Source of the DNA: Pythium myriotylum
Taxonomy: Eukaryota > Oomycota > Peronosporomycetes > Pythiales > Pythiaceae
Reading direction: 5' to 3'
NCBI GenBank assembly: GCA_023091665.1
Contig: JALJCQ010000014.1
Span: 1,984,001 to 2,048,000, forward strand
Length of the DNA stretch: 64,000 nt
Position numbers and translations under genes: made by a program. Position 1 is the first letter of the stretch, and every line of letters begins with the position of its first letter. Positions 1 through 64,000 of this stretch are shown here, one piece after another. The notes beneath the pieces are model-generated. The model did not search any database. It saw nothing but the letters and a program-made list of their open reading frames with translations, and was not told the origin of the DNA.

Positions 1-581
1 CACGTGAGCGCGTCGACACGCGACTCCAACGCCGTGATGAGGAACTGGTACGACTCGCTGAGACTGCCGAGAAGCGTGATCACCAAGTCGTCTTCGCTGA
101 CCGGAGCGCCGACTGCGTCGAGTTGCTCCGCCAGGGTCTTGAGCTTGTTGATGTGCGTGAGCACATCGTCACCTTCTTCCATCATGGTCGTGAAGAAACG
201 ACGACGAAGAAAGAGCTTGTTGGCAAGGCTCTTCTTCTCGAAGTGTTCTTCCAGTCTTGACCATGCATCTTGCGCACCACTCGCCGACCGAACCAGCGGG
301 AGCTGCGAGTCTTCCATCGCGAGACAGATCATCGCGAGCGCCTTGCGAGACTTCTTCTTGAAGAGGGCTCGGTCCGCGTCGGTCTGGCACTGCTCGAGTT
401 TGACCTCTCCACAGACAACTTCCCAGACGTCGCGTTCTTCGAGCACCATCTGCATCTTGAACTTCCATGTGTGGAAGTTGGTTCCGTCGAACTTGTTGAT
501 GCGGGCTGGGGTGGTCGAATCCATGGCGAAGGCTGGGGAGGCGAAGTCGGTGGAGGCAGAGTCGGCTGGGCTTGGGCTCAT
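1..581 (-). pseudogene. gag N-terminal fragment of M0
   Basis: About 193 codons of the Copia Gag (Retrotran_gag_2/UBN2-like). They run from the ATG in the primer-binding site, through the [14 protein letters not shown] block, to shortly before the zinc knuckle. The frame is open to the window edge, so whether M0 is intact cannot be decided here. Confidence 0.85.
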
Positions 582-585
582 AACC

Positions 586-944
586 TGTTGGAAGGTCGCT
601 TGGTTGGTGGGATGCAAAATGCAAAGTGAATTGATCGGGACTTAGTTCGCTGCTGCTACCTCTAAGCCGTCTGTGTGTGTCCTACGCTACCGTAATCAAA
701 TGTATGTCCTACCTATCGTAAACATATGCAAACATAGACTGACTTCGTGGATACTTCAACGAAGTCGATGGGTGGCACTGGATTCAAACCAGAACCAGAC
801 GGAGAATCTTCCACATGTCGAATCTTCCACATGTCGAATCTTCCACGGAGAATCTTCTGCAGGAGAATCTTCTACAGCCGAGCTTCAACTGCCGAGCTTC
901 AACTGGAATGATGACGCTGGGTTCGAGGCGCATCATCTTCAACA
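586..944 (-). repeat. 5' LTR of M0 (359 bp)
   Basis: Full LTR bounded by TGTTG and CAACA in inverted form. It carries a private base change in the block read here as CTACCGTAATC; other copies have CTACCATAATC. It serves as the promoter LTR of M0 and reads leftward. Confidence 0.95.
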
Positions 945-3468
945 GAACGGTGTGGCGGAGCGCATGAACCGAACCATCGGTGAGTGTGGTCGTTGCAAGC
1001 TCCACCATGCCAACTTGTCCGACGAGTACTGGGGCGAAGCCGTCATGACTGCAGTCGAAGTTCGCAACCGACTTCCGACCCGCGCTCAAGACTCGTACAA
1101 GTCGCCGTACGAAGAATGGTACGGGAAGAAGCCCTTGCTCGCCAACTTCAAGGTGTTCGGCTGCCATGCGTACGTCCACGTGCCCAAGGAGAAGCGGTCG
1201 AAGTTCGACGCCCGAGCCATCTTGTGTCGGTTCCTCGGCTACTCGGACCACGAGAAGGCGTATCGGTTTGAAGAAATCGCAACCGGTCGGATCGTCATCA
1301 GTCGAGACGCGCAGTTCATGGAAGACACATTCGACGATGGCAAGCGTGAAGAACCCTGGAGCAAGTCCGTCGAGTTCCGCGACGAGGATGATGATCAAGA
1401 TCAAGATGAAGCAACCGACAACCAAGATGATGAAGACATGGGTGAGCAGCCAGCCTCACCAGCACCAAGTCAGCGCAGCTACGAGCGACCGGAGTGGCAA
1501 CAGGGCCAGCGGTCGCAGCGTCCAGCAGCACCAGCATCGGCCCAGCAGCCGAATGTCGACTACGCACCAGGGTCCAAGCGCCACTCTCGCACGCACTCGC
1601 TCGAGAACCTGGCTGAACCGCCAGTTGAGAAGCGCTACGGACGGGTTGGTCGCACAAGTGGTGCGACTCCACCACCCACGCAAGGTCCAAGGACATCGCT
1701 CGAAGATCTGTCTGCACTGCTCACGTCGATCGAAGAGGAAGGCGTAGAAGATGAAGATGAAGAAGGCGAAGACGTGCAAGAACAAGGGGGAGAAGACCAA
1801 GATTACGAAGAGTTTGCTCTCGTCGTGAATTCAGGGGGAGAGTTGCCGACATCGTTCAAGTCGGCGATGGAATCCGACGACGCCAGCAACTGGAAGGAAG
1901 CCTGCGACTCCGAGCTCGAGTCGCTCAAGAAGAACGAGACATGGGACCTAGTCCCTTTGCCAGCCGGACGCAAGGCCATCACCAGCAAGTGGGTGTTCAA
2001 GGTCAAGGAAACCGCCGAAGGACTTGTCGAACGGTACAAGGCTCGACTCGTTGCCAAGGGGTTCCTGCAGAAGTACGGCATCGACTTCGAAGAGACGTTC
2101 GCACCCGTCGCCAAGTTCACGTCGATCCGCACCATCCTCAGCATCGCCGCTCGACACAAGCTCATGATCCATCAGATGGATGTCAAGACGGCGTTCCTGA
2201 ACGGCAACCTCGACGAAGAAATCTACATGAAGCAGCCCGAAGGCTTCGTCGACCAGCGCCACCCCGACTACGTGTGCAAGCTCAAGCGCTCGCTCTACGG
2301 TCTCAAGCAGTCGCCACGCATGTGGAACCAGACCATCGACGCCTTCATGCGCAAGGTCGGCTTCACCAAGTGCGAGATGGACCACTGCGTGTACGTCAAG
2401 CGGAGCGGCTCAGCGATGATCTTCGTGGTGATCTACGTCGACGACCTCATCCTCGCCTGCAACAGCCTCGAGTTGCTCACGGCGACCAAGCGTGCACTCA
2501 GCGAACGCTTCGAGATGTCCGACCTCGGCGAACTCAAGTACTGCCTCGGCATGGAAGTTGATCAAGACCCCAAGTCCGGCGACGTGACCATGCGGCAGAC
2601 CAAGTTCCTGCAGTCGATCCTGACCAAGTTCGGCATGCAAGACTGCAAACCAGTGAGGACCCCTCAAGACCCCGGACTCAAGCTGACCAAGGCCATGTGT
2701 GAAGGTGGTTGCAAGCACGAAGACACCATGAAGAACGTGCCGTACCGAAGTGCAGTCGGCGCACTCATGTACCTCATGGTCGGCACTCGACCAGACCTCG
2801 CAGCGGCAGTCGGCACACTCAGCCAGTTCGCCGCGGACCCGTGTCCAACACACTGGCAAGCTCTCAAGCGTGTGCTCCGGTATCTGCAAGCGACTCCGAC
2901 CTACGGCCTGCAGTTCTCGGCATCGAACGACGGAAGACTGGTCGGCTACTCCGACGCCGACTGGGCTGGCGACATCGAGTCACGTCAAAGCACCAGCGGC
3001 TACGTGTTCATGCTCAACGGCGGGTGCATCAGCTGGCGCAGCAAGAAGCAGCGAACTGTCGCCCTCTCCTCGACCGAAGCAGAGTACATGGCTCTATCGG
3101 AAGCGATCCAAGAAGCCGTGTGGCTCAAGGCGTTCCTGTGCGAACTCGGCGAAGTTGCAAGTGACCAAGCGCTCACGGTGTACGAAGACAACCAAGGTGC
3201 GATCGCGTTGGCCAAGAACCCCGAGTTCCACAAGCGCACCAAGCACATCGACATTCGCTACCACTTCGTTCGTGAGAAGGTCGAGGACGGTCAAGTGTGT
3301 CTGCAGTATTGCCCGACCCAAGACATGCTTGCCGACATCATGACCAAGCCGATCCCCACTGTCCAGTTCGACGTGCTCCGCACCAAGCTTGGTGTTCAAG
3401 ACGCAGTCGAGTCGAGGGGGGGTGTTGAAGATGATGCGCCTCGAACCCAGCGTCATCATTCCAGTTGA
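945..3468 (+). pseudogene. pol fragment of P1: integrase C-terminus, RT, RNase H
   Basis: Open frame of about 840 codons matching residues 616-1455 of the reference polyprotein. It includes the catalytic Glu of the integrase D,D-35-E, the acidic/Gln-rich linker, RT with YVDD and RNase H with YSDADWAG. The stop lies 46 bp into the 3' LTR. Upstream codons that appear continuous with it (673-944) are antisense LTR of M0, not part of the gene. It has been separated from its own start by the M0 insertion, so it is inactive here. Confidence 0.9.
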
Positions 3469-3778
3469 AGCTCGGCAGTTGAAGCTCGGCTGTAGAAGAT
3501 TCTCCTGCAGAAGATTCTCCGTGGAAGATTCGACATGTGGAAGATTCGACGTGTGGAAGATTCTCCGTCTGGTTCTGGTTTGAATCCAGTGCCACCCATC
3601 GACTTCGTTGAAGTATCCAAGTCACTTCATGTTTGCATATGTTTACGATAGGTAGGACATACATTTGATTATGGTAGCGTAGGACACACACAGACGGCTT
3701 AGAGGTAGCAGCAGCGAACTAAGTCCCGATCAATTCACTTTGCATTTTGCATCCCACCAACCAAGCGACCTTCCAACA
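3423..3778 (+). repeat. 3' LTR of P1 (356 bp)
   Basis: Three bases shorter than the standard LTR; the loss breaks the GACTTCGT/ACGAAGTC hairpin. It carries CACTTCATG where most LTRs have CAGTTTATG. The only other LTR with this variant is the nearby inverted 3' LTR of M1 at 4332-4690. Confidence 0.93.
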
Positions 3779-4331
3779 TGCCGCATGCTCACGTCGCCGG
3801 ACTTGGGGTCTTGATCAACTTCCATGCCGAGGCAGTACTTGAGTTCGCCGAGGTCGGACATCTCGAAGCGTTCGCTGAGTGCACGCTTGGTCGCCGTGAG
3901 CAACTCGAGGCTGTTGCAGGCGAGGATGAGGTCGTCGACGTAGATCACCACGAAGATCATCGCTGAGCCGCTCCGCTTGACGTACACGCAGTGGTCCATC
4001 TCGCACTTGGTGAAGCCGACCTTGCGCATGAAGGCGTCGATGGTCTGGTTCCACATGCGTGGCGACTGCTTGAGACCGTAGAGCGAGCGCTTGAGCTTGC
4101 ACACGTAGTCGGGGTGGCGCTGGTCGACGAAGCCTTCGGGCTGCTTCATGTAGATTTCTTCGTCGAGGTTGCCGTTCAGGAACGCCGTCTTGACATCCAT
4201 CTGATGGATCATGAGCTTGTGTCGAGCGGCGATGCTGAGGATGGTGCGGATCGACGTGAACTTGGCGACGGGTGCGAACGTCTCTTCGAAGTCGATGCCG
4301 TACTTTTGCAGGAACCCCTTGGCAACGAGTC
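3779..4331 (-). pseudogene. RT fragment of M2 (3' piece)
   Basis: It encodes about residues 983-1165 of the polyprotein: the central RT, including the [12 protein letters not shown] block with the first catalytic Asp and the YVDD box. It is cut on the right by M1 and on the left by P1. The sequence GAGTC at 4327-4331 is repeated at 9376-9380, the TSD of M1. Confidence 0.92.
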
Positions 4332-4690
4332 TGTTGGAAGGTCGCTTGGTTGGTGGGATGCAAAATGCAAAGTGAATTGATCGGGACTTAGTTCGCTACT
4401 GCTACCTCTAAGCCGTCTGTGTGTGTCCTACGCTACCATAATCAAATGTATGTCCTACCTATCGTAAACATATGCAAACATGAAGTGACTTCGTGGATAC
4501 TTCAACGAAGTCGATGGGTGGCACTGGATTCAAACCAGAACCAGACGGAGAATCTTCCACACGTCGAATCTTCCACATGTCGAATCTTCCACGGAGAATC
4601 TTCTGCAGGAGAATCTTCTACAGCCGAGCTTCAACTGCCGAGCTTCAACTGGAATGATGACGCTGGGTTCGAGGCGCATCATCTTCAACA
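4332..4690 (-). repeat. 3' LTR of M1 (359 bp)
   Basis: Standard length and ends. On the minus strand it reads CACTTCATG where its 5' partner reads CAGTTTATG. It also carries CGACGTGTGG in the GAAGATTC repeat block, shared with its own 5' LTR and with the P1 3' LTR. Confidence 0.95.
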
Positions 4691-7600
4691 CTCCCCCTCG
4701 ACTCGACTGCGTCTTGAACACCAAGCTTGGTGCGGAGCACGTCGAACTGGACAGTGGGGATCGGCTTGGTCATGATGTCGGCAAGCATGTCTTGGGTCGG
4801 GCAATACTGCAGACACACTTGACCGTCCTCGACCTTCTCACGAACGAAGTGGTAGCGAATGTCGATGTGCTTGGTGCGCTTGTGGAACTCGGGGTTCTTG
4901 GCCAACGCGATCGCACCTTGGTTGTCTTCGTACACCGTGAGCGCTTGGTCGCTTGCAACTTCGCCGAGTTCGCACAGGAACGCCTTGAGCCACACGGCTT
5001 CTTGGATCGCTTCCGATAGAGCCATGTACTCTGCTTCGGTCGAGGAGAGGGCGACAGTTCGCTGCTTCTTGCTGCGCCAGCTGATGCATCCGCCGTTGAG
5101 CATGAACACGTAGCCGCTGGTGCTTCGACGTGACTCGATGTCGCCAGCCCAGTCGGCGTCGGAGTAGCCGACCAGTCTTCCGTCGTTCGATGCCGAGAAC
5201 TGCAGGCCGTAGGTCGGAGTCGCTTGCAGATACCGGAGCACACGCTTGAGAGCTTGCCAGTGTGTTGGACACGGGTCCGCGGCGAACTGGCTGAGTGTGC
5301 CGACTGCCGCTGCGAGGTCTGGTCGAGTGCCGACCATGAGGTACATGAGTGCGCCGACTGCACTTCGGTACGGCACGTTCTTCATGGTGTCTTCGTGCTT
5401 GCAACCACCTTCACACATGGCCTTGGTCAGCTTGAGTCCGGGGTCTTGAGGAGTCCTCACTGGTTTGCAGTCTTGCATGCCGAACTTGGTCAGGATCGAC
5501 TGCAGGAACTTGGTCTGCCGCATGGTCACGTCGCCGGACTTGGGGTCTTGATCAACTTCCATGCCGAGGCAGTACTTGAGTTCGCCGAGGTCGGACATCT
5601 CGAAGCGTTCGCTGAGTGCACGCTTGGTCGCCGTGAGCAACTCGAGGCTGTTGCAGGCGAGGATGAGGTCGTCGACGTAGATCACCACGAAGATCATCGC
5701 TGAGCCGCTCCGCTTGACGTACACGCAGTGGTCCATCTCGCACTTGGTGAAGCCGACCTTGCGCATGAAGGCGTCGATGGTCTGGTTCCACATGCGTGGC
5801 GACTGCTTGAGACCGTAGAGCGAGCGCTTGAGCTTGCACACGTAGTCGGGGTGGCGCTGGTCGACGAAGCCTTCGGGCTGCTTCATGTAGATTTCTTCGT
5901 CGAGGTTGCCGTTCAGGAACGCCGTCTTGACATCCATCTGATGGATCATGAGCTTGTGTCGAGCGGCGATGCTGAGGATGGTGCGGATCGACGTGAACTT
6001 GGCGACGGGTGCGAACGTCTCTTCGAAGTCGATGCCGTACTTCTGCAGGAACCCCTTGGCAACGAGTCGAGCCTTGTACCGTTCGACGAGTCCTTCGGCG
6101 GTTTCCTTGACCTTGAACACCCACTTGCTGGTGATGGCCTTGCGTCCGGCTGGCAAAGGGACTAGGTCCCAGGTCTCGTTCTTCTTGAGCGACTCGAGCT
6201 CGGAGTCGCAGGCTTCCTTCCAGTTGCTGGCGTCGTCGGATTCCATCGCCGACTTGAACGATGTCGGCAACTCTCCCCCTGAATTCACGACGAGAGCAAA
6301 CTCTTCGTGGTCTTGATCTTCTCCCCCTTGTTCTTGCACGTCTTCGCCTTCTTCGTCTTCATCTTCTACGCCTTCCTCTTCGATCGACGTGAGCAGTGCA
6401 GACAGATCTTCGAGCGATGTCCTTGGACCTTGCGTGGGTGGTGGAGTCGCACCACTTGTGCGACCAACCCGTCCGTAGCGCTTCTCAACTGGCGGTTCAG
6501 CCAGGTTCTCGAGCGAGTGCGTGCGAGAGTGGCGCTTGGACCCTGGTGCGTAGTCGACATTCGGCTGCTGGGCCGATGCTGGTGCTGCTGGACGCTGCGA
6601 CCGCTGGCCCTGTTGCCACTCCGGTCGCTCGTAGCTGCGCTGACTTGGTGCTGGTGAGGCTGGCTGCTCACCCATGTCTTCATCATCTTGGTTGTCGGTT
6701 GCTTCATCTTGATCTTGATCATCATCCTCGTCGCGGAACTCGACGGACTTGCTCCAGGGTTCTTCGCGCTTGCCATCGTCGAATGTGTCTTCCATGAACT
6801 GCGCGTCTCGACTGATGACGATCCGACCGGTTGCGATTTCTTCAAACCGATACGCCTTCTCGTGGTCCGAGTAGCCGAGGAACCGACACAAGATGGCTCG
6901 GGCGTCGAACTTCGACCGCTTCTCCTTGGGCACGTGGACGTACGCATGGCAGCCGAACACCTTGAAGTTGGCGAGCAAGGGCTTCTTCCCGTACCATTCT
7001 TCGTACGGCGACTTGTACGAGTCTTGAGCGCGGGTCGGAAGTCGGTTGCGAACTTCGACTGCAGTCATGACGGCTTCGCCCCAGTACTCGTCGGACAAGT
7101 TGGCATGGTGGAGCTTGCAACGACCACACTCACCGATGGTTCGGTTCATGCGCTCCGCCACACCGTTCAACTGAGGCGTGTATGGCGGCGTGACATCGTG
7201 CTCGATGCCATGCTTGCGACAGAACTTGGCAAGCTTGGCCGACTGGTACTCGCCGCCGCCGTCGGTTCGAAGCACCTTGACTCGACGACCGGTTTGGTTC
7301 TCGGCCCAGTTGACGAACTCGACGAACTTGTCGTAGACTTCGTCCTTGGACCGCATCAGGTACAACTTGCACAGTCGAGACTTGTCGTCGGTGAAGGTGG
7401 CGAAGTACTTCATGCCGCCGAAAGTCGGAGTCTTCATAGGGCCGGCCACATCGCTGTACACGACGTCAAGCAGATTCGCAGACCGCTTGGTCGTGCCCGA
7501 CTGGAACTTGACGCGAGTCAGCTTGCCGAGTGCACAGCCTTCACAGACCTCCCACTCTTGCACAGACCCGATATCGAGTCCGTCGGCGAGGTCCTTCTTG

Positions 7601-9012
7601 ACGATGGCTTCGAGTCCGCTGAAGCCGATGTGACCGAGTCGGAGGTGCCACAGGTACGACTTGGACATGGCGCGACCTCGTCTTGTACTGGCGGCGTGGG
7701 CTGCTTCAGTCGACACTGGAGACATGTTGAGCTTGAACAGACCCTTGCCGATACGAGTGCCGATGGTCCGCTTGGCGCCCTTCAGCATGACAAAGCAACC
7801 GTCCTTGTCGAACGTCACGGGAGCAACGTCCTCCGTGAATCTTCCGACCGAGAACAGGTTGCGGCTGAGCTTGGGGATATGCCACACGTTGGTGAGCAAA
7901 CCCTTCTTGACACCGCTTGGAGTCTTCATCGACATGAGAATGTCTCCCACGCCAACTGCTTGGACCGTGCCATCATCGGCCAGATGCACGTCGACTGGGT
8001 CAATCTTCTTGTAGTTCATCATGAACTGCTTGGTTCGCGACATGTGCTGAGTCGCACCCGAGTCGACCAACCACGCCGTGGATTGACTCGACTTGCCTTG
8101 GGTCTTCCCGACCGAGAACAGGTACTCGCCGGGGTCTTCATCTCGCGCAAGGTTCGCTCGCTGGAACCGTTGCCGAGGGTTGCCGTTGCCGTTTCCGTTG
8201 CCGTTGCCGCCGGAGTTGCCGTTGCCGTTGCCGTTGTCCTTGACACGCGAGTGGCACTCCGCGGCCCAATGACCGATCTTGCCGCAGTAGTTGCACGTGC
8301 CAGTCTTCTTGACTGCACGGCCCTTGGGCTTCGCGTCACTTGTCATGAACGCTTGGCCAAGCGTGGCTCCGTCGCCACCTTGCTCCTTGCGCTTCATGTC
8401 TTCGTGGAGCAGCCGAGACGTCACGAGTTCCCACGTGAGCGCGTCGACACGCGACTCCAACGCCGTGATGAGGAACTGGTACGACTCGCTGAGACTGCCG
8501 AGAAGCGTGATCACCAAGTCGTCTTCGCTGACCGGAGCGCCGACTGCGTCGAGTTGCTCGGCCAGGGTCTTGAGCTTGTTGATGTGCGTGAGCACATCGT
8601 CACCTTCTTCCATCATGGTCGTGAAGAAACGACGACGAAGAAAGAGCTTGTTGGCAAGGCTCTTCTTCTCGAAGTGTTCTTCCAGTCTTGACCATGCATC
8701 TTGCGCACCACTCGCCGACCGAACCAGCGGGAGCTGCGAGTCTTCCATCGCGAGACAGATCATCGCGAGCGCCTTGCGAGACTTCTTCTTGAAGAGGGCT
8801 CGGTCCGCGTCGGTCTGGCACTGCTCGAGTTTGACCTCTCCACAGACAACTTCCCAGACGTCGCGTTCTTCGAGCACCATCTGCATCTTGAACTTCCATG
8901 TGTGGAAGTTGGTTCCGTCGAACTTGTTGATGCGGGCTGGGGTGGTCGAATCCATGGCGAAGGCTGGGGAGGCGAAGTCGGTGGAGGCAGAGTCGGCTGG
9001 GCTTGGGCTCAT
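4645..9012 (-). CDS. gag-pol: Gag-Pol polyprotein of M1
   Basis: Uninterrupted 1,455-codon ORF with all domains of the reference copy (see the entry at 29381-33748): CCHC knuckle, protease DSG, integrase HHCC and D,D-35-E, RT YVDD, RNase H. The start chosen is the ATG inside the primer-binding site; the next in-frame Met, 19 codons on, has a better context (GCCATGG). Subfamily markers are DSYKS, KHGIEHD, FVMLKG and an EDDDQDQ acidic linker. The stop lies 46 bp inside the 3' LTR. No frameshift or nonsense codon is seen. Confidence 0.95.
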
Positions 9013-9016
9013 AACC

Positions 9017-9375
9017 TGTTGGAAGGTCGCTTGGTTGGTGGGATGCAAAATGCAAAGTGAATTGATCGGGACTTAGTTCGCTACTGCTACCTCTAAGCCG
9101 TCTGTGTGTGTCCTACGCTACCATAATCAAATGTATGTCCTACCTATCGTAAACATATGCAAACATAAACTGACTTCGTGGATACTTCAACGAAGTCGAT
9201 GGGTGGCACTGGATTCAAACCAGAACCAGACGGAGAATCTTCCACACGTCGAATCTTCCACATGTCGAATCTTCCACGGAGAATCTTCTGCAGGAGAATC
9301 TTCTACAGCCGAGCTTCAACTGCCGAGCTTCAACTGGAATGATGACGCTGGGTTCGAGGCGCATCATCTTCAACA
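9017..9375 (-). repeat. 5' LTR of M1 (359 bp)
   Basis: Promoter LTR of M1, followed in M1's reading direction by the primer-binding site (9016 down to 9001). It ends exactly at the TSD GAGTC (9376-9380). Confidence 0.95.
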
Positions 9376-12330
9376 GAGTCGAGCCTTGTACCGCTCGACG
9401 AGTCCTTCGGCGGTTTCCTTGACCTTGAACACCCACTTGCTGGTGATGGCCTTGCGTCCGGCTGGCAAAGGGACTAGGTCCCAGGTCTCGTTCTTCTTGA
9501 GCGACTCGAGCTCGGAGTCGCAGGCTTCCTTCCAGTTGCTGGCGTCGTCGGATTCCATCGCCGACTTGAACGATGTCGGCAACTCTCCCCCTGAATTCAC
9601 GACGAGAGCAAACTCTTCGAGATCGTAATCTTGGTCTTCTCCCCCTTGTTCTTGCACGTCTTCGCCTTCTTCATCTTCATCTTCTACGCCTTCCTCTTCG
9701 ATCGACGTGAGCAGTGCAGACAGATCTTCGAGCGATGTCCTTGGACCTTGCGTGGGTGGTGGAGTCGCACCACTTGTGCGACCAACCCGTCCGTAGCGCT
9801 TCTCAACTGGCGGTTCAGCCAGGTTCTCGAGCGAGTGCGTGCGAGAGTGGCGCTTGGACCCTGGTGCGTAGTCGACATTCGGCTGCTGGGCCGATGCTGG
9901 TGCTGCTGGACGCTGCGACCGCTGGCCCTGTTGCCACTCCGGTCGCTCGTAGCTGCGCTGACTTGGTGCTGGTGAGGCTGGCTGCTCACCCATGTCTTCA
10001 TCATCTTGGTTGTCGGTTGCTTCATCTTGATCTTGATCATCATCCTCGTCGCGGAACTCGACGGACTTGCTCCAGGGTTCTTCGCGCTTGCCATCGTCGA
10101 ATGTGTCTTCCATGAACTGCGCGTCTCGACTGATGACGATCCGACCGGTTGCGATTTCTTCAAACCGATACGCCTTCTCGTGGTCCGAGTAGCCGAGGAA
10201 CCGACACAAGATGGCTCGGGCGTCGAACTTCGACCGCTTCTCCTTGGGCACGTGGACGTACGCATGGCAGCCGAACACCTTGAAGTTGGCGAGCAAGGGC
10301 TTCTTCCCGTACCATTCTTCGTACGGCGACTTGTACGAGTCTTGAGCGCGGGTCGGAAGTCGGTTGCGAACTTCGACTGCAGTCATGACGGCTTCGCCCC
10401 AGTACTCGTCGGACAAGTTGGCATGGTGGAGCTTGCAACGACCACACTCACCGATGGTTCGGTTCATGCGCTCCGCCACACCGTTCAACTGAGGCGTGTA
10501 TGGCGGCGTGACATCGTGCTCGATGCCATGCTTGCGACAGAACTTGGCAAGCTTGGCCGACTGGTACTCGCCGCCGCCGTCGGTTCGAAGCACCTTGACT
10601 CGACGACCGGTTTGGTTCTCGGCCCAGTTGACGAACTCGACGAACTTGTCGTAGACTTCGTCCTTGGACCGCATCAGGTACAACTTGCACAGTCGAGACT
10701 TGTCGTCGGTGAAGGTGGCGAAGTACTTCATGCCGCCGAAAGTCGGAGTCTTCATAGGGCCGGCCACATCGCTGTACACGACGTCAAGCAGATTCGCAGA
10801 CCGCTTGGTCGTGCCCGACTGGAACTTGACGCGAGTCAGCTTGCCGAGTGCACAGCCTTCACAGACCTCCCACTCTTGCACAGACCCGATATCGAGTCCG
10901 TCGGCGAGGTCCTTCTTGACGATGGCTTCGAGTCCGCTGAAGCCGATGTGACCGAGTCGGAGGTGCCACAGGTACGACTTGGACATGGCGCGACCTCGTC
11001 TTGTACTGGCGGCGTGGGCTGCTTCAGTCGACACTGGAGACATGTTGAGCTTGAACAGACCCTTGCCGATACGAGTGCCGATGGTCCGCTTGGCGCCCTT
11101 CAGCATGACAAAGCAACCGTCCTTGTCGAACGTCACGGGAGCAACGTCCTCCGTGAATCTTCCGACCGAGAACAGGTTGCGGCTGAGCTTGGGGATATGC
11201 CACACGTTGGTGAGCAAACCCTTCTTGACACCGCTTGGAGTCTTCATCGACATGAGAATGTCTCCCACGCCAACTGCTTGGACCGTGCCATCATCGGCCA
11301 GATGCACGTCGACTGGGTCAATCTTCTTGTAGTTCATCATGAACTGCTTGGTTCGCGACATGTGCTGAGTCGCACCCGAGTCGACCAACCACGCCGTGGA
11401 TTGACTCGACTTGCCTTGGGTCTTCCCGACCGAGAACAGGTACTCGCCGGGGTCTTCATCTCGCGCAAGGTTCGCTCGCTGGAACCGTTGCCGAGGGTTG
11501 CCGTTTCCGTTGCCGTTGCCGTTGCCGCCGGAGTTGCCGTTGCCGTTGCCGTTGTCCTTGACACGCGAGTGGCACTCCGCGGCCCAATGACCGATCTTGC
11601 CGCAGTAGTTGCACGTGCCAGTCTTCTTGACTGCACGGCCCTTGGGCTTCGCGTCACTTGTCATGAACGCTTGGCCAAGCGTGGCTCCGTCGCCACCTTG
11701 CTCCTTGCGCTTCATGTCTTCGTGGAGCAGCCGAGACGTCACGAGTTCCCACGTGAGCGCGTCGACACGCGACTCCAACGCCGTGATGAGGAACTGGTAC
11801 GACTCGCTGAGACTGCCGAGAAGCGTGATCACCAAGTCGTCTTCGCTGACCGGAGCGCCGACTGCGTCGAGTTGCTCGGCCAGGGTCTTGAGCTTGTTGA
11901 TGTGCGTGAGCACATCGTCACCTTCTTCCATCATGGTCGTGAAGAAACGACGACGAAGAAAGAGCTTGTTGGCAAGGCTCTTCTTCTCGAAGTGTTCTTC
12001 CAGTCTTGACCATGCATCTTGCGCACCACTCGCCGACCGAACCAGCGGGAGCTGCGAGTCTTCCATCGCGAGACAGATCATCGCGAGCGCCTTGCGAGAC
12101 TTCTTCTTGAAGAGGGCTCGGTCCGCGTCGGTCTGGCACTGCTCGAGTTTGACCTCTCCACAGACAACTTCCCAGACGTCGCGTTCTTCGAGCACCATCT
12201 GCATCTTGAACTTCCATGTGTGGAAGTTGGTTCCGTCGAACTTGTTGATGCGGGCTGGGGTGGTCGAATCCATGGCGAAGGCTGGGGAGGCGAAGTCGGT
12301 GGAGGCAGGGTCGGCTGGGCTTGGGCTCAT
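9376..12330 (-). pseudogene. gag-IN-RT fragment of M2 (5' piece)
   Basis: From the ATG at 12330 the frame is open for about 980 codons through gag, protease, integrase and linker into RT, where M1 is inserted at about residue 982. It has a private two-codon insertion in the linker (DYDLEE instead of DYEE). Bases 9376-9380 are the TSD copy. Joined with 3779-4331 the frame stays open to the P1 insertion, so the damage is by insertion only. Confidence 0.92.
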
Positions 12331-12334
12331 AACC

Positions 12335-12693
12335 TGTTGGAAGGTCGCTTGGTTGGTGGGATGCAAAATGCAAAGTGAATTGATCGGGACTTAGTTCGCT
12401 GCTGCTACCTCTAAGCCGTCTGTGTGTGTCCTACGCTACCATAATCAAATGTATGTCCTACCTATCGTAAACATATGCAAACATAAACTGACTTCGTGGA
12501 TACTTCAACGAAGTCGATGGGTGGCACTGGATTCAAACCAGAACCAGACGGAGAATCTTCCACATGTCGAATCTTCCACATGTCGAATCTTCCACGGAGA
12601 ATCTTCTGCAGGAGAATCTTCTACAGCCGAGCTTCAACTGCCGAGCTTCAACTGGAATGATGACGCTGGGTTCGAGGCGCATCATCTTCAACA
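12335..12693 (-). repeat. 5' LTR of M2 (359 bp)
   Basis: Standard LTR with the primer-binding site at 12319-12334 read leftward. Its outer end abuts M3 integrase sequence at 12694. Confidence 0.95.
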
Positions 12694-14643
12694 AGTCATG
12701 ACGGCTTCGCCCCAGTACTCGTCGGACAAGTTGGCATGGTGGAGCTTGCAACGACCACACTCACCGATGGTTCGGTTCATGCGCTCCGCCACACCGTTCA
12801 ACTGAGGCGTGTATGGCGGCGTGACATCGTGCTCGATGCCATGCTTGCGACAGAACTTGGCAAGCTTGGCCGACTGGTACTCGCCGCCGCCGTCGGTTCG
12901 AAGCACCTTGACTCGACGACCGGTTTGGTTCTCGGCCCAGTTGACGAACTCGACGAACTTGTCGTAGACTTCGTCCTTGGACCGCATCAGGTACAACTTG
13001 CACAGTCGAGACTTGTCGTCGGTGAAGGTGGCGAAGTACTTCATGCCGCCGAAAGTCGGAGTCTTCATAGGGCCGGCCACATCGCTGTACACGACGTCAA
13101 GCAGATTCGCAGACCGCTTGGTCGTGCCCGACTGGAACTTGACGCGAGTCAGCTTGCCGAGTGCACAGCCTTCACAGACCTCCCACTCTTGCACAGACCC
13201 GATATCGAGTCCGTCGGCGAGGTCCTTCTTGACGATGGCTTCGAGTCCGCTGAAGCCGATGTGACCGAGTCGGAGGTGCCACAGGTACGACTTGGACATG
13301 GCGCGACCTCGTCTTGTACTGGCGGCGTGGGCTGCTTCAGTCGACACTGGAGACATGTTGAGCTTGAACAGACCCTTGCCGATACGAGTGCCGATGGTCC
13401 GCTTGGCGCCCTTGAGAACGACGAAGCAACCGTCCTTGTCGAACGTCACGGGAGCAACGTCCTCCGTGAATCTTCCGACCGAGAACAGGTTGCGGCTGAG
13501 CTTGGGGATATGCCACACGTTGGTGAGCAAACCCTTCTTGACACCGCTTGGAGTCTTCATCGACATGAGAATGTCTCCCACGCCAACTGCTTGGACCGTG
13601 CCATCATCGGCCAGATGCACGTCGACTGGGTCAATCTTCTTGTAGTTCATCATGAACTGCTTGGTTCGCGACATGTGCTGAGTCGCACCCGAGTCGACCA
13701 ACCACGCCGTGGATTGACTCGACTTGCCTTGGGTCTTCCCGACCGAGAACAGGTACTCGCCGGGGTCTTCATCTCGCGCAAGGTTCGCTCGCTGGAACCG
13801 TTGCCGAGGGTTGCCGTTGCCGTTTCCGTTGCCGTTGCCGCCGGAGTTGCCGTTGCCGTTGCCGTTGTCCTTGACACGCGAGTGGCACTCCGCGGCCCAA
13901 TGACCGATCTTGCCGCAGTAGTTGCACGTGCCAGTCTTCTTGACTGCACGGCCCTTGGGCTTCGCGTCACTTGTCATGAACGCTTGGCCAAGCGTGGCTC
14001 CGTCGCCACCTTGCTCCTTGCGCTTCATGTCTTCGTGGAGCAGCCGAGACGTCACGAGTTCCCACGTGAGCGCGTCGACACGCGACTCCAACGCCGTGAT
14101 GAGGAACTGGTACGACTCGCTGAGACTGCCGAGAAGCGTGATCACCAAGTCGTCTTCGCTGACCGGAGCGCCGACTGCGTCGAGTTGCTCGGCCAGGGTC
14201 TTGAGCTTGTTGATGTGCGTGAGCACATCGTCACCTTCTTCCATCATGGTCGTGAAGAAACGACGACGAAGAAAGAGCTTGTTGGCAAGGCTCTTCTTCT
14301 CGAAGTGTTCTTCCAGTCTTGACCATGCATCTTGCGCACCACTCGCCGACCGAACCAGCGGGAGCTGCGAGTCTTCCATCGCGAGACAGATCATCGCGAG
14401 CGCCTTGCGAGACTTCTTCTTGAAGAGGGCTCGGTCCGCGTCGGTCTGGCACTGCTCGAGTTTGACCTCTCCACAGACAACTTCCCAGACGTCGCGTTCT
14501 TCGAGCACCATCTGCATCTTGAACTTCCATGTGTGGAAGTTGGTTCCGTCGAACTTGTTGATGCGGGCTGGGGTGGTCGAATCCATGGCGAAGGCTGGGG
14601 AGGCGAAGTCGGTGGAGGCAGGGTCGGCTGGGCTTGGGCTCAT
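12694..14643 (-). pseudogene. gag-protease-integrase fragment of M3
   Basis: 650 open codons from the ATG at 14643: Gag, CCHC knuckle, protease DSG, the integrase zinc site and all three D,D-35-E residues. It ends where M2 entered, after YWGEAVMT. Markers are SPADPAS and KHGIEHD. It is open but truncated. Confidence 0.92.
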
Positions 14644-14647
14644 AACC

Positions 14648-15020
14648 TGTTGGAAGGTCGCTTGGTTGGTGGGATGCAAAATGCAAAGTGAATTGATCGG
14701 GACTTAGTTCGCTGCTGCTACCTCTAAGCCGTCTGTGTGTGTCCTACGCTACCATAATCAAATGTATGTCCTACCTATCGTAAACATATGCAAACATAAA
14801 CTGACTTCGTGGATACTTCAACGAAGTCGATGGGTGGCACTGGATTCAAACCAGAACCAGACGGAGAATCTTCCACATGTCGAATCTTCCACATGTCGAA
14901 TCTTCCACGGAGAATCTTCCACGGAGAATCTTCTGCAGGAGAATCTTCTACAGCCGAGCTTCAACTGCCGAGCTTCAACTGGAATGATGACGCTGGGTTC
15001 GAGGCGCATCATCTTCAACA
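14648..15020 (-). repeat. 5' LTR of M3 (373 bp, extra 14-bp repeat)
   Basis: Longer than the norm by 14 bp, from a tandem duplication of the GGAGAATCTTCCAC block (read on the plus strand here). This raises the number of GAAGATTC motifs from five to six. Otherwise standard ends TGTTG/CAACA. Confidence 0.94.
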
Positions 15021-15316
15021 GAGTCTTCATCGACATGAGAATGTCTCCCACGCCAACTGCTTGGACCGTGCCATCATCGGCCAGATGCACGTCGACTGGG
15101 TCAATCTTCTTGTAGTTCATCATGAACTGCTTGGTTCGCGACATGTGCTGAGTCGCACCCGAGTCGACCAACCACGCCGTGGATTGACTCGACTTGCCTT
15201 GGGTCTTCCCGACCGAGAACAGGTACTCGCCGGGGTCTTCATCTCGCGCAAGGTTCGCTCGCTGGAACCGTTGCCGAGGGTTGCCGTTGCCGTTTCCGTT
15301 GCCGTTGCCGCCGGAG
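15021..15316 (-). pseudogene. Gag-protease fragment of M4
   Basis: About 98 codons covering the Gly-Asn repeat downstream of the zinc knuckle and the protease with its DSG motif (residues about 267-366). It is bounded by the M3 LTR on the left and the P2 5' LTR on the right. Confidence 0.88.
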
Positions 15317-15675
15317 TGTTGAAGATGATGCGCCTCGAACCCAGCGTCATCATTCCAGTTGAAGCTCGGCAGTTGAAGCTCGGCTGTAGAAGATTCTCCT
15401 GCAGAAGATTCTCCGTGGAAGATTCGACATGTGGAAGATTCGACATGTGGAAGATTCTCCGTCTGGTTCTGGTTTGAATCCAGTGCCACCCATCGACTTC
15501 GTTGAAGTATCCACGAAGTCAGTTTATGTTTGCATATGTTTACGATAGGTAGGACATACATTTGATTATGGTAGCGTAGGACACACACAGACGGCTTAGA
15601 GGTAGCAGTAGCGAACTAAGTCCCGATCAATTCACTTTGCATTTTGCATCCCACCAACCAAGCGACCTTTCAACA
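15317..15675 (+). repeat. 5' LTR of P2 (359 bp)
   Basis: Standard LTR ending CTTTCAACA, a T variant shared by P4, P5 and P6; other copies end CTTCCAACA. The primer-binding site follows at 15676-15691. Confidence 0.95.
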
Positions 15676-15679
15676 GGTT

Positions 15680-17524
15680 ATGAGCCCAAGCCCAGCCGAC
15701 TCTGCCTCCACCGACTTCGCCTCCCCAGCCTTCGCCATGGATTCGACCACCCCAGCCCGCATCAACAAGTTCGACGGAACCAACTTCCACACATGGAAGT
15801 TCAAGATGCAGATGGTGCTCGAAGAACGCGACGTCTGGGAAGTTGTCTGTGGAGAGGTCAAACTCGAGCAGTGCCAGACCGACGCGGACCGAGCCCTCTT
15901 CAAGAAGAAGTCTCGCAAGGCGCTCGCGATGATCTGTCTCGCGATGGAAGACTCGCAGCTCCCGCTGGTTCGGTCGGCGAGTGGTGCGCAAGATGCATGG
16001 TCAAGACTGGAAGAACACTTCGAGAAGAAGAGCCTTGCCAACAAGCTCTTTCTTCGTCGTCGTTTCTTCACGACCATGATGGAAGAAGGTGACGATGTGC
16101 TCACGCACATCAACAAGCTCAAGACCCTGGCCGAGCAACTCGACGCAGTCGGCGCTCCGGTCAGCGAAGACGACTTGGTGATCACGCTTCTCGGCAGTCT
16201 CAGCGAGTCGTACCAGTTCCTCATCACGGCGTTGGAGTCGCGTGTCGACGCGCTCACGTGGGAACTCGTGACGTCTCGGCTGCTCCATGAAGACATGAAG
16301 CGCAAGGAGCAAGGTGGCGACGGAGCCACGCTTGGCCAAGCGTTCATGACAAGTGACGCGAAGCCCAAGGGCCGTGCAGTCAAGAAGACTGGCACGTGCA
16401 ACTACTGCGGCAAGATCGGTCATTGGGCCGCGGAGTGCCACTCGCGTGTCAAGGACAACGGCAACGGCAACGGCAACTCCGGCGGCAACGGCAACGGCAA
16501 CGGAAACGGCAACCCTCGGCAACGGTTCCAGCGAGCGAACCTTGCGCGAGATGAAGACCCCGGCGAGTACCTGTTCTCGGTCGGGAAGACCCAAGGCAAG
16601 TCGAGTCAATCCACGGCGTGGTTGGTCGACTCGGGTGCGACTCAGCACATGTCGCGAACCAAGCAGTTCATGATGAACTACAAGAAGATTGACCCAGTCG
16701 ACGTGCATCTGGCCGATGATGGCACGGTCCAAGCGGTTGGCGTGGGAGACATTCTCATGTCGATGAAGACTCCAAGCGGTGTCAAGAAGGGTTTGCTCAC
16801 CAACGTGTGGCATATCCCCAAGCTCAGCCGCAACCTGTTCTCGGTCGGAAGATTCACGGAGGACGTTGCTCCCGTGACGTTCGACAAGGACGGTTGCTTC
16901 GTCGTTCTCAAGGGCGCCAAGCGGACCATCGGCACTCGTATCGGCAAGGGTCTGTTCAAGCTCAACATGTCTCCAGTGTCGACTGAAGCAGCCCACGCCG
17001 CCAGTACAAGACGAGGTCGCGCCATGTCCAAGTCGTACCTGTGGCACCTCCGACTCGGTCACATCGGCTTCAGCGGTCTCGAAGCCATCGTCAAGAAGGA
17101 CCTCGCCGACGGACTCGATATCGGGTCTGTGCAGGAGTGGGAGGTCTGTGAAGGCTGTGCACTCGGCAAGCTGACTCGCGTCAAGTTCCAGTCGGGCACG
17201 ACCAAGCGGTCTGCGAATCTGCTTGACGTCGTGTACAGCGATGTGGCCGGCCCCATGAAGACTCCGACTTTCGGTGGCATGAAGTACTTCGCCACCTTCA
17301 CCGACGACAAGTCTCGACTGTGCAAGTTGTACCTGATGCGGTCCAAGGACGAAGTCTACGACAAGTTCGTCGAGTTCGTCAACTGGGCCGAGAACCAAAC
17401 CGGTCGTCGAGTCAAGGTGCTTCGAACCGACGGCGGCGGCGAGTACCAGTCGGCCAAACTTGCCAAGTTCTGCCGCAAGCGTGGCATCGAGCACGACGTC
17501 ACGCCGCCATACACGCCTCAGTTG
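15680..17524 (+). pseudogene. P2 gag-pol, piece 1 (Gag to integrase core)
   Basis: 615 codons from the ATG in the primer-binding site: Gag, CCHC, protease, integrase zinc site and the first two Asp of D,D-35-E. M5 entered just before the catalytic Glu. Markers are KRGIEHD and FVVLKG. Confidence 0.93.
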
Positions 17525-17883
17525 TGTTGGAAGGTCGCTTGGTTGGTGGGATGCAAAATGCAAAGTGAATTGATCGGGACTTAGTTCGCTGCTGCTACCT
17601 CTAAGCCGTCTGTGTGTGTCCTACGCTACCATTATCAAATGTATGTCCTACCTATCGTAAACATATGCAAACATAAACTGACTTCGTGGATACTTCAACG
17701 AAGTCGATGGGTGGCACTGGATTCAAACCAGAACCAGACGGAGAATCTTCCACATGTCGAATCTTCCACATGTCGAATCTTCCACGGAGAATCTTCTGCA
17801 GGAGAATCTTCTACAGCCGAGCTTCAACTGCCGAGCTTCAACTGGAATGATGACGCTGGGTTCGAGGCGCATCATCTTCAACA
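17525..17883 (-). repeat. 3' LTR of M5 (359 bp)
   Basis: Paired with 27323-27681 by the shared CCATTATC variant. The polypurine tract lies at 17884-17892 (minus strand). Confidence 0.95.
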
Positions 17884-20866
17884 CTCCCCCTCGACTCGAC
17901 TGCGTCTTGAACACCAAGCTTGGTGCGGAGCACGTCGAACTGGACAGTGGGGATCGGCTTGGTCATGATGTCGGCAAGCATGTCTTGGGTCGGGCAATAC
18001 TGGAGAGACACTTGACCGTCCTCGACCTTCTCACGAACGAAGTGGTAGCGAATGTCGATGTGCTTGGTGCGCTTGTGGAACTCGGGGTTCTTGGCCAACG
18101 CGATCGCACCTTGGTTGTCTTCGTACACCGTGAGCGCTTGGTCGCTTGCAACTTCGCCGAGTTCGCACAGGAACGCCTTGAGCCACACGGCTTCTTGGAT
18201 CGCTTCCGATAGAGCCATGTACTCTGCTTCGGTCGAGGAGAGGGCGACAGTTCGCTGCTTCTTGCTGCGCCAGCTGATGCACCCGCCGTTGAGCATGAAC
18301 ACGTAGCCGCTGGTGCTTCGACGTGACTCGATGTCGCCAGCCCAGTCGGCGTCGGAGTAGCCGACCAGTCTTCCGTCGTTCGATGCCGAGAACTGCAGGC
18401 CGTACGTCTGAGTCGCTTGCAGATACCGGAGCACACGCTTGAGAGCTTGCCAATGTGTTGGACACGGGTCCGCGGCGAACTGGCTGAGTGTGCCGACTGC
18501 CGCTGCGAGGTCTGGTCGAGTGCCGACCATGAGGTACATCAGTGCGCCGACTGCACTTCGGTACGGCACGTTCTTCATGGTGTCTTCGTGCTTGCAACCA
18601 CCTTCACACATGGCCTTGGTCAGCTTGAGTCCGGGGTCTTGAGGAGTCCTCACTGGTTTGCAGTCTTGCATGCCGAACTTGGTCAGGATCGACTGCAGGA
18701 ACTTGGTCTGCCGCATGGTCACGTCGCCGGACTTGGGGTCTTGATCAACTTCCATGCCGAGGCAGTACTTGAGTTCGCCGAGGTCGGACATCTCGAAGCG
18801 TTCGCTGAGTGCACGCTTGGTCGCCGTGAGCAACTCGAGGCTGTTGCAGGCGAGGATGAGGTCGTCGACGTAGATCACCACGAAGATCATCGCTGAGCCG
18901 CTCCGCTTGACGTACACGCAGTGGTCCATCTCGCACTTGGTGAAGCCGACCTTGCGCATGAAGGCGTCGATGGTCTGGTTCCACATGCGTGGCGACTGCT
19001 TGAGACCGTAGAGCGAGCGCTTGAGCTTGCACACGTAGTCGGGGTGGCGCTGGTCGACGAAGCCTTCGGGCTGCTTCATGTAGATTTCTTCGTCGAGGTT
19101 GCCGTTCAGGAACGCCGTCTTGACATCCATCTGATGGATCATGAGCTTGTGTCGAGCGGCGATGCTGAGGATGGTGCGGATCGACGTGAACTTGGCGACG
19201 GGTGCGAACGTCTCTTCGAAGTCGATGCCGTACTTCTGCAGGAACCCCTTGGCAACGAGTCGAGCCTTGTACCGCTCGACGAGTCCTTCGGCGGTTTCCT
19301 TGACCTTGAACACCCACTTGCTGGTGATGGCCTTGCGTCCGGCTGGCAAAGGGACTAGGTCCCATGTCTCGTTCTTCTTGAGCGACTCAAGCTCGGAGTC
19401 GCAAGCTTCCTTCCAGTTGCTGGCGTCGTCGGATTCCATCGCCGACTTGAACGATGTCGGCAACTCTCCCCCTGAATTCACGACGAGAGCAAACTCTTCG
19501 TAATCTTGGTCTTCTCCCCCTTGTTCTTGCACGTCTTCGCCTTCTTCATCGTCACCTTCTACGCCTTCCTCTTCGATCGACGTGAGCAGTGCAGACAGAT
19601 CTTCGAGCGATGTCCTTGGACCTTGCGTGGGTGGTGGAGTCGCACCACTTGTGCGTCCAACCCGTCCGTAGCGCTTCTCAACTGGCGGTTCAGCCAGGTT
19701 CTCGAGCGAGTGCGTGCGAGAGTGGCGCTTGGACCCTGGTGCGTAGTCGACATTCGGCTGCTGGGCCGATGCTGGTGCTGCTGGACGCTGCGACCGCTGG
19801 CCCTGTTGCCACTCCGGTCGCTCGTAGCTGCGCTGACTTGGTGCTGGTGAGGCTGGCTGCCCACCCATGTCTTCATCATCTTGGTTGTCGGTTGCTTCAT
19901 CTTGATCTTCATCATCTTCATCGTCGCGGAACTCGACGGACTTGCTCCAGGGTTCTTCGCGCTTGCCATCGTCGAACGTGTCTTCCATGAACTGCGCGTC
20001 TCGACTGATGACGATCCGACCGGTTGCGATTTCTTCAAACCGATACGCCTTCTCGTGGTCCGAGTAGCCGAGGAACCGACACAAGATGGCTCGGGCGTCG
20101 AACTTCGACCGCTTCTCCTTCGGCACGTGGACGTACGCATGGCAGCCGAACACCTTGAAGTTGGCGAGCAAGGGCTTCTTCCCGTACCATTCTTCGTACG
20201 GCGACTTGTACAAGTCTTGAGCGCGGGTCGGAAGTCGGTTGCGAACTTCGACTGCAGTCATGACGGCTTCGCCCCAGTACTCGTCGGACAAGTTGGCATG
20301 GTGGAGCTTGCAACGACCACACTCACCGATGGTTCGGTTCATGCGCTCCGCCACACCGTTCAACTGAGGCGTGTATGGCGGCGTGACGTCGTGCTCGATG
20401 CCACGCTTGCGGCAGAACTTGGCAAGCTTGGCCGACTGGTACTCGCCGCCGCCGTCGGTTCGAAGCACCTTGACTCGACGACCGGTTTGGTTCTCGGCCC
20501 AGTTGACGAACTCGACGAACTTGTCGTAGACTTCGTCCTTGGACCGCATCAGGTACAACTTGCACAGTCGAGACTTGTCGTCGGTGAAGGTGGCAAAGTA
20601 CTTCATGCCACCGAAAGTCGGAGTCTTCATGGGGCCGGCCACATCGCTGTACACGACGTCAAGCAGATTCGCAGACCGCTTGGTCGTGCCCGACTGGAAC
20701 TTGACGCGAGTCAGCTTGCCGAGTGCACAGCCTTCACAGACCTCCCACTCCTGCACAGACCCAATGTCGAGTCCGTCGGCGAGGTCCTTCTTGACGATGG
20801 CTTCGAGACCGCTGAAGCCGATGTGACCGAGTCGGAGGTGCCACAGGTACGACTTGGACATGGCGC
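17838..20866 (-). pseudogene. M5 gag-pol, 3' piece (integrase to RNase H)
   Basis: Codons from about residue 447 to the stop: integrase, linker, RT and RNase H, all open. P3 entered just upstream of the integrase zinc site. M5-specific change: GGQPASP where other copies have GEQPASP. It joins in frame to 25980-27318. Confidence 0.93.
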
Positions 20867-20930
20867 TGTTGAAGATGATGCGCCTCGAACCCAGCGTCAT
20901 CATTCCAGTTGAAGCTCGGCAGTTGAAGCT
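20867..20930 (+). repeat. Partial LTR, positions 1-64, in front of P3
   Basis: Repeats the first 64 bp of the LTR and stops at GAAGCT, after which a full LTR starts. The left TSD of P3 lies outside this piece, so it arrived with P3 or predates it as a solo LTR into which P3 jumped. Confidence 0.9.
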
Positions 20931-21289
20931 TGTTGAAGATGATGCGCCTCGAACCCAGCGTCATCATTCCAGTTGAAGCTCGGCAGTTGAAGCTCGGCTG
21001 TAGAAGATTCTCCTGCAGAAGATTCTCCGTGGAAGATTCGACATGTGGAAGATTCGACATGTGGAAGATTCTCCGTCTGGTTCTGGTTTGAATCCAGTGC
21101 CACCCATCGACTTCGTTGAAGTATCCACGAAGTCAGTTTATGTTTGCATATGTTTACGATAGGTAGGACATACATTTGATTATGGTAGCGTAGGACACAC
21201 ACAGACGGCTTAGAGGTAGCAGTAGCGAACTAAGTCCCGATTAATTCACTTTGCATTTTGCATCCCACCAACCAAGCGACCTTCCAACA
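20931..21289 (+). repeat. 5' LTR of P3 (359 bp)
   Basis: Full LTR with the private CCGATTAATT variant shared by its 3' partner. The initiator-like TCACTTT is intact. Confidence 0.95.
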
Positions 21290-21293
21290 GGTT

Positions 21294-24200
21294 ATGAGCC
21301 CAAGCCCAGCCGACTCTGCCTCCACCGACTTCGCCTCCCCAGCCTTCGCCATGGATTCGACCACCCCAGCCCGCATCAACAAGTTCGACGGAACCAACTT
21401 CCACACATGGAAGTTCAAGATGCAGATGGTGCTCGAAGAACGCGACGTCTGGGAAGTTGTCTGTGGAGAGGTCAAACTCGAGCAGTGCCAGACCGACGCG
21501 GACCGAGCCCTCTTCAAGAAGAAGTCTCGCAAGGCGCTCGCGATGATCTGTCTCGCGATGGAAGACTCGCAGCTCCCGCTGGTTCGGTCGGCGAGTGGTG
21601 CGCAAGATGCATGGTCAAGACTGGAAGAACACTTCGAGAAGAAGAGCCTTGCCAACAAGCTCTTTCTTCGTCGTCGTTTCTTCACGACCATGATGGAAGA
21701 AGGTGACGATGTGCTCACGCACATCAACAAGCTCAAGACCCTGGCCGAGCAACTCGACGCAGTCGGCGCTCCGGTCAGCGAAGACGACTTGGTGATCACG
21801 CTTCTCGGCAGTCTCAGCGAGTCGTACCAGTTCCTCATCACGGCGTTGGAGTCGCGTGTCGACGCGCTCACGTGGGAACTCGTGACGTCTCGGCTGCTCC
21901 ATGAAGACATGAAGCGCAAGGAGCAAGGTGGCGACGGAGCCACGCTTGGGCAAGCGTTCATGACAAGTGACGCGAAGCCCAAGGGCCGTGCAGTCAAGAA
22001 GACTGGCACGTGCAACTACTGCGGCAAGATCGGTCATTGGGCCGCGGAGTGCCACTCGCGTGTCAAGGACAACGGCAACGGCAACGGCAACTCCGGCGGC
22101 AACGGCAACGGCAACGGAAACGGCAACCCTCGGCAACGGTTCCAGCGAGCCAACCTTGCGCGAGATGAAGACCCCGGCGAGTACCTGTTCTCGGTCGGGA
22201 AGACCCAAGGCAAGTCGAGTCAATCCACGGCGTGGTTGGTCGACTCGGGTGCGACTCAGCACATGTCGCGAACCAAGCAGTTCATGATGAACTACAAGAA
22301 GATTGACCCAGTCGACGTGCATCTGGCCGATGATGGCACGGTCCAAGCAGTTGGCGTGGGAGACATTCTCATGTCGATGAAGACTCCAAGCGGTGTCAAG
22401 AAGGGTTTGCTCACCAACGTGTGGCATATCCCCAAGCTCAGCCGCAACCTGTTCTCGGTCGGAAGATTCACGGAGGACGTTGCTCCCGTGACGTTCGACA
22501 AGGACGGTTGCTTCGTCGTTCTCAAGGGCGCCAAGCGGACCATCGGCACTCGTATCGGCAAGGGTCTGTTCAAGCTCAACATGTCTCCAGTGTCGATTGA
22601 AGCAGCCCACGCCGCCAGTACAAGACGAGGTCGCGCCATGTCCAAGTCGTACCTGTGGCACCTCCGACTCGGTCACATCGGCTTCAGCGGACTCGAAGCC
22701 ATCGTCAAGAAGGACCTCGCCGACGGACTCGATATCGGGTCTGTGCAGGAGTGGGAGGTCTGTGAAGGCTGTGCACTCGGCAAGCTGACTCGCGTCAAGT
22801 TTCAGTCGGGCACGACCAAGCGGTCTGCGAATCTGCTTGACGTCGTGTACAGCGATGTGGCCGGCCCCATGAAGACTCCGACTTTCGGCGGCATGAAGTA
22901 CTTCGCCACGTTCACCGACGACAAGTCTCGACTGTGCAAGTTGTACCTCATGCGGTCCAAGGACGAAGTCTACGACAAGTTCGTCGAGTTCGTCAACTGG
23001 GCCGAGAACCAAACCGGTCGTCGAGTCAAGGTGCTTCGAACCGACGGCGGCGGCGAGTACCAGTCGGCCAAACTTGCCAAGTTCTGCCGCAAGCGTGGCA
23101 TCGAGCACGATGTCACGCCGCCATACACGCCTCAGTTGAACGGTGTGGCGGAGCGCATGAACCGAACCATCGGTGAGTGTGGTCGTTGCAAGCTCCACCA
23201 TGCCAACTTGTCCGACGAGTACTGGGGCGAAGCCGTCATGACTGCAGTCGAAGTTCGCAACCGACTTCCGACCCGCGCTCAAGACTTGTACAAGTCGCCG
23301 TACGAAGAATGGTACGGGAAGAAGCCCTTGCTCGCCAACTTCAAGGTGTTCGGCTGCCATGCGTACGTCCACGTGCCCAAGGAGAAGCGGTCGAAGTTCG
23401 ACGCCCGAGCCATCTTGTGTCGGTTCCTCGGCTACTCGGACCACGAGAAGGCGTATCGGTTCGAAGAAATCGCAACCGGTCGGATCGTCATCAGTCGAGA
23501 CGCGCAGTTCATGGAAGACACGTTCGACGATGGCAAGCGCGAAGAACCCTGGAGCAAGTCCGTCGAGTTCCGCGACGATGAAGATGATGAAGATCAAGAT
23601 GAAGCAACCGACAACCAAGATGATGAAGACATGGGTGAGCAGCCAGCCTCACCAGCACCAAGTCAGCGCAGCTACGAGCGACCGGAGTGGCAACAGGGCC
23701 AGCGGTCGCAGCGTCCAGCAGCACCAGCATCGGCCCAGCAGCCGAATGTCGACTACGCACCAGGGTCCAAGCGCCACTCTCGCACGCACTCGCTCGAGAA
23801 CCTGGCTGAACCGCCAGTTGAGAAGCGCTACGGACGGGTTGGTCGCACAAGTGGTGCGACTCCACCACCCACGCAAGGTTCAAGGACATCGCTCGAAGAT
23901 CTGTCTGCACTGCTCACGTCGATCGAAGAGGAAGGCGTAGAAGATGAAGACGAAGAAGGCGAAGACGTGCAAGAACAAGGGGGAGAAGACCAAGATTACG
24001 AAGAGTTTGCTCTCGTCGTGAATTCAGGGGGAGAGTTGCCGACATCGTTCAAGTCGGCGATGGAATCCGACGACGCCAGCAACTGGAAGGAAGCCTGCGA
24101 CTCCGAGCTTGAGTCGCTCAAGAAGAACGAGACCTGGGACCTAGTCCCTTTGCCAGCCGGACGCAAGGCCATCACCAGCAAGTGGGTGTTCAAGGTCAAG

Positions 24201-25661
24201 GAAACCGCCGAAGGACTCGTCGAGCGGTACAAGGCTCGACTCGTTGCCAAGGGGTTCCTGCAGAAGTACGGCATCGACTTCGAAGAGACATTCGCACCCG
24301 TCGCCAAGTTCACGTCGATCCGCACCATCCTCAGCATCGCCGCTCGACACAAGCTCATGATCCATCAGATGGATGTCAAGACGGCGTTCCTGAACGGCAA
24401 CCTCGACGAAGAAATCTACATGAAGCAGCCCGAAGGCTTCGTCGACCAGCGCCACCCGGACTACGTGTGCAAGCTGAAGCGCTCGCTCTACGGTCTCAAG
24501 CAGTCGCCACGCATGTGGAACCAGACCATCGACGCCTTCATGCGCAAGGTCGGCTTCACCAAGTGCGAGATGGACCACTGCGTGTACGTCAAGCGGAGCG
24601 GCTCAGCGATGATCTTCGTGGTGATCTACGTCGACGACCTCATCCTCGCCTGCAACAGCCTCGAGTTGCTCACGGCGACCAAGCGTGCACTCAGCGAACG
24701 CTTCGAGATGTCCGACCTCGGCGAACTCAAGTACTGCCTCGGCATGGAAGTTGATCAAGACCCCAAGTCCGGCGACGTGACCATGCGGCAGACCAAGTTC
24801 CTGCAGTCGATCCTGACCAAGTTCGGCATGCAAGACTGCAAACCAGTGAGGACTCCTCAAGACCCCGGACTCAAGCTGACCAAGGCCATGTGTGAAGGTG
24901 GTTGCAAGCACGAAGACACCATGAAGAACGTGCCGTACCGAAGTGCAGTCGGCGCACTCATGTACCTCATGGTCGGCACTCGACCAGACCTCGCAGCGGC
25001 AGTCGGCACACTCAGCCAGTTCGCCGCGGACCCGTGTCCAACACATTGGCAAGCTCTCAAGCGTGTGCTCCGATACCTGCAAGCGACTCCGACCTACGGC
25101 CTGCAGTTCTCGGCATCGAACGACGGAAGACTGGTCGGCTACTCCGACGCCGACTGGGCTGGCGACATCGAGTCACGTCGAAGCACCAGCGGCTACGTGT
25201 TCATGCTCAACGGCGGATGCATCAGCTGGCGCAGCAAGAAGCAGCGAACTGTCGCCCTCTCCTCGACCGAAGCAGAGTACATGGCTCTATCGGAAGCGAT
25301 CCAAGAAGCCGTGTGGCTCAAGGCGTTCCTGTGCGAACTCGGCGAAGTTGCAAGCGACCAAGCGCTCACGGTGTACGAAGACAACCAAGGTGCCATCGCG
25401 TTGGCCAAGAACCCCAAGTTCCACAAGCGCACCAAGCACATCGACATTCGCTACCACTTCGTTCGTGAGAAGGTCGAGGACGGCCAAGTGTCTCTCCAGT
25501 ATTGCCCGACCCAAGACATGCTTGCCGACATCATGACCAAGCCGATCCCCACTGTCCAGTTCGACGTGCTCCGCACCAAGCTTGGTGTTCAAGACGCAGT
25601 CGAGTCGAGGGGGAGTGTTGAAGATGATGCGCCTCGAACCCAGCGTCATCATTCCAGTTGA
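21294..25661 (+). CDS. gag-pol: Gag-Pol polyprotein of P3
   Basis: Uninterrupted 1,455 codons. Domain order and catalytic residues match the reference copy at 29381-33748. Distinguishing changes include SIEAAH (others STEAAH) and KNPKFHK near the RNase H end (others KNPEFHK). Markers KRGIEHD and DLYKS place it with P2, P4 and P5. The start ATG is in the primer-binding site and the stop 46 bp into the 3' LTR. The copy appears coding-competent. Confidence 0.95.
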
Positions 25662-25974
25662 AGCTCGGCAGTTGAAGCTCGGCTGTAGAAGATTCTCCTG
25701 CAGAAGATTCTCCGTGGAAGATTCGACATGTGGAAGATTCGACATGTGGAAGATTCTCCGTCTGGTTCTGGTTTGAATCCAGTGCCACCCATCGACTTCG
25801 TTGAAGTATCCACGAAGTCAGTTTATGTTTGCATATGTTTACGATAGGTAGGACATACATTTGATTATGGTAGCGTAGGACACACACAGACGGCTTAGAG
25901 GTAGCAGTAGCGAACTAAGTCCCGATTAATTCACTTTGCATTTTGCATCCCACCAACCAAGCGACCTTCCAACA
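25616..25974 (+). repeat. 3' LTR of P3 (359 bp)
   Basis: Follows the polypurine tract at 25607-25615 and ends at the right TSD GGCGC. Confidence 0.95.
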
Positions 25975-27318
25975 GGCGCGACCTCGTCTTGCACTGGCGG
26001 CGTGGGCTGCTTCAGTCGACACTGGAGACATGTTGAGCTTGAACAGACCCTTGCCGATGCGAGTGCCGATGGTCCGCTTGGCGCCCTTGAGAACGACGAA
26101 GCAACCGTCCTTGTCGAACGTCACGGGAGCAACGTCCTCCGTGAATCTTCCGACCGAGAACAGGTTGCGGCTGAGCTTGGGGATATGCCACACGTTGGTG
26201 AGCAAACCCTTCTTGACACCGCTTGGAGTCTTCATCGACATGAGAATGTCTCCCACGCCGACCGCTTGGACCGTGCCATCATCGGCCAGATGCACGTCGA
26301 CTGGGTCAATCTTCTTGTAGTTCATCATGAACTGCTTGGTTCGCGACATGTGCTGAGTCGCACCCGAGTCGACCAACCACGCCGTGGATTGACTCGACTT
26401 GCCTTGGGTCTTCCCGACCGAGAACAGGTACTCGCCGGGGTCTTCATCTCGCGCAAGGTTCGCTCGCTGGAACCGTTGCCGAGGGTTGCCGTTTCCGTTG
26501 CCGTTGCCGTTGCCGCCGGAGTTGCCGTTGCCGTTGCCGTTGTCCTTGACACGCGAGTGGCACTCCGCGGCCCAATGACCGATCTTGCCGCAGTAGTTGC
26601 ACGTGCCAGTCTTCTTGACTGCACGGCCCTTGGGCTTCGCGTCACTTGTCATGAATGCTTGGCCAAGCGTGGCTCCGTCGCCACCTTGCTCCTTGCGCTT
26701 CATGTCTTCATGGAGCAGCCGAGACGTCACGAGTTCCCACGTGAGCGCGTCGACACGCGACTCCAACGCCGTGATGAGGAACTGGTACGACTCGCTGAGA
26801 CTGCCGAGAAGCGTGATCACCAAGTCGTCTTCGCTGACCGGAGCGCCGACTGCGTCGAGTTGCTCGGCCAGGGTCTTGAGCTTGTTGATGTGCGTGAGCA
26901 CATCGTCACCTTCTTCCATCATGGTCGTGAAGAAACGACGACGAAGAAAGAGCTTGTTGGCAAGGCTCTTCTTCTCGAAGTGTTCTTCCAGTCTTGACCA
27001 TGCATCTTGCGCACCACTCGCCGACCGAACCAGCGGGAGCTGCGAGTCTTCCATCGCGAGACAGATCATCGCGAGCGCCTTGCGAGACTTCTTCTTGAAG
27101 AGGGCTCGGTCCGCGTCGGTCTGGCACTGCTCGAGTTTGACCTCTCCACAGACAACTTCCCAGACGTCGCGTTCTTCGAGCACCATCTGCATCTTGAACT
27201 TCCATGTGTGGAAGTTGGTTCCGTCGAACTTGTTGATGCGGGCTGGGGTGGTCGAATCCATGGCGAAGGCTGGGGAGGCGAAGTCGGTGGAGGCAGAGTC
27301 GGCTGGGCTTGGGCTCAT
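25975..27318 (-). pseudogene. M5 gag-pol, 5' piece (Gag to protease)
   Basis: About 446 codons from the ATG at 27318: Gag, CCHC, Gly-Asn repeat and protease. Bases 25975-25979 are the TSD copy. The frame is open to the P3 junction. Confidence 0.93.
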
Positions 27319-27322
27319 AACC

Positions 27323-27681
27323 TGTTGGAAGGTCGCTTGGTTGGTGGGATGCAAAATGCAAAGTGAATTGATCGGGACTTAGTTCGCTGCTGCTACCTCT
27401 AAGCCGTCTGTGTGTGTCCTACGCTACCATTATCAAATGTATGTCCTACCTATCGTAAACATATGCAAACATAAACTGACTTCGTGGATACTTCAACGAA
27501 GTCGATGGGTGGCACTGGATTCAAACCAGAACCAGACGGAGAATCTTCCACATGTCGAATCTTCCACATGTCGAATCTTCCACGGAGAATCTTCTGCAGG
27601 AGAATCTTCTACAGCCGAGCTTCAACTGCCGAGCTTCAACTGGAATGATGACGCTGGGTTCGAGGCGCATCATCTTCAACA
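27323..27681 (-). repeat. 5' LTR of M5 (359 bp)
   Basis: Carries CCATTATC, as does its partner at 17525-17883. The primer-binding site is 27307-27322, read leftward. Confidence 0.95.
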
Positions 27682-29017
27682 AGTTGAACGGTGTGGCGGA
27701 GCGCATGAACCGAACCATCGGTGAGTGTGGTCGTTGCAAGCTCCACCATGCCAACTTGTCCGACGAGTACTGGGGCGAAGCCGTCATGACTGCAGTCGAA
27801 GTTCGCAACCGACTTCCGACCCGCGCTCAAGACTTGTACAAGTCGCCGTACGAAGAATGGTACGGGAAGAAGCCCTTGCTCGCCAACTTCAAGGTGTTCG
27901 GCTGCCATGCGTACGTCCACGTGCCGAAGGAGAAGCGGTCGAAGTTCGACGCCCGAGCCATCTTGTGTCGGTTCCTCGGCTACTCGGACCACGAGAAGGC
28001 GTATCGGTTTGAAGAAATCGCAACCGGTCGGATCGTCATCAGTCGAGACGCGCAGTTCATGGAAGACACGTTCGACGACGGCAAGCGCGAAGAACCCTGG
28101 AGCAAGTCCGTCGAGTTCCGCGACGATGAAGATGATGAGGATCAGGATGAAGCAACCGACAACCAAGATGATGAAGACATGGGTGAGCAGCCAGCCTCAC
28201 CAGCACCAAGTCAGCGCAGCTACGAGCGACCGGAGTGGCAACAGGGCCAGCGGTCGCAGCGTCCAGCAGCACCAGCATCGGCCCAGCAGCCGAATGTCGA
28301 CTACGCACCAGGGTCCAAGCGCCACTCTCGCACGCACTCGCTCGAGAACCTGGCTGAACCGCCAGTTGAGAAGCGCTACGGACGGGTTGGTCGCACAAGT
28401 GGTGCGACTCCACCACCCACGCAAGGTCCAAGGACATCGCTCGAAGATCTGTCTGCACTGCTCACGTCGATCGAAGAGGAAGGCGTAGAAGATGAAGATG
28501 AAGAAGGCGAAGACGTGCAAGAACAAGGGGGAGAAGACCAAGACCACGAAGAGTTTGCTCTCGTCGTGAATTCAGGGGGAGAGTTGCCGACATCGTTCAA
28601 GTCGGCGATGGAATCCGACGACGCCAGCAACTGGAAGGAAGCCTGCGACTCCGAGCTCGAGTCGCTCAAGAAGAACGAGACATGGGACCTAGTCCCTTTG
28701 CCAGCCGGACGCAAGGCCATCACCAGCAAGTGGGTGTTCAAGGTCAAGGAAACCGCCGAAGGACTTGTCGAACGGTACAAGGCTCGACTCGTTGCCAAGG
28801 GGTTCCTGCAGAAGTACGGCATCGACTTCGAAGAGACATTCGCACCCGTCGCCAAGTTCACGTCGATCCGCACCATCCTCAGCATCGCCGCTCGACACAA
28901 GCTCATGATCCATCAGATGGATGTCAAGACGGCGTTCCTGAACGGCAACCTCGACGAAGAAATCTACATGAAGCAGCCCGAAGGCTTCGTCGACCAGCGC
29001 CACCCCGACTACGTGTG
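27682..29017 (+). pseudogene. P2 gag-pol, piece 2 (integrase Glu to RT)
   Basis: Begins with the TSD AGTTG, then continues in frame from NGVAER (catalytic Glu of integrase) through the acidic linker and the first RT blocks ([12 protein letters not shown]). It stops at HPDYVC, where P4 was inserted at about residue 1058. Confidence 0.93.
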
Positions 29018-29089
29018 TGTTGAAGATGATGCGCCTCGAACCCAGCGTCATCATTCCAGTTGAAGCTCGGCAGTTGAAGCTCGGCTGTA

Positions 29090-29158
29090 GAAGATTCTCC
29101 TGCAGAAGATTCTCCGTGGAAGATTCGACATGTGGAAGATTCGACATGTGGAAGATTC
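29090..29158 (+). promoter_or_regulatory. Heat-shock-element-like cluster in U3 (5 x GAAGATTC)
   Basis: Five copies of GAAGATTC at 29090, 29105, 29119, 29135 and 29151, spaced 14-16 bp. Each fits nGAAnnTTCn, the core of the heat-shock factor site. That they bind HSF is inference. The same cluster is in every full LTR of the window, with six copies in the M3 LTR and four in the P8 LTR. Confidence 0.5.
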
Positions 29159-29195
29159 TCCGTCTGGTTCTGGTTTGAATCCAGTGCCACCCATC

Positions 29196-29221
29196 GACTT
29201 CGTTGAAGTATCCACGAAGTC
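29196..29221 (+). other. LTR hairpin, 8-bp perfect stem
   Basis: GACTTCGT and ACGAAGTC flank a 10-nt loop. It is kept in nearly all LTRs and broken in the P1 3' LTR by a 3-bp loss. Function unknown; it could act in DNA as a small palindromic site or in the 3' end of the RNA. Confidence 0.5.
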
Positions 29222-29332
29222 AGTTTATGTTTGCATATGTTTACGATAGGTAGGACATACATTTGATTATGGTAGCGTAGGACACACACAGACGGCTTAG
29301 AGGTAGCAGTAGCGAACTAAGTCCCGATCAAT

Positions 29333-29349
29333 TCACTTTGCATTTTGCA
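29333..29349 (+). promoter_or_regulatory. Oomycete-type initiator plus flanking element in LTR
   Basis: TCACTTT followed by GCATTTTGC fits the oomycete core promoter (YCAYTYY initiator, then CAWTTT). The predicted RNA start at about 29335 gives a 5' leader of about 46 nt before the first ATG and an R-U5 of about 42 bp. The array copies at 46769 onward have TTACTTT here, which breaks the invariant C of the initiator. Confidence 0.55.
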
Positions 29350-29376
29350 TCCCACCAACCAAGCGACCTTTCAACA

Positions 29377-29392
29377 GGTTATGAGCCCAAGC
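29377..29392 (+). other. Primer-binding site matching the initiator tRNA-Met anticodon arm
   Basis: GGTTATGAGCCCAAGC starts directly after the LTR. Its first 12 nt are the complement of GGGCUCAUAACC, the anticodon loop and 3' stem of eukaryotic initiator tRNA-Met. Drosophila copia and yeast Ty5 use an internal tRNA-iMet fragment in this way. It lacks the TGG start of a normal 3'-CCA primer site. The gag ATG is part of it. The same site follows every 5' LTR in the window. Confidence 0.8.
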
Positions 29393-32300
29393 CCAGCCGA
29401 CTCTGCCTCCACCGACTTCGCCTCCCCAGCCTTCGCCATGGATTCGACCACCCCAGCCCGCATCAACAAGTTCGACGGAACCAACTTCCACACATGGAAG
29501 TTCAAGATGCAGATGGTGCTCGAAGAACGCGACGTCTGGGAAGTTGTCTGTGGAGAGGTCAAACTCGAGCAGTGCCAGACCGACGCGGACCGAGCCCTCT
29601 TCAAGAAGAAGTCTCGCAAGGCGCTCGCGATGATCTGTCTCGCGATGGAAGACTCGCAGCTCCCGCTGGTTCGGTCGGCGAGTGGTGCGCAAGATGCATG
29701 GTCAAGACTGGAAGAACACTTCGAGAAGAAGAGCCTTGCCAACAAGCTCTTTCTTCGTCGTCGTTTCTTCACGACCATGATGGAAGAAGGTGACGATGTG
29801 CTCACGCACATCAACAAGCTCAAGACCCTGGCCGAGCAACTCGACGCAGTCGGCGCTCCGGTCAGCGAAGACGACTTGGTGATCACGCTTCTCGGCAGTC
29901 TCAGCGAGTCGTACCAGTTCCTCATCACGGCGTTGGAGTCGCGTGTCGACGCGCTCACGTGGGAACTCGTGACGTCTCGGCTGCTCCATGAAGACATGAA
30001 GCGCAAGGAGCAAGGTGGCGACGGAGCCACGCTTGGCCAAGCGTTCATGACAAGTGACGCGAAGCCCAAGGGCCGTGCAGTCAAGAAGACTGGCACGTGC
30101 AACTACTGCGGCAAGATCGGTCATTGGGCCGCGGAGTGCCACTCGCGTGTCAAGGACAACGGCAACGGCAACGGCAACTCCGGCGGCAACGGCAACGGCA
30201 ACGGAAACGGCAACCCTCGGCAACGGTTCCAGCGAGCCAACCTTGCGCGAGATGAAGACCCCGGCGAGTACCTGTTCTCGGTCGGGAAGACCCAAGGCAA
30301 GTCGAGTCAATCCACGGCGTGGTTGGTCGACTCGGGTGCGACTCAGCACATGTCGCGAACCAAGCAGTTCATGATGAACTACAAGAAGATTGACCCAGTC
30401 GACGTGCATCTGGCCGATGATGGCACGGTCCAAGCGGTTGGCGTGGGAGACATTCTCATGTCGATGAAGACTCCAAGCGGTGTCAAGAAGGGTTTGCTCA
30501 CCAACGTGTGGCATATCCCCAAGCTCAGCCGCAACCTGTTCTCGGTCGGAAGATTCACGGAGGACGTTGCTCCCGTGACGTTCGACAAGGACGGTTGCTT
30601 CGTCGTTCTCAAGGGCGCCAAGCGGACCATCGGCACTCGTATCGGCAAGGGTCTGTTCAAGCTCAACATGTCTCCAGTGTCGACTGAAGCAGCCCACGCC
30701 GCCAGTACAAGACGAGGTCGCGCCATGTCCAAGTCGTACCTGTGGCACCTCCGACTCGGTCACATCGGCTTCAGCGGTCTCGAAGCCATCGTCAAGAAGG
30801 ACCTCGCCGACGGACTCGATATCGGGTCTGTGCAGGAGTGGGAGGTCTGTGAAGGCTGTGCACTCGGCAAGCTGACTCGCGTCAAGTTCCAGTCGGGCAC
30901 GACCAAGCGGTCTGCGAATCTGCTTGACGTCGTGTACAGCGATGTGGCCGGCCCCATGAAGACTCCGACTTTCGGTGGCATGAAGTACTTTGCCACCTTC
31001 ACCGACGACAAGTCTCGACTGTGCAAGTTGTACCTGATGCGGTCCAAGGACGAAGTCTACGACAAGTTCGTCGAGTTCGTCAACTGGGCCGAGAACCAAA
31101 CCGGTCGTCGAGTCAAGGTGCTTCGAACCGACGGCGGCGGCGAGTACCAGTCGGCCAAACTTGCCAAGTTCTGCCGCAAGCGTGGCATCGAGCACGACGT
31201 CACGCCGCCATACACGCCTCAGTTGAACGGTGTGGCGGAGCGCATGAACCGAACCATCGGTGAGTGTGGTCGTTGCAAGCTCCACCATGCCAACTTGTCC
31301 GACGAGTACTGGGGCGAAGCCGTCATGACTGCAGTCGAAGTTCGCAACCGACTTCCGACCCGCGCTCAAGACTTGTACAAGTCGCCGTACGAAGAATGGT
31401 ACGGGAAGAAGCCCTTGCTCGCCAACTTCAAGGTGTTCGGCTGCCATGCGTACGTCCACGTGCCGAAGGAGAAGCGGTCGAAGTTCGACGCCCGAGCCAT
31501 CTTGTGTCGGTTCCTCGGCTACTCGGACCACGAGAAGGCGTATCGGTTTGAAGAAATCGCAACCGGTCGGATCGTCATCAGTCGAGACGCGCAGTTCATG
31601 GAAGACACGTTCGACGACGGCAAGCGCGAAGAACCCTGGAGCAAGTCCGTCGAGTTCCGCGACGATGAAGATGATGAGGATCAGGATGAAGCAACCGACA
31701 ACCAAGATGATGAAGACATGGGTGAGCAGCCAGCCTCACCAGCACCAAGTCAGCGCAGCTACGAGCGACCGGAGTGGCAACAGGGCCAGCGGTCGCAGCG
31801 TCCAGCAGCACCAGCATCGGCCCAGCAGCCGAATGTCGACTACGCACCAGGGTCCAAGCGCCACTCTCGCACGCACTCGCTCGAGAACCTGGCTGAACCG
31901 CCAGTTGAGAAGCGCTACGGACGGGTTGGTCGCACAAGTGGTGCGACTCCACCACCCACGCAAGGTCCAAGGACATCGCTCGAAGATCTGTCTGCACTGC
32001 TCACGTCGATCGAAGAGGAAGGCGTAGAAGATGAAGATGAAGAAGGCGAAGACGTGCAAGAACAAGGGGGAGAAGACCAAGACCACGAAGAGTTTGCTCT
32101 CGTCGTGAATTCAGGGGGAGAGTTGCCGACATCGTTCAAGTCGGCGATGGAATCCGACGACGCCAGCAACTGGAAGGAAGCCTGCGACTCCGAGCTCGAG
32201 TCGCTCAAGAAGAACGAGACCTGGGACCTAGTCCCTTTGCCAGCCGGACGCAAGGCCATCACCAGCAAGTGGGTGTTCAAGGTCAAGGAAACCGCCGAAG

Positions 32301-33748
32301 GACTTGTCGAACGGTACAAGGCTCGACTCGTTGCCAAGGGGTTCCTGCAGAAGTACGGCATCGACTTCGAAGAGACATTCGCACCCGTCGCCAAGTTCAC
32401 GTCGATCCGCACCATCCTCAGCATCGCCGCTCGACACAAGCTCATGATCCATCAGATGGATGTCAAGACGGCGTTCCTGAACGGCAACCTCGACGAAGAA
32501 ATCTACATGAAGCAGCCCGAAGGCTTCGTCGACCAGCGCCACCCCGACTACGTGTGCAAGCTCAAGCGCTCGCTCTACGGTCTCAAGCAGTCGCCACGCA
32601 TGTGGAACCAGACCATCGACGCCTTCATGCGCAAGGTCGGCTTCACCAAGTGCGAGATGGACCACTGCGTGTACGTCAAGCGGAGCGGCTCAGCGATGAT
32701 CTTCGTGGTGATCTACGTCGACGACCTCATCCTCGCCTGCAACAGCCTCGAGTTGCTCACGGCGACCAAGCGTGCATTCAGCGAACGCTTCGAGATGTCC
32801 GACCTCGGCGAACTCAAGTACTGCCTCGGCATGGAAGTTGATCAAGACCCCAAGTCCGGCGACGTGACCATGCGGCAGACCAAGTTCCTGCAGTCGATCC
32901 TGACCAAGTTCGGCATGCAAGACTGCAAACCAGTGAGGACCCCTCAAGACCCCGGACTCAAGCTGACCAAGGCCATGTGTGAAGGTGGTTGCAAGCACGA
33001 AGACACCATGAAGAACGTGCCGTACCGAAGTGCAGTCGGCGCACTGATGTACCTCATGGTCGGCACTCGACCAGACCTCGCAGCGGCAGTCGGCACACTC
33101 AGCCAGTTCGCCGCGGACCCGTGTCCAACACACTGGCAAGCTCTCAAGCGTGTGCTCCGGTATCTGCAAGCGACTCCGACCTACGGCCTGCAGTTCTCGG
33201 CATCGAACGACGGAAGACTGGTCGGCTACTCCGACGCCGACTGGGCTGGCGACATCGAGTCACGTCGAAGCACCAGCGGCTACGTGTTCATGCTCAACGG
33301 CGGATGCATCAGCTGGCGCAGCAAGAAGCAGCGAACTGTCGCCCTCTCCTCGACCGAAGCAGAGTACATGGCTCTATCGGAAGCGATCCAAGAAGCCGTG
33401 TGGCTCAAGGCGTTCCTGTGCGAACTCGGCGAAGTTGCAAGCGACCAAGCGCTCACGGTGTACGAAGACAACCAAGGTGCGATCGCGTTGGCCAAGAACC
33501 CCGAGTTCCACAAGCGCACCAAGCACATCGACATTCGCTATCACTTCGTTCGTGAGAAGGTCGAGGACGGTCAAGTGTCTCTCCAGTATTGCCCGACCCA
33601 AGACATGCTTGCCGACATCATGACCAAGCCGATCCCCACTGTCCAGTTCGACGTGCTCCGCACCAAGCTTGGTGTTCAAGACGCAGTCGAGTCGAGGGGG
33701 AGTGTTGAAGATGATGCGCCTCGAACCCAGCGTCATCATTCCAGTTGA
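29381..33748 (+). CDS. gag-pol: Copia Gag-Pol polyprotein of P4 (reference ORF, 1,455 aa)
   Basis: A single ORF for the whole replication machinery. Gag (residues about 20-230, [14 protein letters not shown] block) forms the particle. The CCHC knuckle (C240, C243, H248, C253) binds RNA and is followed by a Gly-Asn repeat. Protease has DSG at D317. Integrase has an H456/H461/C490/C493 zinc site and catalytic D521, D584, E620 (spacing 35). An acidic, Gln/Pro-rich linker follows at about 735-900. RT has D1027 and Y1112-VDD. RNase H has D1285, E1326 and D1363. The ATG at 29381 lies in the primer-binding site; the Met at 29438 has a stronger context (GCCATGG) and could be the main start. The last 15 codons lie in the 3' LTR. 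No frameshift separates gag from pol, so how extra Gag is made is unclear. Confidence 0.96.
33694..33702 (+). other. Polypurine tract
   Basis: GAGGGGGAG ends exactly at the base before the 3' LTR, where plus-strand DNA synthesis is expected to prime. The same tract precedes every complete 3' LTR here; P1 has one changed base. Confidence 0.85.
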
Positions 33749-34061
33749 AGCTCGGCAGTTGAAGCTCGGCTGTAGAAGATTCTCCTGCAGAAGATTCTCC
33801 GTGGAAGATTCGACATGTGGAAGATTCGACATGTGGAAGATTCTCCGTCTGGTTCTGGTTTGAATCCAGTGCCACCCATCGACTTCGTTGAAGTATCCAC
33901 GAAGTCAGTTTATGTTTGCATATGTTTACGATAGGTAGGACATACATTTGATTATGGTAGCGTAGGACACACACAGACGGCTTAGAGGTAGCAGTAGCGA
34001 ACTAAGTCCCGATCAATTCACTTTGCATTTTGCATCCCACCAACCAAGCGACCTTTCAACA
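33703..34061 (+). repeat. 3' LTR of P4 (359 bp)
   Basis: Appears identical to 29018-29376. The first 46 bp encode the C-terminus and stop codon of the polyprotein. Confidence 0.96.
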
Positions 34062-35258
34062 GTGTGCAAGCTCAAGCGCTCGCTCTACGGTCTCAAGCAG
34101 TCGCCACGCATGTGGAACCAGACCATCGACGCCTTCATGCGCAAGGTCGGCTTCACCAAGTGCGAGATGGACCACTGCGTGTACGTCAAGCGGAGCGGCT
34201 CAGCGATGATCTTCGTGGTGATCTACGTCGACGACCTCATCCTCGCCTGCAACAGCCTCGAGTTGCTCACGGCGACCAAGCGTGCACTCAGCGAACGCTT
34301 CGAGATGTCCGACCTCGGCGAACTCAAGTACTGCCTCGGCATGGAAGTTGATCAAGACCCCAAGTCCGGCGACGTGACCATGCGGCAGACCAAGTTCCTG
34401 CAGTCGATCCTGACCAAGTTCGGCATGCAAGACTGCAAACCAGTGAGGACCCCTCAAGACCCCGGACTCAAGCTGACCAAGGCCATGTGTGAAGGTGGTT
34501 GCAAGCACGAAGACACCATGAAGAACGTGCCGTACCGAAGTGCAGTCGGCGCACTCATGTACCTCATGGTCGGCACTCGACCAGACCTCGCAGCGGCAGT
34601 CGGCACACTCAGCCAGTTCGCCGCGGACCCGTGTCCAACACACTGGCAAGCTCTCAAGCGTGTGCTCCGGTATCTGCAAGCGACTCCGACCTACGGCCTG
34701 CAGTTCTCGGCATCGAACGACGGAAGACTGGTCGGCTACTCCGACGCCGACTGGGCTGGCGACATCGAGTCACGTCGAAGCACCAGCGGCTACGTGTTCA
34801 TGCTCAACGGCGGATGCATCAGCTGGCGCAGCAAGAAGCAGCGAACTGTCGCCCTCTCCTCGACCGAAGCAGAGTACATGGCTCTATCGGAAGCGATCCA
34901 AGAAGCCGTGTGGCTCAAGGCGTTCCTGTGCGAACTCGGCGAAGTTGCAAGCGACCAAGCGCTCACGGTGTACGAAGACAACCAAGGTGCGATCGCGTTG
35001 GCCAAGAACCCCGAGTTCCACAAGCGCACCAAGCACATCGACATTCGCTATCACTTCGTTCGTGAGAAGGTCGAGGACGGTCAAGTGTCTCTCCAGTATT
35101 GCCCGACCCAAGACATGCTTGCCGACATCATGACCAAGCCGATCCCCACTGTCCAGTTCGACGTGCTCCGCACCAAGCTTGGTGTTCAAGACGCAGTCGA
35201 GTCGAGGGGGAGTGTTGAAGATGATGCGCCTCGAACCCAGCGTCATCATTCCAGTTGA
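34062..35258 (+). pseudogene. P2 gag-pol, piece 3 (RT to RNase H)
   Basis: Begins with the TSD GTGTG and continues P2's RT ([15 protein letters not shown]) and RNase H to the stop. With pieces 15680-17524 and 27687-29017 it sums to exactly 4,368 nt, i.e. 1,455 codons plus stop. It keeps RALSERF, unlike P4 inserted beside it. Confidence 0.93.
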
Positions 35259-35278
35259 AGCTCGGCAGTTGAAGCTCG
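35213..35278 (+). repeat. 3' LTR of P2, first 66 bp
   Basis: LTR positions 1-66 after P2's polypurine tract. The P5 insertion interrupts it at GCTCG (35274-35278). The remaining positions 62-359 are now at 45306-45603, with a second copy at 40323-40620 from the tandem duplication. Confidence 0.93.
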
Positions 35279-35637
35279 TGTTGAAGATGATGCGCCTCGA
35301 ACCCAGCGTCATCATTCCAGTTGAAGCTCGGCAGTTGAAGCTCGGCTGTAGAAGATTCTCCTGCAGAAGATTCTCCGTGGAAGATTCGACATGTGGAAGA
35401 TTCGACATGTGGAAGATTCTCCGTCTGGTTCTGGTTTGAATCCAGTGCCACCCATCGACTTCGTTGAAGTATCCACGAAGTCAGTTTATGTTTGCATATG
35501 TTTACGATAGGTAGGACATACATTTGATTATGGTAGCGTAGGACACACACAGACGGCTTAGAGGTAGCAGTAGCGAACTAAGTCCCGATCAATTCACTTT
35601 GCATTTTGCATCCCACCAACCAAGCGACCTTTCAACA
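35279..35637 (+). repeat. 5' LTR of P5 (359 bp)
   Basis: Standard LTR placed directly after the 66-bp P2 LTR start. The primer-binding site is 35638-35653. Confidence 0.95.
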
Positions 35638-35641
35638 GGTT

Positions 35642-38600
35642 ATGAGCCCAAGCCCAGCCGACTCTGCCTCCACCGACTTCGCCTCCCCAGCCTTCGCCAT
35701 GGATTCGACCACCCCAGCCCGCATCAACAAGTTCGACGGAACCAACTTCCACACATGGAAGTTCAAGATGCAGATGGTGCTCGAAGAACGCGACGTCTGG
35801 GAAGTTGTCTGTGGAGAGGTCAAACTCGAGCAGTGCCAGACCGACGCGGACCGAGCCCTCTTCAAGAAGAAGTCTCGCAAGGCGCTCGCGATGATCTGTC
35901 TCGCGATGGAAGACTCGCAGCTCCCGCTGGTTCGGTCGGCGAGTGGTGCGCAAGATGCATGGTCAAGACTGGAAGAACACTTCGAGAAGAAGAGCCTTGC
36001 CAACAAGCTCTTTCTTCGTCGTCGTTTCTTCACGACCATGATGGAAGAAGGTGACGATGTGCTCACGCACATCAACAAGCTCAAGACCCTGGCCGAGCAA
36101 CTCGACGCAGTCGGCGCTCCGGTCAGCGAAGACGACTTGGTGATCACGCTTCTCGGCAGTCTCAGCGAGTCGTACCAGTTCCTCATCACGGCGTTGGAGT
36201 CGCGTGTCGACGCGCTCACGTGGGAACTCGTGACGTCTCGGCTGCTCCATGAAGACATGAAGCGCAAGGAGCAAGGTGGCGACGGAGCCACGCTTGGCCA
36301 AGCGTTCATGACAAGTGACGCGAAGCCCAAGGGCCGTGCAGTCAAGAAGACTGGCACGTGCAACTACTGCGGCAAGATCGGTCATTGGGCCGCGGAGTGC
36401 CACTCGCGTGTCAAGGACAACGGCAACGGCAACGGCAACTCCGGCGGCAACGGCAACGGCAACGGAAACGGCAACCCTCGGCAACGGTTCCAGCGAGCCA
36501 ACCTTGCGCGAGATGAAGACCCCGGCGAGTACCTGTTCTCGGTCGGGAAGACCCAAGGCAAGTCGAGTCAATCCACGGCGTGGTTGGTCGACTCGGGTGC
36601 GACTCAGCACATGTCGCGAACCAAGCAGTTCATGATGAACTACAAGAAGATTGACCCAGTCGACGTGCATCTGGCCGATGATGGCACGGTCCAAGCGGTT
36701 GGCGTGGGAGACATTCTCATGTCGATGAAGACTCCAAGCGGTGTCAAGAAGGGTTTGCTCACCAACGTGTGGCATATCCCCAAGCTCAGCCGCAACCTGT
36801 TCTCGGTCGGAAGATTCACGGAGGACGTTGCTCCCGTGACGTTCGACAAGGACGGTTGCTTCGTCGTTCTCAAGGGCGCCAAGCGGACCATCGGCACTCG
36901 TATCGGCAAGGGTCTGTTCAAGCTCAACATGTCTCCAGTGTCGACTGAAGCAGCCCACGCCGCCAGTACAAGACGAGGTCGCGCCATGTCCAAGTCGTAC
37001 CTGTGGCACCTCCGACTCGGTCACATCGGCTTCAGCGGTCTCGAAGCCATCGTCAAGAAGGACCTCGCCGACGGACTCGATATCGGGTCTGTGCAGGAGT
37101 GGGAGGTCTGTGAAGGCTGTGCACTCGGCAAGCTGACTCGCGTCAAGTTCCAGTCGGGCACGACCAAGCGGTCTGCGAATCTGCTTGACGTCGTGTACAG
37201 CGATGTGGCCGGCCCCATGAAGACTCCGACTTTCGGTGGCATGAAGTACTTTGCCACCTTCACCGACGACAAGTCTCGACTGTGCAAGTTGTACCTGATG
37301 CGGTCCAAGGACGAAGTCTACGACAAGTTCGTCGAGTTCGTCAACTGGGCCGAGAACCAAACCGGTCGTCGAGTCAAGGTGCTTCGAACCGACGGCGGCG
37401 GCGAGTACCAGTCGGCCAAACTTGCCAAGTTCTGCCGCAAGCGTGGCATCGAGCACGACGTCACGCCGCCATACACGCCTCAGTTGAACGGTGTGGCGGA
37501 GCGCATGAACCGAACCATCGGTGAGTGTGGTCGTTGCAAGCTCCACCATGCCAACTTGTCCGACGAGTACTGGGGCGAAGCCGTCATGACTGCAGTCGAA
37601 GTTCGCAACCGACTTCCGACCCGCGCTCAAGACTTGTACAAGTCGCCGTACGAAGAATGGTACGGGAAGAAGCCCTTGCTCGCCAACTTCAAGGTGTTCG
37701 GCTGCCATGCGTACGTCCACGTGCCGAAGGAGAAGCGGTCGAAGTTCGACGCCCGAGCCATCTTGTGTCGGTTCCTCGGCTACTCGGACCACGAGAAGGC
37801 GTATCGGTTTGAAGAAATCGCAACCGGTCGGATCGTCATCAGTCGAGACGCGCAGTTCATGGAAGACACGTTCGACGACGGCAAGCGCGAAGAACCCTGG
37901 AGCAAGTCCGTCGAGTTCCGCGACGATGAAGATGATGAGGATCAGGATGAAGCAACCGACAACCAAGATGATGAAGACATGGGTGAGCAGCCAGCCTCAC
38001 CAGCACCAAGTCAGCGCAGCTACGAGCGACCGGAGTGGCAACAGGGCCAGCGGTCGCAGCGTCCAGCAGCACCAGCATCGGCCCAGCAGCCGAATGTCGA
38101 CTACGCACCAGGGTCCAAGCGCCACTCTCGCACGCACTCGCTCGAGAACCTGGCTGAACCGCCAGTTGAGAAGCGCTACGGACGGGTTGGTCGCACAAGT
38201 GGTGCGACTCCACCACCCACGCAAGGTCCAAGGACATCGCTCGAAGATCTGTCTGCACTGCTCACGTCGATCGAAGAGGAAGGCGTAGAAGATGAAGATG
38301 AAGAAGGCGAAGACGTGCAAGAACAAGGGGGAGAAGACCAAGACCACGAAGAGTTTGCTCTCGTCGTGAATTCAGGGGGAGAGTTGCCGACATCGTTCAA
38401 GTCGGCGATGGAATCCGACGACGCCAGCAACTGGAAGGAAGCCTGCGACTCCGAGCTCGAGTCGCTCAAGAAGAACGAGACCTGGGACCTAGTCCCTTTG
38501 CCAGCCGGACGCAAGGCCATCACCAGCAAGTGGGTGTTCAAGGTCAAGGAAACCGCCGAAGGACTTGTCGAACGGTACAAGGCTCGACTCGTTGCCAAGG

Positions 38601-40009
38601 GGTTCCTGCAGAAGTACGGCATCGACTTCGAAGAGACATTCGCACCCGTCGCCAAGTTCACGTCGATCCGCACCATCCTCAGCATCGCCGCTCGACACAA
38701 GCTCATGATCCATCAGATGGATGTCAAGACGGCGTTCCTGAACGGCAACCTCGACGAAGAAATCTACATGAAGCAGCCCGAAGGCTTCGTCGACCAGCGC
38801 CACCCCGACTACGTGTGCAAGCTCAAGCGCTCGCTCTACGGTCTCAAGCAGTCGCCCCGCATGTGGAACCAGACCATCGACGCCTTCATGCGCAAGGTCG
38901 GCTTCACCAAGTGCGAGATGGACCACTGCGTGTACGTCAAGCGGAGCGGCTCAGCGATGATCTTCGTGGTGATCTACGTCGACGACCTCATCCTCGCCTG
39001 CAACAGCCTCGAGTTGCTCACGGCGACCAAGCGTGCATTCAGCGAACGCTTCGAGATGTCCGACCTCGGCGAACTCAAGTACTGCCTCGGCATGGAAGTT
39101 GATCAAGACCCCAAGTCCGGCGACGTGACCATGCGGCAGACCAAGTTCCTGCAGTCGATCCTGACCAAGTTCGGCATGCAAGACTGCAAACCAGTGAGGA
39201 CCCCTCAAGACCCCGGACTCAAGCTGACCAAGGCCATGTGTGAAGGTGGTTGCAAGCACGAAGACACCATGAAGAACGTGCCGTACCGAAGTGCAGTCGG
39301 CGCACTGATGTACCTCATGGTCGGCACTCGACCAGACCTCGCAGCGGCAGTCGGCACACTCAGCCAGTTCGCCGCGGACCCGTGTCCAACACACTGGCAA
39401 GCTCTCAAGCGTGTGCTCCGGTATCTGCAAGCGACTCCGACCTACGGCCTGCAGTTCTCGGCATCGAACGACGGAAGACTGGTCGGCTACTCCGACGCCG
39501 ACTGGGCTGGCGACATCGAGTCACGTCGAAGCACCAGCGGCTACGTGTTCATGCTCAACGGCGGATGCATCAGCTGGCGCAGCAAGAAGCAGCGAACTGT
39601 CGCCCTCTCCTCGACCGAAGCAGAGTACATGGCTCTATCGGAAGCGATCCAAGAAGCCGTGTGGCTCAAGGCGTTCCTGTGCGAACTCGGCGAAGTTGCA
39701 AGCGACCAAGCGCTCACGGTGTACGAAGACAACCAAGGTGCGATCGCGTTGGCCAAGAACCCCGAGTTCCACAAGCGCACCAAGCACATCGACATTCGCT
39801 ATCACTTCGTTCGTGAGAAGGTCGAGGACGGTCAAGTGTCTCTCCAGTATTGCCCGACCCAAGACATGCTTGCCGACATCATGACCAAGCCGATCCCCAC
39901 TGTCCAGTTCGACGTGCTCCGCACCAAGCTTGGTGTTCAAGACGCAGTCGAGTCGAGGGGGAGTGTTGAAGATGATGCGCCTCGAACCCAGCGTCATCAT
40001 TCCAGTTGA
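35642..40009 (+). CDS. gag-pol: Gag-Pol polyprotein of P5
   Basis: Uninterrupted 1,455 codons; I found no amino-acid difference from the P4 protein on reading. All catalytic motifs are present. It has a full 5' LTR promoter and looks autonomous. Confidence 0.95.
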
Positions 40010-40322
40010 AGCTCGGCAGTTGAAGCTCGGCTGTAGAAGATTCTCCTGCAGAAGATTCTCCGTGGAAGATTCGACATGTGGAAGATTCGACATGTGGAAG
40101 ATTCTCCGTCTGGTTCTGGTTTGAATCCAGTGCCACCCATCGACTTCGTTGAAGTATCCACGAAGTCAGTTTATGTTTGCATATGTTTACGATAGGTAGG
40201 ACATACATTTGATTATGGTAGCGTAGGACACACACAGACGGCTTAGAGGTAGCAGTAGCGAACTAAGTCCCGATCAATTCACTTTGCATTTTGCATCCCA
40301 CCAACCAAGCGACCTTTCAACA
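39964..40322 (+). repeat. 3' LTR of P5 (359 bp)
   Basis: Follows the polypurine tract at 39955-39963 and ends at the TSD GCTCG. Confidence 0.95.
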
Positions 40323-40620
40323 GCTCGGCTGTAAAAGATTCTCCTGCAGAAGATTCTCCGTGGAAGATTCGACATGTGGAAGATTCGACATGTGGAAGAT
40401 TCTCCGTCTGGTTCTGGTTTGAATCCAGTGCCACCCATCGACTTCGTTGAAGTATCCACGAAGTCAGTTTATGTTTGCATATGTTTACGATAGGTAGGAC
40501 ATACATTTGATTATGGTAGCGTAGGACACACACAGACGGCTTAGAGGTAGCAGTAGCGAACTAAGTCCCGATCAATTCACTTTGCATTTTGCATCCCACC
40601 AACCAAGCGACCTTTCAACA
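40323..40620 (+). repeat. LTR positions 62-359 (298 bp), acting as 5' LTR of P6
   Basis: LTR remnant of P2 after P5, now followed directly by a primer-binding site (40621-40636) because of the tandem duplication. It lacks the first 61 bp of U3 but keeps the GAAGATTC cluster and the initiator-like site. One point change (A at 40334) alters the first GAAGATTC to AAAGATTC. Confidence 0.92.
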
Positions 40621-40624
40621 GGTT

Positions 40625-43600
40625 ATGAGCCCAAGCCCAGCCGACTCTGCCTCCACCGACTTCGCCTCCCCAGCCTTCGCCATGGATTCGACCACCCCAG
40701 CCCGCATCAACAAGTTCGACGGAACCAACTTCCACACATGGAAGTTCAAGATGCAGATGGTGCTCGAAGAACGCGACGTCTGGGAAGTTGTCTGTGGAGA
40801 GGTCAAACTCGAGCAGTGCCAGACCGACGCGGACCGAGCCCTCTTCAAGAAGAAGTCTCGCAAGGCGCTCGCGATGATCTGTCTCGCGATGGAAGACTCG
40901 CAGCTCCCGCTGGTTCGGTCGGCGAGTGGTGCGCAAGATGCATGGTCAAGACTGGAAGAACACTTCGAGAAGAAGAGCCTTGCCAACAAGCTCTTTCTTC
41001 GTCGTCGTTTCTTCACGACCATGATGGAAGAAGGTGACGATGTGCTCACGCACATCAACAAGCTCAAGACCCTGGCCGAGCAACTCGACGCAGTCGGCGC
41101 TCCGGTCAGCGAAGACGACTTGGTGATCACGCTTCTCGGCAGTCTCAGCGAGTCGTACCAGTTCCTCATCACGGCGTTGGAGTCGCGTGTCGACGCGCTC
41201 ACGTGGGAACTCGTGACGTCTCGGCTGCTCCATGAAGACATGAAGCGCAAGGAGCAAGGTGGCGACGGAGCCACGCTTGGCCAAGCGTTCATGACAAGTG
41301 ACGCGAAGCCCAAGGGCCGTGCAGTCAAGAAGACTGGCACGTGCAACTACTGCGGCAAGATCGGTCATTGGGCCGCGGAGTGCCACTCGCGTGTCAAGGA
41401 CAACGGCAACGGCAACGGCAACTCCGGCGGCAACGGCAACGGCAACGGAAACGGCAACCCTCGGCAACGGTTCCAGCGAGCCAACCTTGCGCGAGATGAA
41501 GACCCCGGCGAGTACCTGTTCTCGGTCGGGAAGACCCAAGGCAAGTCGAGTCAATCCACGGCGTGGTTGGTCGACTCGGGTGCGACTCAGCACATGTCGC
41601 GAACCAAGCAGTTCATGATGAACTACAAGAAGATTGACCCAGTCGACGTGCATCTGGCCGATGATGGCACGGTCCAAGCGGTTGGCGTGGGAGACATTCT
41701 CATGTCGATGAAGACTCCAAGCGGTGTCAAGAAGGGTTTGCTCACCAACGTGTGGCATATCCCCAAGCTCAGCCGCAACCTGTTCTCGGTCGGAAGATTC
41801 ACGGAGGACGTTGCTCCCGTGACGTTCGACAAGGACGGTTGCTTCGTCGTTCTCAAGGGCGCCAAGCGGACCATCGGCACTCGTATCGGCAAGGGTCTGT
41901 TCAAGCTCAACATGTCTCCAGTGTCGACTGAAGCAGCCCACGCCGCCAGTACAAGACGAGGTCGCGCCATGTCCAAGTCGTACCTGTGGCACCTCCGACT
42001 CGGTCACATCGGCTTCAGCGGTCTCGAAGCCATCGTCAAGAAGGACCTCGCCGACGGACTCGATATCGGGTCTGTGCAGGAGTGGGAGGTCTGTGAAGGC
42101 TGTGCACTCGGCAAGCTGACTCGCGTCAAGTTCCAGTCGGGCACGACCAAGCGGTCTGCGAATCTGCTTGACGTCGTGTACAGCGATGTGGCCGGCCCCA
42201 TGAAGACTCCGACTTTCGGTGGCATGAAGTACTTTGCCACCTTCACCGACGACAAGTCTCGACTGTGCAAGTTGTACCTGATGCGGTCCAAGGACGAAGT
42301 CTACGACAAGTTCGTCGAGTTCGTCAACTGGGCCGAGAACCAAACCGGTCGTCGAGTCAAGGTGCTTCGAACCGACGGCGGCGGCGAGTACCAGTCGGCC
42401 AAACTTGCCAAGTTCTGCCGCAAGCGTGGCATCGAGCACGACGTCACGCCGCCATACACGCCTCAGTTGAACGGTGTGGCGGAGCGCATGAACCGAACCA
42501 TCGGTGAGTGTGGTCGTTGCAAGCTCCACCATGCCAACTTGTCCGACGAGTACTGGGGCGAAGCCGTCATGACTGCAGTCGAAGTTCGCAACCGACTTCC
42601 GACCCGCGCTCAAGACTTGTACAAGTCGCCGTACGAAGAATGGTACGGGAAGAAGCCCTTGCTCGCCAACTTCAAGGTGTTCGGCTGCCATGCGTACGTC
42701 CACGTGCCGAAGGAGAAGCGGTCGAAGTTCGACGCCCGAGCCATCTTGTGTCGGTTCCTCGGCTACTCGGACCACGAGAAGGCGTATCGGTTTGAAGAAA
42801 TCGCAACCGGTCGGATCGTCATCAGTCGAGACGCGCAGTTCATGGAAGACACGTTCGACGACGGCAAGCGCGAAGAACCCTGGAGCAAGTCCGTCGAGTT
42901 CCGCGACGATGAAGATGATGAGGATCAGGATGAAGCAACCGACAACCAAGATGATGAAGACATGGGTGAGCAGCCAGCCTCACCAGCACCAAGTCAGCGC
43001 AGCTACGAGCGACCGGAGTGGCAACAGGGCCAGCGGTCGCAGCGTCCAGCAGCACCAGCATCGGCCCAGCAGCCGAATGTCGACTACGCACCAGGGTCCA
43101 AGCGCCACTCTCGCACGCACTCGCTCGAGAACCTGGCTGAACCGCCAGTTGAGAAGCGCTACGGACGGGTTGGTCGCACAAGTGGTGCGACTCCACCACC
43201 CACGCAAGGTCCAAGGACATCGCTCGAAGATCTGTCTGCACTGCTCACGTCGATCGAAGAGGAAGGCGTAGAAGATGAAGATGAAGAAGGCGAAGACGTG
43301 CAAGAACAAGGGGGAGAAGACCAAGACCACGAAGAGTTTGCTCTCGTCGTGAATTCAGGGGGAGAGTTGCCGACATCGTTCAAGTCGGCGATGGAATCCG
43401 ACGACGCCAGCAACTGGAAGGAAGCCTGCGACTCCGAGCTCGAGTCGCTCAAGAAGAACGAGACCTGGGACCTAGTCCCTTTGCCAGCCGGACGCAAGGC
43501 CATCACCAGCAAGTGGGTGTTCAAGGTCAAGGAAACCGCCGAAGGACTTGTCGAACGGTACAAGGCTCGACTCGTTGCCAAGGGGTTCCTGCAGAAGTAC

Positions 43601-44992
43601 GGCATCGACTTCGAAGAGACATTCGCACCCGTCGCCAAGTTCACGTCGATCCGCACCATCCTCAGCATCGCCGCTCGACACAAGCTCATGATCCATCAGA
43701 TGGATGTCAAGACGGCGTTCCTGAACGGCAACCTCGACGAAGAAATCTACATGAAGCAGCCCGAAGGCTTCGTCGACCAGCGCCACCCCGACTACGTGTG
43801 CAAGCTCAAGCGCTCGCTCTACGGTCTCAAGCAGTCGCCCCGCATGTGGAACCAGACCATCGACGCCTTCATGCGCAAGGTCGGCTTCACCAAGTGCGAG
43901 ATGGACCACTGCGTGTACGTCAAGCGGAGCGGCTCAGCGATGATCTTCGTGGTGATCTACGTCGACGACCTCATCCTCGCCTGCAACAGCCTCGAGTTGC
44001 TCACGGCGACCAAGCGTGCATTCAGCGAACGCTTCGAGATGTCCGACCTCGGCGAACTCAAGTACTGCCTCGGCATGGAAGTTGATCAAGACCCCAAGTC
44101 CGGCGACGTGACCATGCGGCAGACCAAGTTCCTGCAGTCGATCCTGACCAAGTTCGGCATGCAAGACTGCAAACCAGTGAGGACCCCTCAAGACCCCGGA
44201 CTCAAGCTGACCAAGGCCATGTGTGAAGGTGGTTGCAAGCACGAAGACACCATGAAGAACGTGCCGTACCGAAGTGCAGTCGGCGCACTGATGTACCTCA
44301 TGGTCGGCACTCGACCAGACCTCGCAGCGGCAGTCGGCACACTCAGCCAGTTCGCCGCGGACCCGTGTCCAACACACTGGCAAGCTCTCAAGCGTGTGCT
44401 CCGGTATCTGCAAGCGACTCCGACCTACGGCCTGCAGTTCTCGGCATCGAACGACGGAAGACTGGTCGGCTACTCCGACGCCGACTGGGCTGGCGACATC
44501 GAGTCACGTCGAAGCACCAGCGGCTACGTGTTCATGCTCAACGGCGGATGCATCAGCTGGCGCAGCAAGAAGCAGCGAACTGTCGCCCTCTCCTCGACCG
44601 AAGCAGAGTACATGGCTCTATCGGAAGCGATCCAAGAAGCCGTGTGGCTCAAGGCGTTCCTGTGCGAACTCGGCGAAGTTGCAAGCGACCAAGCGCTCAC
44701 GGTGTACGAAGACAACCAAGGTGCGATCGCGTTGGCCAAGAACCCCGAGTTCCACAAGCGCACCAAGCACATCGACATTCGCTATCACTTCGTTCGTGAG
44801 AAGGTCGAGGACGGTCAAGTGTCTCTCCAGTATTGCCCGACCCAAGACATGCTTGCCGACATCATGACCAAGCCGATCCCCACTGTCCAGTTCGACGTGC
44901 TCCGCACCAAGCTTGGTGTTCAAGACGCAGTCGAGTCGAGGGGGAGTGTTGAAGATGATGCGCCTCGAACCCAGCGTCATCATTCCAGTTGA
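40625..44992 (+). CDS. gag-pol: Gag-Pol polyprotein of P6 (duplicate of P5)
   Basis: Uninterrupted 1,455 codons, the tandem copy of the P5 ORF. Its 5' LTR is truncated at the U3 end, but promoter-proximal parts remain, so transcription is possible. It did not arise by transposition: no TSD, and it shares an LTR with the upstream unit. Confidence 0.94.
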
Positions 44993-45305
44993 AGCTCGGC
45001 AGTTGAAGCTCGGCTGTAGAAGATTCTCCTGCAGAAGATTCTCCGTGGAAGATTCGACATGTGGAAGATTCGACATGTGGAAGATTCTCCGTCTGGTTCT
45101 GGTTTGAATCCAGTGCCACCCATCGACTTCGTTGAAGTATCCACGAAGTCAGTTTATGTTTGCATATGTTTACGATAGGTAGGACATACATTTGATTATG
45201 GTAGCGTAGGACACACACAGACGGCTTAGAGGTAGCAGTAGCGAACTAAGTCCCGATCAATTCACTTTGCATTTTGCATCCCACCAACCAAGCGACCTTT
45301 CAACA
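44947..45305 (+). repeat. 3' LTR of P6 (359 bp)
   Basis: Duplicate of 39964-40322, again followed by GCTCG. Confidence 0.95.
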
Positions 45306-45603
45306 GCTCGGCTGTAGAAGATTCTCCTGCAGAAGATTCTCCGTGGAAGATTCGACATGTGGAAGATTCGACATGTGGAAGATTCTCCGTCTGGTTCTGG
45401 TTTGAATCCAGTGCCACCCATCGACTTCGTTGAAGTATCCACGAAGTCAGTTTATGTTTGCATATGTTTACGATAGGTAGGACATACATTTGATTATGGT
45501 AGCGTAGGACACACACAGACGGCTTAGAGGTAGCAGTAGCGAACTAAGTCCCGATCAATTCACTTTGCATTTTGCATCCCACCAACCAAGCGACCTTTCA
45601 ACA
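45306..45603 (+). repeat. 3' LTR of P2, positions 62-359
   Basis: End piece of the P2 3' LTR (its start is 35213-35278). It ends CTTTCAACA and is followed by P2's TSD CGGAG (45604-45608), which fixes the right border of the P2 block. Confidence 0.93.
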
Positions 45604-46405
45604 CGGAGTTGCCGTTGCCGTTGCCGTTGTCCTTGACACGCGAGTGGCACTCCGCGGCCCAATGACCGATCTTGCCGCAGTAGTTGCACGTGCCAGTCTT
45701 CTTGACTGCACGGCCCTTGGGCTTCGCGTCACTTGTCATGAACGCTTGGCCAAGCGTGGCTCCGTCGCCACCTTGCTCCTTGCGCTTCATGTCTTCGTGG
45801 AGCAGCCGAGACGTCACGAGTTCCCACGTGAGCGCGTCGACACGCGACTCCAACGCCGTGATGAGGAACTGGTACGACTCGCTGAGACTGCCGAGAAGCG
45901 TGATCACCAAGTCGTCTTCGCTGACCGGAGCGCCGACTGCGTCGAGTTGCTCGGCCAGGGTCTTGAGCTTGTTGATGTGCGTGAGCACATCGTCACCTTC
46001 TTCCATCATGGTCGTGAAGAAACGACGACGAAGAAAGAGCTTGTTGGCAAGGCTCTTCTTCTCGAAGTGTTCTTCCAGTCTTGACCATGCATCTTGCGCA
46101 CCACTCGCCGACCGAACCAGCGGGAGCTGCGAGTCTTCCATCGCGAGACAGATCATCGCGAGCGCCTTGCGAGACTTCTTCTTGAAGAGGGCTCGGTCCG
46201 CGTCGGTCTGGCACTGCTCGAGTTTGACCTCTCCACAGACAACTTCCCAGACGTCGCGTTCTTCGAGCACCATCTGCATCTTGAACTTCCATGTGTGGAA
46301 GTTGGTTCCGTCGAACTTGTTGATGCGGGCTGGGGTGGTCGAATCCATGGCGAAGGCTGGGGAGGCGAAGTCGGTGGAGGCAGAGTCGGCTGGGCTTGGG
46401 CTCAT
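45604..46405 (-). pseudogene. gag fragment of M4 (N-terminal piece)
   Basis: About 266 codons from the ATG at 46405 through Gag and the CCHC knuckle into the Gly-Asn repeat, where P2 was inserted. Bases 45604-45608 are the TSD copy. It continues at 15021-15316 on the other side of the 30-kb block. Confidence 0.92.
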
Positions 46406-46409
46406 AACC

Positions 46410-46768
46410 TGTTGGAAGGTCGCTTGGTTGGTGGGATGCAAAATGCAAAGTGAATTGATCGGGACTTAGTTCGCTGCTGCTACCTCTAAGCCGTCTGTGT
46501 GTGTCCTACGCTACCATAATCAAATGTATGTCCTACCTATCGTAAACATATGCAAACATAAACTGACTTCGTGGATACTTCAACGAAGTCGATGGGTGGC
46601 ACTGGATTCAAACCAGAACCAGACGGAGAATCTTCCACATGTCGAATCTTCCACATGTCGAATCTTCCACGGAGAATCTTCTGCAGGAGAATCTTCTACA
46701 GCCGAGCTTCAACTGCCGAGCTTCAACTGGAATGATGACGCTGGGTTCGAGGCGCATCATCTTCAACA
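46410..46768 (-). repeat. 5' LTR of M4 (359 bp), left border of the array
   Basis: On its left it adjoins M4's own primer-binding site. On its right it adjoins AGACG of the P7 LTR. The five LTRs inside the array share this right flank but not this left flank. Confidence 0.95.
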
Positions 46769-46859
46769 AGACGGCTTAGAGGTAGCAGTAGCGAACTAAG
46801 TCCCGATCAATTTACTTTGCATTTTGCATCCCACCAACCAAGCGACCTTCCAACAGGTT

Positions 46860-48422
46860 ATGAGCCCAAGCCCAACCGACTCTGCCTCCACCGACTTCGC
46901 CTCCCCAGCCTTCGCCATGGATTCGACCACCCCAGCCCGCATCAACAAGTTCGACGGAACCAACTTCCACACATGGAAGTTCAAGATGCAGATGGTGCTC
47001 GAAGAACGCGACGTCTGGGAAGTTGTCTGTGGAGAGGTCAAACTCGAGCAGTGCCAGACCGACGCGGACCGAGCCCTCTTCAAGAAGAAGTCTCGCAAGG
47101 CGCTCGCGATGATCTGTCTCGCGATGGAAGACTCGCAGCTCCCGCTGGTTCGGTCGGCGAGTGGTGCGCAAGATGCATGGTCAAGACTGGAAGAACACTT
47201 CGAGAAGAAGAGCCTTGCCAACAAGCTCTTTCTTCGTCGTCGTTTCTTCACGACCATGATGGAAGAAGGTGACGATGTGCTCACGCACATCAACAAGCTC
47301 AAGACCCTGGCCGAGCAACTCGACGCAGTCGGCGCTCCGGTCAGCGAAGACGACTTGGTGATCACGCTTCTCGGCAGTCTCAGCGAGTCGTACCAGTTCC
47401 TCATCACGGCGTTGGAGTCGCGTGTCGACGCGCTCACGTGGGAACTCGTGACGTCTCGGCTGCTCCACGAAGACATGAAGCGCAAGGAGCAAGGTGGCGA
47501 CGGAGCCACGCTTGGCCAAGCGTTCATGACAAGTGACGCGAAGCCCAAGGGCCGTGCAGTCAAGAAGACTGGCACGTGCAACTACTGCGGCAAGATCGGT
47601 CATTGGGCCGCGGAGTGCCACTCGCGTGTCAAGGACAACGGCAACGGCAACGGCAACTCCGGCGGCAACGGCAACGGAAACGGCAACGGCAACCCTCGGC
47701 AACGGTTCCAGCGAGCGAACCTTGCGCGAGATGAAGACCCCGGCGAGTACCTGTTCTCGGTCGGGAAGACCCAAGGCAAGTCGAGTCAATCCACGGCGTG
47801 GTTGGTCGACTCGGGTGCGACTCAGCACATGTCGCGAACCAAGCAGTTCATGATGAACTACAAGAAGATTGACCCAGTCGACGTGCATCTGGCCGATGAT
47901 GGCACGGTCCAAGCAGTTGGCGTGGGAGACATTCTCATGTCGATGAAGACTCCAAGCGGTGTCAAGAAGGGTTTGCTCACCAACGTGTGGCATATCCCCA
48001 AGCTCAGCCGCAACCTGTTCTCGGTCGGAAGATTCACGGAGGACGTTGCTCCCGTGACGTTCGACAAGGGCGGTTGCTTCGTCGTTCTCAAGGGCGCCAA
48101 GCGGACCATCGGCACTCGAATCGGCAAGGGTCTGTTCAAGCTCAACATGTCTCCAGTGTCGACTGAAGCAGCCCACGCCGCCAGTACAAGACGAGGTCGC
48201 GCCATGTCCAAGTCGTACCTGTGGCACCTCCGACTCGGTCACATCGGCTTCAGCGGTCTCGAAGCCATCGTCAAGAAGGACCTCGCCGACGGACTCGACA
48301 TTGGGTCTGTGCAAGAGTGGGAGGTCTGTGAAGGCTGTGCACTCGGCAAGCTGACTCGCGTCTGTTGGAAGGTCGCTTGGTTGGTGGGATGCAAAATGCA
48401 AAGTGAATTGATCGGGACTTAG
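46860..48422 (+). pseudogene. Array unit 1: truncated Gag-protease ORF
   Basis: 501 native codons (Gag, CCHC, protease DSG, integrase HHCC) and then 19 codons read from the antisense LTR to a stop, 520 aa in all. No integrase catalytic core, RT or RNase H. It could still make Gag and protease if transcribed. Private change SPTDSAS near the start. Confidence 0.85.
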
Positions 48423-48721
48423 TTCGCTGCTGCTACCTCTAAGCCGTCTGTGTGTGTCCTACGCTACCATAATCAAATGTATGTCCTACCTATCGTAAAC
48501 ATATGCAAACATAAACTGACTTCGTGGATACTTCAACGAAGTCGATGGGTGGCACTGGATTCAAACCAGAACCAGACGGAGAATCTTCCACATGTCGAAT
48601 CTTCCACATGTCGAATCTTCCACGGAGAATCTTCTGCAGGAGAATCTTCTACAGCCGAGCTTCAACTGCCGAGCTTCAACTGGAATGATGACGCTGGGTT
48701 CGAGGCGCATCATCTTCAACA
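48363..48721 (-). repeat. Recombinant LTR between array units 1 and 2
   Basis: Full LTR with non-matching flanks GCGTC (left) and AGACG (right), the signature of a crossover between the M4 5' LTR and the M6 3' LTR. Confidence 0.9.
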
Positions 48722-48812
48722 AGACGGCTTAGAGGTAGCAGTAGCGAACTAAGTCCCGATCAATTTACTTTGCATTTTGCATCCCACCAACCAAGCGACC
48801 TTCCAACAGGTT

Positions 48813-50375
48813 ATGAGCCCAAGCCCAGCCGACTCTGCCTCCACCGACTTCGCCTCCCCAGCCTTCGCCATGGATTCGACCACCCCAGCCCGCATCAACA
48901 AGTTCGACGGAACCAACTTCCACACATGGAAGTTCAAGATGCAGATGGTGCTCGAAGAACGCGACGTCTGGGAAGTTGTCTGTGGAGAGGTCAAACTCGA
49001 GCAGTGCCAGACCGACGCGGACCGAGCCCTCTTCAAGAAGAAGTCTCGCAAGGCGCTCGCGATGATCTGTCTCGCGATGGAAGACTCGCAGCTCCCGCTG
49101 GTTCGGTCGGCGAGTGGTGCGCAAGATGCATGGTCAAGACTGGAAGAACACTTCGAGAAGAAGAGCCTTGCCAACAAGCTCTTTCTTCGTCGTCGTTTCT
49201 TCACGACCATGATGGAAGAAGGTGACGATGTGCTCACGCACATCAACAAGCTCAAGACCCTGGCCGAGCAACTCGACGCAGTCGGCGCTCCGGTCAGCGA
49301 AGACGACTTGGTGATCACGCTTCTCGGCAGTCTCAGCGAGTCGTACCAGTTCCTCATCACGGCGTTGGAGTCGCGTGTCGACGCGCTCACGTGGGAACTC
49401 GTGACGTCTCGGCTGCTCCACGAAGACATGAAGCGCAAGGAGCAAGGTGGCGACGGAGCCACGCTTGGCCAAGCGTTCATGACAAGTGACGCGAAGCCCA
49501 AGGGCCGTGCAGTCAAGAAGACTGGCACGTGCAACTACTGCGGCAAGATCGGTCATTGGGCCGCGGAGTGCCACTCGCGTGTCAAGGACAACGGCAACGG
49601 CAACGGCAACTCCGGCGGCAACGGCAACGGAAACGGCAACGGCAACCCTCGGCAACGGTTCCAGCGAGCGAACCTTGCGCGAGATGAAGACCCCGGCGAG
49701 TACCTGTTCTCGGTCGGGAAGACCCAAGGCAAGTCGAGTCAATCCACGGCGTGGTTGGTCGACTCGGGTGCGACTCAGCACATGTCGCGAACCAAGCAGT
49801 TCATGATGAACTACAAGAAGATTGACCCAGTCGACGTGCATCTGGCCGATGATGGCACGGTCCAAGCAGTTGGCGTGGGAGACATTCTCATGTCGATGAA
49901 GACTCCAAGCGGTGTCAAGAAGGGTTTGCTCACCAACGTGTGGCATATCCCCAAGCTCAGCCGCAACCTGTTCTCGGTCGGAAGATTCACGGAGGACGTT
50001 GCTCCCGTGACGTTCGACAAGGGCGGTTGCTTCGTCGTTCTCAAGGGCGCCAAGCGGACCATCGGCACTCGAATCGGCAAGGGTCTGTTCAAGCTCAACA
50101 TGTCTCCAGTGTCGACTGAAGCAGCCCACGCCGCCAGTACAAGACGAGGTCGCGCCATGTCCAAGTCGTACCTGTGGCACCTCCGACTCGGTCACATCGG
50201 CTTCAGCGGTCTCGAAGCCATCGTCAAGAAGGACCTCGCCGACGGACTCGACATTGGGTCTGTGCAAGAGTGGGAGGTCTGTGAAGGCTGTGCACTCGGC
50301 AAGCTGACTCGCGTCTGTTGGAAGGTCGCTTGGTTGGTGGGATGCAAAATGCAAAGTGAATTGATCGGGACTTAG
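48813..50375 (+). pseudogene. Array unit 2: truncated Gag-protease ORF
   Basis: Same 520-codon structure as unit 1, without its SPTDSAS change. It carries the DKGGC variant. Confidence 0.85.
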
Positions 50376-50674
50376 TTCGCTGCTGCTACCTCTAAGCCGT
50401 CTGTGTGTGTCCTACGCTACCATAATCAAATGTATGTCCTACCTATCGTAAACATATGCAAACATAAACTGACTTCGTGGATACTTCAACGAAGTCGATG
50501 GGTGGCACTGGATTCAAACCAGAACCAGACGGAGAATCTTCCACATGTCGAATCTTCCACATGTCGAATCTTCCACGGAGAATCTTCTGCAGGAGAATCT
50601 TCTACAGCCGAGCTTCAACTGCCGAGCTTCAACTGGAATGATGACGCTGGGTTCGAGGCGCATCATCTTCAACA
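50316..50674 (-). repeat. Recombinant LTR between array units 2 and 3
   Basis: Flanks GCGTC and AGACG, as for the other internal array LTRs. Confidence 0.9.
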
Positions 50675-50765
50675 AGACGGCTTAGAGGTAGCAGTAGCGA
50701 ACTAAGTCCCGATCAATTTACTTTGCATTTTGCATCCCACCAACCAAGCGACCTTCCAACAGGTT

Positions 50766-52328
50766 ATGAGCCCAAGCCCAGCCGACTCTGCCTCCACCGA
50801 CTTCGCCTCCCCAGCCTTCGCCATGGATTCGACCACCCCAGCCCGCATCAACAAGTTCGACGGAACCAACTTCCACACATGGAAGTTCAAGATGCAGATG
50901 GTGCTCGAAGAACGCGACGTCTGGGAAGTTGTCTGTGGAGAGGTCAAACTCGAGCAGTGCCAGACCGACGCGGACCGAGCCCTCTTCAAGAAGAAGTCTC
51001 GCAAGGCGCTCGCGATGATCTGTCTCGCGATGGAAGACTCGCAGCTCCCGCTGGTTCGGTCGGCGAGTGGTGCGCAAGATGCATGGTCAAGACTGGAAGA
51101 ACACTTCGAGAAGAAGAGCCTTGCCAACAAGCTCTTTCTTCGTCGTCGTTTCTTCACGACCATGATGGAAGAAGGTGACGATGTGCTCACGCACATCAAC
51201 AAGCTCAAGACCCTGGCCGAGCAACTCGACGCAGTCGGCGCTCCGGTCAGCGAAGACGACTTGGTGATCACGCTTCTCGGCAGTCTCAGCGAGTCGTACC
51301 AGTTCCTCATCACGGCGTTGGAGTCGCGTGTCGACGCGCTCACGTGGGAACTCGTGACGTCTCGGCTGCTCCACGAAGACATGAAGCGCAAGGAGCAAGG
51401 TGGCGACGGAGCCACGCTTGGCCAAGCGTTCATGACAAGTGACGCGAAGCCCAAGGGCCGTGCAGTCAAGAAGACTGGCACGTGCAACTACTGCGGCAAG
51501 ATCGGTCATTGGGCCGCGGAGTGCCACTCGCGTGTCAAGGACAACGGCAACGGCAACGGCAACTCCGGCGGCAACGGCAACGGAAACGGCAACGGCAACC
51601 CTCGGCAACGGTTCCAGCGAGCGAACCTTGCGCGAGATGAAGACCCCGGCGAGTACCTGTTCTCGGTCGGGAAGACCCAAGGCAAGTCGAGTCAATCCAC
51701 GGCGTGGTTGGTCGACTCGGGTGCGACTCAGCACATGTCGCGAACCAAGCAGTTCATGATGAACTACAAGAAGATTGACCCAGTCGACGTGCATCTGGCC
51801 GATGATGGCACGGTCCAAGCAGTTGGCGTGGGAGACATTCTCATGTCGATGAAGACTCCAAGCGGTGTCAAGAAGGGTTTGCTCACCAACGTGTGGCATA
51901 TCCCCAAGCTCAGCCGCAACCTGTTCTCGGTCGGAAGATTCACGGAGGACGTTGCTCCCGTGACGTTCGACAAGGGCGGTTGCTTCGTCGTTCTCAAGGG
52001 CGCCAAGCGGACCATCGGCACTCGAATCGGCAAGGGTCTGTTCAAGCTCAACATGTCTCCAGTGTCGACTGAAGCAGCCCACGCCGCCAGTACAAGACGA
52101 GGTCGCGCCATGTCCAAGTCGTACCTGTGGCACCTCCGACTCGGTCACATCGGCTTCAGCGGTCTCGAAGCCATCGTCAAGAAGGACCTCGCCGACGGAC
52201 TCGACATTGGGTCTGTGCAAGAGTGGGAGGTCTGTGAAGGCTGTGCACTCGGCAAGCTGACTCGCGTCTGTTGGAAGGTCGCTTGGTTGGTGGGATGCAA
52301 AATGCAAAGTGAATTGATCGGGACTTAG
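50766..52328 (+). pseudogene. Array unit 3: truncated Gag-protease ORF
   Basis: 520 codons. I saw no difference from unit 2, which suggests that these two are among the youngest duplicates. Confidence 0.85.
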
Positions 52329-52627
52329 TTCGCTGCTGCTACCTCTAAGCCGTCTGTGTGTGTCCTACGCTACCATAATCAAATGTATGTCCTACCTATC
52401 GTAAACATATGCAAACATAAACTGACTTCGTGGATACTTCAACGAAGTCGATGGGTGGCACTGGATTCAAACCAGAACCAGACGGAGAATCTTCCACATG
52501 TCGAATCTTCCACATGTCGAATCTTCCACGGAGAATCTTCTGCAGGAGAATCTTCTACAGCCGAGCTTCAACTGCCGAGCTTCAACTGGAATGATGACGC
52601 TGGGTTCGAGGCGCATCATCTTCAACA
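52269..52627 (-). repeat. Recombinant LTR between array units 3 and 4
   Basis: Flanks GCGTC and AGACG. Confidence 0.9.
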
Positions 52628-52718
52628 AGACGGCTTAGAGGTAGCAGTAGCGAACTAAGTCCCGATCAATTTACTTTGCATTTTGCATCCCACCAACCAA
52701 GCGACCTTCCAACAGGTT

Positions 52719-54287
52719 ATGAGCCCAAGCCCAGCCGACTCTGCCTCCACCGACTTCGCCTCCCCAGCCTTCGCCATGGATTCGACCACCCCAGCCCGCA
52801 TCAACAAGTTCGACGGAACCAACTTCCACACATGGAAGTTCAAGATGCAGATGGTGCTCGAAGAACGCGACGTCTGGGAAGTTGTCTGTGGAGAGGTCAA
52901 ACTCGAGCAGTGCCAGACCGACGCGGACCGAGCCCTCTTCAAGAAGAAGTCTCGCAAGGCGCTCGCGATGATCTGTCTCGCGATGGAAGACTCGCAGCTC
53001 CCGCTGGTTCGGTCGGCGAGTGGTGCGCAAGATGCATGGTCAAGACTGGAAGAACACTTCGAGAAGAAGAGCCTTGCCAACAAGCTCTTTCTTCGTCGTC
53101 GTTTCTTCACGACCATGATGGAAGAAGGTGACGATGTGCTCACGCACATCAACAAGCTCAAGACCCTGGCCGAGCAACTCGACGCAGTCGGCGCTCCGGT
53201 CAGCGAAGACGACTTGGTGATCACGCTTCTCGGCAGTCTCAGCGAGTCGTACCAGTTCCTCATCACGGCGTTGGAGTCGCGTGTCGACGCGCTCACGTGG
53301 GAACTCGTGACGTCTCGGCTGCTCCACGAAGACATGAAGCGCAAGGAGCAAGGTGGCGACGGAGCCACGCTTGGCCAAGCGTTCATGACAAGTGACGCGA
53401 AGCCCAAGGGCCGTGCAGTCAAGAAGACTGGCACGTGCAACTACTGCGGCAAGATCGGTCATTGGGCCGCGGAGTGCCACTCGCGTGTCAAGGACAACGG
53501 CAACGGCAACGGCAACGGCAACTCCGGCGGCAACGGCAACGGAAACGGCAACGGCAACCCTCGGCAACGGTTCCAGCGAGCGAACCTTGCGCGAGATGAA
53601 GACCCCGGCGAGTACCTGTTCTCGGTCGGGAAGACCCAAGGCAAGTCGAGTCAATCCACGGCGTGGTTGGTCGACTCGGGTGCGACTCAGCACATGTCGC
53701 GAACCAAGCAGTTCATGATGAACTACAAGAAGATTGACCCAGTCGACGTGCATCTGGCCGATGATGGCACGGTCCAAGCAGTTGGCGTGGGAGACATTCT
53801 CATGTCGATGAAGACTCCAAGCGGTGTCAAGAAGGGTTTGCTCACCAACGTGTGGCATATCCCCAAGCTCAGCCGCAACCTGTTCTCGGTCGGAAGATTC
53901 ACGGAGGACGTTGCTCCCGTGACGTTCGACAAGGGCGGTTGCTTCGTCGTTCTCAAGGGCGCCAAGCGGACCATCGGCACTCGAATCGGCAAGGGTCTGT
54001 TCAAGCTCAACATGTCTCCAGTGTCGACTGAAGCAGCCCACGCCGCCAGTACAAGACGAGGTCGCGCCATGTCCAAGTCGTACCTGTGGCACCTCCGACT
54101 CGGTCACATCGGCTTCAGCGGTCTCGAAGCCATCGTCAAGAAGGACCTCGCCGACGGACTCGACATTGGGTCTGTGCAAGAGTGGGAGGTCTGTGAAGGC
54201 TGTGCACTCGGCAAGCTGACTCGCGTCTGTTGGAAGGTCGCTTGGTTGGTGGGATGCAAAATGCAAAGTGAATTGATCGGGACTTAG
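52719..54287 (+). pseudogene. Array unit 4: truncated Gag-protease ORF (+2 codons)
   Basis: 522 codons. The Gly-Asn repeat after the zinc knuckle has one extra Gly-Asn pair (6-bp GGCAAC expansion), shared with unit 5. The frame is kept. Confidence 0.85.
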
Positions 54288-54586
54288 TTCGCTGCTGCTA
54301 CCTCTAAGCCGTCTGTGTGTGTCCTACGCTACCATAATCAAATGTATGTCCTACCTATCGTAAACATATGCAAACATAAACTGACTTCGTGGATACTTCA
54401 ACGAAGTCGATGGGTGGCACTGGATTCAAACCAGAACCAGACGGAGAATCTTCCACATGTCGAATCTTCCACATGTCGAATCTTCCACGGAGAATCTTCT
54501 GCAGGAGAATCTTCTACAGCCGAGCTTCAACTGCCGAGCTTCAACTGGAATGATGACGCTGGGTTCGAGGCGCATCATCTTCAACA
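54228..54586 (-). repeat. Recombinant LTR between array units 4 and 5
   Basis: Flanks GCGTC and AGACG. Confidence 0.9.
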
Positions 54587-54677
54587 AGACGGCTTAGAGG
54601 TAGCAGTAGCGAACTAAGTCCCGATCAATTTACTTTGCATTTTGCATCCCACCAACCAAGCGACCTTCCAACAGGTT

Positions 54678-56246
54678 ATGAGCCCAAGCCCAGCCGACTC
54701 TGCCTCCACCGACTTCGCCTCCCCAGCCTTCGCCATGGATTCGACCACCCCAGCCCGCATCAACAAGTTCGACGGAACCAACTTCCACACATGGAAGTTC
54801 AAGATGCAGATGGTGCTCGAAGAACGCGACGTCTGGGAAGTTGTCTGTGGAGAGGTCAAACTCGAGCAGTGCCAGACCGACGCGGACCGAGCCCTCTTCA
54901 AGAAGAAGTCTCGCAAGGCGCTCGCGATGATCTGTCTCGCGATGGAAGACTCGCAGCTCCCGCTGGTTCGGTCGGCGAGTGGTGCGCAAGATGCATGGTC
55001 AAGACTGGAAGAACACTTCGAGAAGAAGAGCCTTGCCAACAAGCTCTTTCTTCGTCGTCGTTTCTTCACGACCATGATGGAAGAAGGTGACGATGTGCTC
55101 ACGCACATCAACAAGCTCAAGACCCTGGCCGAGCAACTCGACGCAGTCGGCGCTCCGGTCAGCGAAGACGACTTGGTGATCACGCTTCTCGGCAGTCTCA
55201 GCGAGTCGTACCAGTTCCTCATCACGGCGTTGGAGTCGCGTGTCGACGCGCTCACGTGGGAACTCGTGACGTCTCGGCTGCTCCACGAAGACATGAAGCG
55301 CAAGGAGCAAGGTGGCGACGGAGCCACGCTTGGCCAAGCGTTCATGACAAGTGACGCGAAGCCCAAGGGCCGTGCAGTCAAGAAGACTGGCACGTGCAAC
55401 TACTGCGGCAAGATCGGTCATTGGGCCGCGGAGTGCCACTCGCGTGTCAAGGACAACGGCAACGGCAACGGCAACGGCAACTCCGGCGGCAACGGCAACG
55501 GAAACGGCAACGGCAACCCTCGGCAACGGTTCCAGCGAGCGAACCTTGCGCGAGATGAAGACCCCGGCGAGTACCTGTTCTCGGTCGGGAAGACCCAAGG
55601 CAAGTCGAGTCAATCCACGGCGTGGTTGGTCGACTCGGGTGCGACTCAGCACATGTCGCGAACCAAGCAGTTCATGATGAACTACAAGAAGATTGACCCA
55701 GTCGACGTGCATCTGGCCGATGATGGCACGGTCCAAGCAGTTGGCGTGGGAGACATTCTCATGTCGATGAAGACTCCAAGCGGTGTCAAGAAGGGTTTGC
55801 TCACCAACGTGTGGCATATCCCCAAGCTCAGCCGCAACCTGTTCTCGGTCGGAAGATTCACGGAGGACGTTGCTCCCGTGACGTTCGACAAGGGCGGTTG
55901 CTTCGTCGTTCTCAAGGGCGCCAAGCGGACCATCGGCACTCGAATCGGCAAGGGTCTGTTCAAGCTCAACATGTCTCCAGTGTCGACTGAAGCAGCCCAC
56001 GCCGCCAGTACAAGACGAGGTCGCGCCATGTCCAAGTCGTACCTGTGGCACCTCCGACTCGGTCACATCGGCTTCAGCGGTCTCGAAGCCATCGTCAAGA
56101 AGGACCTCGCCGACGGACTCGACATTGGGTCTGTGCAAGAGTGGGAGGTCTGTGAAGGCTGTGCACTCGGCAAGCTGACTCGCGTCTGTTGGAAGGTCGC
56201 TTGGTTGGTGGGATGCAAAATGCAAAGTGAATTGATCGGGACTTAG
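54678..56246 (+). pseudogene. Array unit 5: truncated Gag-protease ORF (+2 codons)
   Basis: 522 codons with the same 6-bp expansion as unit 4, so the two descend from one duplicated unit. Confidence 0.85.
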
Positions 56247-56545
56247 TTCGCTGCTGCTACCTCTAAGCCGTCTGTGTGTGTCCTACGCTACCATAATCAA
56301 ATGTATGTCCTACCTATCGTAAACATATGCAAACATAAACTGACTTCGTGGATACTTCAACGAAGTCGATGGGTGGCACTGGATTCAAACCAGAACCAGA
56401 CGGAGAATCTTCCACATGTCGAATCTTCCACATGTCGAATCTTCCACGGAGAATCTTCTGCAGGAGAATCTTCTACAGCCGAGCTTCAACTGCCGAGCTT
56501 CAACTGGAATGATGACGCTGGGTTCGAGGCGCATCATCTTCAACA
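56187..56545 (-). repeat. Recombinant LTR between array units 5 and 6
   Basis: Flanks GCGTC and AGACG. Confidence 0.9.
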
Positions 56546-56636
56546 AGACGGCTTAGAGGTAGCAGTAGCGAACTAAGTCCCGATCAATTTACTTTGCATT
56601 TTGCATCCCACCAACCAAGCGACCTTCCAACAGGTT

Positions 56637-58199
56637 ATGAGCCCAAGCCCAGCCGACTCTGCCTCCACCGACTTCGCCTCCCCAGCCTTCGCCATGGATT
56701 CGACCACCCCAGCCCGCATCAACAAGTTCGACGGAACCAACTTCCACACATGGAAGTTCAAGATGCAGATGGTGCTCGAAGAACGCGACGTCTGGGAAGT
56801 TGTCTGTGGAGAGGTCAAACTCGAGCAGTGCCAGACCGACGCGGACCGAGCCCTCTTCAAGAAGAAGTCTCGCAAGGCGCTCGCGATGATCTGTCTCGCG
56901 ATGGAAGACTCGCAGCTCCCGCTGGTTCGGTCGGCGAGTGGTGCGCAAGATGCATGGTCAAGACTGGAAGAACACTTCGAGAAGAAGAGCCTTGCCAACA
57001 AGCTCTTTCTTCGTCGTCGTTTCTTCACGACCATGATGGAAGAAGGTGACGATGTGCTCACGCACATCAACAAGCTCAAGACCCTGGCCGAGCAACTCGA
57101 CGCAGTCGGCGCTCCGGTCAGCGAAGACGACTTGGTGATCACGCTTCTCGGCAGTCTCAGCGAGTCGTACCAGTTCCTCATCACGGCGTTGGAGTCGCGT
57201 GTCGACGCGCTCACGTGGGAACTCGTGACGTCTCGGCTGCTCCACGAAGACATGAAGCGCAAGGAGCAAGGTGGCGACGGAGCCACGCTTGGCCAAGCGT
57301 TCATGACAAGTGACGCGAAGCCCAAGGGCCGTGCAGTCAAGAAGACTGGCACGTGCAACTACTGCGGCAAGATCGGTCATTGGGCCGCGGAGTGCCACTC
57401 GCGTGTCAAGGACAACGGCAACGGCAACGGCAACTCCGGCGGCAACGGCAACGGAAACGGCAACGGCAACCCTCGGCAACGGTTCCAGCGAGCGAACCTT
57501 GCGCGAGATGAAGACCCCGGCGAGTACCTGTTCTCGGTCGGGAAGACCCAAGGCAAGTCGAGTCAATCCACGGCGTGGTTGGTCGACTCGGGTGCGACTC
57601 AGCACATGTCGCGAACCAAGCAGTTCATGATGAACTACAAGAAGATTGACCCAGTCGACGTGCATCTGGCCGATGATGGCACGGTCCAAGCAGTTGGCGT
57701 GGGAGACATTCTCATGTCGATGAAGACTCCAAGCGGTGTCAAGAAGGGTTTGCTCACCAACGTGTGGCATATCCCCAAGCTCAGCCGCAACCTGTTCTCG
57801 GTCGGAAGATTCACGGAGGACGTTGCTCCCGTGACGTTCGACAAGGACGGTTGCTTCGTCGTTCTCAAGGGCGCCAAGCGGACCATCGGCACTCGAATCG
57901 GCAAGGGTCTGTTCAAGCTCAACATGTCTCCAGTGTCGACTGAAGCAGCCCACGCCGCCAGTACAAGACGAGGTCGCGCCATGTCCAAGTCGTACCTGTG
58001 GCACCTCCGACTCGGTCACATCGGCTTCAGCGGTCTCGAAGCCATCGTCAAGAAGGACCTCGCCGACGGACTCGACATTGGGTCTGTGCAAGAGTGGGAG
58101 GTCTGTGAAGGCTGTGCACTCGGCAAGCTGACTCGCGTCTGTTGGAAGGTCGCTTGGTTGGTGGGATGCAAAATGCAAAGTGAATTGATCGGGACTTAG
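56637..58199 (+). pseudogene. Array unit 6: truncated Gag-protease ORF
   Basis: 520 codons. It keeps the ancestral DKDGC, unlike units 1-5, and abuts the true 3' LTR of M6, so it lies next to the ancestral right border of the array. Confidence 0.85.
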
Positions 58200-58498
58200 T
58201 TCGCTGCTGCTACCTCTAAGCCGTCTGTGTGTGTCCTACGCTACCATAATCAAATGTATGTCCTACCTATCGTAAACATATGCAAACATAAACTGACTTC
58301 GTGGATACTTCAACGAAGTCGATGGGTGGCACTGGATTCAAACCAGAACCAGACGGAGAATCTTCCACATGTCGAATCTTCCACATGTCGAATCTTCCAC
58401 GGAGAATCTTCTGCAGGAGAATCTTCTACAGCCGAGCTTCAACTGCCGAGCTTCAACTGGAATGATGACGCTGGGTTCGAGGCGCATCATCTTCAACA
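58140..58498 (-). repeat. 3' LTR of M6 (359 bp), right border of the array
   Basis: Left flank GCGTC (P7), right flank M6's own polypurine tract. Together with 46410-46768 it marks the two parental LTRs of the array recombination. Confidence 0.94.
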
Positions 58499-60692
58499 CT
58501 CCCCCTCGACTCGACTGCGTCTTGAACACCAAGCTTGGTGCGGAGCACGTCGAACTGGACAGTGGGGATCGGCTTGGTCATGATGTCGGCAAGCATGTCT
58601 TGGGTCGGGCAATACTGGAGAGACACTTGGCCGTCCTCGACCTTCTCACGAACGAAGTGGTAGCGAATGTCGATGTGCTTGGTGCGCTTGTGGAACTCGG
58701 GGTTCTTGGCCAACGCGATCGCACCTTGGTTGTCTTCGTACACCGTGAGCGCTTGGTCGCTTGCAACTTCGCCGAGTTCGCACAGGAACGCCTTGAGCCA
58801 CACGGCTTCTTGGATCGCTTCCGATAGAGCCATGTACTCTGCTTCGGTCGAGGAGAGGGCGACAGTTCGCTGCTTCTTGCTGCGCCAGCTGATGCATCCG
58901 CCGTTGAGCATGAACACGTAGCCGCTGGTGCTTCGACGTGACTCGATGTCGCCAGCCCAGTCGGCGTCGGAGTAGCCGACCAGTCTTCCGTCGTTCGGTG
59001 CCGAGAACTGCAGGCCGTAGGTCGGAGTCGCTTGCAGATACCGGAGCACACGCTTGAGAGCTTGCCAATGTGTTGGACACGGGTCCGCGGCGAACTGGCT
59101 GAGTGTGCCGACTGCCGCTGCGAGGTCTGGTCGAGTGCCGACCATGAGGTACATCAGTGCGCCGACTGCACTTCGGTACGGCACGTTCTTCATGGTGTCT
59201 TCGTGCTTGCAACCACCTTCACACATGGCCTTGGTCAGCTTGAGTCCGGGGTCTTGAGGGGTCCTCACTGGTTTGCAGTCTTGCATGCCGAACTTGGTCA
59301 GGATCGACTGCAGGAACTTGGTCTGCCGCATGGTCACGTCGCCGGACTTGGGGTCTTGATCAACTTCCATGCCGAGGCAGTACTTGAGTTCGCCGAGGTC
59401 GGACATCTCGAAGCGTTCGCTGAGTGCACGCTTGGTCGCCGTGAGCAACTCGAGGCTGTTGCAGGCGAGGATGAGGTCGTCGACGTAGATCACCACGAAG
59501 ATCATCGCTGAGCCGCTCCGCTTGACGTACACGCAGTGGTCCATCTCGCACTTGGTGAAGCCGACCTTGCGCATGAAGGCGTCGATGGTCTGGTTCCACA
59601 TGCGTGGCGACTGCTTGAGACCGTAGAGCGAGCGCTTGAGCTTGCACACGTAGTCGGGGTGGCGCTGGTCGACGAAGCCTTCGGGTTGCTTCATGTAGAT
59701 TTCTTCGTCGAGGTTGCCGTTCAGGAACGCCGTCTTGACATCCATCTGATGGATCATGAGCTTGTGTCGAGCGGCGATGCTGAGGATGGTTCGGATCGAC
59801 GTGAACTTGGCGACGGGTGCGAACGTCTCTTCGAAGTCGATGCCGTACTTCTGCAGGAACCCCTTGGCAACGAGTCGAGCCTTGTACCGTTCGACGAGTC
59901 CTTCGGCGGTTTCCTTGACCTTGAACACCCACTTGCTGGTGATGGCCTTGCGTCCGGCTGGCAAAGGGACTAGGTCCCAGGTCTCGTTCTTCTTGAGCGA
60001 CTCGAGCTCGGAGTCGCAGGCTTCCTTCCAGTTGCTGGCGTCGTCGGATTCCATCGCCGACTTGAACGATGTCGGCAACTCTCCCCCTGAATTCACGACG
60101 AGAGCAAACTCTTCGTAATCTTGGTCTTCTCCCCCTTGTTCTTGCACGTCTTCGCCTTCTTCGTCTTCATCTTCTACGCCTTCCTCTTCGATCGACGTGA
60201 GCAGTGCAGACAGATCTTCGAGCGATGTCCTTGAACCTTGCGTGGGTGGTGGAGTCGCACCACTTGTGCGACCAACCCGTCCGTAGCGCTTCTCAACTGG
60301 CGGTTCAGCCAGGTTCTCGAGCGAGCGCGTGCGAGAGTGGCGCTTGGACCCTGGTGCGTAGTCGACATTCGGCTGCTGGGCCGATGCTGGTGCTGCTGGA
60401 CGCTGCGACCGCTGGCCCTGTTGCCACTCCGGTCGCTCGTAGCTGCGCTGACTTGGTGCTGGTGAGGCTGGCTGCTCACCCATGTCTTCATCATCTTGGT
60501 TGTCGGTTGCTTCATCTTGATCTTCATCATCTTCATCGCCGCGGAACTCGACGGACTTGCTCCAGGGTTCTTCGCGCATGCCATCGTCGAATGTGTCTTC
60601 CATGAACTGCGCGTCTCGACTGATGACGATCCGGCCGGTTGCGATTTCTTCAAACCGATACGCTTTCTCGTGGTCCGAGTAGCCGAGGAACC
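58453..60692 (-). pseudogene. pol fragment of M6: integrase C-terminus, RT, RNase H
   Basis: About 746 open codons from [13 protein letters not shown] to the stop in the LTR. RT YVDD and RNase H YSDADWAG are intact. Private changes include DGMREEP (others DGKREEP) and SAPNDGR (others SASNDGR). Confidence 0.92.
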
Positions 60693-61035
60693 TGTTGAAG
60701 ATGATGCGCCTCGAACCCAGCGTCATCATTCCAGTTGAAGCTCGGCAGTTGAAGCTCGGCTGTAGAAGATTCTCCTGCAGAAGATTCTCCGTGGAAGATT
60801 CGACATGTGGAAGATTCTCCGTCTGGTTCTGGTTTGAATCCAGTGCCACCCATCGACTTCGTTGAAGTATCCACGAAGTCAGTTTATGTTTGCATATGTT
60901 TACGATAGGTAGGACATACATTTGATTATGGTAGCGTAGGACACACACAGACGGCTTAGAGGTAGCAGCAGCGAACTAAGTCCCGATCAATTCACTTTGC
61001 ATTTTGCATCCCACCAACCAAGCGAAATTCCAACA
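60693..61035 (+). repeat. 5' LTR of P8 (343 bp, one 16-bp repeat missing)
   Basis: Shorter by one GAAGATTCGACATGTG unit, leaving four GAAGATTC motifs. It also has AGCGAAATTCCAACA at the end, where others have AGCGACCTTCCAACA. Confidence 0.94.
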
Positions 61036-61039
61036 GGTT

Positions 61040-64000
61040 ATGAGCCCAAGCCCAGCCGACTCTGCCTCCACCGACTTCGCCTCCCCAGCCTTCGCCATGG
61101 ATTCGACCACCCCAGCCCGCATCAACAAGTTCGACGGAACCAACTTCCACACATGGAAGTTCAAGATGCAGATGGTGCTCGAAGAACGCGACGTCTGGGA
61201 AGTTGTCTGTGGAGAGGTCAAACTCGAGCAGTGCCAGACCGACGCGGACCGAGCCCTCTTCAAGAAGAAGTCTCGCAAGGCGCTCGCGATGATCTGTCTC
61301 GCGATGGAAGACTCGCAGCTCCCGCTGGTTCGGTCGGCGAGTGGTGCGCAAGATGCATGGTCAAGACTGGAAGAACACTTCGAGAAGAAGAGCCTTGCCA
61401 ACAAGCTCTTTCTTCGTCGTCGTTTCTTCACGACCATGATGGAAGAAGGTGACGATGTGCTCACGCACATCAACAAGCTCAAGACCCTGGCCGAGCAACT
61501 CGACGCAGTCGGCGCTCCGGTCAGCGAAGACGACTTGGTGATCACGCTTCTCGGCAGTCTCAGCGAGTCGTACCAGTTCCTCATCACGGCGTTGGAGTCG
61601 CGTGTCGACGCGCTCACGTGGGAACTCGTGACGTCTCGGCTGCTCCACGAAGACATGAAGCGCAAGGAGCAAGGTGGCGACGGAGCCACGCTTGGCCAAG
61701 CGTTCATGACAAGTGACGCAAAGCCCAAGGGCCGTGCAGTCAAGAAGACTGGCACGTGCAACTACTGCGGCAAGATCGGTCATTGGGCCGCGGAGTGCCA
61801 CTCGCGTGTCAAGGACAACGGCAACGGCAACGGCAACGGCAACTCCGGCGGCAACGGCAACGGAAACGGCAACGGCAACCCTCGGCAACGGTTCCAGCGA
61901 GCGAACCTTGCGCGAGATGAAGACCCCGGCGAGTACCTGTTCTCGGTCGGGAAGACCCAAGGCAAGTCGAGTCAATCCACGGCGTGGTTGGTCGACTCGG
62001 GTGCGACTCAGCACATGTCGCGAACCAAGCAGTTCATGATGAACTACAAGAAGATTGACCCAGTCGACGTGCATCTGGCCGATGATGGCACGGTCCAAGC
62101 AGTTGGCGTGGGAGACATTCTCATGTCGATGAAGACTCCAAGCGGTGTCAAGAAGGGTTTGCTCACCAACGTGTGGCATATCCCCAAGCTCAGCCGCAAC
62201 CTGTTCTCGGTCGGAAGATTCACGGAGGACGTTGCTCCCGTGACGTTCGACAAGGACGGTTGCTTCGTCGTTCTCAAGGGCGCCAAGCGGACCATCGGCA
62301 CTCGTATCGGCAAGGGTCTGTTCAAGCTCAACATGTCTCCAGTGTCGATTGAAGCAGCCCACGCCGCCAGTGCAAGATGAGGTCGCGCCATGTCCAAGTC
62401 GTACCTGTGGCACCTCCGACTCGGTCACATCGGCTTCAGCGGACTCGAAGCCATCGTCAAGAAGGACCTCGCCGACGGACTCGACATTGGGTCTGTGCAA
62501 CAGTGGGAGGTCTGTGAAGGCTGTGCACTCGGCAAGCTGACTCGCGTCAAGTTCCAGTCGGGCACGACCAAGCGGTCTGCGAATCTGCTTGACGTCGTGT
62601 ACAGCGATGTGGCCGGCCCTATGAAGACTCCGACTTTCGGCGGCATGAAGTACTTCGCCACCTTCACCGACGACAAGTCTCGACTGTGCAAGTTGTACCT
62701 GATGCGGTCCAAGGACGAAGTCTACGACAAGTTCGTCGAGTTCGTCAACTGGGCCGAGAACCAAACCGGTCGTCGAGTCAAGGTGCTTCGAACCGACGGC
62801 GGCGGCGAGTACCAGTCGGCCAAGCTTGCCAAGTTCTGTCGCAAGCATGGCATCGAGCACGATGTCACGCCGCCATACACGCCTCAGTTGAACGGTGTGG
62901 CGGAGCGCATGAACCGAACCATCGGTGAGTGTGGTCGTTGCAAGCTCCACCATGCCAACTTGTCCGACGAGTACTGGGGCGAAGCCGTCATGACTGCAGT
63001 CGAAGTTCGCAACCGACTTCCGACCCGCGCTCAAGACTTGTACAAGTCGCCGTACGAAGAATGGTACGGGAAGAAGCCCTTGCTCGCCAACTTCAAGGTG
63101 TTCGGCTGCCATGCGTACGTCCACGTGCCGAAGGAGAAGCGGTGGAAGTTCGACGCCCGAGCCATCTTGTGTCGGTTCCTCGGCTACTCGGACCACGAGA
63201 AGGCGTATCGGTTTGAAGAAATCGCAACCGGTCGGATCGTCATCAGTCGAGACGCGCAGTTCATGGAAGACACATTCGACGATGGCAAGCGCGAAGAACC
63301 CTGGAGCAAGTCCGTCGAGTTCCGCGACGATGAAGATGATGAAGATGATGAAGATCAAGATGAAGCAACCGACAACCAAGATGATGAAGACATGGGTGAG
63401 CAGCCAGCCTCACCAGCACCAAGTCAGCGCAGCTACGAGCGACCGGAGTGGCAACAGGGCCAGCGGTCGCAGCGTCCAGCAGCACCAGCATCGGCCCAGC
63501 AGCCGAATGTCGACTACGCACCAGGGTCCAAGCGCCACTCTCGCACGCGCTCGCTCGAGAACCTGGCTGAACCGCCAGTTGAGAAGCGCTACGGACGGGT
63601 TGGTCGCACAAGTGGTGCGACTCCACCACCCACGCAAGGTTCAAGGACATCGCTCGAAGATCTGTCTGCACTGCTCACGTCGATCGAAGAGGAAGGCGTA
63701 GAAGATGAAGACGAAGAAGGCGAAGACGTGCAAGAACAAGGGGGAGAAGACCAAGATTACGAAGAGTTTGCTCTCGTCGTGAATTCAGGGGGAGAGTTGC
63801 CGACATCGTTCAAGTCGGCGATGGAATCCGACGACGCCAGCAACTGGAAGGAAGCCTGCGACTCCGAGCTCGAGTCGCTCAAGAAGAACGAGACCTGGGA
63901 CCTAGTCCCTTTGCCAGCCGGACGCAAGGCCATCACCAGCAAGTGGGTGTTCAAGGTCAAGGAAACCGCCGAAGGACTCGTCGAACGGTACAAGGCTCGA
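61040..64000 (+). pseudogene. P8 gag-pol with premature TGA
   Basis: The frame is open from the ATG for 446 codons (Gag, CCHC, protease), then TGA at 62378-62380 replaces the CGA (Arg445 of the reference) seen in other copies, a C-to-T change at a CpG. After it the same frame is open to the window edge through integrase, linker and the start of RT. Other changes are QQWEV near the integrase zinc site and a longer acidic linker ([11 protein letters not shown]). As it stands only Gag-protease would be made without readthrough. Confidence 0.92.
61812..61883 (+). repeat. (GGCAAC)n coding microsatellite, Gly-Asn repeat
   Basis: Runs of GGCAAC/GGAAAC after the zinc knuckle, broken by one TCCGGC. 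Repeat number and the position of the GGAAAC unit vary between copies in 6-bp steps, so the frame is never lost. Shown here for P8, which has the longer form also found in array units 4 and 5. The tract is likely a flexible linker between nucleocapsid and protease. Confidence 0.8.

Follow-up and report, generated by a model that had tools for sequence, protein, structure and literature searches.

The window analysed here, a stretch of 64,000 nucleotides of Pythium myriotylum DNA, contains a locus that appears to show early stages of the birth of new satellite DNA in an oomycete genome: a tandem array (array 1) that very probably originated when two retrotransposons nested in a third recombined unequally through their long terminal repeats (LTRs). 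Array 1 comprised six head-to-tail units of 1,953-1,959 bp each at window positions 46769-58498, every unit consisting of a 359-bp minus-strand LTR and a plus-strand slice of an older element, P7 (LTR 273-359 plus internal 1-1506). The initial annotation had described a six-unit array made from a piece of a retrotransposon, and its coordinates (spacer 1 starting at 46769, last LTR ending at 58498), unit structure and unit lengths (1953, 1953, 1953, 1959, 1959 and 1953 bp for units 1-6 in order) were reproduced. The array and the elements bounding it, M4 and M6, were laid out as follows.

15021..15316, minus strand: likely additional M4 fragment (internal about 800-1096), with M_b on its left (flank GAGTC) and element X on its right (flank CGGAG)
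45604..46409, minus strand: M4 internal 1-805, interrupted on its left side by element X, with CGGAG at both X borders
46410..46768, minus strand: M4 5' LTR, forming the right end of M4 and bounded on that side by AGACG (P7 LTR 273-277)
46769..48362, plus strand: P7 spacer of unit 1, LTR 273-359 plus internal 1-1506, with gag, zinc knuckle and GAG-pre-integrase in an open frame
48363..48721, minus strand: internal solo LTR 1, flanked by GCGTC on the left and AGACG on the right
50316..50674, minus strand: internal solo LTR 2, hybrid flanks GCGTC/AGACG
52269..52627, minus strand: internal solo LTR 3, hybrid flanks GCGTC/AGACG
54228..54586, minus strand: internal solo LTR 4, hybrid flanks GCGTC/AGACG
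56187..56545, minus strand: internal solo LTR 5, hybrid flanks GCGTC/AGACG
56546..58139, plus strand: P7 spacer of unit 6, retaining the putatively ancestral A where units 1-5 have G
58140..58498, minus strand: M6 3' LTR, forming the left end of M6 and bounded on that side by GCGTC (P7 internal 1502-1506)
58499..60692, minus strand: M6 internal 4325 down to 2132, interrupted on its right side by a plus-strand element

All seven LTRs of array 1 were identical. Inspected singly, each of the five internal LTRs had GCGTC on its left and AGACG on its right, as had been claimed, and matching target site duplications, the finding that would have spoken against this origin, were absent from all five. 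AGACG is the right flank of M4 and GCGTC the left flank of M6; in a reference copy of the element, AGACG occupies LTR 273-277 and GCGTC internal 1502-1506, followed directly by AAGTTTC. These hybrid flanks argue for recombination between the M4 and M6 LTRs rather than for separate insertions, template switching or cDNA insertion. We propose that M4 and M6, two minus-strand copies from a young Ty1-copia family, landed 1.6 kb apart in the older plus-strand P7, M4 at 5' LTR 273-277 and M6 at internal 1502-1506, leaving the M4 5' LTR and the M6 3' LTR as a 359-bp direct repeat pair that bracketed 1.6 kb of P7. These LTRs would then have recombined unequally by homology, duplicating the LTR and P7 slice, with each added LTR easing the next rounds until six units were reached. 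The likely route is reciprocal exchange between sister chromatids in at least three rounds, since the unit number can no more than double in any one pairwise exchange; M6 is also presumed to have made its own target duplication. The same process would account for further arrays in the other cases examined, there in same-orientation nests.

Only three sites varied among the six units: a private A in unit 1, a G (giving the reading DKGGC) in units 1-5 where unit 6 has A, and an extra 6 bp (GGCAAC) in units 4 and 5. Outside array 1, A occupied the G/A site in 41 of 41 alignments from the DNA examined, which include near-identical units of a second array (array 2, below) and are thus not independent. 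We take G to be the derived state and A the ancestral one, and on this distribution the shared G orders part of the growth of array 1. The stepwise growth proposed in the initial annotation thereby holds for the G, which was found in 0 of the 41 outside alignments; GGCAAC is a weak marker of it, because the 6-bp length varies elsewhere (+6 in 20 of 38 outside alignments, 0 in 15 and other lengths in 3). The units fell into four types (U1; U2=U3; U4=U5; U6).

The placement of both M4 and M6 inside P7 was borne out at the far end of M4 and not at that of M6. The M4 far end, predicted as the P7 LTR through ACACACAGACG joined to TGTTGGAAGGTC, had one genome-wide match (at most 2 mismatches) at C14:2053326-2053348 on the minus strand; this junction carries the predicted AGACG and is displaced by an inversion, and its LTR differs from the other LTR of M4 at 1 of 359 positions. 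The link from the far-end piece to M4 in the window is a GAGTC/GACTC junction of ambiguous pairing: its right-hand side is single (15021), but left-hand sides exist at window coordinates 65736, -17915 and -15947, and of these three only the first reaches the AGACG end. A genome search for the right end of M6 beside P7 internal 1507 gave 0 matches at up to 2 mismatches; a target duplication made by M6 is therefore presumptive, and the right half of P7 was not located. An insertion at C4:945213 was rejected as a second copy of the M6 insertion, because its position (internal 1498) and its flank both differ. A second LTR/AGACGG junction was found at window coordinate -36859, so that the far end attributed to M4 might in principle be that of this second copy. 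The second copy is unbroken through internal 1-2769, however, and the far-end piece is cut at 1091, which speaks against their pairing. Compared with M4, the minus-strand element at -36859 has 4 changes in 806 internal positions and 1 in 359 LTR positions. Its P7-like slice departs from unit 6 at 12 of 1593 positions, within the spread of other slice copies in the DNA examined (7 of 1593 upwards); this junction may have arisen by an independent insertion into the same site, or it may be an old copy duplicated before M6 arrived.

The LTR recombination proposed for array 1 probably left a second product within the probable M4, where element X has itself been interrupted by an element, Y, that was then tandemly duplicated.

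15317..45603, plus strand: element X with its nested elements, inside a minus-strand element, probably M4; CGGAG on both sides
35213..45603, plus strand: X 3' LTR split by Y at LTR 62-66 (GCTCG), with Y then tandemly duplicated
35279-40322: Y1, the first copy of Y
40622-45305: Y2 body, the second copy of Y

The duplication spans 35279-45603 and involves the whole element. The Y1 and Y2 internal regions differ at 0 of 4325 positions, GCTCG lies to the left of Y1 and to the right of both copies, and the host X retains CGGAG at both of its borders.

Array 2 is a 3.3-kb array (LTR plus internal 1-2961) that reaches the end of contig C14 and resumes at the start of C23, where its first junction lies 2.6 kb from the contig start (known for C23:1-26000 from junction positions). 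On C14 and C23 alike, ten junctions share one orientation, and one more on C14 is inverted, giving about 20 visible units on the two contigs together, with an LTR length type that recurs every four units (360/346/346/346). Assembly could have distorted the unit number and the four-unit period, because the units on C14 are almost all identical. The right end is flanked by CAGAC and LTR 272-359 where a simple nest predicts CCAAG; a hypothetical later LTR-LTR deletion would explain this, and near-identical insertion sites recur in the element family (LTR 272-277). A P7 5' LTR piece (69338-69614) adjoins an array-2 type junction (internal 2961); even so, P7 was rejected as a simple array-2 unit, its spacer being about 98% identical to those units (98.0%, with indels). 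An array on C4 has two units of 998 and 1,065 bp, each an LTR plus internal 1-670, and retains matched GTTCA to the left of LTRs 2 and 3 and to the right of the inner element's 3' LTR, after which the outer element resumes. LTR 2 (395 bp) matches the 5' LTR of the inner element at every position, and the outer LTR (328 bp) differs from both. In array 2 and the C4 arrays the LTR and the slice have the same orientation, and the internal region breaks off at 2961, 3074 or 670.

Genome-wide there were 395 5'-LTR junctions, of which 100 were listed and the 96 on C1, C3, C4 and C6 examined. In 2000 shuffles for each of two contigs, adjacent equal same-strand spacings exceeded expectation on C1 (5 observed against a mean of 0.67, a count reached in one shuffle) and C4 (4 observed against a mean of 0.18, a count reached in none); the runs on C1 are spaced about 4.69 kb, judging from spacing data alone, and no run of two equal spacings occurred among the junctions examined on C3 and C6. 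Junctions clustered at 1.896-2.108 Mb on C1 (43 of 44), 1.330-1.401 Mb on C3 (9 of 10), 0.839-1.027 Mb on C4 (33 of 33) and 1.318-1.393 Mb on C6 (9 of 9), and one main cluster per contig suggests putative centromeres.

By domain order, LTRs and target duplications the family belongs to the Ty1-copia LTR retrotransposons: a 1467-aa ORF carries Retrotran_gag_2, zinc knuckle, gag_pre-integrs, rve and RVT_2 in that Pfam order, the LTR is 359 bp with TG..CA ends, and duplications are 5 bp. Among the best 120 of 7963 matches, the polyprotein was 69-79% identical to Phytophthora entries and 76-85% to Globisporangium/Pythium entries; one match in this set, at 74%, was labelled Aspergillus oryzae. For cox2, the top matches were an unnamed entry (93%), Phytophthora litchii (89%) and Paralagenidium karlingii (84%). 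Arrays 1 and 2 share with satellites a homogeneous head-to-tail structure, but six and about 20 visible units fall short of long heterochromatic arrays of hundreds of copies or more, and we therefore term them satellite-like only. Array 1 is also no shared-LTR tandem of an LTR retrotransposon, its LTR being antiparallel to the slice; the Y duplication comes closest to that class.

Chance is no realistic explanation of array 1. The alternative nearest to sister-chromatid exchange starts from the same nest and LTR homology, with a 1,953-bp circle of LTR and spacer excised, rolling-circle amplified or not, and re-inserted into the LTRs. It predicts the same junctions and identical LTRs and suits the identical pairs U2=U3 and U4=U5, but units 1-5 share the G and, among them, units 4-5 share the 6 bp, a nested pattern that fits several small steps better, and we consider it unlikely, though not negligible. 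Of the unequal crossing-over originally suggested, the flanks thus support LTR-LTR recombination, and exchange and circle are inseparable from sequence. That the assembler expanded one or a few real units is improbable. Repeats 99.6-100% identical are difficult to assemble, C14 ends within array 2 and C23 has its first array-2 junction 2.6 kb from its start, and U2=U3, U4=U5 and most array-2 units on C14 are identical, but the four unit types of array 1, each with its own combination of variants, are evidence against expansion of one unit, and several different arrays with different junctions exist. An identical pair may nevertheless be one unit counted twice.

An origin in retrotransposition itself (template switching, concatenated cDNA, or cDNA recombined into an existing LTR) is very improbable for array 1. 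Such tandems have been described in plants, with a single-insertion origin favoured there (PMC11899658), and this could account for the regularly spaced C1 runs, but the LTR of array 1 runs opposite to the internal slice and is flanked by the target sites of two different insertions, an arrangement that one RNA template does not yield. The minus-strand LTRs are bordered by P7 target DNA and not by the element's own internal ends. In a junction search that scored 40 of 1109 candidates and listed 50 matches, the whole spacer-LTR query was seen only in array 1 and, inserted at another site, on C4. Five separate minus-strand elements, each reduced to a solo LTR at the same spot, would be in keeping with the general abundance of solo LTRs and with the recurrence of near-identical insertion sites in this family; we regard this as scarcely credible, since each solo LTR should then have matching flanks, whereas GCGTC and AGACG were seen in 5 of 5, and the P7 slice itself is repeated.

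Satellite starts are usually inferred from old arrays without their first junctions, and here the parental junctions are still readable, in an antiparallel geometry that argues against reverse transcription of one template. If nested LTR recombination is the origin, the genome would display successive array stages: the two units on C4, the product of one duplication, then the six of array 1, then the 3.3-kb C14/C23 array. With several array sizes in one genome, copy-number variation and homogenisation would become directly measurable in isolates. We tentatively suggest that retrotransposon clusters act as satellite nurseries, in which nests of young Ty1-copia elements repeatedly seed arrays and a retrotransposon centromere might become a satellite centromere by LTR recombination alone; the centromere part is speculation. 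Equally speculatively, the LTR of each array 1 unit faces antisense to gag and could feed silencing RNA.

Centromeres of Phytophthora sojae are reported to be rich in the element CoLT (PMC7082073) and those of other oomycetes in Copia-like elements (PMC11139960), and in such genomes array 1 suggests how retrotransposon-based centromeres could become satellite-based ones. The family studied here resembles CoLT in being an oomycete Ty1-copia element of roughly 5 kb with one long ORF and clustered copies, but forms tandem arrays, and the word "tandem" has 0 occurrences in the main text of PMC7082073. Satellite DNA is known in another oomycete, Phytophthora parasitica, as PpSat1 and PpSat2, for which passages of PMC7290008 (12 of 24 places) give no nested-retrotransposon origin. 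The maize tandem repeats CRM1TR and CRM4TR likewise derive from LTR retrotransposons, which are centromeric and there Ty3/gypsy rather than Ty1-copia, and nested insertions have been postulated as their source (PMC3648361); illegitimate recombination is discussed as the source of their first junction, and their nest is inferred, whereas here the junctions survive. Tandem LTR retrotransposons in plants (PMC11899658) and Cassandra arrays (PMC7215508) consist of elements repeated in tandem with LTRs in common, which array 2, the Y duplication and perhaps the C1 runs resemble; array 1 differs in not being LTR-internal-LTR of one element and in needing two independent insertions. The closest precedent is the model of McGurk and Barbash 2018, described in a review (PMC12628747) as satellite birth by double transposable element insertion and unequal LTR exchange, which shares with our proposal nearby insertions of one family, LTR homology, unequal exchange and tandem units. 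Here, in contrast, both insertions lie antiparallel within a third element, giving a chimeric unit of minus-strand LTR and plus-strand gag slice, and hybrid 5-bp flanks record both parents. No title among the top-ranked literature matches described an array of this type. The idea of satellite birth via LTR recombination is thus already known; what is new here is the antiparallel chimeric unit and the span of array sizes.

The window (C14:1984001-2048000) consisted almost entirely of a single Ty1-copia family nested within itself. The element is 5,044 bp long, with a 359-bp LTR (TG..CA), 5-bp target duplications and a single 1,467-aa frame encoding, in order, gag, zinc knuckle, GAG-pre-integrase, integrase and RVT_2 domains. 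Globisporangium, Pythium and Phytophthora supplied the nearest named polyprotein matches within the best 120 of 7963, and the genome's cox2 likewise had oomycetes as its best named matches, so the host is an oomycete. LTR pairs were identical in three of the four complete copies compared and differed at 2/359 positions in the fourth, so these copies are young.

Between 46410 and 58498, seven identical minus-strand LTRs were joined to six plus-strand slices of P7, the older host element (P7 LTR 273-359 plus internal 1-1506), giving units of 1953, 1953, 1953, 1959, 1959 and 1953 bp (array 1, units 1-6 from left to right). The leftmost LTR was that of M4, a minus-strand copy inserted in P7, with M4 internal sequence on its left and AGACG on its right; the rightmost was that of a second such copy, M6, with GCGTC on its left and M6 internal sequence on its right. 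In a reference copy, AGACG is LTR 273-277 and GCGTC is internal 1502-1506, continuing into AAGTTTC. The initial annotation attributed the array to unequal crossing-over between LTRs of M4 and M6, expecting hybrid internal LTRs with GCGTC on the left and AGACG on the right. This was borne out, as all five internal LTRs (5/5) carried the left flank of M6 and the right flank of M4.

Three sites varied among the six units. A G underlying the DKGGC motif was present in units 1-5 and in 0/41 alignments outside array 1 (a set that includes units of array 2, described below, and is hence non-independent), which most simply suggests that it arose after the first duplication and that its carrier unit then spread. 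Of the two shared changes previously read as signs of stepwise growth, this one orders part of the growth; the other, an extra GGCAAC in units 4-5, proved a weak marker because the repeat holding it is of variable length (+6 in 20, 0 in 15 and other in 3 of 38 other alignments). Unit 1 had a private A where 37/37 other alignments had G. If every step was one pairwise exchange, six units would imply at least three rounds; growth by a circle route is a less probable alternative.

Insertion of M4 at AGACG predicts a far end in which ACACACAGACG is joined to TGTTGGAAGG. Across the genome (58.7 Mb, 55 contigs; <=2 mismatches) this junction had a single match, on the minus strand at C14:2053326-2053348 (beyond the right edge of the window, at window coordinate 69337/69338), and the equivalent junction search of the genome for the far end of M6 gave zero matches. 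The piece behind the M4 junction comprises internal 1091-4325 and an LTR. Because it starts at GACTC, matching GAGTC beside the right end of M_b (the element adjoining 15021), and its LTR is identical to the other LTR of M4 except at 1/359 positions, M4 was probably split in two by an inversion. Beside this piece, the plus-strand element at 60693-65735 has unlike flanks (GAACC and GACTC), as expected of an inversion in which two copies in opposite orientation recombined. The probable inversion, which would have parted the halves of M4 through recombination of M_b with an element in opposite orientation, involves window 12694-15020 and the stretch from 60693 to window coordinate 69614, beyond the right edge. 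The left-hand GAGTC junction was also present at window coordinates -17915 and -15947, so the link from the far end to the M4 in the window is not unique. With 15021 and 65736, this insertion junction (GAGTC/GACTC, internal 1092-1096) has a single right-hand side but three left-hand ones, so the stretch bearing it has been copied or repeatedly hit. A second junction of LTR with AGACGG, at window coordinate -36859, belongs to an element unbroken across internal 1-2769 and is therefore at odds with the broken far-end piece. On checking, the M4 link was weaker than before.

We list a duplicated element in the window (Y), two arrays on contig C4, runs on contig C1 and array 2 as further products of the process behind array 1. 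Two of the arrays are as follows.

C4:896020-912199, minus strand: second C4 array, LTR plus internal 1-3074, spacings 3467, 3469, 3499 and 3437
C14:2054049-2087135 (window coordinates 70049-103135) and C23:2606-32548: array 2, unit of LTR plus internal 1-2961, 3,333/3,347 bp

The clearest single-step case of array birth is the other C4 array (C4:966428-975163), in which two units of 998 and 1,065 bp (LTR plus internal 1-670) precede an inner element. GTTCA lies left of the second and third LTRs and again to the right of the 3' LTR of the inner element, at the point where sequence of the outer element continues. LTRs two and three are identical (395 bp), whereas the first belongs to the outer element itself and measures 328 bp; the hybrid LTR is identical to that of the inner element. 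This case was stronger after checking. The second C4 array, its sequence examined over 10 kb (896001-906000), has extra copies of a 16-bp minisatellite in its LTR. On C1, runs at ~4.69-4.75 kb and 4.25 kb were seen as spacing only. Among the 96 junctions used (C1, C3, C4 and C6; from the first 100 of 395 genome-wide), neighbouring equal spacings exceeded shuffles on C1 (1/2000 as high) and C4 (0/2000), and C3 and C6 had no run of two equal spacings. Within the window, Y split the 3' LTR of X, a plus-strand element, at LTR 62-66. Y is present twice (35213-45603), as a tandem complete element beside the split LTR; the copies Y1 and Y2 have 0/4325 internal differences, with GCTCG left of Y1 and right of both copies and CGGAG on both sides of X. 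Y1/Y2 is a second LTR-LTR recombination product, with the structure expected when the 5' LTR of Y recombines with what is left of the LTR of X. At 20867-25974, a full element follows a 64-bp copy of its own LTR start, GGCGC flanking the whole; this short copy is either a duplication of 64 bp or what is left of a nested element.

The array-2 junction had 21 genomic matches (<=1 mismatch): near the C14 end, ten in one orientation and one inverted; on C23, ten from 2606. Spacings were 3347, 3333, 3333, 3333, 3347, 3333, 3333, 3333 and 3350 on C14 and 3333, 3347, 3333, 3333, 3333, 3347, 3333, 3227 and 3334 on C23; the two contig ends are probably two sides of one locus. A single 14-bp repeat within the LTR accounts for the difference between 3347 and 3333 (from sequence on C14, inferred from spacing alone on C23), and LTR length type has a period of four units. 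In a comparison of eight complete units from C14, the two of 3347 bp were identical, as were five of the six of 3333 bp, the sixth being one base off; edge units V0 (C14) and W8-W10 (C23) were more divergent. Given this near-total identity, assembly could have distorted unit number and period, and on checking the period was weaker than before; the odds of the explanations stayed the same through these changes. The last unit extends beyond 2961 to a full element, and its right flank, CAGAC with LTR 272-359 as against CCAAG, needs a further, putative deletion step. At the left edge of array 2 (window coordinates 69338-70048), an inverted, internally deleted stub of array-2 type is joined to P7 LTR 1-277.

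Insertions at almost one and the same site of the family's LTR (272-277) lie at window 46769 and window coordinate -36859 (AGACG in both) and at C23:37594 (CAGAC, one base off); target preference or old duplicates are possible explanations. The 96 junctions formed one main cluster each on C1, C3, C4 and C6; C1 and C3 also had a single outlier apiece. This clustering and the sharing of array 2 by C14 and C23, taken with published descriptions of Copia-like-rich centromeres in oomycetes (PMC7082073, PMC11139960), suggest that the clusters are putative centromeres. Elsewhere, C2:21938-110663 has four equal-score cox2 matches in two inverted pairs ~72 kb apart and resembles a mitochondrial genome that carries a large inverted repeat and was assembled in duplicate.

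That satellites can be born when LTRs of adjacent or nested elements exchange unequally is an established model (PMC12628747, PMC3648361), and an account of shared-LTR tandems in plants favours a single-insertion origin there (PMC11899658). Array 1 differs in having an antiparallel, chimeric unit that retains the target sites of both parents, which makes reverse transcription of a single template unworkable as its source. The value of array 1 and the other arrays is that the first junctions are still readable and several stages are present in one genome.
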